64,000 nucleotides of DNA from Phoenix dactylifera (Eukaryota; Streptophyta; Magnoliopsida; Arecales; Arecaceae), in the NCBI RefSeq assembly GCF_009389715.1, contig NW_024068486.1:1-64000 (forward strand), read 5' to 3'. The notes below the pieces were generated by a model. It was not told the DNA's origin and searched no databases. It worked only from the letters and a program-made list of their open reading frames with translations. Position numbers and translations under genes: made by a program. Of this stretch, positions 1-64,000 are shown piece by piece. How positions within the stretch are numbered: the first letter of the stretch is position 1; every line of letters starts with the position of its first letter.

Positions 1-480
1 GTTTTATGAGGATACAAAAATAAATATAAATTTAAGAGAATATTCACACAAATTTAAATTTAGAAGGGTATTTATATAAAAAAAAACCTTAGATTTTTTA
101 TCTATAAATGTAACTAAAATAACTGTCGTATAAATTATTTTTTTATTTCTATTTGGAGTATGGACCCCAGCTGCTCATGAATAGCTTATCTGTTGAATAG
201 CCCTGATGTACACTTCTTTTTCTATTTGCTCAACAGCAGCAAAACCATAACAAGAATAAGACATTCAACAGAATAATCTTACAAAAGACAATGGTGTAAC
301 TCATCTGCGAGGCACCATTTGTCAGACTCATCCCTCTCGAAGACCTTTCGATCACCGATCCCAGCTTTAGCCTGCGTCGGGTCGCTGCTAGTTGAGACTG
401 GGAGACTCCTCAGCCATGCTGGTAGAGTTCTTCTTGTCAAAGGTAACCATATGGTGATGGTGTGTAAGCATCTGGACCTC
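1..480. other. AT-rich DNA and 3' flank of the lipase gene
   Basis: Positions 1-390 are AT-rich and hold no gene I can support. Positions about 395-480 still contain minus-strand codons resembling the lipase C-terminus (TFDKKNSTSMAEES), but not in the frame predicted by the splice phases. Confidence 0.5.
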
Positions 481-506
481 ATACGTACGGCTCGTTGAGT
501 GCAGCC

Positions 507-3500
507 TCATGCTCCTTGTTGTGCTCTTTGCAAGCGTCCTTTGCCGCTCCATCCTCTGCTGTGTGGGAATCTCCATGCTCCGCTCCCTCCCTCAGCAATC
601 AACTGCAGCTAGCAAAAAAACAATGCTGGGTCTTATCAAACGATGCACACAGAATCAATCTTTAGTGGATTTATCTGATTGCTGTGATTTCATATAAGGA
701 GATAATGAGCTATGAAGAACTAAAAAGTTTTTGATGAATGAAGTTCATCAGTTCCAAATCAGAGTTGGATAGAATGAATAGCAAGTTCCAAACAACATGA
801 TATTGGAATACAATGGAAACTGACAGTTTAAACTTAAAATGCGCCGATATGGATTTAATGCTGATGCTATGGGACTGTTTGGAGCCTTGTAGTTTAAAAT
901 TGCATGGCAACATAATTTCTATTGCAACTTAAAATTGCGGTTAGTTTACTTACAAGGAAGCTCACAAGGAGAATTTTGAGGAAAAAAGAGGACCTCTGAC
1001 AAGCATCCGTCAAGCACCTTTCAAGCAAAATGCCTGGTCGGGGCACTCAAACTTACAAGAAGATAAGGGTGCTACAGACGAAGAGATTGGTGTTGAAGTC
1101 GTCAATGGCAAGGGTCTGGGCATGGACCTAGGTACCCATGGGGAGGGGAGTGACAATTGGTGCAAGCTTTGAGGAAGGTGGAGAAGTTGAATGAGAAGGA
1201 CGGTAAGATGGACCCATGGCAGTGTTAGAAATAGAGGAGGTGGTCGGTAGTAGAGGAGTGGAGGAGAGGGCAAGGGAAGATAGAAATGCCTTTTTTTTTT
1301 CTTAATTAAAATAGCATCAAGTGGCTGCAACTCATTCTGTGGCCATTTTGACTATGAGTCAACCTTACCACACGATAATCTTGAGTTGCAGCCCAACGAG
1401 CAACTCAACTTACTGCACAATTTGAGCTACAGGCTTCCAAACTAGTGGACTGACCTGCACCTAAAACTTGAGCTGCATGCCGCTCCACATACAGCACTCC
1501 AAACAGCTCCTATGAGAAAGTCCAATTTACAGGTTTGGAGTAGACTTGAAAGTTATGGCTAAGACTCAAGCATCATCAAAAAAATTTTATTATGAAGGCT
1601 GGCAATATTTAAAAATTAGCTAGGTATAGACACGATGACATCTCGAAAAGTTAGATCCTGACATTATGTGTTGTACTCAGCATGCACAATGCAATAGAGA
1701 TACGCTATGTAATAATATTGTGCGTCTCGCACACGATATTGTGTTTACAATGTAATACTAAGATACGCTAGGAACACATTAACTACAGTCCTGATTGCTA
1801 ATCCTCTAGAACTGTAGCTTAATTGCAAAGTCCCTGCTGTCTTAACAGAATCGTTGAACTCATTATATTGGCTTTAAGAATTTTATTTATTTATTTATAG
1901 TATTCTATAGCGAAGGGATTTGTGCTTTCTGACTTATTGGAAGAAAAGAAAATTTCATGAGCAGAAGAGGAGCAGTTCAGGACTTACATCCAAGGCCCTT
2001 TGGGATTCTCTCTCTATCCAAATGATGGCATGGTCAGTAGTGGCATTGCAGGAAAGAACAATGTGCTCGAACCTCCCATCCACTGGCACCGCAGTTCTAA
2101 CGACTGGCGGAAATCTTCCACACCTGTGATCAGCGACCAACAAAAGATTATTCTTTTAGAGGAACAAAGTCCCGAATCTCTAAGCAGAACCAAACTGAAA
2201 ACGCCTACTCTATTGCAGACCTAATTATTTTAAATTTTCTTTTTTTTCCCACTTCTGAGAAGAATATCTTGAGAAATATAGACATGCATAGGGACCAGCC
2301 ACCAGAGTATTATGCAGGTGAGTTTCCAATTAAAAAGGCACACGAAGCAGCATTGATCCTAAGGCCTAAGCTTTTCACTTGGTGAGCTGGCTGCTGGTAT
2401 TCAGGAGAAGGACATTGATTTAGCTTATCTGATGAAATGTTCTGTTTATTTACAAGACTTGGACCAGGAAAGAGAAGAGAAGATTCCCAAAAGAGGGGGG
2501 AAAAAAGAAGCGAAATAGAACAGCAAATATAATGAAACTTCCATGAAAAGCCATTCAAACTGGGCTAGGATTACCTACTCTTGTTTAAGATGTCAGGAGT
2601 TAACCACGAGATACGCAAGGATGATTGACTATATTAGAAGCAAATATGTGGAATCCTCTCCTTCCAAACACTCATCCCCTCTGGATATTTTTCTTTTTTT
2701 TCTCTTTTTTTTTTTCTTTTCAAGAAGCAACTTGATCTCTCCTGGGAATTCCAGGCATCATTTTTACAATTTCCTACAAAGAATAGCCATTTTGTTAATC
2801 CATCCATCCAATAACATTCAGTTGTCCTCAAAGATCACCCAAATTCTCACCAGTCCACGAATATTCTCCATTTTTATCAGTTTCATGACACAGTCTTCAA
2901 GATGATTTTGATGATTGGTTGATTTCTAAAGAGGTAAAAGACAACCAATCAAAGCTAGATCACTATCACTGATAGAGAAATATCCAAAACCAACTCGACA
3001 CAGCTCATCATGGACTGGACCATGGTTCATCGGTAGTTTTATTTTCCCAAGTTTCAATAATTAGCCTTCCAACATGTTTGGATTGACTTGATGAAATTGA
3101 GTGCTCTTGTGGGAACTAAACGAAATGAGAATCAATGGAACTTACGTAACATTAAGGCTGCCAACGTGACAAGGGTCAAAATGTTGGATAATCTACAAGG
3201 TGTGCTGTTAAATGCATGTTATAGAGATAGGAAGAGTAGCAGAAACTAAAGGAGGGATAAGTACGTCAAAAGATGTGACAACAGAGGTCAAAATGATGTT
3301 ATGTAATGAAGACTAAAGGAGGCCCCTGTAAGATAAGGGATACTGATTTATGCAGTAAGGCCAAAACAGATAGCCAAGAAATATTGTAGTGGCTTGGTCT
3401 GCTTAAATTACTTGTGGGTTTAGCTACTGATAGCAAGAAATGATTTAAAGGAAAAATACAGTGAAAATTAGGATAAGGCATGTAAGGAATGACATTCCTC

Positions 3501-6500
3501 TAATAATGGTCATGTGTTGTATTTGTATATAATTATTTTTCTTTAACTTCCAGCTTTTGACACCTTTAGATGCCATCTTTTTCTTCCTTTTCTTTCCCTG
3601 AATGATTCACACCTTTTCCCTCATTTTCATATTGTCAAAGATGCTGTAAATCATTTGCAGGTAGAATAGAAGTGAATGGACAAACTCATACCTGAAGGGC
3701 TTCCTCTCAACAATGTGATAGAGCCGACCTGGTGCGTAGAGCCGCCTGGGATCTCTTAACTTGACATACTCAGGTATGCAGGTGTCTTTCATGCATCTTA
3801 GACATAGCTGGCATGGCAAACTGTTAACAGAAGATTACATCAGCCACTCTGAAAGCATATTAGGAATTGTCAATCTGTAAGTTGAACTCGAATAAAAATA
3901 AGTACAAAGTTCTAGTAGTTGGTTTCTACAAAAAGAACCTGTATTTTGCTATGACATCATTGTGTGGAAAATAAGATACAAACACTCTGAAGAACAAACA
4001 GAAAAGGCAATAATCATGTAGCATATGACAGTGTGTCATGTATCTGGAGAAGTGCAAGGGTTGTCAACTTCTCATGAATCTTGAATTCTTGATGATCATA
4101 TCTGAATCTTACCCCTCACCCTTTGTCAGAATCCAAATTCCTATGTTTGACTTAAGGTCTTTCTAATCCAAACCTAAGAATCTAATTCGTACAATATAAA
4201 ATTGTTTGTGAGGTATATATTTAAACAGATCATTTTAGGAATCAATCATAATATTAGCACTTAGCCCTTGTTTCAGCCATATCAAGTCAGATTCATGAGA
4301 ATCACAAGTCATTACTATCAAGGGTCACCACGGTATTACTTGAAGTTTTCGAGCCATTTTTCTCTAATTCCATCCTTGTTAGCTTGGGTCTCTCCATCCT
4401 CTTTCTAGACCCCTCAACACATATTTTTTACTAGCCTTTCTCAAATATTTGATGCACATACCGTACCATTCCAGTTGGTTTCTACACCACCAACGCCAAT
4501 TCCAAGCCCATATTACAAAGGTCAATGGTTTAATAATAGACTGACAGTAACTTGTATAAAGATGCTTGAACTTGAAATTAATTTTGATCCGGTTCATACT
4601 TTAGGGATAGTCATGATGCAAATAACTATTCATATTGATAACCAATTTACAGTCCCAACTGGATATGAACCTGGGTCCAGATACAGCAATCTGTATGTGG
4701 TTTTGATTTGGATACTGATTCTAAAAAACATATCAGACATTTATGATCAAACTGGAATTTGAGCTGATTAAAGATTTATGAATAGCAAGCTTCTTCAACA
4801 ATCAAGCATGTAAACAATTAAAACTGTATAGAAGTTATTACAACTGAGAATAGTGGGAATTTTTACTGAAGACCTTCAGTATTGAAGTATCATAATTTCT
4901 GAAATTTCACATTAGACTTCCCAAACAAGTATATCTTAATTATGAAAATGAGAAAGCAGTTGAGAATCTTCTCAGGGATAAAACCTACTATGCAGGTCAG
5001 CAAGAGTTTGAGTCTAAAAACTTTGTTCATTTCTACTTCAACACCAACTATGCTTTCCAGTGGAATCAACATTCACAAAGAGTGGTCTTATGAAAAAAAA
5101 AGATTAGTCCTCCACTTTACCAGAAGAGTGATTTGAAAATATCCTCCAAAGGAGTAGCTGTCCGAGGCAAAAAATCATCCTGCAAACATAATAATCATGA
5201 ACAGTAACACAACAATACAACTGAAGAAACATTTCTGGTAGATAAGAAGACAGCATAGTTTCAACAAACTCATTACAACTATCATGAGCAAACATGGAAT
5301 TTAGTTTAAGGATATTGCAAAATTGACAAGGATTACCTTGCTATTATTTACTCTTCCATGAAATAAAAGCCCAGCACCCTAGTAGATATTTTACAATTTT
5401 AAGAACGTATAATAGCATATAAGGCTACTACATAATTGCCAATGTGCTTGCGTCAATTATGCTTGCCATATGAATTCATATAATATTGATCATCCAGTTG
5501 TTCGTGTCATGAAGATAGTTGTCAATTGTCACAGAAAACCACATCCTCATGGATCCCAAATCTCTTGGCTCATTGTATAACTCAAATTAGTACTACTTAT
5601 AATTTAGCACACATGTTCTAATTCCCCTGGCATCCATTATTGTATATATATGGTTACGATGTCATGAAACATTTTCAATTTAAATGCATAGATAAGCAGA
5701 AGTAAAGAAATACACAAATAATAAAATCAGAAAATTTATGAAAAAAGGTAAAGTTTAGAATATGGACATTGTGTTTTGTATTTGATAATCACCAAACTTC
5801 GGTAAGAGCAAACAACAACATTGAGCAAATCAAGGTGAAAACATCTACTATAACTCAATGTCACCATATTGTTTGTGTGAAGCATAAACTGCATGATGCA
5901 ATAGTTTGATGTACGTTATATTGGTCTCTTAATCTACGCATGACATTGTCAGTGAAACATTAAATACAAAATCATCTCCTCATTCCAATGTTGGTGAAAA
6001 CAAAGAAAGACCATTCTAAATGCCTTTCATCAAAAGCATAACCTATATGCATGAGATATCATGTCATGAGCATCTTCAAGTGATTGCCTCCCACCGTCCC
6101 TCATTTTATATAGCCTCACTGTGTGCCTCAAAGCAATTTTGCAGAGCTTGCCCTCGAGACATAAGGCAATTTGAGCATCAAATAAGCCTTTTTACACAAT
6201 TCTCCACTTTCCTAGGATGTACATAACAGAGCAATAGCCAATAACAAGGAAGTTTTATAAAGAAAGCAAATCTTGCCTGAAGAACAACCGAGTTGATAAC
6301 ATCTGCATATCTAACAGCCAAGTTAAGTGACATGCACCTCGCAGGTGCAATTGCGAAACACCTGATCCTCTTCCTCTCCACATTTCCCAGCCTTTCCCTG
6401 TTCTGAACTGCAACCATAGCGAGCATTGCAGCCACACCAGAACCCAAAGAATGCCCTGTCAACGTAAGAGCATAATTTGGATTCTTTTCCAACAAATCCC

Positions 6501-6981
6501 TCAGAAAATCGCATTCGGCATCAAACAGCCACTCTGCAGCCTCCAATAGCCCATTATGAACATAGCCACCATCAAATTTCCTCTTCCCGAGCCTATTATC
6601 CAACAGCATCGCATAATCGCTCTCCTTAGCCATGTGTAGGCCTCTTATAGCAAGGGTAACTTCAGCATGGTCGTGATCGAGGTATATCAAGTAAGTCGGC
6701 GCGCGGCCATGGGTGTCCTCATAGGTCTTGCGGTGAACGACCCACCGGGGATTGATGCCATAGCCACCTGGAGGGGCCCATTGAGGGTGATCAAGATCAT
6801 CCTCATACACAGCAAGGATGAGGCGGCAGAGCCGAGGCACAGGCTCAAATTCATCAGCAGATGCCAGTCCCCAGGTCTCGCTGTCATGGCCAGCGCTGTA
6901 GAGGCAGCGTTGCCACGCCCAGCGAGCACAAGCAAGGCAGTACACACACTCAAGCACAGGGATGCAGCAAGCAAGCGACAT
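507..6981 (-). CDS. Class 3 lipase (sn1-specific diacylglycerol lipase-like), 5 exons
   Basis: Predicted serine lipase of the plant class 3 family (alpha/beta hydrolase acting on acyl-glycerols). Exons on the minus strand, 5' to 3': 6981-6277, 5179-5121, 3820-3692, 2123-1988 and 602-507. They sum to 1,125 nt (374 aa), with phases agreeing at every junction. Exon 1 starts at MSLACCIPVLECVYCLACAR and carries GHSLG (residues 176-180, nucleophile Ser178). Later exons give DDFLPRTATPLEDIFK, CLRCMKDTCIPE and VVRTAVPVDGRFEHIVLSCN, all conserved in plant homologues. Intron 1 uses a GC donor (CAG|GCAAG). The first four exons look intact. Exon 5 does not: family-like pieces MEIPTQQRMERQ, EHNKEHEAAL, PDAYTPSPYG and TFDKKNSTSMAEES lie in changing frames between about 600 and 395, so the in-phase product ends early with an unrelated tail. 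This could be real C-terminal decay or sequence error. The catalytic identity is well supported; the 3' end is not. Confidence 0.85.
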
Positions 6982-7081
6982 TGGAGGGCGAGACTAGGAA
7001 TGGCGGCGCATTGTGATAGCAACTGGAAATTAGGTGGTGACACTGCATTGGCTGGGAACAGAAGGGAATGCGACTAGGTGG

Positions 7082-9027
7082 GCCATTTAAGAGGTACTTC
7101 TCAATGGGGTCTTCAGGAAAATATAGGACTTCTTTTCTGATGAAAGAAGGAATTTGGAAAGATTATAATTGAAGACATAAAATAGAGGGGGAGTTCCTTC
7201 CCGGGTACAATTGCGCCTTTGAGCAAAAATCAAAAAGTTGGGATTTTTCTAAAGAAAAGTGCGTGTAAAGAGTTTTGAGTAGGATTGGAACTAGAAGGGA
7301 GGATATTAACTATTCAGAGAACTGGGAGTAGCAGGATTTGGTTTTGGGATGGCAGATGAGGGCCTGATGATGTAAAAGAGCAAGAAATCAAAGTTTTCCC
7401 AAACAGGGAAGAATCTGATAAAAAGCTGCAGGCTGGGCTCTGAGAGACCGAAGCTGAAACAACATAGAAATAAATCGGCCCTCTTTAGATTGGAGTACAA
7501 GGTCATGGAACCTGGAGTATACGAAGAGAGGGCAGGATGAGACTTACAGATGAGAGTTCTTTGAGGTAAGGAGAGAGCCAGTGCAAACTTCAAGCGCCAG
7601 GATATCTCCGTAGAAGACCACTAAACTCTATCTCTTCGATCCACTCGGAGTGAAAAGATGAAGACTTTCCAGCAAAAGAGGCAGGATTGGACGCAGAAAG
7701 AGACGCGAAGAGAAAGAAATTGTAGTAAGAGATCAGAATATATCGATTGAGGTCGGTAGATGTTTTGATTTCTCCGGGACTCTCAGATAGAAGTAAGGAA
7801 GGAGAACTCCAGGAGCTAGCTGGCAACGGAGGGTTCGGGGCAGGAGAGCAATGGAATTGGACTCCGCGAGGGAAGAAAAAGAAACACGAGGTCAAGAAGA
7901 AAGCCACCTACAAGTCAGAGAACAAGGCGGACAGCCTTATTGGGTCGGGTCTGCTGAGAATCTAAGCTAGATTCTAGGAGCATGGAGTTCGGCCGAGGAC
8001 GGCCCCTGGTCACCCGATTGAGATATCGGGCTGTAGGTTTCATGTCTAGGTGGATCCAATTGGAAACCACATCCTGAATTATGGACTCAAATAATAGGTG
8101 GGGCGGCAGACATTTGGCTCATGTTTTGTTAAAATTGAGCATAGAATCTGGATCAAGACCTTTGATATTAAGGTCTAATGGCTCATTACTGTAGAATTAG
8201 AGTGGGATGGGTCGAGCTCTTGTTGTAATGAGGTGACCTAGAATGTTGTCCTAGTTTACCAGTCTTGACCTGTTTAATAGGTTTAGTAGGCTGGTTGCAT
8301 TTTATATAAGGTAAAATTTCCATATTTAAGATTAAGTTTCTAGCTTATAAGAGTTTGGCAAGTGCATCGCATGCGAGAAATACCAAAGACGGCTGCGGTA
8401 TTTATGTAACCTAATAAATGCAATATCCAACTTAGGTTCGCTTCTATTGCATCTTTTACTTCGTAACAATTGAAGTAGGATATGCTAATTTAAGATGGGA
8501 GGGACCTCAACAACAAAGAGATGACCACTAGACAAAGAATCGTGAAGGCAGAACTCCGAAATTTGGTTTTAATATTAGAATAAATTTGGAGGTCAAGGAA
8601 GAGAGATTAAGCAGGCTGATGAAGGTTTGCGCGTAGAAGAGCTTTTATCCACTAATCTACTCTGAAACCAAATCAAAATATATGTTTTGGGTATAAAAAA
8701 CAAACTCAAGAAGCTATTAGGTTGGGTTTGTTCTTCTTGGGTTTGTTTTCAACATTAGATCCGTAGCATACTATGCGGGGTTTGAATTTAGATAGATCCA
8801 TACCTGAAAGCGCCAAACCTAATTCAATATATAGAAAAATTTACATACATATTCAGATGGATAAATATATACAAATATACTTGCATAATGTCTGTATCTG
8901 TCAATTTTTCTTTTTAATTATATAAAAAAAACAAGAGAAAGTCGTGGAACCATGATCTATCTTGTTCTACCAGATTCTAATCCATATCATTTATGGTAGT
9001 GCTTTTTCCTTTTAGATAACTTCTCTT

Positions 9028-9073
<46 letters not shown>

Positions 9074-10227
9074 CGTCATTATTTTTTTGTGTTTCACAAC
9101 TTATGGGATAGCAGTTTAGATGTGTTAAATAATTTAGAAAATATTTCAAAAAGTATACTTGTGAATACTGTTTTCTATTTGAAAGTTGGTTCAGTCCCTA
9201 ATCTTTTTGCATCCAAAATATTCGTTATGGACGTATAGTTTTTATTGGATTTAGGCTTGGGTTCGGATCTGATAAATTTTGAGGTTGGGTATGGATATGG
9301 CCTATTTCTCACCCCAACAGCTGACACGGCTATGTTGGACTTTGCTGTTCTATGGCGAGATTCCTCTTCAATTATACAGTGACAATGAGATATAGAGCAG
9401 TTTCGCTAGCACTACCATCTAAACATAAAGAACCCTTCACTACAATAATAACAACATTACTTCTTTAAGTTATAATTTTCTAAATATGAAAATATTTTTG
9501 CTAGAATTTGAAAAATATTGCTTTATGAAGATAAACTTTAAAAATATTACAGTTAGATTATTTGCTGTTATTTAGTCTATAGCTTAAAGGAAGGAGTTTG
9601 AAACCATTCTAATGGCCTTCGTTAAAACCTTAACCAGAACTGCTGATTCCTAAGCTATAAACAATATAATCATCTTAACATGCTCATTGTACGATGGTTA
9701 GAACAGGAAAAGTGCCCCACAAGGCACAATGCAGACCACTGGGCTAGCTCTGGACTCATCTCATCGTCAAAACAACTGGTAGTTACCATATTAACTAATT
9801 GGTTGGTTATCAAACGGTTCGATCAGAGACAGCATTGCTTTCTAACAACTAATCTTGTCGAATAGTTTGATAACTATCATATAGCTATTAGATTTGCTGG
9901 TAGCAACATGTTGACTCATTATTTTATGTCTAAGAGTTCCAAGCTCAGTCTGCTTGCTACTTTAAAGGGCAGCCATCTACAATTTGAGTTTCCAACATCC
10001 CCCACATCTGATGCAGGTCTGCAGAAAGCATGGATGGTTTCTACAATTATACTCTTCCATCCAATTAAAAATTTTCTGCTATCGTTAATGTAACTTAATA
10101 TATTAACCTGTTTCCTCACTGCTTCTCTATTTTTCTAGTGTGCTCATTTAAATGGGGAGGTTCCAAGGGAAGTTTATGTAAAGAAGGCAATAAAAAGTTA
10201 AGCAGCACCTGGACAAACTACCCACCA
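7082..10227. other. Gene-free stretch upstream of the lipase
   Basis: This is the presumed promoter side of the lipase gene (transcribed away from here, minus strand), followed by AT-rich DNA. Short ORFs at 7,300-7,965 show no recognisable domain and look like chance frames. A long TA dinucleotide run lies at about 9,030-9,072. Around 9,190-9,320 there is a weak stretch rich in GGGTTCGGAT / GGTTGGGTATGG words, resembling degraded hAT-type subterminal DNA. Confidence 0.5.
9030..9072. repeat. (TA)n microsatellite
   Basis: Uninterrupted alternating TA dinucleotides of about 42 bp, directly visible. A likely polymorphic marker site. Confidence 0.95.
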
Positions 10228-10675
10228 TAGGAATAGCAATTTATGATTTGACCCATCAGTTCAATCTGGCCCACTAGACTTATTTCTAGACTTATTTATT
10301 AAATAGATTGAATTCAGATTTTGATCATTGATTCGTTTAATAATTAGGTTGGATAATAACTCGATCCATTTAACCTATTTAAAATCTATTTAACTTATTT
10401 CTAATCTCTTTTAACCCGATTCGCTTAACATATTTAACCTATTTAAATCTATTTAATCCGTTAAAAACCTATTTAACCCGTTTCACCTGACTTGACATGT
10501 TTAATAAATAGATTATGGATCGGGCTGGATTATCTGTTTAATAAATAAGTTGAATTTAGATCTAAAATTTTAATTAGTGTAATAAATATGTCGGATTCGG
10601 GTTGATGAATTTTTGACCCGATCTGTATCTAACACGACCCGTATTTGACCCTGCCCAACCTCATTTCCACCCCTA
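10228..10675. mobile_element. Degraded hAT-like non-autonomous element
   Basis: The right end reads TTTCCACCCCTA, close to the inverse of TAGGGGTGGCAA at the ends of the large hAT-type element at 55.3 kb. The interior repeats words such as ATTTAACCTATTTAA, ACCCGTTT and GTTTAATAAATAG, which also occur in the subterminal arrays of that element. The proposed left end, TAGGAATAGCAATTT, is a diverged match. No matching 8-bp target duplication was found, so the left boundary is uncertain. It has no coding capacity. The call rests on the shared right-end motif and subterminal vocabulary. Confidence 0.5.
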
Positions 10676-13600
10676 CCATTATTCACCAACACCAACCCAT
10701 TTCCCACAACTGCTGAAAGGACCGTAAAACTGCCATGAGTCGATCTTTTCAAACCATGTACTAAAAACCCCTTAAAAAAGATTTGCTTATATCAGTTATC
10801 TAATGAACAAGAAAAATTAACCAACAAATGGCATCTAAAACTGAATTAACAACTCAAATTGCATCATCACTAACATGAGTTTGAGTCGCTAGGTTTTACA
10901 TTTTCTTTTCTCCAGCACCAAGCAGCCCTGCATACAAAAACAGTTTGTGAACTTGCATAAAGAACCAGTTTGTTTTCCCATCAAAAAATAAAGAGAAAGA
11001 GGCCAGATATCATTAGCCAGGTTATAAAGATTTCAATTGAAACAAACTGGTAAACTAAAAGTCATAACTTCCTATGTATTTCCTCAAAACTCCTTGATGT
11101 ATCCAGTTTAACTGATCTCAACTTGATGAATTACAGCAGAAAAGAAAATATTATATCATTCAAGGGGTGAAACCAATGTGAAAGTACATAACTGACCAAT
11201 TTAAAAATCATCAACATTTCTCCAAAAAGAAAAAAAGTCAATGCTAAAAGCCAAGAGTCCAGATTGAGAGCAGGATTAGTCTAGTCAGCTAAAATACAGC
11301 CATGAGAACTTGCCATCACTAGTTGCTAAGCATGCCAATGTAATATAGAATTTAGGGTAATTAATGAAAATAAATAACAAAAACTATCACATAGCACTTT
11401 CCTTATTTAGAAGAACTCAAGCTACCTAGTTGGACAAGCCAGCTTGATTACTTGAGCAAAATTACAATACTTTGAACTTCATTAACTTCCTAAATCATGG
11501 TTTCATCTGGGTCAAGATCCTGATATGTACTGGTATAAGCACCCATCAATATGATTTATGAAGACATCACCTGATATTTAACCGATATATCCTGACATAT
11601 CTGATAGTACGAAAATAATATACTGACCCATACTATATCATCTCTCTTAAAATGAATGTATACAACAAGACTTAAATCTTGTTGAACTATATTGGCTGAT
11701 ATTGATATTTTGGTCATTAGGATGCTGCAAAAACAAATTATATGTGCAGAAGCACCCTATAATGACAGAAATTGAGGAGCATAGAGGTATCCGAAGGAGA
11801 ATTTGAGGAGTCCACAAAAGACTGCCAACACTGACTATCCCGAAAACTAGGATGATTAACTTGAGTCCAAAGGTGATTTAACTTATCCCTAAAATTTAAG
11901 GATAATTGGTTCTGCAACCTCCTTCCATTGCTGAAAACACTAAAAGTTGACCCGTCCTGCCCTCAAATTCCTCTCCCTTCAATTTATTCTCTCACTGGAT
12001 GTAGCTTACACTCTCATAACCAAGTCATGGTTCCAAACAGGGCCAAAATATTAGCTGATGTGTCTGGATATCTTGATAATGTTAAAAATTTTCCAGCCTT
12101 TCATCTTGACTGATAAAAACCACTAATTGTTTCATCTTGGTATCATTTACCCACTTGGATTACCAAGTTATCATAGTACCTAACTTTCAGAACCCAGCTG
12201 AATACACAGGCAAATACACCATCAGCTAGGTAGAATAAAGAGAAGATTCTTAGCAATAGACGTATCAAAGAACAGCCCATAAACTTAACAGACATATAGC
12301 AGGTTATAGTGGTAGCTAACCAAAGAAAGATGAACCGGAGACCGGGTCGGTTCGGCGGTAGAAAACGGTTCCGGCCAATCGACCGGAACCAGCCAGACGG
12401 AATCGGATAGTTCCATCCAGTTTGACTCGGTTCAAACCGGTACTGAACGGTATGGGTGTCGGTACCGGTTCGGCGAACCTTATAGCTAACGGCTTTTCTT
12501 TGGTACAAGATTAGTGAACATATACCCTTGTGCATAAATATAAAGGCAAGCAAGCATGCACTTAACACACGTGCATGAAGATGTGCACTTGGATGCATAG
12601 ACTAGGAATTAGAAAGAAACAGACAACCAAATTCATGAGAAATGCTATTTGGACAAAACATGACATCTAGAAAAGGAAGTGATTCATTAAATATACCTTG
12701 TGTTTTTTTCTTGAGAAATAATTTTTGTGGGCCCACCATCCTTTGATGATGTTATTCCGGCCAGAGAGAACATGCCATACATGCTGTCCCATATATATGT
12801 TCACTGAGAAGCATTCGACTCATTAACCTGATAGAGAGAAAGATAGCTGCCTTGTCAGAAAGGATATGCACATGATAGAAAATATTTCTACTGTTCCCAT
12901 AGTTGTGTTTCCAAAAGCAAAAATGGTTTCAAAACATGCCCGTAGGAAACAATTACATGTTCCACTAAAGAATATTTAATGTTAAAAAAGATAAATCTCA
13001 GAATCCATTTCTGCTTCTTAAACAGCAAGGACAGGGGTTTAGAAGCTACCTGAATGATGTTATTAATAGTCAAAGGCATCGCAAGACTGCTAACAGAAAT
13101 AGGTTAATGAACAATCTTGTAAACTTCATTAAATTACAGTTATTTACTTCATATTTTTTCCCTTCTTTTTGATGAAAAGAAGAAGCATGATGTGATATTA
13201 ATTATATATCCAACAGAAGAAGAAAACATTTCGTATTTGGAGATACAATTTACAATCATATAACATGAAACAACAGCGGAACCAAAAGGAAATGTCACAT
13301 AATTGGAATGTTGGTCTTCAGACATCATAATACATGCAAGATTTAGTGTCAAACAAAACTATGATGTGATATCTTTTGCAAATTCCACAAGACAAAATAA
13401 GTAATTCAACAAACATAACATAATCTATTAACAGAAGATTCTTCAGAGAGAAAGAGTGAAACTTCTATACAGACACATATGACCACATATCATTGCATGA
13501 ATATATTTTGTATAACTCACAAGACAAAGCAAAATAGTTGACATGTAGGACATCACCCATATATTATGTATGACTCACAAGACAAAGCAAAATAGTTGAC

Positions 13601-14188
13601 ATGTAAGACATCACCCATGTTGATGTCGTAATGCAACCCAACATAGCATCAAACAGAATAACAAATTTTGAAGGTCAGATGCTCCACATTGCAGAGTGAT
13701 TCAGTCCCCCATATAGCCACAAGCCAATATGTCTCTGCTACTACATGACATATCACATTGATAAGGCATTTAATTTGTACAGAAATGTGGATTCATTGCA
13801 CAGTGACTAGATAAAATTTATTCATTGCTTCTAATGCTATTAATTTGTAAATGCTAATCAACAAAGTTTTTAATTTATTATCAAAAGTTTTAAGGCTTAT
13901 AATTTGTAATAATATGTCTACCTTCTGTACCAGCAAGTTTTATAAAACATTTATCTCTCTCCTGCTTAATCAGTATAACCAGTTGTTAAAAAAAACATTT
14001 GTCAAACAAATAGCTACGATTTATCATACGGTTATTAACAATTATTTAATTGAATCACAAAAATAGGGTACAAAGATGTACTCTTTTCTACAACAACACC
14101 CATCTTGATACTCATTGCCTAAATCCTATTTTGTAATGGCGCACACAAACTTATTGACTTTGGAGAAATAATGGTCAAAAATCTAATT
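10676..14188. other. Gene-free AT-rich stretch with small repeats
   Basis: No coding exon is recognised. A GC-richer island at about 12,330-12,480 is dense in GGTTCGG / CCGGTACCG words, similar to islands at 29,460-29,750 and 30,070-30,170, and probably belongs to a dispersed repeat. A 151-codon minus ORF at 12,143-12,598 runs across this island and shows no domain. A two-copy tandem duplication lies at 13,514-13,619. Confidence 0.5.
13514..13619. repeat. Two-copy tandem duplication, 59-bp period
   Basis: The block ACTCACAAGACAAAGCAAAA with its following 27 bases occurs at 13,514-13,560 and again at 13,573-13,619 with about one mismatch. The offset is 59 bp. Confidence 0.9.
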
Positions 14189-14940
14189 TCAAACATCACT
14201 TTTTTTTTTTGAAACGACTCTTGCCACCAAATGTGATAGTGGCATGCCCTTTAGACCAAACTGCAACGACAACAGAAGATGAAGAGAGCTGTCATCATGG
14301 AGTACATGAGTTAAGGAATTAGTGTAGAGGATGAACGAGTAAGGAGACAAGACACATCCCAACAGCAGCCCAAGCATGGACATGAACCAAGATGTGGATC
14401 TACCATTAACAAGGATAAAGAAGCTTGGTTGTTCAATGCATCCCAGAACCAACACCAACACATCCATTACTTGGGAAAATGCTTCTCGCAAAGAACAGCC
14501 ACCACATGGTATAGTCACTGCATGAACAATCATAGGCACACCCGATATACAACTTAATGGCCATGAATGGACCCCTATTTGGGCCTCATAAGCAATCAGC
14601 AGATTGTCAGTGCTTAGGTGATTAGCCACAAAAGCCTGCTATTCCAGAGAAACTAGAGGATGAAGATGGCGCTTCAACTGGTTGACAAGAAGCTCAGCGA
14701 TGAGATTATATGTGACATTGCACAGACTTATCGGCTAATAATGGGAAGGTTCAAAAGGATCTTGATGCTCTGGGAGGAGAACAAAGTAGGTGGCCTTCTA
14801 GTCGGAAGGAATGTAGCTAGTATGGAAGTGGCTACTGCATGACAAATATCCTTACTAACAATAGACCAAAAAGCTCTGTAGAACATGACCTGAAACCCAT
14901 CAGGTCTTGGTGCCCAATTAGGTGCCATGCTCCATGAAGT
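14189..14940 (-). mobile_element. L1-type LINE reverse transcriptase fragment (dead)
   Basis: Minus-strand translation gives several landmarks of the plant L1 reverse transcriptase in order, but in changing frames: APRPDGFQVMFYRAFWSIV near 14,900, then PISLCNVTYNLIAELLVNQL near 14,710-14,650, an in-frame stop (SLE*QAF), TDNLLIAYEAQ near 14,600, and ILVNGRSTSWFMSM followed by LSPYSFILYTNSLTHVL near 14,400-14,300. These match the family patterns for PGPDGF, FRPISLCN, DNILIAYE and the S-W-F...LSPYLFIL block. No endonuclease domain, 3' tail or target duplication was located. It is an old, truncated copy. Confidence 0.85.
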
Positions 14941-15039
14941 ATCTCGAATCTCATCATCAATGACCAGTTAATTGAGCAATGGACATTATCCTCCCTGAGA
15001 ATCTAATCATCAAACGGCAGGTAGATCGTATTCAACCCC

Positions 15040-15390
15040 GAAGTTGAAGTCCTTTAACACTAGTTCAGTTTAACTGGAGTTAGCCCTCTCACTCTGGTTA
15101 AATCAAATTAGGGTTAGTCCTTTGAACGTTCTCAAATCTAAGCAAGGATAGTCCCTTGACCTTGGTTAAGTCAAAACTGGAATCACTCTCTAACCTGATT
15201 TAAACAAATTAGACTTAGTTCTTAACCCCTTCTCAAATCCAACTAGGTTTGGTCATCTAACCTGAGTCAACTCCAAACTACAGTTAGTCCTCTAACTTTG
15301 ATCAAATCCAAAAAAACGGTTAGCCCTCTGACCTTCATAAACTAATGTAAGGGTTAGGCCTCTAACCCTAGTTCAAATTCACGTAGCTTT
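15040..15390. repeat. Degenerate minisatellite, about 60-bp unit
   Basis: The words GGTTAGTCCTCTAAC and variants (GTTAGCCCTCTCACT, GTTAGTCCTTTGAAC, ATAGTCCCTTGACC, GTTAGGCCTCTAACC) recur roughly every 50-60 bp, separated by a conserved TCAAATC(C)AAA-like spacer. I count six or seven diverged units. Two further units appear at about 15,778-15,850 beyond an intervening 390-bp segment. Confidence 0.7.
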
Positions 15391-15777
15391 AGCAATGCAG
15401 CGGAAAAGGGAGAAGGGGGGATTTGATCGTTGAGATTGCACTTCAAAAATTAACACTCAAATAGAAGCAAACTGGATTGAAGAACTCTTTATTTGGTGAA
15501 AGAAATTCTCTCTAAAAAATTTTATTAATACGTCAAGAGTCCCCATACAATGCATTAGATGCATATATATAGGACATAATCCCCTAACCCTAATTCAGGC
15601 ATTAAACCTGCTAACGAATCGTACTTGAAATAAGACTCAACAACAAGAAAACATGCTAGAATTATTCTACTATAAATATAGAAATAAATCAAATATCGAT
15701 TAATATCTGTTGACTCCTACAAAGCTTGGCATGGTCCAATTGTTCATAGTACCTTCTGGCTGTATCCTGTGCTGCAT
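15391..15777 (-). mobile_element. Possible LTR-like insertion within the minisatellite
   Basis: This unrelated segment splits the minisatellite. On the minus strand it has a TATA-like CCTATATATATGC followed by an AATAAA-like signal, an order seen in LTRs. I could not find a clean TG...CA boundary or a target duplication, so the assignment is tentative. Treated as an old fossil. Confidence 0.3.
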
Positions 15778-15849
15778 CAGTTAGTCCTCTGGCCCTCCCT
15801 AAATTCAATCTATAGTTAGTCTTCGAGCTCCAGCTAAATTCAACTTTCA

Positions 15850-16771
15850 ACAAATCCAAGTCGAACTTATATCACCAAGCCAGACAAGTTCAGTTCAAGA
15901 TGTTGATGGACCCCTATATCCCTAAACTAAATTCCATATATCTTTCACTATTGTCCACCTTTGATTTTACTTAAAGCCAAATGTAATCATATTTACTTTT
16001 ATATTATTTTACTCATCGATGTAAACTTGGAGTGCTCCCCTAGTTAAAGCCAAATTTAGACACAAGTTTTATGTTATGTTATCTTCTTTTCAAAAGTTAT
16101 AGATAAGGCTTGCGATCAGAGATTTGTCAACACATCTTTACTTTTGTCATGAAGGTGCTTGCCTTATCTTTCTTAATGTACTCATTTTAAATTTCAATAA
16201 AAACATTCAAATATCTATCCGATAAAATTCCCCAAAAAAGCAATAGCAATGCATCTTGATCCAAGGAATATCTAAAAATTCACCATCTTTCGTCTGTAAC
16301 ATATTTTAGCAAACAAGCCTAATAAATAACCTGATCAGCTAAAATGTTATAGCAAAACTAATAATGCAACATTAGAGAGGTTTACGCTTACCTAATTGGC
16401 AGAACTCAGTGAACACAAAGGGTTTGTGACAAGTTACGACCTCAATATTGTTGTTAAAGTAATGTTGCTTTCTACAGAACATCACGATGGTCCAATGATC
16501 TGATCATATCCTGCATGCAAACCTACAACCACTGCTTCACAATTAATGAGTAGAAACCTTCAAAAATGAAAACCAAGCCAAACATTTTACACAAATAAAG
16601 ACAAAAAGAAGCAACCTATAGTTACCAATACAATGAACTATGATAACCTGCAAACTGCATTACTATAAATTGCAGTCCATGTATCGATCAAATGTTTACA
16701 AATATATTAACCATAAAAACTTGAAAAGGCAATTATAGAAAAGATAACATGACCATGCAACTGAAAGTTCA
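15850..16771. other. AT-rich stretch downstream of the cactin-like gene
   Basis: No coding exon is recognised. It includes the presumed 3' UTR and terminator side of the minus-strand cactin-like gene. No poly-A tract marking a retrotransposed end was seen. Confidence 0.4.
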
Positions 16772-18073
16772 TCATTGACAATAAGGGAATCGTTTAAAGT
16801 TGAAGTGAAGCTGCAAGATACCATGATCAAAAGTAGACTTGAATCCCCTTCTCCGTGTATAGTCCCATTCCTTGTTTATTATTCGAAATGCAACATCCTG
16901 ATAAGGCGTCCTAGCATGAAACCTAAGGAGGCAAGTCTCAGTGCTGCTCCCGTCCTTTTCCACGATGTACTGTGGAGCCTTCCCAACTAACTCTGGGTAA
17001 TAAATGTCAAACTTGTAGCCTTGTACGGCCTTCGGAGGAGGATGATCATGATCATAATGGACTCGGTTGTACTTGTTCCACTCATATCCACAGTGTACCC
17101 GAGCAACATACTTGGGCTTTTTCCATTGTACTGATGAATCGGGATTTACCTCTTCCATGGCTCCCACTTCTTCAGACTCTACATGATCATCAGCCAAATC
17201 ATCAATATTCTCTTTTTCTGCTTCAGAAGAACCCAATCTCTTCTCTTTAGGCTTCATGCGAGAAATGTAAAACTCCTCCAGGTATCTCGTTGCTTTGTGG
17301 ATCTTAATAAGCTCGGCAACAGCCTCCCAGTATTCAATCACCTCAGCTTCACCAGAACGCATCCGTGATTCGACCTCCAGCTGCATTGAATTCAATTCAT
17401 CAAAGGTTTTCTTTTGCAGGAGACTCTTCACATCAACCTCCACACACGAATAAAAGCAGCAGCGATCATCTTCCTTAGTGCGAGCTTCAGTGATTTTCCA
17501 ATCGCAGACCACCTGTACTGCCTCCCAGAACCGCGTATGTTCTCTGTCGATATCCAGGCGACATTCAATGTCTTCTCGAAGCTCTTCCAACTCCTTCACT
17601 GGTAGATCCTCGAAGACCGAGCTAGCATCATCAATTTCGACATCAAGATCCTCCCAACCATCGAGAATTTTACAGAGGATGTCGATGGGTTTCGGACGCC
17701 CTTCACGCAACCGAATCTCCGACCTAATCTTGCTCTGATTGAGAACAAACTCTGCCTCTTTCTTCCGCAAATCTTCGAACTCGGCATCCGAAAGCGCTCT
17801 AGCTGCGATTCTCCGTTCCCCTTCGCGCCGCGCGTTATCGGCGGCTCGATCGATCCTTGTTTTCTTGAGCTTTTCGATCTCTTGGAGTCTTTCTAAGCAT
17901 CTCTTCTTCTCGGATTTCAGAGATAGGTTTAGGGTTCGGCGACCTCGAGCGAGGTCTAGATCGATTTTTTTTCTCCAGACGAACGTATGGAAGCCCTGGG
18001 ATTCCAGCTTCTTGGCCACCGTGAGAGCTTTCCTCAGCACCTGCTTCTCCTCGGCAACCGCTTCCTTCGCCAT
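16772..18073 (-). CDS. Cactin-like protein, single exon, 433 aa
   Basis: Cactin is a conserved nuclear, spliceosome-associated protein. Residues about 1-70 contain the FVWRKKI motif that precedes the cactin mid region in plant homologues. Residues about 100-290 resemble Cactin_mid (QSKIRSEIRLREGRPKPIDI; FWEAVQVVCDWKITEAR; SRMRSGEAEVIEYWEAV). Residues about 320-433 form the C-terminal cactin domain (PKYVARVHCGYEWNKYNRVH, YDHDHPPPKAVQGYKFDIYY, LRFHARTPYQDVAFRIINKE, with the end LHFNFKRFPYCQ). Plant cactins are usually longer, with an Arg/Ser-rich N-terminus and a long acidic linker, and are encoded by several exons. Here both regions are missing or shortened and the frame is open without introns. 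It may be a retrocopy or a diverged compact paralogue. The start is the first Met of the open frame, just upstream of FVWRKKI. Function as a true cactin is not shown. Confidence 0.85.
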   Translation of the reverse strand: MAKEAVAEEKQVLRKALTVAKKLESQGFHTFVWRKKIDLDLARGRRTLNLSLKSEKKRCLERLQEIEKLKKTRIDRAADNARREGERRIAARALSDAEFEDLRKKEAEFVLNQSKIRSEIRLREGRPKPIDILCKILDGWEDLDVEIDDASSVFEDLPVKELEELREDIECRLDIDREHTRFWEAVQVVCDWKITEARTKEDDRCCFYSCVEVDVKSLLQKKTFDELNSMQLEVESRMRSGEAEVIEYWEAVAELIKIHKATRYLEEFYISRMKPKEKRLGSSEAEKENIDDLADDHVESEEVGAMEEVNPDSSVQWKKPKYVARVHCGYEWNKYNRVHYDHDHPPPKAVQGYKFDIYYPELVGKAPQYIVEKDGSSTETCLLRFHARTPYQDVAFRIINKEWDYTRRRGFKSTFDHGILQLHFNFKRFPYCQ

Positions 18074-18150
18074 CAGAGAGAGAGAGAGAGATTCACAAAG
18101 CGAATGTTTGGGCTTCGCTCCTTCCGAATCCCCTTTCCAGGCGGCGGGAG

Positions 18151-18162
18151 ATATTATATATG
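18151..18162 (-). promoter_or_regulatory. TATA-like box upstream of the cactin-like gene
   Basis: The minus strand reads CATATATAATAT, 78-89 bp upstream of the start codon, with a (GA)n tract at about 18,075-18,092 between them. Spacing is plausible for a core promoter with a short leader. Inferred from position only. Confidence 0.45.
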
Positions 18163-18239
18163 ATTTTTTGGAGGCGTGCTTGACTAAGTTTGCTTGGGAA
18201 TCCGGATATGGACCAGGTCGGTGACCAATAAACAGTGGC

Positions 18240-18875
18240 TTCTCTCCTACGAGGTTTTAAAATCCTGAGCTACCGAGGTGCCATTTTAGAAAGAATTTAG
18301 GTACCCCAAAATCTTATCTGATAAATAATTTTGGGGCTAAATACCTAAAAAATTAAGCAAGAAGATCGGAAAAATTATTAAATGATCAGATACACCATAG
18401 ATCTAGAATAAAATTATTTTAGGTGAATTTATTTCATCCTAAAATAAAATTATTAAATGATTCATTTTATAGGCCTAATAATTTTTCAAGGGAGAAATGG
18501 AATAACTAAACCGAGATTACTCCAAGCTGGTAATTATTATGGCCTTTAATTACTTCCAATGCTAGCAACCGTAAACATAGCTAAAAAAAATCAAATTAGC
18601 TTTTGGATTTCTGGATTGGTAATACTGGTATGCTTCTTGAAAATAGGCATACACAATGTACTGTCAAGTGAAAGTACCATGGAATTCTCATACTTTTTTA
18701 TTTCCATTCACTAAATATGATGATGTTAAAGTAACAATGTTGTCAAATTTATTCAGAACCCCATATTTTTCTGGGGCATCTCTGGCTTAACACAGGTAGG
18801 CTTCCTGAAAAGGAACTAAACAACCTGAACCCTCGGCTGTTACAACAAATCCAAAAACAAAAGGGGAAGATACTC
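18240..18875. other. Intergenic spacer between the cactin-like and SLH genes
   Basis: AT-rich DNA without recognisable exons. It combines the upstream side of the cactin-like gene with the 3' flank of the SLH-domain gene, both on the minus strand. Confidence 0.5.
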
Positions 18876-21800
18876 TCATGTCTTGAACTTTTGTGTGATT
18901 TTCTCAACACTTCCTTTGCAATCTTCAACAACCTTTCTTGCCCTGTCACCAATGGTTGAGCTGAACTCAGAGGCATTTATTTTCTCGACACCTTTTCTGC
19001 AATCTTCAACAACCCTTCTTGCGCTGTCGCCAACAGTTGAGCTGAACGTGGAGGCATTTTCCTGGAGCTCATCTATTGAGTTTCTAACCTTCGAGATTGC
19101 ATTGTTTTGGAGCTCTGAAGCATGCTTGGAAGCCTCAGATGCTCGATGCTTCAAAGCCGAAATTAGAAAGACTATCTTTTGTATTATTTTCTCGATAACA
19201 GCTGTAGACCTAACTTTTATTTCAGCAGCCGCTGCCTTGAGCTTCTCCACCAGGCTCTCTGCTCTGGTAATTGTTTCATCACTTGGAGGCTGCTTCCCAG
19301 CAGTAAGCCATGTAATTCCAGCAGAAGCATCATCTTGGAGATCTTCATCAACTACTACTTTGATGCCATGCCGCTCCCAGCGCTCTCTGGCCTCCTCAAG
19401 AGCTCTGGCCTGCTCCCGAGCCTTTCTTGCTTCCTCCTCCGCCCATGCCCTGGTGAACAAAGATGAATTAAAACGTTTGCTCATGATGGTGGTTTCCCCA
19501 AAACAAACAAAAAAAAAAATTTCTAGCTCTTGAAAAGCTTTAAAAAAAAAAAGGCTAGAGTAGGACAAACATAGCTCAACCTCCCACCAATTAATCCTGA
19601 AGCTTTATTCCTGGAAAATGCTCTATTCATGCTTTTGCAATGCAAGAGCTAAAAAAATGCCAGTGATTAGGGGGGGAATAACAAAAAGTAGAAAGAAATA
19701 GAAATAGAAAAGAATACAGATGTTACATAAAGGAAAATGTGTAAGCTTCATGATGTCATTTCTTGCTAACAAGGACTCTCAGAAAATAGATGCAGCAAGT
19801 ACTTCACCATCCATCGCGCTTATAACCCGCAAGGTCTAGACTCTTTAGTCTACACCATGTTCATTATTTTTTAATATACTATACACTCTCAGGGCAAGGA
19901 AGTGAACCAACTACAAATCAGTCACTTTTGCACCTCAAGGCCCCTTAAGCGAGATGAAGGGAACTGATTTGATAGATGTTTTCCTCTTTGGCCTGTGTCT
20001 GTAAGAATAAAAATTATTTTCTCGAGAGGTTCCAACAACTGCCACATTTTGTATCCATCAAGTGCTCTTTTCGGGGGATACTCCACATAAGTATTCATTC
20101 AAGTATTTTGCATCTTTGGTGATTTTGGCACTTCAAAAATTTGTCTCCACATGAATATTTATATCATTAAATGACACAATCGCCTCCCCTTCACCATATA
20201 TTTGTTAAAGTTTCCAAATCATGTGCAGGCTATAATGCATATTTGCCAGTCTATGTGCTCGTCTCGATCATCACGTGTACAGGAAATAACTATAACCACC
20301 AACAGTTGTATAGGACTAAATTTATTCAAGAATCAGCTTCTGCATGAGAATTTCAACAAACCTAGATTTGTCATAGGGGAACAAATAAGCATTCAAAAAC
20401 ATGTAAAGAATACCAGACTAAAACCCATTACAAAATCTGTCATACATTCAAAAAAATGTAAACAAGGAAACTATCTAATAAACAGAAACATTAAGCAGTA
20501 ATGGATTACTTCAAAAAAAAGAGAACTTAACAGAGCAAAAAAGTCATAAGATTATCATTTGACATAAAGAAAATATAACTTAACTTTTAAAATAAACATC
20601 CTTACCTGGCCATGGACAAAGCCTTTCTCTCAACTTCCAGCTCATACTGCAACTGGACAATAACCTGGTTCTCGCTTTCTGCTTCCATCCGGAGTTTGGT
20701 TATCCTATCCCTCTCGAAAGATATCTCCAGCTTGTTACTCATAAGGCTCTGTAACTGCTCCTCCACTTCATGTCTTAGCCTTGAAAGCACTTCCATTTCA
20801 GATTCAACAACAGTACGCCCTCTTATCAAAGCATTATTTTCTTCCACTCTTTCACTTCTAAGTCTTTCCAATTCGAGCCTTGCTTCTTCAGCTAATTTTT
20901 CCACAGCCTCTATCTTCTCCCTTTCCTTAGCAAGCTCCTTCTCAAAGCTTGCATGCAGATCTTGCTCGACCTGAGCAACTAAAGCAGTATGTGCATTGAC
21001 AGCACTTTCCGCCAAGGATTCTGCTTCAATGCGAGCGAGTTCTTCGCTGACAACCTCAGCAGCATCACCAGTTGCAAGCGCAATAGCAGCTTGTGCTTTT
21101 GTGACAGGTTTATCAGGTTGAAAAAGTCTAATATAACCTAAGTGCACAAGGAGGCCACAAATTAGTTTATTCTTTCTTGGATTAAATGATATGAAAAACA
21201 TTAGTGATGTAAAAAGATTACCAAAGGCAAGGGTAATAATGCTCTGTTCTCCAGCAGACAAGTCAGCTGCCAACGCAGGCCAAGCATCTGGGTTTATTTT
21301 ATCAATGTCTATGTAGCCAGAGCACTGGTAAAGATGCTGACAATAAAAAGATATCAGGATACTGGTGCTAAAGCAATGTCAAACTAGATTCAAGAAAAAT
21401 AAAGTACAAATAAACTAATAAACACTATTTCTTATTACCTTTCTGTCAACTTCTGGAAGTTGCTTCTTTTCTAAAGCCATCTTCCAACTCACAAGATCTT
21501 GGCGTGATAGAGGGCTGAAGCATAAAAATCATTTAGCCAGAAGGTCTAAAATATTTTTCAAAAAAAAAAAAAAGCTGCAGCAGGATCCATCATTATCACC
21601 TGTCAGGAGAGAAGATAACAGAATCCTGCTTTCCACTGACAGAGCCATTCAAATCAGATCTTGAAAGCTTGCTAGAGATAAGTCCAGCTTCTGCCAAGCC
21701 TGCAGCATGCAACACGACAAGAAAAACAATAACTTTTAGGAGACCAAATGGAAGAGCCTTTCCCCTGCATACAATCCTGGGATCTAATGCATTCAATAAG

Positions 21801-24578
21801 CACCGAGAGCAAATTCATACCTTGAATATATGGGAAATCAGGATCTTCAGGAGTGATATCATCAAATGCAAGTTCAGACACGTTCTCTATGTACATTGCA
21901 GGATAAACTTTTGAAAGTGTGTTCCTATGTAGACAACCAATAAGTTAACAACTTTCGTGACAAAAAAAAAAGAATGCTTCTTTCACCTACAATATCTGTC
22001 ACGTATATAAATGTAAGATATCTTAAACAAAAAACCTCATTTCATTTATACGAGATCAGATTGGTAATCAAAATATGATCCAACAAAATTTAAAAATGTT
22101 TTATGAGAGGTTTTCAAATTGATGTCAACACTGTTGTGATTGGTCTCATATTCTTGGCCTAGTCTACTTTGGGCAAGAGAGAAGCCTACCAAGATACCTA
22201 CTACACCTATTGGCTTGTAGGTACGCCACCATTGTTTGCTACACAATTTTCACCAAACCTAGCAGCAACCCTGCAACGTTCCCCTAGACTTCGAAAGAAT
22301 CATAATGAAGAGTGAAAAGTACAAGGTCTCAATAAAACTGATTTCATCTAACTACAGGCTAGGAGTTAATTTGAAACAAAATATTCAGCCCAAACATGAC
22401 GCATTGCAAATTAGACCTACAAAAATCATTTCTTTGTCAAAAAGTTCTACATGACTAAGAGAGGAGGGAAGATATACCTTGAAAGAGCACTGCTTGCAGA
22501 TACCAACCAACGAGCATACTCACGACGAGTACACAACTCACCTGGTTGAACATCAACCTCAATAACCTGCAACAATAAAATATATTATATAAAGATAATT
22601 TCAACATACTACGTTTAAAGTGAACAAACAAGTTGATCCTTCCAGATACATCAGTATACTACAGAGAAAGGTTTCAATCTTTCAGATTTTATGCCCCTTC
22701 TTTTTAGTGTCAAAAGTATTTTCTCATTCCACTTAAAACTAAGAAAAGGTTTTAAGGATAGTTGCAAGATAGGAATAAGGTTTGATACAGTGGAACTGCC
22801 CTGAATGCAATAGAAGACTATTAGTAAGATACTAGGATTGAACCATGTATTGCAAGAGACCAGGATGAATTCATGTCCTTTAGAAATTCAACCGTGTAAA
22901 TTTCTTCAAGGGATGATGGGATCAGTATAACATTTTTCTCATGAAATACTGGCAAAGGCAGCAAATAGAGGAGCTTTATTGCGAAGAAATGTAGAAATTG
23001 AAATAGCAATTTTATATATCTTTTCCAACTTCATAGTATCTATTTTAATCAAAGTAAATAACACATTGGCATATATTGGAAAAGAAAATCATTAAATTAT
23101 TCTGCCCAAATTGATGATAAGATTCTGGTCTTTGGATTTACAAAAGAAAAATATGAATACACAGAAGCTGGATTTCTTTTAAGAATTGTTCTCTCTTTCC
23201 ATATATACATACATAATGTTCCTGATGCATAAGTTTGTTACACCCTTTACATATCTTAAAACATATGTAGATAGAAAGTGGAATGGTCTGAATAATATCA
23301 AATCATATGTCCAAACAAATATTAGTTTTAGAAACTATTAATTTAGTAATCCTGTCAAAATTTGATTGCAAGCTTTCGGAAAACTCAGAATCTTGGTTTG
23401 AGGCATTTATGACATCATAAATCACAATAAACAGCATGGCTCATATATTTGGACGTTCAATTATGCACACCACAGAGCATAAGTAAATGCCCTATGAACA
23501 GTGAAGTCATCCCATATGTATGTGGCGAGGAAGGGAAGAGGGGGGGGGGAGGGAGAGAAAGAGAGAGAGCATAGGAGTGTTTGACCCCAAATGCTTGCAT
23601 GCCGAATCAATTAAAATACCTTCAAATTGAAACCCATGCTGTTGATAATGACCTCAAATGTCTTAATATATTATTAATTAAACATTAACTTATTTTGGAG
23701 ATCTCTTTATATTCCAGCATTATTCCAAGCATGAAAAAGGAACAAGCTTAGGTTTTTGCAAATAGAAAGTAGTGCTTGCAGAAGTTACAGATGTGTATAT
23801 TGTAACTCAATGAATGAATGAGAAATCACTTTGGGTCAAGTGGACCCAACAAAACGGACCAAAACAAACCAAAGAAAGCACAAACAGAGTGCAATGGCCA
23901 ATTAATGGGCTGTAAATGCAGGTCTGGGCCTAGTCATTATGGTGGTGGGCCAACCTGATGATTTGAACTCTGGATTAGGCCAAGCCTGGACAGCCTTTAT
24001 ACAAAACAAGGATGAGCCTAAGAGGCCTAGACCTAGGCCTACTTAGGCCTAGCACTAGTCCACTAGCAACGCTAAACTTTGAATAAGCTTTTACCTCCTT
24101 TGATCTAAACTGTCCACATTTAACGAATGGTTTGGATTCTCTGATCTTTTAATTATAATATACAAGTCCTTGAAAGTATTGAATGGGCATGGGTCTGCAC
24201 AAAATTTACCTGGCTTTAATCTTCATCCAATATTAACTGGCCCAACTGAGACAAAATTGATCAGGGTCGTGATTTTTAAGCTTAATGTGGGGCTCAAGCC
24301 CCTCTTTTCAGGCTAGGCCTGATATCATTGCAGCATTACCTGAGCTCTTCAGCAGCCCCCTACTTCAAATTTTGGTCAGCATGTAATCAATTTAACCTTG
24401 AATATGAAGCTTGGCCCGAGATCAATGCCCCTTTGGCCCATAACAATTGCAACCCTACCTTAGAGGCTCTGATCCTTACAAATATCACTTCAAACATATT
24501 ATGAAGATAAAAAGATGTCAGCAGCAGGTTCCAAGAATTCGACAAGGACTGGATGTTGTTCATGGTCCTGGAATGTGC

Positions 24579-24620
<42 letters not shown>

Positions 24621-27600
24621 ATAATCAAGAACATTCTGCTCTTTGTTCTCAACAATGTTAAATCCACCTCTTTGTTGATAAATGAAGCGTTGCCAGAAAC
24701 AAAAAAGGAAGAACAATTTGGTTAGGCAACTTTTCCAAAGTCAGAGACAAAATCAAGAAACCTAGTTATGTTGGCAAGGTGTGTTTGATCCTTGATGGCT
24801 CCAAGACTCCTTATTTTGATAAACTATTTATTCTTAAGATGTCCGGCCTGCCATGAGGGCATGATCTTTTTGTGGTCATTGGTAATGACCTTTCTTGCCC
24901 ATTTTGTTTGTTATTGATGAGCTCTTTGTTTTTTAAGTTTGTGCGTAATTTTTGTTCGAGGGGCATGACCCTTTTACTGTTCATGGTGATTCCTTTTCTT
25001 GCTCGTTTTGAGAGTTTGGTAACACATATTACCCTCTAGTTGCATTTAATTTTTGTCTTTGCATTTCAACCATCAATGAAACTAATATATGCTTTCTTTA
25101 ATTCTCTAAAAGAAAGTAAGCGAAACCTCATTTGTGCCACCGATAATGTCTTACCCAAAAAGTGGACACACAAGCATAATGCGATTAATAAATGTCAGGA
25201 ATGCTAAAGCGATCTCCAGGTGACATGAAAGTAGAGATCAGCCGAAGAAACAGACCTTCCCATAATGATACAGTATAAGATTAATAAGCAAGAGAATTTC
25301 AAAGTAAAACCAACATATTGATGGCAGCAGAATTCCTCTGTCAGTCTGTCCACTCATACCAGAGCATGTAAGATACAAAATAATACTTGAAACAGAGAAC
25401 CAATGCCCTTATCATGCATACATCAGAGGAAACAGCAGCAAGGGCAGTGTTATTATTAAGAAGTTGGATATGAAAAGCCAGCACTAAGAAGAAAGCATCG
25501 CCTCATAGAAGAAATAAATTGATAATGATTTAAGAGAACAGAAATATGCGACGAAGGATAGTGTATACATGTATCAAATGCACACATATAGACACACACA
25601 TATTCACATGTGCATGGTTGTGTGTGTGTAGAGGGAAAGTTGGACTACACAATAAACTTTAATTTTTTTAAAAAAAATATTTAACGATTCAAAACCAATG
25701 GTAGGCCACCCAAAGTGAAGATCCAAATCATTGAACATGACCTACACCAAAAAAAAAAAGATAAGGAAAAAAGAAAAAAAATCCTAAAAATAAAAAATCA
25801 TGTGTTTTGTTGTCTTTAACCTAAGCATCAAGTGGCTGAAAATGGATGGTTTTAACAACATGATATTATAGGTTGATATGTTCTAATCACAAAAACCTAT
25901 TGAATTTAAATTTATCCATGTTCTCAAATGTATAAAATCATGATCAATGAAGTGGATTTTGAATTATGTGTCCTATCATGTATTTTAGCATACTAGCTCA
26001 GTAAACATGTAGGTTTTATTCAAGGCATTTTTAGAGATGAAGATCAATATCAATTGCATGGAGCTTCAATTTGGATATCCCATCATGGATTTTGAAATGT
26101 AGTCCAGCCAATATACAAAATCACACACAAACACACAATATATAAGAGAGAGAAAGAGAGGGAGACTTCCATAACAATGCCAATGCATGCAGCTGCAGTA
26201 AAAGTTTCTCAAACAAAAAGAACTAATCCTCTTTGCAACAATAGCAGACAACAAGAAAATATAATGTTTTCTCAAGAAATCTGACATAGCTTGTGTGAAG
26301 TAAATATCAGAAGAATACATAACATAAAAACAGAAGCTCTGCAGTGATCGCTACTAACTAATAATAGACGTACCTTAAGAACTTGCAGTGCTGCCAGTGC
26401 CTGCCCCTGAACCTGGTCAACTACTGCAGGAACTAAAACTTTTCCAGGAGGCACCTGTAGAGCTGCAGGGATAAGAGATGGAGCAGGTATACCAGCATGG
26501 GACCAAGATTTCTCAGGCAATAGTGACTCAGACAGTGAGCCCTTTTCAATTTGATTATGACTGTTCAAATCAGGTTCATTTTCATTAGGATCTGAAGATA
26601 CTGATATAGAATGTGCTAAAGATGTTGTGATTTCATTTGATTTATGCCCTTCTGGAGAACTGATAGAATCATGTGAAAGCATCAGTTCTTCACTCTGATC
26701 AAAATCTGGTCTAATGACTGTTTCCAATATAGTAGTTTCATTTATGTCATGTACTAGTGGATGTGAAATGCTAGCAGCAGCAGGATGCTGCAGCAAACCA
26801 TTCTGCTCAATATCTTGATCCTGTGACACAGAGTCCGCATTCTCCGTAACACCCTTAACTCTAACTTGGGAATCTACAAGATCAACTGACTCTGGTAAGA
26901 TGAGATTGGATGTTGATTTTTCACTGGGAAGTTTGCTTTCAAACTCACTTGTGAAATCCAATGGAACTTCAGAATCTACCATTTCCGCTGGACATAAATT
27001 TCCATCCTGATGAACACTTACATGATTAACCAAATGAGTATTAGAAGAAGATAAGTCAACAGTAGTGACAGTGCTTTTGTCTGCATCATGTCCAATAACC
27101 GAGTCCAGAGTGCCAGAATGTGTGGTGCTCTGTGAATCTTTCATATCAGATGTATCATATGAAAAGTCAATATCATAAGCAGACAATTCAGCTGGGCTGG
27201 TATTAGAACCAGCAGGTACAGGAATGCTATTAACATCTGGGGTGATTTCCAGAACATCTTCACTTGAAGCTAGGTGAACAGCATCAACACCGTCACCAGA
27301 TGATTTTAAATCTCGCATTGGTGAAGTCCCCATTTGGTGTATATAATCAAATCTGCCCTCATCGGCATCCTCATTAAATTCCATACGAGGAAAATGGTTC
27401 TCCTTTGCTCCTGTCTCATAGTCTGAATTGCAGTAATTTATCTTACTCTCTTTGTCTGGTAACAGCAAATTAGATTCATCTCCAGCCTGATCAGCTACTG
27501 CATTCGTATCATCAGAAGTTACTAGTACTTCTTGTTCTTTTGTTAATGGCTCCATCTGCATTTTGCCACCTGCATATACCAAATAATAAAACATGTCCAT

Positions 27601-30600
27601 GGACTGATCAATTAAGTTAGCCAAAAAAGCATGCTGGGGACTTCACATCTTAATGAAGAATCATGTAGCAATAAGAGAAAAGCCTTATAGCTTAAAAATA
27701 CATTAAAGCCACACATCATCACTACAGAAACATGCATTCAAACAAATTGCTCATAGATAGCTTAACTAATCCTTCATAATGTCTCCATAATGAGGCAAAC
27801 AAATAATCATCTAAAATTTAAAAGTCATTGTAAACAGTGGTATATTAATCTCACATACCAGAAGAACTCTTACTGTGAAGAGATAATATTGCAAATGTAA
27901 TGCCAGCAGCAAAGAAAACTCCAGCCAGTCCTGCTCCTAGAATCCCTGAAAATAAACTACTAGAATAGTGTCATCAGTACTCCAAAAACCTTAAATCTGA
28001 AAACATTGAAGAATGAACAAAAAAGAAATAGGTTAGTGATTATTTTCCATTTCAAGGAAAAGCAAGAGTATTACCTCCAAATTTATGATAAACAGATTTA
28101 ACCTTTCAATATTTTAGAGGCATGCATTGATTTGATTTCGCTAAATCACCATGCTATATGTAAAAATTCACATAATATTTATTTAAAAAATATTTCTGTT
28201 CTGTTAGATACATAAGTATAGAAGGCATGAACGGCAGATAACTATATCGTCTAGAACAATTCACCATGAAAATACATAATTAGATTGTTGGATTATAGTT
28301 AGCACTGTAAGTGAGAGATCCAAAAAGTTTCCGATGATAATTTTGAAGCAAATTAAGCTGATTTTAATACATGAATTTAATTAAAGCAGGTCATCAGATT
28401 AACAAATTTGTCTTTTAAGGGCAATGAAAAATAATAATAAGATTTTCTATAATCTTAAATTCCATGAGATTATACATTCACGACATTTATCAAGCAAGCA
28501 AAAGCACTTTTGCAAAAAGCTATTCAGACATGTACTAAATTATCTCTACTTGCACGAGTACGAAAAGCAGTGTACCAGAGATAATACTGTTTCCAAGTAG
28601 AATATCACAAACAAGTTCCTGAATACCATCAACATATCTATTGAACTTGACTTCCTACGTATCTATGGGTGATATAGTATTTACCCAACAAGGCTTAATC
28701 TGGATCCCGTTTGCTTAGCACAAAGGCTTTCTGAAAACTCAATACAGGATGTTGGTCTTAAGCTAGCAATGCAACAAATTACTAAGACTCCCTTGGAAGA
28801 TTCCTTTTCCACTCACAGGGCAAGCAAATTCTTGAACAAGTAACAATTGTATTATAGACTTCATCAATCAAGTAACTATGGCATTGACCACTATCTTGGA
28901 AGGATAAGCTTAAAATATAAAAAAAGCATCCAATTATTTGGGATACAAGAAGTTCAAAGTATTCGCAATATCTTTCACTCAAATCTTCTCACTAAGGGTC
29001 CTTTGCATATTAGCTACTTGGTGGGACAAACAATGCACGGAAAAGATGCACATCCAAAAGATCATAGATGTACTATGCAAAATGAGTTTTGTTACAATAA
29101 GATTTATAACACATATTAGTTATTTATACATCTCAAAAGTAAAACTCAGTTTACAATTCTTGATTAAGTGTAAGAGTTCGGAGATGGATCAAAGGTAGTG
29201 ACAACTTAATTTGGAAATGCATGTATCTACATGTTCACCTAAAGAAAAACCCTTCAACTAAGAGGTATATAGGGGTCGGTTCTAGATGGCAAGGTTTCAG
29301 GCTGCAGTATTGCATGCTTGATGCTGTCATGATTTTTCAAGAAGAAAAATAGGACATACACGATGAGAGCAAAATGGCTACAAAAATTATGTGGCTGGTA
29401 ATGAAACTGAATATTGCTTCAACAATTAGATGTGTGGTAATTAGCTTCATTCTCTCCAACTATACCGAGCAAGGTTTTAGATATGGGTACCGTATCTCAT
29501 ATCATTTTTCCATTAGAATGTTATGATATCAATATGGTACCTTCATATCGAAACTAATATATTCCCAAAAATTGAACATCGGTACTGGTGCAGTACTCCC
29601 GATACGGATTGGTATGGACCAGTATGGTTGGTAAGTACCATTACAATTGTTTCGGCATCTAGCAACCACACCAGCTCGTGTTTCATGCAAGAATGATATG
29701 GTACTTATCGTACCATCCCGTTTCAATGGTTTTTGAAACCATGATATCAAGTCCTAGTCATTTACGATTACAAACATAGGAATGCTCCCTTCAATTTGCA
29801 CACCAACAAGTTGTATTAGAAACAATCGAATGCTATTGTTTTACTGGCCCAATGTCCTCAAGTTTAAGCAGCAGTACCAGAAAAAAGGGGTGTTCCATGT
29901 GAGTAAAAGACAAATATAGGCAAAGTGAACAATTATAAAATGATGCCAATCCAATACCCGGATGTTCCACAATTCATGCTCAATGCTTTGATGGGAAAAG
30001 ATGAGGCAGCAAAGTTGCATGTTTTATTGAATTCTCTCTCTTTCCTTTTCTTTCTACCCCTCTGGCAACAGATTTCGTTTTCGTCACCGGAACCATCCCG
30101 GTCCACCACCGGGACGGCTCGATACAACCGGAACTGCCTGGTTCGGGACGGTTCCGCCGAGCTTGGTAGCGAGAAATAAAATAATTTTCTATTTTACATG
30201 GTTTAGCCATTCAATATGCCAATCCATCATTAATCATAAAATCATGGTACAAGACTACTCCTTTATGCTTGCTCATGTCCCAAACTCTAAACATGCAGTA
30301 CAAGTCATATATGTACCTAAAACGTTTTGTAATTATTTCTTTTCGACTAAGTAGTCATTTGCATCAATATGAATTCCAAACTTATGCGTCCATCATCACG
30401 TTCTCATTTTAAAAGTGTCTATAATCCTTAAAATAAGTTTCTACCTCGATAGAAATCCAATATAATCTGATTTCTAAATTTTTCTTCTTCCCCTTCGTCT
30501 CTCTTTGTTGAATATACGGCGTTTTCACTGGGTTTTCACTCCGAGATACATTAGATACAGCCCAGAAAACGAAAAGATTAAAACTTTACGATCTTTAACA

Positions 30601-30908
30601 CTGAAAGTATACTATCTAAAGAAGAAAAGTCACTCCTTACCTCCAAATCGTCCCTTTTTCTGCGAGTCCTCGCCGCCACTCTCGGCGTCTGACCATCCGG
30701 CGAAAGAATCCAGCGATCCACTGGAGCTGTTCCATGAACCGCCTTTACCTCCATCTCTCGCCGCCGCATCGGCGGCGAACACCAGACGGATGCGGAGATT
30801 GGACGGGCGGAATGGGATCCGGAGGAAGATCGAAGAGGATTCCCTACACCTGAGACCGAATCGGAGCTGGAGAGAGTTGGGAAAAGAAGGAGTCCTCAAA
30901 GACGCCAT
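18876..30908 (-). CDS. SLH-domain plastid membrane protein, 10 exons, 1,046 aa
   Basis: Resembles the plant S-layer-homology proteins of the Arabidopsis AT5G23890/AT5G52410 type (chloroplast, probably thylakoid). Exons 5' to 3': 30908-30641, 27945-27859, 27569-26374, 22566-22478, 21924-21821, 21699-21600, 21514-21439, 21336-21222, 21137-20606 and 19449-18876. All have GT-AG borders, phases agree, and the total is 3,141 nt. Exon 1 (MASLRTPSFPNSLQLRFGLR) is Ser/Arg-rich, acid-poor and transit-peptide-like. Exon 2 is a membrane helix (ILGAGLAGVFFAAGITFAIL). Exon 3 is a long Asp/Ser/Glu-rich low-complexity region. Exons 4-9 hold SLH repeats (EYARWLVSASSALSR, AFDDITPEDPDFPYIQGLAE, SGYIDIDKINPDAWPALAAD, LFQPDKPVTKAQAAIALAT). 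Exon 9 continues into a Glu/Arg-rich coiled coil. Exon 10 ends in two copies of a roughly 26-residue amphipathic repeat (SST.GD.AR.VVEDC). Intron 1 (2.7 kb) and intron 3 (3.8 kb) carry repeat debris. The biochemical role is unknown; the structural model is strong. Confidence 0.93.
23530..23571. repeat. Purine-rich G/GA tract in intron 3 of the SLH gene
   Basis: A run of G and GA words (GAGGGGGGGGGAGGGAGAG) directly visible on the plus strand, that is, a C/CT tract in the transcript. Confidence 0.8.
24582..24618. repeat. (AG)n microsatellite in intron 3 of the SLH gene
   Basis: About 37 bp of uninterrupted AG dinucleotides inside the 3.8-kb third intron. Confidence 0.95.
29460..30175. repeat. 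Dispersed GGTACCG / CCGGAACC-rich repeat islands in intron 1 of the SLH gene
   Basis: Two islands (about 29,460-29,750 and 30,070-30,175) are dense in GGTACC, CCGGT, GACCGG and GGTTCGG words and partly palindromic, unlike the AT-rich intron around them. A third island of the same flavour lies at 12,330-12,480. They probably derive from one dispersed repeat family that I cannot name; ends are not defined. Confidence 0.4.
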
Positions 30909-31260
30909 TTTTACCCCCCTCAATCCGAAATATCAGTAGAGGAGAGCAACGAGGGTTTGCTTTCTAGGGCTTGTTCGACGACGACGACGACGGAGGAAAA
31001 GAAGATAATTCTTTGTGGGGCAATAATAAGAAAGAAGACTCCGAAAAAGAAAGAAAAATGGTGGGATCTACTCTTCGTCGATATCCCAAGTGACGGCCAT
31101 ATACTGCAACTTGAGCGGGTTGGATCGGGTTGACGTAAACCTGATCTTAACCCAATCTCTAGATGAAGGCCGAAAACCAATCTATCCAATATGGATCGAG
31201 TATTAGTATATTTATATTTATATTTAAAAAATACAATTTAACATGCATATAGTAATTAAC
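30909..31260. other. 5' flank of the SLH gene
   Basis: Leader and promoter side of the SLH gene. It contains a GAC/GTC trinucleotide run near 30,978-30,992 and no clear TATA box. Confidence 0.4.
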
Positions 31261-31265
31261 ATGCA

Positions 31266-32260
31266 AATAATAATAATAATAATAATAATAATATCTTTAT
31301 TTGTTTTATTTTTTTTGACTAAGACGGATGTATCATACCTGACGAGTACGGATACATCCAATAAAATTAAAAAACAAAATACCTCGAAGTGCCAAAGGCA
31401 GCTCCCCATCTTCAGTTCGTAGGGTACTGTCGGAGTGACTGGCTACATAATTAGCTACTCAGTCCGCAGCCCCATTTGCTTTACGAAAAACATGTTTGAC
31501 CTGGAAGATCCATCCGTCCCTTACCAATGCCCAGATATCTCGGAGCAAAGGGTGGACGCAACCATTATCCCTTTGGCCCCCTAAATCCAGCTGATAATCG
31601 TGGCCAAGTCTCCCTCTAGGATAATGGAGCTGGCCTGTAAAACACACCGGGCATGATGAAAGCCTGCCCAAACGGCCTTAAGCTCCGCACCTGAAATCGA
31701 TATGTCGAAGAGTTGACTGCCCCCTGCATCCACGACCCTGACAGATAAGTCTCGAATAACGAAACCCACACCGCCCCACATACCTCCATCCAAAACGGAC
31801 CCATCGAAGTTGACCTTGAGAAAACTCGGGGGTGAGGCTCTCAGGTGAAAAACACCGTACGAGATGCTGCCGAAGCAAAATGGAAACTCCAGATGTCCCG
31901 AGCTGTCAAGATCAATATGATGTGACTGAGCTCTGCCGCCTGCACATGGGTACTCTCCACCACAAGTCTCAGTGACATACTACGCTCGCCAAAGGTACGA
32001 GCATTCCTAACTAGCCAAATCGAGTAGGACGTGCAAATCGCTCAGGCTGCCTCCTGACGAAGCAGTGGAGACTCCGAACATCGGCGCATGGCTTGTAAAA
32101 ACTAGTCCCTCCAACCCCGAACTTCTCGCGGGATCCCTGCCAGTCACCAAGTCACCCTAGCCCATGTGCACTGAAACAATGCATAGTCCACCATCTCGTC
32201 CACACCACAATCCCCACGTACCAGGAAAATTTTCAGTCCTCGTCCACTAAGATATCTATA
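31266..32260 (-). mobile_element. LINE 3' fragment: zf-RVT remnant, RNase H domain and (ATT)n tail
   Basis: The minus strand shows CGVDEMVDYALFQCTWARVTW near 32,215-32,150 (zinc-finger-like reverse transcriptase C-terminal region, normally ...VDHALLHC..A..W), then an RNase H-like stretch: MDGGMWGGVGFVIRDLS, AELKAVWAGFHHARCVLQ, LEGDLATIISWI and, in another frame, DGWIFQVKHVFRKANGAADW. Several frame changes separate the blocks, so the copy is dead. The element ends in a plus-strand (AAT)n run at 31,266-31,294, which reads as (ATT)n on the element strand. The 5' half (endonuclease and polymerase) is absent. Truncation at the 5' end is typical of LINE insertions. Confidence 0.8.
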
Positions 32261-32269
32261 TTTGTTTAA

Positions 32270-35200
32270 TTAGATATAATACATATTAGATGTCAAAATA
32301 TGAATATAAATATAAACTAGAAAGTTTAATTTTGTTCTCATAATAAAAAATACATGAAGTAAAAGATAAATTGAGCCATTAGTATATCAATATAATCATT
32401 TATTTCTCTTAAGAATTCATAAGAAATACATAAAATCGAATAGGATTACGGCTAGGATGGAATATTTGGATACGGATTAGAAATTTGTCTATTCTTATCC
32501 GTGTCTTCTTTTTTGATGGACATGAATATTAGTTGAATAATCGAATTTGCATTCGTATATGAATAGATTCAAATATGAAAACGATTGTGGAGAGATATTA
32601 TTTGGTCCACTTTCACCCCCAATATAACTTTGGCTTAGAATTTTTATACTCCAAACCAAATAAATTTTATTATAAATCCAAATTTGAGTTGGATCGGATT
32701 AGCTAGATCAAGTTAGATTAGTCAGATTAAGTTGAACTAAGCTATATTAATTGAATTAAATAGGATTGGATAGGAATTCTAAGATAGAAACTTTATTGAA
32801 TTAATATATTTCGAACCGAGATTTCAATCATTCATAAATTTCAATGATATACTTACACATAATTTAATAAGATAGAAGATACAAGTGTATAAACATATAG
32901 GTAGTCTATATGAAATATAAATATGAATTATTTGTTTATGTATCGAGTTAGATTAAGCCATGTTAGTTTTGGTCAGGTCTGAGTTGGGTTAGTGTTGAGT
33001 TTGAATTAGGCTGAAGGTTAACCTAAGCAAACCCCCCTTGAGATCAAGTTGAAATTTTTGAGTACGAACCCAACCCAAGTTGCATCCTTATCGCCGGATT
33101 TATAATGCTATAACAGTCATGGTAACGATTTAAGATCACATGGTATTAGTATATTATATTTTTGTAATTATTTTTGGTACGCTTCTTTCTAAGATAAATT
33201 GTAAGCCTATTTTATTTATGTTATCAGTATTTTTTGTGGTTTCAGATAAATGTATTGCAACTTAATCAGTTCCGTCTCTTCATTTGGCGATTTGAAACAA
33301 TATCATATTTTTTAAAAAGAAGAGCATCAAATTGTCACAATGGCTGTTACAAGGGTCAAATACTTACTGATCTAGTGATAACAAAAAAAAAATATTCTCT
33401 ATTATGGTGAATAGTGATTAACATCAGCAACAGTTATTAATAATTAATAATATATCACTATCTATATCACTACCTGAGCAGTTTTAACAAACAATAAAAC
33501 AACTAATAAGGATTTCATTGAGGTCCATTATATTGTGTATTTTTAAGCAATAAAGTTGCTCAATATCTTGATGATGAGACCATACTTCACAGACTTTATC
33601 ATGATATTTTCTGAGCCCCTTTTATTTAAAAAAAGATGCAAATATCATAAAAACAAAGTGGACTCGACCCATTAACTATCAGTTTCTAGCTGAATAGGGT
33701 CTGGCTCGGGAACACTGCAGCTCAAGTTTCTAATTAATCTTGAAACAATCGATGCTATTTGGCAAGGTAAATTTTAGAGCTACAGCTCATTATAGGATAA
33801 TAGTTGAGTAGTTTAATTTAGATCGGGGATATGAACCTGAACGATGGATCAAAATTTTGGAATTTAAATGTGATATATATTGAAAAGTTGCTATTGGGAA
33901 CTGGCATCAAAGCTTACATGGCCTAAACCAAGGAATAAATGTCCCATTGAACATAGCAAAGATATTGGTCCTAGGTTAGGTCATTCCAAAAGAGTTTTCA
34001 CACCCACCAGAGGAATTCGTTTTTCAGTATTGTTTGATTGGACCATGAGTTAACCTGGCCTTCTTTTCTAACCGCAGGACTTTGTGGTACGGTCGGACCT
34101 CCCACAGTTGGGTGAGTAATGGGTCTAACCGACTCGTACCACAATTGGAGTTTGGTGTCGAGTAGGGAAACAGCCTCGTACACCCCCACAAAAGATCGTG
34201 GTTGCTGACGTCTTAGATGCTGCCATGGCCCAGCCACATCAGTAACTTAATTAAAAATAAAAAATTTTCCATCCTCCCTTTTGTCCTCTACGCGCCATAT
34301 CTCGCAGACTTTCTTGGCAACCGATGTTGGTATTGGTCTCTTCTGTGCCATCATCCCCAATGACACTGCTCCATCTCCTCGAGTTAGATTATCCAGTAGT
34401 GGTAGCAGTAGACAAGTGATGAGGGGTGTAGCCATTAAAAGGCAATTATGATAGCAACGATAATTTTATATCGGTAGCAACAATCACAGCAACAGAAGAT
34501 TTTCAAGCTATCATGCGTGGTGGAGATTAAAATTGGCGCTCCCTTTTATGCTAGATGAAACATATCTCGCTATGGCCTTGTCGTCTTAAAGAGATACGAA
34601 TTAAAAATTGGATTAAGAATAACAAAAATATAACTAAATAAAATTTTTTAAAAAATGTAATCTTTAATACAAAGAAAAACATCAATTAATAAATATAGAA
34701 AATTAAAAACAAATAATGTAGAAAAATTATAAATCATAATAATCAAATAAAAATATGAAATTAGAATAAAAAACTAAAATATAATTAAAATAAAATTAAA
34801 TAAAATAAAAACTATAAATTATATGTGTGTGTGGGTGTTCATGTATGTATGTATCGATTCTATATTTAATTCTTGTTATAATTTTTCATTCCTAAAATCC
34901 AAACGTAGTGTTAAAGATGAGCCAGGTGATCATAATTTTTTGTTTTTTTTTTGATACTACAGTTGGCAAGAGATGCGTGTCCCATCCCACAAATCACTAT
35001 CCCTGCATCTGAACCAAGACATTCTAGGTGGTGCCAACCCATACGGGGAACAATGGAGAAGACTGTTATGTTTGGGTGGCCAAAAATAGCTTAGTCATTC
35101 ACTTTTCCTTGGGGAGTCAAGAAATTGAAGTTTTATCTGCTCATTGTGTTGTAATCTTTACGTAGCTGATAGATTTAATAGCCTGTGCACGATCTTTTGT

Positions 35201-35818
35201 GATTATTGCTAAGGAAATTTTTCATACAGCTTATTTCTTATATATAATTTGACAAGAACAACTTGTGCAAAATCTTTTGTGGTACTCGACTGTCAAGGAG
35301 ACAGATTTTTGTTTTTGGCGTGCAAGGGAGGCAAATTAGCTTAAAAGTACCAAAATATGCTATTTGTTTTGCGTGCCTCTGACGCGGCATGGTCAAGTCA
35401 ACATAATAAATTTTGAGGCTTTGTAATGAAATTTAATTTTTAATTTATTAAATGGCTCTTTGAAACTTCTTGTTGTAACTGCAGGAGAGCAATTAAATGA
35501 CACTTTGAAACTATATTCAAGAAGACCAACACAAAACTTCTTTAAATTAGACCCGCCGACTTCTTCCCTACAGCATAGGGAACATTGATCCTGCCTACTT
35601 CTTCCCAACGGCATAGGGGACATTCTTGTCCGCTGCTAGTTGCATTGACTTGAGAATACTTTTTCTTTTTTTATTCCAGATGTTGGTCTATTTTTTTTGT
35701 CTGTTGTCACTATTTACATGACAAAGGATCACTTAAAAGGATCCCATTCTCGTCTCCCTCTGAACTCAGTTGTCTCAACAAGCTATCCTCCCTTTGCCCC
35801 TTCGCATAGGGAGATCTC
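32270..35818. other. Gene-free stretch with degraded repeats
   Basis: Mostly AT-rich. About 32,690-33,092 is built from words such as GTTGGATCGGATTAG, GTTAGATTA and CCAACCCAAGTTGCATCCTTA; its right edge resembles a decayed TAGGGGTGCAA-type hAT end, so an old non-autonomous hAT copy is plausible. A P450-like stretch of about 30 codons near 34,990-35,080 is too short to call. Positions about 35,640-35,818 would be the promoter side of the receptor-like pseudogene. Confidence 0.4.
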
Positions 35819-38800
35819 ATGGCTTCAACCAATACTTCCATTCCTCTTGTTTATGCCATCTGGATCGCGTTCCTCCTTTTCTGTGGATCCGTGCAACTAT
35901 GCCTCTGTTTCAGTGAAAATAGTTCCGAGTCAGGAGGCTGCATAGAGAGGGAAAGGAAGGCTCTTCTTAGCATACGAAAGGGCATCTATAATGCCCACAA
36001 ATGACTCTCTTGGAATGGAAAAGACTGCTGCAGATGGAGAGGAATTCGATGCGACACCATGACCGGACATGTCGTAAAGCTTGACCTCCACTACCCTTAC
36101 CCATATGACGGACGTCGTCCTGATAAAAGTGAGGTAAGTCCTTCACTACACTTGGGACATCTGAATTATTTGGATTTGAGCATGAACAATTTTAGTGGTG
36201 CCCCAATCCCTGACTTCATTGGATCTCTTGCCAAGTTGGAGTATCTAATCCTCTCTAATGCTGGGTTTGGTGGAACAATCCCTCACCAACTCGGGAACCT
36301 CTCAAACTTGCTCTATCTTGATCTCGCTTCAAACCTTCACTACTCTTCGGATGTTGACAATCTTGGCTGGTTACCATCGATCCGTTTCCTGCAGCATCTT
36401 GACATGAGTAATGTCAACCTCTCAAAAGCATCCAACTGGATTCATGTGATCAATATGCTCCCTTCTCTTTCTGTCTTGCGTCTGTTTCGTGCTACTCTTC
36501 CTAGCCTTCCCTCTACACTACCCCATGTTAATTTGCAACAGAACAATCTTAGCGGTCCTTTGCCCAATCAGATTGGAGCACTCCAAAGTTTGGGCTATCT
36601 TGATCTTGGTTTAAATTTATTGGATGGTTCAATTCCTGCATCACTGGGGAAGTTATCTGCCCTATATTATCTGAATCTCGCAGCAAATTCCTTGGCAGGT
36701 GCACTGACTGAAGCCCACTTCGCCAACCTCACAAGCTTATCAAGTTTGGATCTGTCTTATAACTTATTGACAGTAAATGTGAGTCAAGATTGGCTTCCTC
36801 CATTTAAAGCACGCTAGCTACATCATCATGACGTCTTGTCCACTAGGGCCCAAATTCCCTCCATGGCTTCGGAACCAAACTGATTTGACTTTACTGGACC
36901 TATCTAGTGCAGGAATATCAGAAAATTTCCTTGATTGGTTTTCGGACATGCGTCCGCCTATGTACTTTCTTAATGTTTCTCATAATCATATGAAAGGAAA
37001 GCCACCTAGCTTTGAACTGTTAATCAAAATAATAACATGCTAAGATTTAGAATCACAACAATAGTGTATTCAAGTTTGAGAGATACCTGCGGAAGACATA
37101 TTAAAATACGATTCTTCAATCACCTGAAGTAATAGCCGCTGGATCTTTCCTTCCTTGCTCCTCACAAAAAATAGCCGTCAATGGGGCAAGCTATCAACCA
37201 TATGGAGAGGAGAGGGAGACCTAGCCTTTATATAGGAAACATAGAGGAGCCTTCCCATTAAAGGCTCCAAAACTCTGTTTGGATTTTCTGGCCTACATAC
37301 CAAAATTACCACAATAAATAGGACTCAATCCTATACATCCAAGATGCACCAAAGCCCATAAAATAAAATGATCACACATCATATTGGGCTTAACCATAGT
37401 ACCATTCTGAGCCATACGTCTAACCCGTTTTATAAAACAAAAATATACAATTAGTGGAAGCCCATATTTTGAAATTATTCTAACATGAACCTCTACCCCC
37501 CACCCCAATTCCAGGATTAATAGATCTATCCAACAATTTATTCTCTGGACCTATTCTGCCAACCTTGGGTGGTGGTGTCGACCATCTTGGCATTCTGCTT
37601 CTTGTACATAACAGGTTCAATGGCAGCATTCCATCAGCATTTTGTGAGGCAAATAGTCTAAAAGTTCTCAATCTTGCCGATAATGATTTATCAGGAGTTG
37701 TCCCCAACTGTTGGAACAATTCATCTCTTTTGGGAGTCATTGATTTCTCAGATAACAAATTGTCAGGAGGCATTCCTAGCTCAATGGGATCTCTCAGTCG
37801 ACTCATGTCACTGCATTTGAGAGACAACAACTTTTCTGGTAAAATTTCTTTGTCCTTGCAACAGTGCAAGCTGCTGACTACTATTGATCTTGGCAATAAT
37901 AAGTTGTCAGGTAGAATACCTGAATGGATTGGAGGGAGCCTCTTATCATTAAGGGTTCTCCGTCCGCGATCAAATATGTTAGATGGTAATATTCCTTGGC
38001 AACTGTCACTCCTTTCTTCTCTTCAGGTGTTGGATCTTGCTGATAACAAGCTTTCTGGAACTTTGCCACTATCATTTGGTAATTTCATAGCCATGATTAT
38101 GATACAAAATGGGGGCAAACTTGCTCTTTTTGAAAATATGGCCTCCTATTACATTGAAAATATCCAGATAAACACGAAAGGTTCGGAACTCATGTTCACT
38201 AGTGTGTTCTCACTTGTGACAAGCTTAGACCTCTCCGACAACAATATTTTTGGGGAGATTCCTGAGGAGTTGACAAACTTTCATGGGCTTCATTCCTTGA
38301 ACTTATCGGGGAATCATTTGACAGAAAGGATTCCGATCAATATTGGTGCCATGGGGCAATTGGAGCCACTTGATCTGTCGATGAACAACCTATCAAGCAT
38401 AATTCCTACAAGCATCGCATATTTGAATTTTTTGGAGCACCTGAATTTGCCCTACAACAATCTATCAAGAAGGATTCCATCTGGCAACCAACTCCAAATC
38501 TTGAATGATCCATCCATCTACATTAGCAATCAATATCTTTGTGGACTGCCACTGCCAGAAAAATACCCCGGCGATGAACCTGCAGAATGTCCAATAGAAA
38601 AAAAAACAGGATGAAAATGGTTCAAAAATGATATAGCTTTATGTTGGCTTAAGTCCGGAATTTGTGGTTGGCTTCTGGGGATTTTTTGGCACAGTGATGC
38701 TCAAAAAGAGCACAAGGTATGCTTATATCCGATTCATTGACAAGATATGTGATTGGATTTATATGGCTGTAATAATAAATTTTGCTAGGCCAAAGTCCAA

Positions 38801-38831
38801 AAGGAACCGAGGACACAGAGGACGTAGGTAA
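35819..38831 (+). pseudogene. LRR receptor-like protein (RLP, Cf/Eix-type) pseudogene
   Basis: Such proteins are plasma-membrane receptors with extracellular leucine-rich repeats, many acting in pathogen perception. Visible parts in order: signal peptide (IWIAFLLFCGSVQLCLCFSE), LRR N-cap (CIERERKALLSIRKGI ... CCRWRGIRC), many plant LRRs (e.g. LGYLDLGLNLLDGSIPASLG; LQVLDLADNKLSGTLPLSFG), C-cap (LPEKYPGDEPAECP), then in another frame a membrane helix (FVVGFWGFFGTVMLKK) and a basic tail ending at TAA 38,829-38,831. Breaks: TGA at 36,002-36,004 (a CGA-to-TGA change would fit); a 4-base TAGC insertion near 36,815; a solo LTR at 37,018-37,485; a frame change at the A-run near 38,597-38,606; and TAG at 38,634-38,636. 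LRR codons on the two sides of the LTR share a frame once the insert and one target copy are set aside, so the other breaks are independent lesions. No kinase domain follows, so this is an RLP rather than a receptor kinase. Confidence 0.93.
37018..37485 (-). mobile_element. Solo LTR (probably Copia) inside the RLP pseudogene
   Basis: This 468-bp segment has termini TGTTA...TAACA, flanked by the perfect 5-bp duplication TGAAC (37,013-37,017 and 37,486-37,490). On the minus strand it carries a TATA-like CCTATATAAAGG. No internal coding region is present, so it is the product of LTR-LTR recombination. Its length and TGTTAGAATAA start would fit a Copia lineage, which I infer rather than prove. 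Confidence 0.9.
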
Positions 38832-41115
38832 GCAGTTGCAAAGTTGTAATGCTTCCTCACTATGTATGGTTCTGGTTGACTTGATGTTTCTATCATGCAT
38901 CATGCATGAAAGATTAGTAGAAATATGGACTATTAGAATAAATAGAAATGCTTGGAAACTATTTAAATGGTTTAGTTATTAAGGACTTAAAAGCTGTAAT
39001 TGAGTGAATTGCTTAAGCAAAATACTCCTAGAAGCCTTTCTATGCTGAAACTTTTCTTTCGATGCTTTTATCAATGCCAATGATAGGTGTAGCATCCTCA
39101 CTGTTTTGCTTGGAAAAAAATATTTGGATGCTTTATTCTTATCATCGTTTTTAAATAATTTATGTGCAATGATATGGAATTGGAAAATATAAACATATAT
39201 ATTTTTGCATATTTTTTTATTTTTTTCTTTAAGATTCTTAGGCAAAAGGGACAAAGCCCCTAAGAACATTTTTCCAAACCTCACTCCCACGACATCAACC
39301 ATTATGAATTGATTAATTCTTCTTGGTAGATCTTGACTCTCAAAAAGTATGCTTGACACCATTTTGGGCTCTTGACACACACACAGGGCAATGCTAGTCT
39401 CTACAGACGCACACAACGTTGTCAGGATTGTATCACTTCTTGTTCTAATTTTAGAAATCCGATCCATGTAGTTCAAGTTTGGATCAAAGGGATTAGAAAA
39501 GTATGAGTTGATCAAGATGTTGTGATATGTGTCTTAGATTTGTGTTGAGTTTATTGTTTAAGTTGAGGAGAGAAGTGGAGAGGAAAGAAAGGGATGATAT
39601 GGTGCTTGAAGAGGGGTTTGAAAATTTGATTATTGATAAAAAAAAAGCCTTGGATCAAGCAAATCTATTAGAATTATTACAACAGGATGGACTTCAATCT
39701 TACAGGCATAGGAGACTATACCCGGACTTCTATCTAGATCCATTTTGGATGGTCTTGCTTTCAATCTCTCCTTGATCTCCTCAATTTTGCACACCCACAT
39801 CCCAGCTGCAACATGCCAAGATGTAAGTTAAAATCTTTATGTGGCTTGCTTTAGAGCTAAATACAAAAGAAATTCTATCATAAAAAGGTTGGAGTTAAGG
39901 ATCCAATTGCATCCCAGGGATCTATTAGCGCATTTGAGTCAAGGACGATACCCTTTAGTCAAGGATTTGAAGGAAATACTTGAAACAAGTTAACTGAGGA
40001 CCTCACCAGAAAAGGAAGGTGTCATTACACTCTTCTCGTTTATATCCTGATATCCTCACCAAATTAAAGGTTTAATTCCAATCGAATCCAATTAGATCCA
40101 ATTACAAATACTACGATCGACCTATGATTTCTCCATGCTTGCTATAGTATCTTCTAGTCCACATGGATCATACACCAGATATGCTCTGATACCATTTCTA
40201 GCAATGTAGAAGCTAGCTTACCTTAACTAAGCAAAACTAAATGAAATAAATTTGCTATGGAAGCTTGCAACCTTGAGATTGTTAATAATTTTGTTCTAAT
40301 ATATGCATGGGGGCCTCTCTTTACTCTTTAGCATCAAATGGAACAACCCATAGGGATGGTATATCGCACGACATAGTCATTCATTTGGTTGTAGTGTTCC
40401 TAAAGTTCCACAGTTGTCCCACATGTTATGCCGGATTGGCACACTATTGTAGCGAGGGGCAAGTACGAAGGTAGGATTCTGGCAATTGCGACAGCCTCGA
40501 CCTCATTGGTGAATACTCCAGCCCTTTTTTTTTGACAGTTCAGTGAAAGCTATTGCTAGTTCTATAGAGTCCTTGACCATCCCAATCACTGAGTAAATAA
40601 CCAACATAGTGAAAATTGGGTCCCTCAATTTATGCAATGAGTTAATTCTTTGAATTGTATATCTCTATTTTGTCCCCTTTTTTTTCTTTTTTCTTTATGT
40701 ACAGACATTTGATTGCTGATTCCAAATAATTCAGATAAGACTAGATGGTTATAATTATGGTCACAATTCTCCTAATTGTCACAAAGAAGTACACTACATT
40801 ATTGTAACCAAATCATGTGCAAAAGAAGCAGCCTAATGAAACTATGCTTTCAAGTTGCTATTAGACATTTTGTGCAAACTTGCTTAAGAAGACTTCATTT
40901 AGCGAAGCATGGAGTGAAACCATTAGACCTAATTCAAGAAATTAAAGAAAATGAATATAAATGGAGAGGGACAACATTTAATTTAGGTGACATGATCTAA
41001 TCTTATCAGCCTTCCATATTCATGAGAAGAATATCTAGAGTCCATCACTCGGATATCTGATTCTAATTGAGCAAGAATTAAGAGCCGTGCACAATGAAAA
41101 GTTGAGTTTGATTCA
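38832..41115. other. Gene-free stretch between the RLP pseudogene and the Sirevirus
   Basis: No coding exon is recognised; short ORFs at 39,527-39,775 and 40,776-41,000 lack any domain I know. A primer-binding-site-like sequence lies at 40,183-40,194. The right end of this stretch is the unoccupied-side flank of the Sirevirus insertion. Confidence 0.45.
40183..40340 (-). mobile_element. Possible LTR/primer-binding-site relic
   Basis: The minus strand at 40,194-40,183 reads TGGTATCAGAGC, the classic initiator-Met tRNA primer-binding site of plant LTR elements. The DNA to its right (to about 40,340) could be LTR remnant. No boundaries, coding region or duplicate LTR were found. An old, broken fossil at best. 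Confidence 0.35.
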
Positions 41116-41120
41116 ACATG

Positions 41121-43109
41121 TGTTGCCCAGATAAACAACCCAAGAGGGGGGGGGGGTGAATTGGGTTTTAAAATAATTATTACAATTATTTGATTTGCGA
41201 AATACTAATTAACACTTTTTGCAAGTTGATTAATTAGATGCTATGTGCTGTGAATGAAATGAAAGTAAGAGAGATACACAAACAATCACAAACACAAGGA
41301 TTTTATAGTGGTTCGGAGCTAACCCTTGCTCCTACGTCCACTCCCCAAACCTCACTTGGAAATTCACTATAACCCCTCGGATTACAGCCGGTTGTTTTAC
41401 AAGCTCATAACCAAACTTGTTGTTTTACGAGGTCACAACGAACTCGGTCGGTTTTTCCAGGCTCACCGACTAGAACCACCCCGATTGTTTTTCCGGGATC
41501 ACAATCGAACCCTTACACCGTTGGTTTCAACCTAGGCTCACCAACAAACCTATACACCCTTGATTCAATTCCCTGATTGAATCAAGTAAAGACCAAATGG
41601 AAAGAACAAAGACAAACAGAAAAATAGAGCTTCTGAAAAGCAGATATACAGCGATATAACTAAGAGAGAAGTTTAGAGCCCTCAAACACGTTTGAGTTGG
41701 AGTAGAGAAGGGCTTCTGGAACTTTCTGTCTCCTCTTGAATGTCTGGAAGACTTGAAGGCTGGAGGAGACTTCTTTAATGCTGGGAAGAGTCGGTTGAAT
41801 GGAGTTAATGGTGCTCTTCCTTCTTTTCCGTTGAAAAAATCGTTTGCAGATGAAGGATTCTTGTTTTCTTTGAGTGGAATGTTGCTTCTCTCCTTTGCTA
41901 CAATCTTCTGTGGCTATTTAAGCCATTCCCCACGAAAACTAGCCGTTAGACTCACTTTACTAGCCGTTCTGCACACTCTGCACATCCTGACAATGTGTCC
42001 GTTGGGGTCGAAGTCGACTCGCGCGATCTGGAGTCGACTCGGCTGTAGCGGGAGTCGACTCATGCTTTTTTGGAGTCGGCTCGGCAACTGTTCCGGATTT
42101 AAATTAAAGTGAGCTTCTCGACTGGGAGTCGACTCGACTTAACCCGGAGTCGACTCGCCAAAACCTGGAGCTGACCTGGCATTTTTGGAGTCGGCTCATC
42201 CCATGAAATCCACAGAGCTATTCTTCAACTTGGCCCACTCGAGTCGACTCGGAAATACTGGGAGTCGACTCGGCGCTCAGAGCCCGAACTCCCGATCTTC
42301 TGTCTTTTGGCTCGTCCAGTCTTGGAGTCGACTCGAGCTGTTCCGGAGTCGACTCGGCTCTCAGTTTCCGAAACACAGCCTTCTGTCTTTTTGGTGTAGC
42401 GCTGCCTTGGAGTCGACTCGAGCTGTCTTGGAGTCGACTCGCGTCTCAGAGACAACAATTCGGTCTTCTGTCTTTTTGGGGTCGCACTGTCTCGGAGTCG
42501 ACTCGGGCATTGCGGGAGTCGACTCGGATCTCAGTGTCCGAAAACTGCTTTCTGACTTTTGCCTAGTATAACACTGAGAGTCGACTCTAGCTTTCTTTGG
42601 AGTCGACCTGCCAACCATCGGAGTCGACTCGCGTTCCTCAGGAGTCGACTCGGCTCTCAGGGTCGAAAATTGCTCTCTAACTTTTTGTCTGTAACTCCCT
42701 GGAGTCGACTCATACTACTCCAGAGTCGACTCGGCAAGCTTCGGAGTCGACTCGCACTCTTCAGGAGTCGACTCGTTGACAGGTTTTGAATTGAGTCTTT
42801 CTGTTCATCTGTCTGTTCTCAGTCGGAGTCGACTCGTAATGTTCCGGATTCGACTCGAGCCTGTGCCAGTGCTTCTGATACGCTTGGAGTCGACTCGTAA
42901 TATCCCGGAGTCGACTCGAGTCTCAGACTTTGGTTCAACTTGACTTCTTAACTTATCCAAAATATCTTGAACCAAGTCTAGACGCACTTAACCATAAATT
43001 TATAAGATTTTCACTGAAACACTAGATTGAATTCATTAGTAAGCATAAGATATACTCAAATGCTTTGATCTCATCAAAATCAAATAGGGTTATGATCAAT
43101 CACTCCACA
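41121..43109 (-). repeat. 3' LTR of the Sirevirus
   Basis: A 1,989-bp copy nearly identical to 50,804-52,791. Plus-strand ends are TGTTGCCCAG and CACTCCACA. It contains a G-run near 41,146-41,156 and a dense array of the GAGTCGACTC palindrome at about 42,010-42,930. Confidence 0.95.
42008..42930. repeat. GAGTCGACTC palindrome array in the 3' LTR
   Basis: About 28 copies (roughly 22 exact) of the 10-bp palindrome GAGTCGACTC, nearly always in the 12-bp context GGAGTCGACTCG on the plus strand. Many occur as pairs about 25 bp apart, within a larger unit of about 85-95 bp that includes a CTTCTGTCTTTTTGG block. The core contains CpG. Mirrored in the 5' LTR. Confidence 0.93.
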
Positions 43110-43385
43110 CTCTCCCCCTTTTTGATGATGACAAAACATTGAGTATATGTAAAGTGAATTGCTCAACAAACAAGGAGAATTATAGTAAAATTTTAAAATG
43201 AATTCAAATGTCTGGTTATTTAATTTATCCAAACCTGAAAGGTGTGAAACAATAAATTTTGAAGTTAAGGCTCCCCCTTTCATTTGAAATTATATAAGCC
43301 TTCATATCATGCAATCAATTGTTTGGCTTATATGTCTTTAATGATTTTGCTTTCTTAAAAGTTCAGATTCTCCCCCTCAACATAT
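43109..43385 (-). promoter_or_regulatory. Polypurine tracts of the Sirevirus (main plus extra copies)
   Basis: Adjoining the 3' LTR, the minus strand reads AAAAAGGGGGAGAG directly before TGTGGAGTG, the expected plus-strand priming site. Further purine runs of the same type are visible at about 43,270-43,280 (AAAGGGGGAG) and 43,371-43,380 (GAGGGGGAG). Repeated polypurine tracts are a known Sirevirus trait. Confidence 0.8.
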
Positions 43386-43857
43386 GCATTCAACTTGTTT
43401 TGATTTTTTGAATTTTCTTTTAATGCATTGAAGCTTTTGAACTTAAATTTTTGGTTTTTAGAGGAAAAATCTGTCACTTTGTTCTTGAGTAGGATTCAAC
43501 TAATCTCCGAATATCCCTTGAATAGATTCTGGAGATTACTCCATTAGGAGCCCCAACAGAGAGATAATGAGCCTCGAGGTATCAAATCCACTTAGAACAA
43601 ATTATTGTGTATTTTAAAAGTTTTTCTTTTTATGGATTTTCATTGATTCCTATTTCCTTTTACATATCTATTAAATATATTTCTCCTCCTTTTGTCATTG
43701 CATCAAAAAGGAAGTAAGCAGAACACACAAGCAAGCGGAGATCAATTTGCACAATTTTGAAGAAATTTGTCTACTCATTGTATTGATGTATATGTAAGTA
43801 CATTTGTGAATACAATAAGTAAAGCAGAAAATATATGTCAAAATAAAACAAAATCAG

Positions 43858-44124
43858 CTAGGGTCTCCTCGAGGATGTGGCTCCTCCTCTCAATCTGTTT
43901 TGCTCCATGAGGAGACCGACCCCGTCCACAACATTCCCTAGCTGGGAGATAATGGCCGAGGTGGCCCTGCTATGTGTCGTGGAGAGCTCGGTCAGAGTCT
44001 CCTGAAGTGTGTCCAGCTTGGCGATCAGCACATTCGCCAAGCACTCGGCCCCCTGACTAGTAGTCCTCATATCGTGTCGGATGTCATTGCGCATCTTCCG
44101 AGTGTTGCTCGTGACATCGCTCAT
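43858..44124 (-). CDS. Short ORF downstream of the Sirevirus third ORF
   Basis: An 88-codon open stretch with a helical, polar composition (e.g. IAKLDTLQETLTELSTTHSR), which could form a coiled coil. It lies on the element strand between the third ORF and the polypurine tracts. Coiled coils are reported for Sirevirus env-like products, but no domain is certain here. Treated as part of a fossil element. Confidence 0.4.
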   Translation of the reverse strand: MSDVTSNTRKMRNDIRHDMRTTSQGAECLANVLIAKLDTLQETLTELSTTHSRATSAIISQLGNVVDGVGLLMEQNRLRGGATSSRRP

Positions 44125-44257
44125 GTTGGAGAACTGGCTTGTATCAGGCTCCTGACGTTGAAGATCTCCTACCTCAGATGAGCCGTCATCTCGGTCACGG
44201 CTGATAAGGAGGGAACCAATGCAGAGGAGGGTGCAGGGGCTGGACCTCGGAGCTCCC

Positions 44258-45394
44258 TCAGCAGGTCGTCCCGAAGATCTCTAACAATCTCCTGCCGCAA
44301 CTCCCGGAGCTGCTCAGGAGAAATCCGAACCCCATGGGCTGAGTAGGTGGAGCTGAGGAGGAGGGTCCGACTGAGGTGGTGGGAGCTGAGGTGGAGGGAA
44401 AGGTAGGAAAGTCTGAATCAGGATCTGGACTGGGGGAATGTCTGGTAGTAGGTGTGGAGGAAGATGGTTTCCTGACCCAAGTTCCCTCCACCTTACGAAA
44501 CTCCATCCTGTGTAGGGTTCCCTCACGCATGCGATCTGTCCATCGCAATGCGCGAGAGGGTTCCCCCTCAGGAATAGGAATCTCGGACTCCCTAAAAATA
44601 AGTGTGTACATCATCCCATAAAGGAGGGTGAGCCTAGGTCTATCTAGTGGCTCACATAAGTATCTATAGATCATCTTGGGGAAGTTGATAGGGGTGTCTT
44701 GGAGAATGTAGTACATGAGGGCTAGGTCCCTCTCAGACACAAAATCAAATCGGCCGGTCTTAGGGAACAATGATCTAGAAATGATGCTCAGGAGGAGCCG
44801 CATCTCAACAGAAAGTGAGCTAGCGGACACCTCATCTAAGGGGGACTGGGGTGGACTCCCTAAAATGGTCGTAAGGGCCTCAGTCCTATCTTCGGGGTGT
44901 GTAGGAGATACCCCTACTTGGGGAAGATGGAGGATTTGAGCTATGAAATCCTCGGAAATAAATAATGGGACACCGGCTACGGTTCCTTCTATCCCACCAT
45001 TGCCCCTACGCACAGTTCCATAAAACTCCCTAACTAGACCTGGGTATGTGGGGAGATCTAAGGAACAAAAGAACTCTAAACCCTGGGCCCTCAACCTCTC
45101 CCCTATGGTGAAGCCCTCCCGGGAGAGATAGTCAAAGTCGACGTATCTCCCGATGGAGACCGCCTTCCCGGCGCACGGTCGTGAGGGAACCGCCCTCGGC
45201 GGGGAACGAGCCGGAGGTTGTGGCCTCACGGGATCGTTCCGAGCTTTGGAACGTCGCTCGGCACCGGTCGCGGGTTGGGGCCTCTTCCGGCTCGGGACAA
45301 CTGACTTATGGGGCATGGTTGACCTAGGGATGAGGAAAACACCTAAGGGACGGAAGAAGGTCGACGGAAAAGCCCTAAGGACGGTCGGAGACAT
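44258..45394 (-). CDS. Sirevirus third ORF (env-like position), 378 aa
   Basis: Open stretch after pol on the element strand. The N-terminal part is basic and proline-rich (PSRKRPQPATGAERRSKARN). The middle (about residues 80-290) resembles the 'putative plant transposon protein' domain often found in this position (VDFDYLSREGFTIGERLRAQ; LVREFYGTVRRG; GVPLFISEDFIAQILHLPQV). The C-terminal part is Ser/Pro/Thr-rich. No convincing signal peptide or fusion peptide is visible, so 'env-like' refers to position only. It probably requires a subgenomic or spliced message, as proposed for the lineage. Confidence 0.75.
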   Translation of the reverse strand: MSPTVLRAFPSTFFRPLGVFLIPRSTMPHKSVVPSRKRPQPATGAERRSKARNDPVRPQPPARSPPRAVPSRPCAGKAVSIGRYVDFDYLSREGFTIGERLRAQGLEFFCSLDLPTYPGLVREFYGTVRRGNGGIEGTVAGVPLFISEDFIAQILHLPQVGVSPTHPEDRTEALTTILGSPPQSPLDEVSASSLSVEMRLLLSIISRSLFPKTGRFDFVSERDLALMYYILQDTPINFPKMIYRYLCEPLDRPRLTLLYGMMYTLIFRESEIPIPEGEPSRALRWTDRMREGTLHRMEFRKVEGTWVRKPSSSTPTTRHSPSPDPDSDFPTFPSTSAPTTSVGPSSSAPPTQPMGFGFLLSSSGSCGRRLLEIFGTTC

Positions 45395-45489
45395 TGTCGG
45401 AGTCGGCTCTAGGGTTTGTGAACAGTGGCGGCGGTGAATAGAAGTATTGATTAAACGCTTGGATTAGGGTTAAAAACTCGGATCCCGAC

Positions 45490-45712
45490 CGCGAGTCGAC
45501 TCCTGTAAGTCTCGAGTCGACTCGACCTCGAGTCGACTCCAAAATATGCACGAGTCGACTCCCCTTATGCGCCTATTGACCTCGAGTCGACTCCCGAATA
45601 TATGCGAGTCGACTCCCTTATGCTGCCATTGATCTCAAGTCGACTCCCGTACATGTGCGAGTCGACTCTCCCTTACGAGCCGACTCTGAAACTTACTTGA
45701 GTCGTCTCAAAC
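45490..45712. repeat. Internal GAGTCGACTC array, inverted relative to the LTR arrays
   Basis: Nine or ten copies of the same palindrome between pol and the third ORF. Here the plus-strand context is CGAGTCGACTCC, the reverse complement of the GGAGTCGACTCG context in both LTRs. Spacing is about 22-30 bp in part, with some decayed copies at the left-to-right end (CGAGCCGACTC, TGAGTCGTCTC). Confidence 0.9.
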
Positions 45713-45858
45713 TCTGGCACGTACCTAAAAATCATGCTATTTTCGTGCCGAATGAGGGAAATTCACTAAGTTATGATCTGATTTGATGATCATAGATAAG
45801 AAACTCTATATTTTGCACAATCTAATCATCAAAATCAATGAGCTAGAAGAGAATATCA

Positions 45859-48800
45859 CTAGGATGGATCAATCACTCCTAATCCTCTCCTAAGCACACT
45901 AAATCTCTCTTCACTCAAGGGTTTTGTGAAGATATCAGCTAATTGATCATCAGTGCAAACAAATTGAAGTGTCACATCACCATTCATTACATGATCTCTT
46001 ATGAAGTGATGTCTTATCTCAATATGTTTACTTCTTGAATGCTGAATTGGATTTTTAGTTAGATTAATGGCACTTGTATTATCACAATTAATGGAAATTT
46101 TATCTTGTTTAATGCCATAATCTTCCAATTGTTGTTTGATCCACATGATTTGAGCACAACAACTCCCGGCTGCAACATATTCAGCTTCAGCAGTAGATAA
46201 TGCAACCGAGTTTTGTTTCTTGCTAAACCATGAGATTAAGTTTTCTCCTAGGAATTGACATGACTCGCTGGTGCTTTTTCTATCAAGTTTACATCCAGCA
46301 AAGTCTGAATCTGTATATCCTATTAAGTTCAGACTAGATTCTTTAGAATACCATAGACCTATATTTTTTGTTCCTATTAGGTATTTAAAGATTCTCTTGA
46401 CTGCAATTAGATGAGATTCCTTAGGATTAGACTGATATCTAGCACACATGCAAACACTAAACATGATATCAGGTCTACTTGCAGTGAGATACAATAAAGA
46501 TCCTATCATACCTCTATATAACTTTTGATCTACAGATTTACCTGATTTATCTTGATCTAATTTGCATGATGAGCTCATGGGTGTGCTGATTGACTTGTTT
46601 CCTTCCATATCAAACTTCTTAAGCATCTCCTTGATGTATTTGGCTTGATTGATGAAGATGCCTTCTTCAGATTGTTTGATTTGAAGCCCGAGAAAATAGT
46701 TCAGCTCTCCCATCATACTCATCTCAAACTCACTCTGCATCAAGTCAGCAAATTCTTCGCAGAGGCGATTGTTAGTAGCACCGAAAATAATATCATCAAC
46801 ATAAATCTGCACTAATAACATATCTTTGTTTTTCTTCTTTAGAAACAATGTTGTATCTACATTTCCCCTAGAGAACTTATGTTCTAGTAAGAATTTGCTA
46901 AGCCTCTCATACCATGCTCTAGGTGCTTGTTTCAAACCATAAAGTGCTTTGTTCAGTTTATACACATGATTAGGGTATTGATGATTTTCAAAATCAGGAG
47001 GTTGTTCTACATACACCTCCTTATTAATATACCCATTTAAAAATGCACTTTTTACATCCATTTGAAATAATTTGAAATTCTTAGAGCATGCAAATGCTAA
47101 TAATAATCTAATTGCTTTGAGTCTAGCTACAGGTGCAAAGGTTTCATCAAAATCTATACCTTCTTCTTGATTATACCCCTTTGCTACTAGTCTTGCCTTA
47201 TTCCTTATTACAATTCCATTTTCATCAAGTTTGTTTTTATATATCCATTTGGTACCTATGATTGAATATTCAGAAGGTCTTTCAACTAGATTCCATACCT
47301 TGTTTCTAGTAAATTGATTTAATTCTTCTTGCATTGCATTTATCCAATTTACATCTTTTTCAGCTTCTTCTATGTGTTTGGGCTCAAAATGTGAGACGAA
47401 AGCTAGATGATTGTTTAAGTTCCTAAGAGATGCTCTAGTTCTAACAGGTTGAGATGGATCATCTAGAATTAATTCCTTAGGATGCCCGTGAGCAAACCTC
47501 CAAGCCTTAGTCAGCCCATGATCCATAATAGCCTCTTGGCTTGATGATGCACCTCCAATTAATTTTTGATTATCATCTTGTAATGTCATCTCATCTATCT
47601 TTTCTTCAAGAATTTCAGCATCATCATCAAGATTAACTCTCTTACTAGATGAGGTATCACTAGAATCATCAAAAACAACATGTATGGATTCTTCTATAAC
47701 TAGGGTTCTTTTATTAAAGACTCTATAGGCTTTACTAGTTGTAGAGTACCCCAAGAATATACCCTCATCAGATTTAGAGTTAAATTTTCCTAGATTATCT
47801 TTCCCATTATTATGAACAAAACACCTACATCCAAAAACATGAAAGTAATTTACCTTTGGTTTTCTGTTTTTCCAAAGTTCATAAGGTGTTTTCTTTATAA
47901 TGGGTCTCAATAAAACTCTATTTAATATATGACATGAAGTATTGATGGCTTCTCCCCAAAAGTACTTAGGGAGGTTACTTTCACACAACATAGTTCTAGC
48001 CATTTTCTCTAGAGTTCTATTTTTCCTCTCCACAACTCCATTTTGTTGTGGTGTCCTAGGTGCAGAAAAATTATGAGTTATTTTCTTTTTACTACAAAAC
48101 TCATCAAATAAATGATTTTCAAATTTGGTACTATGGTCACTTCTAATAGCTATGACTGAAGTATCTCTAGCATTGGTTACTTCCTTATGAAATTTCTTAA
48201 ACACTGAAAATGCTTGATCTTTATGAACTAAGAACATGACCCAAGTGTATCTAGAAAAATCATCTACAATAACTAGACCAAATTTATTTCCACCTAGACT
48301 TGTGGTTCTAGTTGGTCCGAATAGATCCATGTGTAGTAGTTCTAGAGGTCTAGAGGTAGAGACACACTTTATGGATTTAAAGGAGTTCCTTGATTGTTTG
48401 CCATATTGACAAGCTTCACATATTTTATTCTTTTCAAACTTTAGTTTTGGCAAACCTATCACAGAATCTCTTTTAACTAGTTTAGATATTGTGTCCATGC
48501 TTGCATGCCCTAACTTACGGTACCATAACCAACTAGCATCATTATCCTTAGTTTCATTAACAACTAAACATGGGTTATGTTTGGCAAGATCCTCAAGGTC
48601 TACAACATACACATTTCCACGTCTTATTCCTTTAAAAACTAAACTATTGTCACTTGAGTTGGTTATGATGCATAGTGATGGTTTGAACAAAACATCAAAA
48701 CCTTTATCACACAATTGACTAATGCTAAGTAAATTATGCTTAAGACCATCAACATATCGAACATTATCAATAAAAGTTGAAGGAGTAATTTGTACCTTAC

Positions 48801-48921
48801 CTATAACAATGATGTGACCTTGGTTATTGTCTCCAAACGTCACAGCACCTCCCTTCTTAGCTTCAAGGGTGAAAAATTGATCATTGTCACCCGTCATGTG
48901 TCTTGAGCAGCCACTATCCAA
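45859..48921 (-). CDS. Sirevirus Pol polyprotein, 1,020-codon open frame
   Basis: Domains in order: aspartic protease (LDSGCSRHMTG start), GAG-pre-integrase (WYRKLGHASMDTISKL, with CEACQYGKQ), integrase core (HMDLFGPTRT; VDDFSRYTWVMFL; SAPRTPQQNGVVERKNRTLE), reverse transcriptase (KARLVAKGYNQEEGIDFDET; LFQMDVKSAFLNG; QIYVDDIIFGATN) and RNase H (YTDSDFAGCKLDRKSTSESC; STAEAEYVAAG). Integrase precedes RT, the Copia order. The frame is long and open and lies in a separate frame from gag. Copying of the element RNA would occur in virus-like particles in the cytoplasm. Confidence 0.97.
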   Translation of the reverse strand: MDSGCSRHMTGDNDQFFTLEAKKGGAVTFGDNNQGHIIVIGKVQITPSTFIDNVRYVDGLKHNLLSISQLCDKGFDVLFKPSLCIITNSSDNSLVFKGIRRGNVYVVDLEDLAKHNPCLVVNETKDNDASWLWYRKLGHASMDTISKLVKRDSVIGLPKLKFEKNKICEACQYGKQSRNSFKSIKCVSTSRPLELLHMDLFGPTRTTSLGGNKFGLVIVDDFSRYTWVMFLVHKDQAFSVFKKFHKEVTNARDTSVIAIRSDHSTKFENHLFDEFCSKKKITHNFSAPRTPQQNGVVERKNRTLEKMARTMLCESNLPKYFWGEAINTSCHILNRVLLRPIIKKTPYELWKNRKPKVNYFHVFGCRCFVHNNGKDNLGKFNSKSDEGIFLGYSTTSKAYRVFNKRTLVIEESIHVVFDDSSDTSSSKRVNLDDDAEILEEKIDEMTLQDDNQKLIGGASSSQEAIMDHGLTKAWRFAHGHPKELILDDPSQPVRTRASLRNLNNHLAFVSHFEPKHIEEAEKDVNWINAMQEELNQFTRNKVWNLVERPSEYSIIGTKWIYKNKLDENGIVIRNKARLVAKGYNQEEGIDFDETFAPVARLKAIRLLLAFACSKNFKLFQMDVKSAFLNGYINKEVYVEQPPDFENHQYPNHVYKLNKALYGLKQAPRAWYERLSKFLLEHKFSRGNVDTTLFLKKKNKDMLLVQIYVDDIIFGATNNRLCEEFADLMQSEFEMSMMGELNYFLGLQIKQSEEGIFINQAKYIKEMLKKFDMEGNKSISTPMSSSCKLDQDKSGKSVDQKLYRGMIGSLLYLTASRPDIMFSVCMCARYQSNPKESHLIAVKRIFKYLIGTKNIGLWYSKESSLNLIGYTDSDFAGCKLDRKSTSESCQFLGENLISWFSKKQNSVALSTAEAEYVAAGSCCAQIMWIKQQLEDYGIKQDKISINCDNTSAINLTKNPIQHSRSKHIEIRHHFIRDHVMNGDVTLQFVCTDDQLADIFTKPLSEERFSVLRRGLGVIDPS

Positions 48922-48973
48922 GTACCAACAATTTTTGTTGTCCTTGGCTGCAAGACACTCCTACACAAGCAAA

Positions 48974-50755
48974 TCATACAGTTTTAGGTACCCAAGTTTT
49001 CTTGGGTCCTTCATGGTTAGTAATATTGGTTCCTTTTGGAACCCAAACCCTTTTAATTTTTCTTTTGATTTTTCCTTTTCTAAAATCACATACATTTGCT
49101 TTGTGTCCTAATGTTCCACAGCAAAAACATGTTATTTTCTTAGTTTTGTTTTCTCCTGCTTTAACAAAGAAATTACTAAGGAGTTTTTGCCTATTGTTAG
49201 GTTTATACCCTAAACCAGCTCTATTGAATACAGCTCGTTGACTACTAAGTATCATCTCTAATTTTTCTGAGCTATATGTAAATCGTTCTACAAAAGGCTT
49301 GTATTTTTCAAGATCTAGTGTCAATTTTTGTTTTTCTGTTTTTAGATCATTTAGTTCTTTTGTGAGACTCTCATTTAAAATATATTTATTATTTTTAAGT
49401 TCTAATATTTCTTTGTTCAGCCTTTCATTATCTTTAGTTAAGGTATTATTCTTTTGTATCAAGATTTGGTTGCTTGTTTTAAGTTCTGCATTTTCTTTAA
49501 TAAGAACATCTTTATCCTTAACTAATGTATCATACTTACGGAGATGTGTTTGGTTAGTTACTTTTAATTCTTTGTTTTTAAGGTTTATTGTCTTGTATTC
49601 ATCCATTAATTCATTGAAAGCATCATATAATTCATCGAAAGTAAAATCTAAATGTGTTCCGGATATTACCTCATTGTCGTTAGCCATAAAACAAATGTTG
49701 GCCTTTTCTTCTTGCTCCTCATCCGATGATGATGAAGATGTATCGGAGTCCGATAGGGTGGAGACGAGGACTTTCTTTTTCTTGTGCTTGCTCCCCTTCT
49801 TCAGCAAAGGACACTCAGCTCTGAAGTGCCCCGGCTTCTTACACTCATAACATCCGATCCCCTCATTTTCTCTTTTCTTACCTTTATCCTTGTGATAGGA
49901 ACCTGAGGGGCCTCTCCTTTGATGTGAAGATTTCTTTCGGTTGATGAATCTTCTGAATTTTCTTACAAGGAGAGCCTCATCATCATCTCCCTCATTATCT
50001 TCCTCTTCACTGCTACTGCTGCAAGACAAGTCTTTGTTAGTAGACACCGATTTTAATGCTATTACCTTTTTCTTGTGAGAGGACTCCTCTTCATTATGTT
50101 GTTTCATGGTGAGCTCGTGCGTCATTAGAGATCCAAGAAGCTCCTCAAGTGGAAGCTTGTTCAAGTCCTTGGCTTCTTGGATAGCTGTCACTTTGGCTTC
50201 CCATAACCTTGGTAGATAGCGAAGAATCTTCCTGACAAGCTCACTGTTAGTATAATTTTTGCCAAGACTTTTTAGGCCATTGGCAATGTCAGTAAATCTA
50301 GTGAACATGCAAGTGATTGTTTCATTAGAATCCATCTTAAATAGTTCATACTTATGAACCAATATATTTATTTTGGATTCTTTGACTTGATTCGTGCCCT
50401 CATGGGTCACTTCAAGTCTATCCCAAATCTCTTTTGCAGAATTGCAAGTAGAGACCCTATTGAATTCATTCCTATCTAATGTACAGTAAAGCACATTCAT
50501 TGCTTTGGCATTGAGTTGTGCCTTCCTCATGTCATGGTCATCCCAATCCTTTTCAAGTTTGGGTACAGTGACACCCTCTACATAGATGGATGGGATGTAT
50601 GGTCCATTTAATATAATGGTCCACATCTCATAGTCTTGGGCTTGGATAAATATTCTCATCCTAGCCTTCCAATATGAATAGTCGGATCCATTAAAGAATG
50701 GGGGTCTTTGGGTGGATTGGCCCTCAATGTGGGAAGATCCAAATGGGGTTGTCAT
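48974..50755 (-). CDS. Sirevirus Gag, 593-codon open frame
   Basis: Starts MTTPFGSSHIEGQSTQRPPF, followed by a plant Copia Gag region (FNGSDYSYWKARMRIFIQAQ; AKEIWDRLEVTHEGTNQVKE; LPLEELLGSLMTHELTM). Two CCHC zinc knuckles are visible: CYECKKPGHFRAEC (about residue 300) and CFCCGTLGHKANVC (about residue 543), with a long Lys/Asn/Leu-rich coiled-coil-like stretch between them. An extended Gag with a C-terminal knuckle fits Sireviruses. Confidence 0.95.
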   Translation of the reverse strand: MTTPFGSSHIEGQSTQRPPFFNGSDYSYWKARMRIFIQAQDYEMWTIILNGPYIPSIYVEGVTVPKLEKDWDDHDMRKAQLNAKAMNVLYCTLDRNEFNRVSTCNSAKEIWDRLEVTHEGTNQVKESKINILVHKYELFKMDSNETITCMFTRFTDIANGLKSLGKNYTNSELVRKILRYLPRLWEAKVTAIQEAKDLNKLPLEELLGSLMTHELTMKQHNEEESSHKKKVIALKSVSTNKDLSCSSSSEEEDNEGDDDEALLVRKFRRFINRKKSSHQRRGPSGSYHKDKGKKRENEGIGCYECKKPGHFRAECPLLKKGSKHKKKKVLVSTLSDSDTSSSSSDEEQEEKANICFMANDNEVISGTHLDFTFDELYDAFNELMDEYKTINLKNKELKVTNQTHLRKYDTLVKDKDVLIKENAELKTSNQILIQKNNTLTKDNERLNKEILELKNNKYILNESLTKELNDLKTEKQKLTLDLEKYKPFVERFTYSSEKLEMILSSQRAVFNRAGLGYKPNNRQKLLSNFFVKAGENKTKKITCFCCGTLGHKANVCDFRKGKIKRKIKRVWVPKGTNITNHEGPKKTWVPKTV

Positions 50756-50789
50756 TTTGATCTTTTACTCTTTGGGTAAAAGAGTTCCT

Positions 50790-50801
50790 GCTCTGATACC
50801 A
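50790..50801 (-). promoter_or_regulatory. Primer-binding site (initiator Met tRNA) of the Sirevirus
   Basis: The minus strand reads TGGTATCAGAGC, complementary to the 3' end of plant initiator methionyl-tRNA, two bases inside the 5' LTR. This fixes the element's orientation as minus. Confidence 0.95.
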
Positions 50802-50803
50802 CT

Positions 50804-52791
50804 TGTTGCCCAGATAAACAACCCAAGAGGGGGGGGGGGTGAATTGGGTTTTAAAATAATTATTACAATTATTTGATTTGCGAAATACTAATTAACACTT
50901 TTTGCAAGTTGATTAATTAGATGCTATGTGCTGTGAATGAAATGAAAGTAAGAGAGATACACAAACAATCACAAACACAAGGATTTTATAGTGGTTCGGA
51001 GCTAACCCTTGCTCCTACGTCCACTCCCCAAACCTCACTTGGGAATTCACTATAACCCCTCGGATTACAGCCGGTTGTTTTACAAGCTCACAACCAAACT
51101 TGTTGTTTTACGAGGTCACAACGAACTCAGTCGGTTTTCCCAGGCTCACCGACTAGAACCACCCCGATTGTTTTTCCGGGATCATAATCGAACCCTTACA
51201 CCGTTGGTTTCAACCTAGGCTCACCAACAAACCTATACACCCTTGATTCAATCCCCTGATTGAATTAAGTAAAGACCAAATGGAAAGAACAAAGACAAAC
51301 AGAAAAATAGAGCTTCTGAAAAGCAGATATACAGCGATATAACTAAGAGAGAAGTTTAGAGCCCTCAAACACGTTTGAGTTGGAGTAGAGAAGGGCTTCT
51401 GGAACTTTCTGTCTCCTCTTGAATGTCTGAAAGACTTGAAGGCTGGAGGAGACTTCTTTAAAGCTGGGAAGAGTCGGTTGAATGGAGTTAATGGTGCTCT
51501 TCCTTCTTTTCCGTTGAAAAAATCGTTTGCAGATGAAGGATTCTTGTTTTCTTTGAGTGGAATGTTGCTTCTCTCCTTTGCTACAGTCCTCTGTGGCTAT
51601 TTAGCCATTCCCCACGGAAACTAGCCGTTAGACTCACTTTACTAGCCATTCTGCACACTCTGCACATCCTGACAATGTGTCCGTTGGGGTCGGAGTCGAC
51701 TCGCGCGATCTGGAGTCGACTCGGCTGTAGCGGGAGTCGACTCATGCTTTTTTGGAGTCGGCTCGGCAACTGTTCCGGATTTGAATTAAAGTGAGCTTCT
51801 CGACTGGGAGTCGACTCGACTTAACCCGGAGTCGACTAGCCAAAACCTGGAGCTGACCTGGCATTTTTGGAGTCGGCTCATCCCATGAAATCCACAGAGC
51901 TATTCTTCAACTTGGCCCACTCGAGTCGACTCGGAAATACTGGGAGTCGACTCGGCGCTCAGAGCCCGAACTCCCGATCTTCTATCTTTTGGCTCGTCCA
52001 GTCTTGGAGTCGACTCGAGCTGTTCCGGAGTCGACTCGGCTCTCAGTTTCCGAAACACAGCCTTCTGTCTTTTTGGTGTAGCACTGCCTTGGAGTCGACT
52101 CGAGCTGTCTTGGAGTCGACTCGCGTCTCAGAGACAACAATTCGGTCTTCTGTCTTTTTGGGGTCGCGCTGTCTCGGAGTCGACTCGGGCATTGCGGGAG
52201 TCGACTCGGATCTCAGTGTCCGAAAACTGCTCTCTGACTTTTGCCTAGTATAACACTGAGAGTCGACTCTAGCTTTCTTTGGAGTCGACCTGCCAACCAT
52301 CGGAGTCGACTCGCGTTCCTCAGGAGTCGACTCGGCTCTCAGGGTCGAAAATTGCTCTCTAACTTTTTGTCTGTAACTCCCTGGAGTCGACTCATACTAC
52401 TCCAGAGTCGACTCGGCAAGCTTCGGAGTTGACTCGCGCTCTTCAGGAGTCGACTCGTTGACAGGTTTTGAATTGAGTCTTTCTGTTCATCTGTCTGTTC
52501 TCAGTCGGAGTCGACTCGTAATGTTCCGGATTCGACTCGAGCCTGTGCCAGTGCTTCTGATATGCTTGGAGTCGACTCGTAATATCCCGGAGTTGACTCG
52601 AGTCTCAGACTTTGGTTCAACTTGACTTCTTAACTTATCCAAAATATCTTGAACCAAGTCTAGACGCACTTAACCATAAATTTATAAGATTTTCACTGAA
52701 ACACTAGATTGAATTCATTAGTAAGCATAAGATATACTCAAATGCTTTGATCTCATCAAAATCAAATAGGGTTATGATCAATCACTCCACA
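50804..52791 (-). repeat. 5' LTR of the Sirevirus
   Basis: A 1,988-bp copy of the 41,121-43,109 sequence, with the same G-run near its left edge and the same palindrome array at about 51,690-52,610. Sequence flanking its right edge carries the ACATG duplication. Confidence 0.95.
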
Positions 52792-52796
52792 ACATG

Positions 52797-55275
52797 CACC
52801 TCATAAATGACTTAAATATATTTTCTTATAATCACATGCCAATCTTAGATGAATTAAAGATTGGGTTCTAGTAAAACTAAGATAGGAAAATTTAAATATT
52901 TGAAGGTCAGAGGACATTCTGGTGCAAGGCCACGAACCTAGGATGCCTAATAGATCAAAAGTTGGTTCACTAAAATTAATGCACGGCTGTGCCAAAATGA
53001 AGCTGGATTATTACTCTCCATCCATGCTAACTCATGGCTATCGCCCCCACTTCATCCACAATGTAATAAGCTTTTGCTGTAGTCCAAATTCATAGGCAGC
53101 TATGCTTTCCATGTGAGGTAATTACAATTATATATACATCCCTTCAAACAAAATATGCAAAAACATGATTATAGTAAAAAATTATAGATCATCCATGAGA
53201 GGATCCATACGGGCATTTTTTTTTAGTCCTACATTAGTTATGTGCTAGAGAAATCATGAGTACTTAAACAAGACTAAGAAACTCAAAATAATACCTTTCA
53301 GCTAGCTTTTTTTTCTTACAAGATCATGGATTATTACAAAATGATATCAGACTAAACCTAACTCATGGCCTGTACAGATTAGGAAACACTGGAGCATAGT
53401 TTCTTCTGGAACCACAGACCGATCATAGTATTGTGATTGAATTTAAGCCTAGAAAAAATGTTAGAGCTTAAATGAGAAGAGTATGTAAGGATCCACACCG
53501 GCGTATGCTTAATTCACATCGATTATGCACTGGGAAGAACTTGGATAATGATACCGAGACTAAGGAATATAAAAGAATTACATGCTGGCTAGCCTATGTG
53601 GGTAAGGTCCTAGGTTGTCAAAATCCGCTTCCGATCATTATTTAATTTATCAGAGATGTGAAAGTGTGTAACTGATAGAGTACATAGAAGACCCGATTGA
53701 TATCTAGGTGAATTGAGCAATGATTACTAATGAGTGATTGGAACCAATACTCATTTAAGTAACAATAAGTCCTTTCAAAACTATCCTAGAAAAGTGGGTT
53801 AATTTATCAAAAATTTCTTCCTCAAAGAGAACCCACTATTGAAGGCAGACGAAATTGGTATGTACAAAATGCTTGTCTAATTATAGAGAATTTGCATTTA
53901 CAAAGTTGTTTTTAGGTTGCTTGTCTACTTATTTTATATTTACGAAAAATTCCTCCAATCAGAAGACATAAAAAATTGGTATGGTTCAAGAGAATCGGTG
54001 TGATACACACAAAGTAATTGAGCACAAACTTGCCTAGACGGTAGCGAGTGGGCTTGGAAAAACTTTTCACGTGCACTGGTGGGCACCCTAAAGTATTTTC
54101 CTTTATTTTGAGCTTATACTATGTAGCTGCATTGGTAAGTCGCATATACCAAAAATATAGGCATAATAATATTACCAAAGATGGGCATCCATGTTAATAT
54201 GGTGAAAACTGACTTAGATACTAAGTCATTAGTGTTTGGGTCATGAGTGAACAATTCTGCTGTGGGTGAAACATGGATTAATCCATTGGCCTATGGAATC
54301 ATTTGTACAGTATAATAATGAATATTTAAAAGTAATAAAAATTTTAAAAATATAAAAAATGAATAAATATAAAAGTTACGACAATCATAATTGAATTAGT
54401 TATTACATATGTAATATCCATGATCCACATAAAAAATAATAAAATATCCATACCATAAAAATGATAGATTCTTGCAATTTATTTTATAGAAGAATAAATA
54501 AAAAGATATCTATTAGTATCTTTTACTAAATATATCTCTCACCGGATTTAGGCTTAGCATACCAAAGACCAACTTGGCTAAAGATTTGGGTTGCCAAGAT
54601 ACTGGTCATACTACAGGCCTTCAGTCAGATTAAATTTGCATTAAAAATATATTTTAAAATTTAAGATATAAAAATAGAATTAATATAAAATATGTATATT
54701 TTATAATTTTCTATTTTGATTCTACTTTTTAAATCACATTGATCGACATTCTATGCTACTCTTTGAAGATAGCATAAACAGAAAATAATCATGAATTATT
54801 TAATTTTAAAACCTATGAAATTATTTATAGTATGGAAAAAATATGTGAAACTTATTGATTTTGTATGTTTCATTCTCTTCCAAAAGATTGAAATGATTAT
54901 ATTTTTTATACAATTTATTTGATTATGAAATATGGGATGTGAGCTTGATGAACCCTTGATATGGGTTACAGCATTTCCAGTAGCTGATTGGATGAGCAAA
55001 TATAGGATGCGAGCTTGATTAACCGTCACTCTAGGTTGTAGCAATCCCTGCAGCTGTTAGTATTGCTTCATGATGCTTTCGATTGTTAGTTTGCTTCTCT
55101 ACTGATGCCTGTTAATGCTCTTTTGTAAGAGTTTAAGGGGTTGCCTCCCATTCCTAAAAAAAGACTTTAGGTTTTTCTTCCTGAAAACCTGCTAATTTTT
55201 TGATGGATCCGAATGCATTTCCAAATCCTTTAAGAAATCAGATAGGCCAGAGGTTGGTTTGCTGGTTTTCCAGCT
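52797..55275. other. Gene-free AT-rich stretch
   Basis: No coding exon is recognised on either strand. A diverged two-copy repeat (GATGTGAGCTTGATGAACC / GATGCGAGCTTGATTAACC) is visible at about 54,935-55,045, with a period near 75 bp. Confidence 0.45.
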
Positions 55276-55283
55276 GGTCCAAT
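55276..55283. repeat. Left 8-bp target duplication of the hAT-type element
   Basis: GGTCCAAT directly left of TAGGGG; identical to 59,580-59,587. Confidence 0.95.
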
Positions 55284-56087
55284 TAGGGGTGGCAATCGGG
55301 TCGGGTTGAACATAAACGGGTCGGGTCATATATAGGTCGGGTCAGAAAATCATAAACCTGAACCCGACCTGTTTATTAAATAGATCAGAAATTGCAACCT
55401 GAACCTGACCTGTTTAATAAACAGGTAACCCGACCCGACCCGTTTAACCTGTTTAATAAACAGGTCACCTGTTTGCCCAACCCGACCCGACCCGTTTAAC
55501 TTGTTTAGTCTAACCCATGCTGAACCGACCTGTTTAACCTGTTTATCCAACCCGACCCGACCTGTTTAACCTGTTTGTCTAAAGCTATCGGTAATTAAGA
55601 AAATAAGTTAAAAAAATGGTTGCTCGGCGATCACTAAAGCTGAAAACCACAATCTACTCTGTTCCAGTTTGACTTACTCAATGATCATGTCCGTCGGAGT
55701 CTGGCTTTCATATGCCAGTAACTGACAACCAAGAGATAGCAGCAAATCGTCCATCCCATCAGATCAAGACATCATCAATTCACGGACATCCACAAAATGT
55801 CCATACCGAGAAAATAGGGCATAGAGAACGACCACTCGATATATTAAGAAAGAATAGCACTCAAGGCTATACAGGAATGATATCCAAATTACGAAGTCAA
55901 TCCGATCCCAGTTCCCAAACAGGCAAGAAAATATTAGAATGAAAATACTCATTCACAAGGGGGAACACTTAACCACAATTCATCAACCAAGCACTAGTTT
56001 TTTATGTAGTAGCAAATGATATCACTATACTCAAAAGCACCAGTTTGAGTGGGAGAGGGAGGTGCAGTGATCTCATATCCGCTCATA

Positions 56088-56987
56088 CTAGCATTTGAAG
56101 CCATGGCAAATGGACAAAATTATGATGAGGATTAATGCAATGATGATGCCCAAGACGATCAGTTTTATCTTCATGTTCTGAAACCACATCTTCCTTCTCA
56201 TCTTTGTTCCTTGCTGCCTGAAATCTTGAGCCTGCAAACCCCAAACACAAGAAAACAATTTAATGTTGAACAGCCTTGAGGGAAAAAATAATCACCAAAA
56301 AAAGAAATTGAATGCAAACCATCCCTGTCCACGAATGGTACTGCCAGAAGCAAATCCAAGAAAACATCCAGATGCCCACTAAGGGTTGGTGAACGTAAGT
56401 TACAGACCTGATAGCGAAGGTTTTCAGTTTTGTCGACAAGCAACTCGATTTTCTCCCCACGATCAAGAACCTGAAAAGATGTTCTCAAGGAATTAATTAT
56501 GCTACTTGTCAAGGAAAAAGGAATTACTGGCAACATTCCATAATTAAGGACAACAAAATCATTAAAATAATCACAAGTTAAACCATTAAAAGAGATACCA
56601 TGATGTACCTTTTCAATATTTTCCATCATAACTCCTTGAACTTCTGAGACCTGCGCTTTCACTTTCGCCAGTTTGCTTATTTCCTCAGGGACGTCAGGGT
56701 GATCCACACAATACTGCATGTGCTCATTCAGTTTTGGCCTGAAATTTTAGTGAATATTTTTTTAACGTTAGTCAATAATTTTGCCATCAAAAGAAACATA
56801 AAATCACAGCAGTATCTTTGAATGGTTAGGAAGGAAAAAATATACCCAAACTCTCGGTTGAGGCCGTTAGTTGCAGCAGTTGCAGCTTTTCCTCCTCCAT
56901 ATCTTTTGATGAAATCATCCTTAATCCTCTCCAGGAAGGCAATGGGAATTTGTCTGCCTGCTAACTCAACTGCAACTACACAATATG
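56088..56987 (-). pseudogene. VAMP72-type R-SNARE gene fragment (exons 2-5) inside the hAT-type element
   Basis: VAMP72 proteins are longin R-SNAREs that drive secretory and plasma-membrane vesicle fusion. Exons: 56987-56846, 56738-56609, 56470-56408 and 56231-56088, all GT-AG with matching phases and introns of 107-176 bp. They encode the second half of the longin domain ([40 protein letters not shown]), the full R-SNARE helix ([20 protein letters not shown], then [20 protein letters not shown], with the central Arg in LDRGEK), the basic MRRKMW, and the membrane anchor ending SICHGFKC before TAG. HPDVPEE carries three extra residues (DVP) relative to the usual HPEE. Exon 1, with the start codon and first longin half (normally a SLIYSFVARGTV-like start), is absent between 57,000 and the element end. 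Every retained exon is open. It is best seen as a captured partial copy, possibly expressed from another start. Confidence 0.88.
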
Positions 56988-57461
56988 CTGCAATATCCCA
57001 GATGGATTTTACCCACTAATAATGAGTGCATAATGGTAAAGAACTTTTATATTCATGTTCTCAGTTTAAATATGCAAAATTCTCCTGACAGATTATCCAG
57101 CATAATTAAATAGCACTGTGCTTTTTCGATTTAAAGAAACTATTAAAGCATGAACCGAGACCACAATATATCCTTCATGTAAGGTATGGAAGGACGATAA
57201 AGGCAATATAAGAAACTATACAAGAAAGACCACTGATAACAATGAAGAAGAAAAAGCTTACTGACCATTTTATACAGAAAAATGCACATGCATGATATGA
57301 TGTGAAACAAAAGAGAATATAAGGTCAACTGGAAACACAACAGTGTAATTTACAACTGAACTCATCTTCCAGCAAAAAAACCAGTCATACTTCATCCGAT
57401 CAAACTATAATGCTTATTAAAGAGAGAAATTTACAGGGCTTAAATGATGTCAGAAGTAACT

Positions 57462-58339
57462 AGTAAGGCAAAAGCCACAGAGCCACCCAATGTCAGAAGC
57501 ACTGGAGTCTGGAACATACACAAGCTACCCACGAGTCAAATCAATATCAATGTGGGTGCTCCGTGCTCCTCATTTCCATTTCCAAAACAAAACAGACCCA
57601 ACGAAGACAGTTGAAAACCTTTAGTCAGAGCATCAAGAACACCACTGGACTCTAGATACTTCCTGAAAGCCTCCTTCTTTGCTTCCCTTTCCTGCACAAA
57701 ACATCATCTACTTAGGCACACACTTTGAAACGAATTATTTAAGATAATGATCCATTTCCAAAACAAAGTTGTTAGCGTCTTGGTCATAGAAGCTGCTTTG
57801 GAAAACAGTGCACTTCTCACTTCTCAGACTGCTTTATATTCTTTCTTCTAAGACCCTTTCCATATGCAGTAGCAAACAAACAAAAAATATTCAGCTTATA
57901 AACTGTCTACATGATTATCCAAAGAGATAGATGCATGGTTGGAAATAGCTAAGTGATTGCAATTGCTTTTCTGCTATCATCCTGTTAAAAAGAAAAACAA
58001 AACGACATGTTTCAATGCTGTTTGGAAGGGAAATGGAAAGAAAATAAGTTAAAAAAATACCACAGAGTAAGGCAAAAGCCACAGAGCCACCCAATGTCAG
58101 AAGCACTGGAACATACACAAGCTACCCACGAGTCAAATCAATATCAATGTGGGTGCCCCGTGCTCCTCATTTCCAAAAGAAAAACAAAACGACATGTTTC
58201 AATGCTTCTCTGCTATCATCCTGTTTCAATGTCAGTAGATACTTCTAAGTGATTGCAATTGCTTCTCTGCTATCATCCTGTTAAAAAGAAAAACAAAACG
58301 ACATGTTTCAATGCTGTTTGGAAGGGAAATGGAAAGAAA
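57462..58339. repeat. Nested short duplications inside the hAT-type element
   Basis: 57,462-57,578 recurs at 58,066-58,175 (shared AAGCCACAGAGCCACCCAA; one 7-bp indel). 57,951-58,043 recurs at 58,247-58,339, and part of it a third time at 58,174-58,223 (shared AACAAAACGACATGTTTCAA). The order of copies implies at least two local duplication steps after or during assembly of the element. Confidence 0.9.
57619..57691 (-). pseudogene. MYCBP-like (c-Myc-binding protein) exon fragment inside the hAT-type element
   Basis: A 73-nt open segment between a TTTGTGCAG acceptor and an AAAG|GTTTTC donor encodes EREAKKEAFRKYLESSGVLDALTK. The FRKYLESSGVLDALTK block is the hallmark of MYCBP/AMY-1 homologues. 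The next conserved exon (normally starting VLVALYE) is not found downstream, and the first exon is not certain upstream. It ends in phase 1, and the next exon in line, VAMP72 exon 2, starts with the two bases needed to complete a codon (Ala). Confidence 0.8.
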
Positions 58340-58458
58340 TAGAAGTATCTACTGTACGAATAGTTGTGTACGACATCATGCGACAATAGATATTTTTAGA
58401 ATAAGGGCTAAGCACTATTAGACATGTTAGCAATTCAATCGAAAGATTCGAAACAAAC

Positions 58459-59110
58459 CAAGCTTGGTAGCCAGGCAATGTGGACTGCAATCGTGGGTCC
58501 CTATAAACCAGAAAGAGACAGACAATGAGACCAAAAACAGAAACAGCAAAAGGAGTTGCATTTCTAATCAAGAGCCCAGTAGCCAGAAAGAGGTTACGCC
58601 AATACCCTCCAATGTTCATCACAAAACGCAGCGAGAAACCTATACTCATGATTTATTTCTCAATGGGGGCATCAAGATTTCTCACAAACCAAACTAAATA
58701 CTTCCATATCGCGCCAAGAATGCCACATAACGCTACGAACTATCCCCCTGCTCTTCTTGAAACAGTTGATCACAGGAAAAAATGGCCCCCTCTAAAGAAA
58801 AAAAACAATAGACTCCAAGAATCCAAGATAAATAACGGGCCCTTATCTGAAACAAGAAACCGCTAAAAAACCGAACCCATAGCGTCAGGAGACGGAGAAA
58901 AAAGGAAGGAAGAATTTGTACCAAAGCTCCCAACGAGAAGAAGAACAGACGTAGTACTTGTGCTCACATGGCGGTTGCCGAAGAGAATCTTGACGGAGTA
59001 CTTGTGCGGGGCGGAAGTGGTGGTGCTCTCGTCGCCCCTCTCTTCCGACTACTCTGCAGAGATACTACTGCGAGGAGGAGGAGCCGAGGACGCCTGCACT
59101 GCACGAGGAG
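58459..59110 (-). pseudogene. Unidentified exon-like pieces inside the hAT-type element
   Basis: The minus strand at about 59,035-58,970 reads STTTSAPHKYSVKILFGNRH and ends at a CAT|GTGAGC donor, in a GC-rich stretch (58,950-59,200) that looks like a captured gene start. A 42-nt segment at 58,500-58,459 has a TTTATAG acceptor and a TTG|GTTTGT donor; it reads GPTIAVHIAWLPSL if joined in phase or DPRLQSTLPGYQA in another. Upstream, CTTTAGGGTTAGGGACC-like telo-box words (59,205-59,275) resemble those near plant promoters. I do not recognise a protein family, and the source gene may be the MYCBP-like gene, a third gene, or neither. Confidence 0.35.
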
Positions 59111-59579
59111 GCGGAAGTAGCCGGCACGGGGGAGGAGAGGGCGGAGGTCCGGAGGAGGGGGGAAGAGGGACAGGCAAAGAACTCGGGCGGCGGCGGCGCT
59201 AGAGCTAACCCTAAGGTCCCTAACCCTAAAGAGAATGTGGAGTGATGGTCTGATGGAGTCCCTAACCCTAAAGAGAAGCGGGGAGCTGGACCGACGCGGG
59301 GAGCTGGGCCGAGCGGTGAGTTGGGCCGAGCGGTAGCCTGTAGGCCTTGTGGATTGTGAGCCTGTGGTCTTTATTTCCTTATCTATCAGCCCAAAAATTA
59401 AACAGGTTATACGGGTTAAACGGGTCAGACATCTAAAACCCGTATCCGACCCAATTACTAAACAGGTTAAATGGGTCGACCTGTTTACGACCCGAATCCA
59501 TTTAGGCCAAACCCAAACCTGTTTATGGTGGGTCGAACACGAGTCGGGTTGGCGGGTCGGTCATTTTTTGCCACCCCTA

Positions 59580-59587
59580 GGTCCAAT
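59580..59587. repeat. Right 8-bp target duplication of the hAT-type element
   Basis: GGTCCAAT directly right of CCCCTA; identical to 55,276-55,283. Confidence 0.95.
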
Positions 59588-60470
59588 GTGGCAGTAATAA
59601 CCATGGGACTTAGACAAGCCCTCGGTATAGCTAAGATCAAAACTTAATTCTAAAAATAAAATAATAAAATATATTTATAATTTTTTTAATAAGGATGCTA
59701 TTATGTTTGTCTAATAAACTGAATTTTTTGGTGTTAAATATGGTGGGGTGGGCAGGGGGTTTATTAGAGCCTAAATATTAACTCTGGGAACGATGCTCAA
59801 GAAAAAAAAAATCTTCAGTTTTAATAATTCTATAAAATTGGACTAAAAATACTATAAAATTCAAAACTTGGGTCGTCTGTATCAACTAAATATGAACCGG
59901 TCTAAATTCAAAATTTTATTTTATAATTTTTTTCCATACAGTCCAAAGTCTACGACTTGGGTTTCGATTTAAACAAATTTTTAGAAAATGCAAGCTAAAT
60001 ATACTAAAAGGGTTGATTTCTATAAAATTTTTAGTTTAATTCTATAAAAAGATCTAAATAAGCTCGGCATTTGTACAAGTTTAGAAAAAAATTCGGCAGA
60101 GATAAAATATTTTTTTTTATAATAAAAAGCAGCTGCAGCAACTTCCCATTGACGCGAAGCCAAGCCACTTTCTCAGGGCTTGCCCTCCGCTTACCGTACC
60201 CCCGTGCTTAATAATCCAAAAGGCGCGATCCCTCTCTACAAAACGACCCTTCTACGGCTCCATCATTCGTTTTCAAAAAAGAAAACACTCTCTAAAAAAA
60301 CGTTTACACAAAGTAGCCGAGGCTGGGTCCTCTCCACGAAGAAAATGTTCCAGATTTCAGTCGAGATCTACCGCAGCTGAAGAGAGTGAGATTGGATGGT
60401 GAAAATAATGATTTTTGGAGAGTTTTGGAACCGGGAACGATGCTCCCTCGAGAGAATCTCCTCTTCGAAC
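59588..60470. other. Spacer upstream of the mitochondrial carrier gene
   Basis: AT-rich between about 59,640 and 60,130, then GC-richer. No exon is recognised. The right part is the likely promoter of the plus-strand carrier gene. Confidence 0.5.
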
Positions 60471-60472
60471 GA

Positions 60473-60480
60473 TATATAAG
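60473..60480 (+). promoter_or_regulatory. TATA-like box of the mitochondrial carrier gene
   Basis: TATATAAG, with a plausible transcription start about 30 bp downstream and a leader exon ending at the AAAAG|GTATTG donor at 60,631. Positional inference. Confidence 0.5.
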
Positions 60481-61365
60481 AGGAGGCAGATGGAGGACCT
60501 CGAAGAGCACCCAAGCCCGCTGTAGAGAAGCCCTTGTCCTCCTCCGTTTAGAGCAGGCTCCTCTCCTTCGAATCCCTTTGAAGTATAAATCCCATCGATC
60601 TAGAGCTAGGGTTTGTGATTTCTTGGAAAAGGTATTGTCTTGAATGTGAATTGATGAATATCCTTGGAAGAAATCTGTGCTTCATTTTACACCGATAATT
60701 GCACTTTCTACTATGTCGGATCTGCAGTTAAATATCAAAATATGAACTTATGATCGGATGATATGTTGTGTTTGAGTGAGTAGTGTTGGGGAATTTCGAT
60801 GCTGGGTTATGCAGAATTCCTGTTTGATGCAAGAGCTGCGAGAGGAACGGAGTGTTTGATTTAATCTCGCTGTTTCTGGTTTATGTGTAGTTGCGTATTT
60901 GTTAGGCTTCATTCGAATTTGTGAGCTTGCGTACTGATTTGACTTGGGTAATTTGCTTCCTGTATTCAAGTCTGCTAGAAATAAAACCTCCAGTTAATTA
61001 GTTCTATCATTCAACTGAATCACCTCTGCGGTACTCTTCATTACACTGCTATTTGTGATGTAATTACTTAGGAAAATAATAAAATTTTCCTATACCTTTT
61101 TCAGACAATATGATCACCGTTTTGTATGCATTTATTGATATTGGTATTAGCTATGCAGGCTTTTTACTCGTATATCTTCAAATGCCTAAATTATCAAGAG
61201 TTATATTAGAATGCATGCTCCATTTTATAGTGCTGTAACTATTTCTTTGCTATTAAATATTAACTCTTGTGCTTTTCTGAGTTGTTGAAGTGTTTGTAAT
61301 TCTTTTCAGCGTATATATTGCTACTCTTTAGCAGTCAAGGACACTTCTATATAGGTTTTCTGAAA

Positions 61366-63973
61366 ATGACTTCCCAGTGCTGGCCTTCAAAAAGCAATAG
61401 ATCTTCAACCAGATATTGGTGGGTTCCAATGGAAGTGCAATCCTTTGAGCCAAATACATTTTTCCTCAAGGAGGATGTCTCTATTTCTCGTGCAAAAAGC
61501 AATGCACAATCTGAAACCAAAGCTCCTAGCAACAGAGTAAGTACAGCGAAGTTTATATCAGCAGTTGCAGGGATCTGGGATTATGTTGGTCAGCCAGCAA
61601 TTTTTCATGCCAATGGAAGTTTGAAATACCACGACATTTGTCAGAAGGATAATCTTATATGCTATTCTGATGGCCAAACAAAGCATAAATCTAGATCTGC
61701 CAATGGAGAAAATTTCTGCAATAATCTCACATCCAGTAACTCTTTCTCATCATCTGCAAAGTCAAACTTTGAAGATCTGAAAACAATTAAGAAAAGGTTG
61801 TTGTTTGCTTCATGCAATAAGAATGTCAGTAATTCTTTCATCTGTAAAAATGTCCAGGTCAGTGATTCTCATTTGCTTGTAGACTCTTATGGAATCGATA
61901 AGGTGGCAAGCCAAGAGGTTTCCAATGATCTGGCACACCCATATGAAAGTACAACTAGGGAGAAAGTTCTGACCAAACCCACTAGCAATGGATCGGATGG
62001 AACAGATGATAACTGCACCATTGCAGAAAGAAATTCTTTGGCTGACTTATCTGCTAATCGGAGTGAAGGAGGTAATATCGCAACTGAATGTGAAGATGTT
62101 TCTAGTGGTAATGTTGTGAATTTAGTAGAAAATGTTCTACAAACTCATGGTTCTCATTATTCAACTTATACATTTCAACCATTGAAAACCACGAAAGAGG
62201 CAATCATTGTTTTAAGAAATCCAAGTTCAACTGATTGCACACTTGGACAGTGCCAACAAGAAACAGACTCTTTATGTGCCGTCATTGAATCCTCAGGCGA
62301 AATTTCTGCTTCCAAGGATTGTAATGTTCATGATAATAGTACAAAATTACATGACAAGCTTGTTCATGAGCAAGAGCCTTCTCTAAAAGCATTGGTTATC
62401 CATACAAAATAAAATTCAAATTGCCTTTTCCAAGAATAGACATGCCATGGCAGGAGCACTGGCTGGAACATTGGTTAGCCTTTGTCTTCATCCTGTTGAT
62501 ACAGTTAAGACCATCATTCAGGCTAATGGCATGGGTCAAAAATCATCTTATCTCATTGTTAGGAGAATTATATCTGAAAAAGGTAAAATTTGAGTGCATA
62601 TGCTTAGGATGTTCATTTGTTGCTATTACTTGAAGAATGTGATGGGAACCCTTCTAAAAATGTGCTTCGAATTTGTTTAGGCATGCTGGGACTTTACCGT
62701 GGAATTGCTAGCAATATTGCTTCTTCAGCGCCAATATCTGCAATTTATACTTTCACATATGAATCAGTTAAGGGAGATCTGCTGCCTCTTCTGCCAAAGG
62801 TGATTTTTGGTCCTTGCATCTGTGAGATGTCATTATTTGTGGCAGGTACTCTTTCTATTTGCCTTCGTTGGCCTTACTGGTCTTCGTTATACAGGAATAC
62901 CATTCCTTGGCACATTGCATTGCTGGTGGCTGTTCAAGTATAGCGACCTCTTTTGTCTTTACTCCTAGTGAACGCATTAAGCAGCAGATGCAAGTGGGTT
63001 TACAGTATCAGAACTGCTGGTAATCTTTTATTGTATATTCCATTTCATCTCAAGTTTGAGAGTGTTTATTTAAATTCTTTTGTTGGTATTTTTCTCTTAC
63101 AACCAAGAGCTATTACGGAATAAGTTATACTTAAGTTATAAGACACCTGGTTTGGCAACAAAACCAAGCATTATTTTTATTTTTTAAGCACCTTGAATTT
63201 GAGGGTAAATGACACTGGTTAGACTCCAGGTGCATCTATCGCTTCTCCCAAGCATAGCCTTCACATGCATAGAGTATGAACTTTGATGAGCATTGAGTTC
63301 TTTGCAGCCATATTTTGTAATTTGCTAGCAACATCAGCATAAGATATCCTGTTGATCCAACCATGGGGTGGATCAGGGTAACCAGTGTTCAACTAATTTT
63401 TAAGCTAGCCACTCACCCAGAAGAGAAGCTGTTGTTGATCCTATCAAAAAATTAATAATTCTTGATAAAATTTTCAAGACATGTTTCGGACTTTGCAAAG
63501 TTTAACTATCACATATGTTACCTGCAGAAATTTAATCAGCATTATAAATTTCTCTCAGAAATCATACTTCCTGTAAATTCTTTGTATAGCGTATGCCAGT
63601 TCTTCAATCTCTCAAAAGAAAGCTTTTTGCAGGAATGCTATGATTGGATGTCTTGAAAAAGGTGGTGTGTCTTCATTATATGCTGGATGGGGTGCAGTCC
63701 TTTGCAGGAACATCCCACACTCTATCATTAAAGTATTTTGCTTTACTTAAGTTTGTTATTACTTAACTTTCAAACATGTGATAACTATAGTGAGTCTGTG
63801 TTTTTTTGTTGCTCTGTCTGCTTTTAAATACATACGGTGTTTTAAAAGGCTCATACATTTCCAGTGCTTACATATATAAATCCATCTGCATGCAGTTCTA
63901 TACCTATGAAAGCCTGAAGCAGTTGGTCTTGGGATCAGCAAAGCCTGATGCTAGTCTCAACACATTGCAAACG
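61366..63973 (+). CDS. Mitochondrial carrier family protein with long N-terminal extension (3' end beyond window)
   Basis: Mitochondrial carrier (SLC25-type) membrane protein; the substrate cannot be told from this part. A non-coding leader exon (about 60,505-60,631) is followed by an intron to the acceptor at 61,309. The CDS starts MTSQCWPSKSNRSSTRYWWV and runs as a polar, Ser/Asn-rich extension of about 340 residues. Carrier exons: about 62,430-62,582 (HAMAGALAGTLVSLC, HPVDTVKTIIQ signature), 62,681-62,799 (GLYRGIASNIASSAPISAIY), 62,895-63,019 (SLAHCIAGGCSSIATSF, TPSERIKQQMQ signature), 63,633-63,732 (SLYAGWGAVLCRNIPHSIIK) and 63,896-63,973. All later junctions are GT-AG and in phase. The third carrier repeat lies past the window. 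One problem: the extension frame stops at 62,410-62,412, and the carrier frame begins one frame away near 62,430, so a short unrecognised intron or a one-base error or lesion lies around 62,320-62,430. Confidence 0.88.
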
Positions 63974-64000
63974 GTTAGTTCTCTGTCCATCTTCCTGCAG

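Follow-up and report, generated by a model that had tools for sequence, protein, structure and literature searches.

The segment 55284-59579 of the window (the whole stretch of 64,000 nucleotides analysed, from date palm, Phoenix dactylifera) is a single hAT element. We interpret it, with a probability of about 0.88, as a non-autonomous, gene-carrying Pack-hAT of an Ac/RICESLEEPER-like family that would have been assembled by template-switching gap repair. Its arms match transposase-bearing relatives, and the cargo has matches at three distinct places in the genome (Table 1). It combines captured host genes and retained introns with the lack of a transposase (no match to transposase exons within it at E 1e-3), and it is present at three sites with different duplications.

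Table 1. Features of the Pack-hAT element and its flanks (positions in the 64,000-nt window).
Feature	Position	Strand	Remarks
Target site duplication, left copy	55276-55283		GGTCCAAT, perfect 8 bp
Left terminal inverted repeat	55284-55295	+	TAGGGGTGGCAA, 12/12, 0 mismatches
Left arm of hAT family	55284-55646		Subterminal AAACRGG / GGTCGGGT repeats
Captured VAMP72 block	55647-57450	-	3' region, exons 5 to 2, intron-1 sequence; source C75
VAMP72 exon 5	56088-56231	-	SNARE end, transmembrane segment, stop
VAMP72 exon 4	56408-56470	-	
VAMP72 exon 3	56609-56738	-	9-bp in-frame insertion, common to five near-full copies
VAMP72 exon 2	56846-56987	-	End of longin domain
hAT-family sequence with ~600-bp repeated unit	57451-58472		Found downstream of the C11/C9 transposase gene
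Captured MYCBP-gene segment	57592-57750	-	Source C16
MYCBP exon	57619-57691	-	73 nt
Third captured segment	58473-58958		Ends approximate; best source C3, ~90%
Junction with templated filler	58948-58963		ACTTGTGC; also 44 bp away in the element (repeat 58992-59007)
Right arm	58962-59579		Includes region upstream of transposase in C11/C9/C5b
Right terminal inverted repeat	59568-59579	-	TAGGGGTGGCAA, 12/12, 0 mismatches
Target site duplication, right copy	59580-59587		GGTCCAAT, perfect 8 bp

The initial annotation had described perfect 12-bp inverted ends and a perfect 8-bp duplication, and both were recovered. Allowing up to one mismatch, TAGGGGTGGCAA has three matches in the 64,000-nt window against 0.21 expected; across the whole genome, exact matches number 769 + 807, compared with 9 + 7 for the reversed control. 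Three papers in the literature matched this 12-base end and were, judged by title, unrelated. The subterminal GGGTCGGGT arrays of the same annotation are not truly mirrored: seven exact copies (two forward, five reverse) lie in the left 320 bp, whereas the right 320 bp has no exact copy. What both ends share is AAACRGG, with 13 copies on the left and 5 on the right versus 2 in 3656 bp of interior. The 8-bp duplication, the short (12-bp) inverted repeats and the hAT transposase of relatives with the same ends place the element in the hAT superfamily.

Over its full length the left arm is 94.8-98.4% identical to those of C285, C288, C11, C9 and C5b, and C11, C9 and C5b are flanked by perfect 8-bp duplications. 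The C11 transposase gave Pfam matches to zf-BED, hAT-like RNase-H and Dimer_Tnp_hAT, and exons matching it are present in C9, C5b (interrupted) and C288 (tblastn). In both C288 and C9, two stops (query residues 430 and 436) terminate the tblastn match to the core exon; we read them as an intron and not as damage. C288 (6100 bp, perfect duplication) combines an open-looking transposase with VAMP72 sequence. An alignment of this sequence with the source and the elements has 509 ungapped columns, 12 of them variable; at 10 of these C288 shares the state of the elements and not that of the source, and at 1 the reverse holds. By this comparison, C288 is judged to carry part of the same VAMP72 capture as the window element. 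C285 has the MYCBP insert and is without VAMP72. Since C288 is without the stretch that would hold the MYCBP insert, either the MYCBP or the VAMP72 capture may have come first. A segment of ~820 bp is common to C288, C5c and C277.

A complete five-exon VAMP72 gene, ~97% identical to the cargo, lies on another contig (C75); 1.65 kb of its intron 1 is missing from the captured block at 57200/57201. Pfam searches of the VAMP72 cargo returned Synaptobrevin (1.6e-13) and Longin (4.5e-9). The MYCBP segment matches, at the DNA level and with ~98% identity, a MYCBP-like gene on contig C16. The MYCBP exon searched alone gave no match in Pfam, and 22 of its residues align at 68% to what we take to be the human MYCBP sequence. 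As first annotated, intron-containing VAMP72 exons and a MYCBP-like exon lie on one strand, exons 2-5 and the MYCBP exon both being on the minus strand. Introns are kept in both named cargo genes and align with those of the C75 and C16 sources. Capture at the RNA level is ruled out by the retained introns. The initial proposal, a Pack-type hAT that took up fragments of at least two genes at the DNA level, was borne out. The initial annotation had also suggested looking for intact parents of higher identity elsewhere, which C75 and C16 provide, and for other copies with different 8-bp duplications, which were located at two further sites.

The third captured segment occupies the position of the transposase gene in C11, C9 and C288. 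No gene was recognized at the third source in 4.5 kb inspected by eye and for open frames. Because identity to C3 is only ~90%, the segment may really derive from elsewhere in the genome. This third source at the transposase position goes beyond the initial annotation, as do the transposase-bearing relatives, one of them with partial VAMP72 cargo.

At its two further sites the chimera is flanked by ATTGGGAG and AATGAGGG, both perfect 8-bp duplications. One site is represented by C765, C1498 and C2228 and the other lies at C5:9.86 Mb. The flanks of C765, C1498 and C2228 are 98-99.8% alike; these common flanks mark one site and rule out three insertions, and the three are probably haplotigs or a segmental duplicate. 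The chimera measures 4.2-4.3 kb at the further sites, excluding a later insertion in the C5 copy. Divergence between copies is 0.4-1.75% over all pairs, and 0.93-1.75% for the window copy versus the others. From its presence at further sites with different 8-bp duplications we infer that the chimera moved as a unit with its cargo.

The joints bear on how the cargo was acquired. The MYCBP insert interrupts the inner hAT-family sequence. Its left joint has a 10-bp microhomology (57582-57591); at least 10 bp was reached in 8 of 300,000 random joints. A 17-bp element segment is duplicated on either side of the insert (57575-57591 and 57751-57767), and the right joint has only ~3 bp in common. The VAMP72 block replaces a defined stretch of ~142 bp of family sequence, with a left joint that is blunt-looking or contains ~3 bp of filler. 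Several of these joints (the 10-bp microhomology, the 17-bp duplication, the templated filler and the replaced ~142 bp) fit template-switching gap repair. Not all joints show clear microhomology, an observation that counts against gap repair. In the scheme we favour, excision or breakage of an element would leave a gap, to be filled by synthesis in which short homologies allow the template to change to host sequences. The captures would have taken place on separate occasions, replacing the short left stretch and, at some point, the transposase. Family members would also exchange arms and cargo, and the finished element would be moved in trans by the transposase of relatives such as C9 or C288.

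A different origin is proposed for Pack-TYPE elements, including hAT, in the account given by PMC8903248: two members of a family inserted close together would be mobilized jointly with the intervening host DNA. C5c, a relative with two left ends in tandem, speaks for it. We nevertheless consider tandem insertion and re-mobilization unlikely here: the window element contains no internal end within 2 mismatches, the MYCBP and VAMP72 sources are on separate contigs, and this route does not predict the joints, with 10 bp of homology and 17 duplicated bp around a MYCBP insert that lies within the family sequence, and with a delimited ~142 bp given up to the VAMP72 block. The genome-wide abundance of the end sequence would speak for two separate short elements on either side of a normal host locus; this is scarcely credible given the perfect common 8-bp duplication and source genes that lie elsewhere in the genome, and the three different target duplications rule out ends that belong to separate elements. 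Mutator Pack-MULEs have a 9-bp duplication and long inverted repeats, and Helitrons have no target duplication and 5'TC...CTRR3' ends, whereas this element has an 8-bp duplication and 12-bp inverted ends. Although MULEs and Helitrons, with CACTA, are named in PMC3260210 as the classes known to take up gene fragments, the chance that one of them was misread as hAT is vanishingly small, and the hAT transposase of relatives with the same arms rules out such an identity.

The cargo might also be regarded as a gene in its own right. Spliced at the sites read from the sequence, the MYCBP exon and VAMP72 are in frame, giving 183 open codons in the window and 182 in C5a (210 and 209 with a leader exon of the element, whose splice site lies near 58968), and both named cargo segments are in sense relative to the transposase of the relatives. 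The named cargo could be transcribed and spliced. A domesticated or functional chimeric gene, in which splicing would unite the leader and MYCBP exons with VAMP72 exons 2-5 in one transcript for a short R-SNARE, draws on these features and is quite improbable. The first in-frame Met lies in VAMP72 exon 3, with none encoded by exon 2, the MYCBP exon or the leader. As we read them, coding substitutions not common to all copies are amino-acid changing (4 in the window, 1 in C5a and 2 in C765, one of the latter also in C1498 and C2228), and C5a has lost one codon. With the chimera as query, the MYCBP exon motif was present in 0 of the 120 matches listed of 2521 proteins; no Phoenix names were seen among these 120, many entries being nameless. 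Substitutions compared between copies, small in number, gave no sign of selection on the VAMP72 exons. Highly improbable, too, is an exon-assembly role, whereby captures retained in sense to the transposase promoter and in compatible splice phase would yield a chimeric transcript and, from it, a VAMP72 without longin domain (SNARE motif and membrane anchor) acting on secretion, while an autonomous C288 would spread the SNARE piece with its own transposase. Most likely, the named cargo is decaying passenger DNA.

How cut-and-paste transposons take up host genes is still argued, with gap repair and joint re-mobilization both put forward in the accounts of PMC8903248 and PMC8277862; for Pack-TIRs of animals, the latter suggests that the template switches at sites of microhomology. 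Here the source genes, transposase-bearing relatives, single-capture elements and three sites with the completed multi-source element all occur in one genome, which allows several joints to be read directly instead of modelled. Among the matches listed from the open-licence PMC literature, none described elements of this kind in a palm, a weak negative. The novelty ascribed to gene-carrying hATs in the initial annotation was overestimated, as Pack-hATs, and Ds elements that carry fragments of genes, are described in PMC8903248, PMC3260210 and PMC8277862. Pack-hATs are most abundant in maize (PMC8903248), and those described there resemble the window element in having hAT ends, an 8-bp duplication and host coding DNA and in being non-autonomous; what differs here is that, for a single element, the three source loci, the joints, the partial intermediates and the relatives with a transposase are identified. 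Maize Ds2-22 and Ds-l4-354, as presented in PMC3260210, are likewise hAT (Ac/Ds) elements with gene exons and introns copied at the DNA level, but each carries a one-gene fragment, whereas the window element draws on several sources and occupies three sites. The grapevine Hatvine-6 elements described in PMC2528002 share a transposase and carry variable genic stretches, as in C288; the window element, unlike them, has lost its transposase. Frog Pack-hAT-N8_XT, in the description of PMC8277862, is also a hAT that bears a capture and occurs in multiple copies, with three distinct target duplications, but it is an animal element with a single 291-bp UTR fragment. Capture-bearing hATs are thus already known from maize, grapevine and frog, and the window element is an unusually well documented case.

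The initial annotation had described a hAT element with perfect 12-bp inverted ends and a perfect 8-bp duplication, and both hold: the TAGGGGTGGCAA pair and the flanking GGTCCAAT are exact. The assembly searched spans 773.08 Mb in 2391 contigs, and the window lies on one of 131,876 bp (C839). The end 12-mer gave 769 + 807 matches genome-wide, against 9 + 7 for a reversed control. Three of four end pairs inspected on contig C1 carried a perfect 8-bp duplication and the fourth did not. Of 29 loci, selected as matches to the window element or lying around the element itself, 13 (window included) had an end pair with ≤2 mismatches and an 8-bp duplication with ≤1 mismatch within a length limit of 8 kb; outside this count are a copy at C5:9.86 Mb (9.1 kb, above the limit), found separately, and the C288 element, found on longer sequence. 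The subterminal arrays are strong, with AAACRGG occurring 13 times on the left, five on the right and twice in the 3656-bp interior, but their mirroring is not exact: exact GGGTCGGGT occurs seven times on the left and not at all on the right.

Features located in the window
Feature	Position	Strand	Basis
Terminal inverted repeat TAGGGGTGGCAA	55284-55295; inverted 59568-59579		exact
Copia-type LTR retrotransposon	41500-52500	minus (gag, pol)	repeats and long open frames
Class 3 lipase gene piece	6178-6993
Cactin gene piece	16772-18256
Leucine-rich-repeat protein gene piece	37484-38614

The lipase, cactin and leucine-rich-repeat pieces are ordinary plant gene pieces. In the copia-type element, gag and pol lie between direct repeats, of which two 300-nt pairs were matched (98% identity, 9.68 kb apart); a separate 401-aa frame downstream of pol (44258-45463, minus) matches Pfam Transposase_32.

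Parents of the cargo were sought elsewhere in the genome and found for both genes. A complete five-exon VAMP72 gene on C75 is 97.2% identical to the cargo over 55647-57201 and 96.8% over 57200-57450. Exons 2-5 and the 3' region are present in the element, but intron 1 is incomplete, with 1.65 kb absent; a paralogue on C439 (∼82%) also has ∼1.5 kb at this position, and the missing stretch was therefore most likely lost in capture. Substitutions relative to C75 cluster, with 12 of 35 in the first 200 bp. At 10 of the 12 variable sites in the C288 overlap, C288 has the base of the elements and C75 differs, the paralogue siding with the elements at seven of these 10; the C75 allele in the assembly is thus not the precise template. 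A MYCBP-like gene on C16 is 97.8% identical to 57578-57755, comprising one 73-nt exon and intron ends; two more MYCBP-like stretches adjoin the C16 match. The third captured segment matches C3 at ∼90% over 58472-58955 and looks like a 5' leader plus intron.

The genome search returned near-full copies of the chimera on C765, C1498, C2228 and C5. The first three share flanks (98–99.8%) and the duplication ATTGGGAG, with a one-base irregularity in C2228, and because of the common flanks we count them as a single insertion. The C5 copy is flanked by AATGAGGG and contains a later insertion of ∼4.8 kb (3330-8116 of the fetched locus) that ends in an A run and apparently has a 4-bp duplication. With the window, the chimera occupies three different target sites, and it has evidently moved as a unit. 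Divergence among copies is 0.4–1.75% (ten pairs), the highest values coming from C2228, which is noisy with single-base indels. Palms accumulate ∼2.6e-9 substitutions per site per year, a rate at which 1% divergence corresponds to roughly two million years.

No transposase exons were matched in the window element at E 1e-3. Three relatives, C11, C9 and C5b, share both of its arms and carry transposase exons on the minus strand. The C11 transposase matches Pfam zf-BED (4.7e-8), hAT-like RNase-H (3.6e-29) and Dimer_Tnp_hAT (9.9e-31), and exons matching it are found in C9 and C5b; its closest proteins among the best 120 of 3372 hits are plant proteins annotated as RICESLEEPER-like or Ac transposase. 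In C11 the core exon appears to be shifted by 1 bp relative to the BED exon; C5b is interrupted by stops, and most of its BED exon and the beginning of its core exon are missing. BED and core exons share one frame in C9 and C288, where the core-exon match terminates in two stops (query residues 430 and 436), which we read as an intron ahead of the last exon. A complete element of 6100 bp at C288:40261-46360 (duplication CATGCAAC) combines this transposase with a portion of the VAMP72 cargo; its left joint uses arm base 55646, as does that of the window element. C285 has the MYCBP insert without VAMP72 and retains the ∼142-bp stretch that VAMP72 replaces in the window. An alternative right-hand region, unlike that of the window element, is common to C288, C285 and C277, and its last stretch is also present in C5c. 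These mixed combinations of cargo and arms argue that both have been reshuffled by exchange within the family. In three relatives a ∼820-bp segment (C288 L040:2146-2970; also L042 and L043) adjoins the start of VAMP72 exon 5. C5c (C5:2.94 Mb; L042, 1137-4043) has two tandem left ends, of 232 and 364 bp, inside one 8-bp duplication, and by this layout is a compound element.

C11 represents the insert-free state of the MYCBP site. At the left MYCBP joint element and source share 10 bp, CCAAAACAAA; for this joint, the one covered by the chance test, sharing of at least 10 bp occurred in 8 of 300,000 random element/source joints (2.7e-5). The right joint shares only ∼3 bp and re-enters the element 17 bp earlier, so that TCCATTTCCAAAACAAA is duplicated. 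The left VAMP72 joint is nearly blunt, the right one lies within a short similar stretch, and the intron-1 loss shares ∼2 bp. The third segment has ∼4 bp in common and a 3-bp filler on its left; on its right, eight bases, ACTTGTGC, recur in the element 44 bp further on and are evidently templated filler. Gap repair with template switching would account for these features; PMC8277862 proposes template switching for animal Pack-TIRs (median microhomology 2 bp), and repair errors after excision are mentioned in PMC3260210. Acquisition by tandem insertion and re-mobilization, described in PMC8903248, predicts internal ends, and none with ≤2 mismatches occurs in the window element; that route is improbable here.

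The strand of the VAMP72 and MYCBP exons is also that of the transposase in the relatives. With splice sites read from sequence, the MYCBP exon is in frame with VAMP72 exon 2, giving an open reading of 183 codons in the window and 182 in the C5:9.86 Mb copy, the two versions covered; a phase match at a single joint has a probability of about one in three. The element's leader exon, which lacks a Met, extends these to 210 and 209. The first Met of the predicted chimera lies in VAMP72 exon 3, and a start there would yield a longin-less R-SNARE. The leader exon region (58968-59048, minus) reads SAPHKYSVKILFGNRH ahead of the splice donor; its DNA is retained at ∼93% in the short relatives C1b and C115, and it may derive from an earlier capture. 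By our reading, coding substitutions not common to all copies change amino acids (four in the window, one in the C5 copy, which also lost a codon, and two in C765, one of them also in C1498 and C2228); one synonymous difference from C75 is common to all. In these small numbers the copy comparison gave no sign of selection. A search with the chimera protein returned 2521 proteins; among the 120 listed, those with names are VAMP72-type and none contains the MYCBP exon motif. In our view the cargo is most likely passenger DNA.

The initial reading of a Pack-type, gene-capturing hAT stands, with sources on C75, C16 and, at ∼90%, C3; its novelty was overrated, since Pack-hATs are already published (PMC8903248, PMC8277862), and so are Ds elements that carry fragments of genes (PMC3260210) and hATs of grapevine that contain genic stretches (PMC2528002). 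Gene-carrying hATs are thus known, and the value of the window element is the completeness of the series. Its AAACRGG repeat resembles AAACGG, the repeat named for Ac in PMC3260210.
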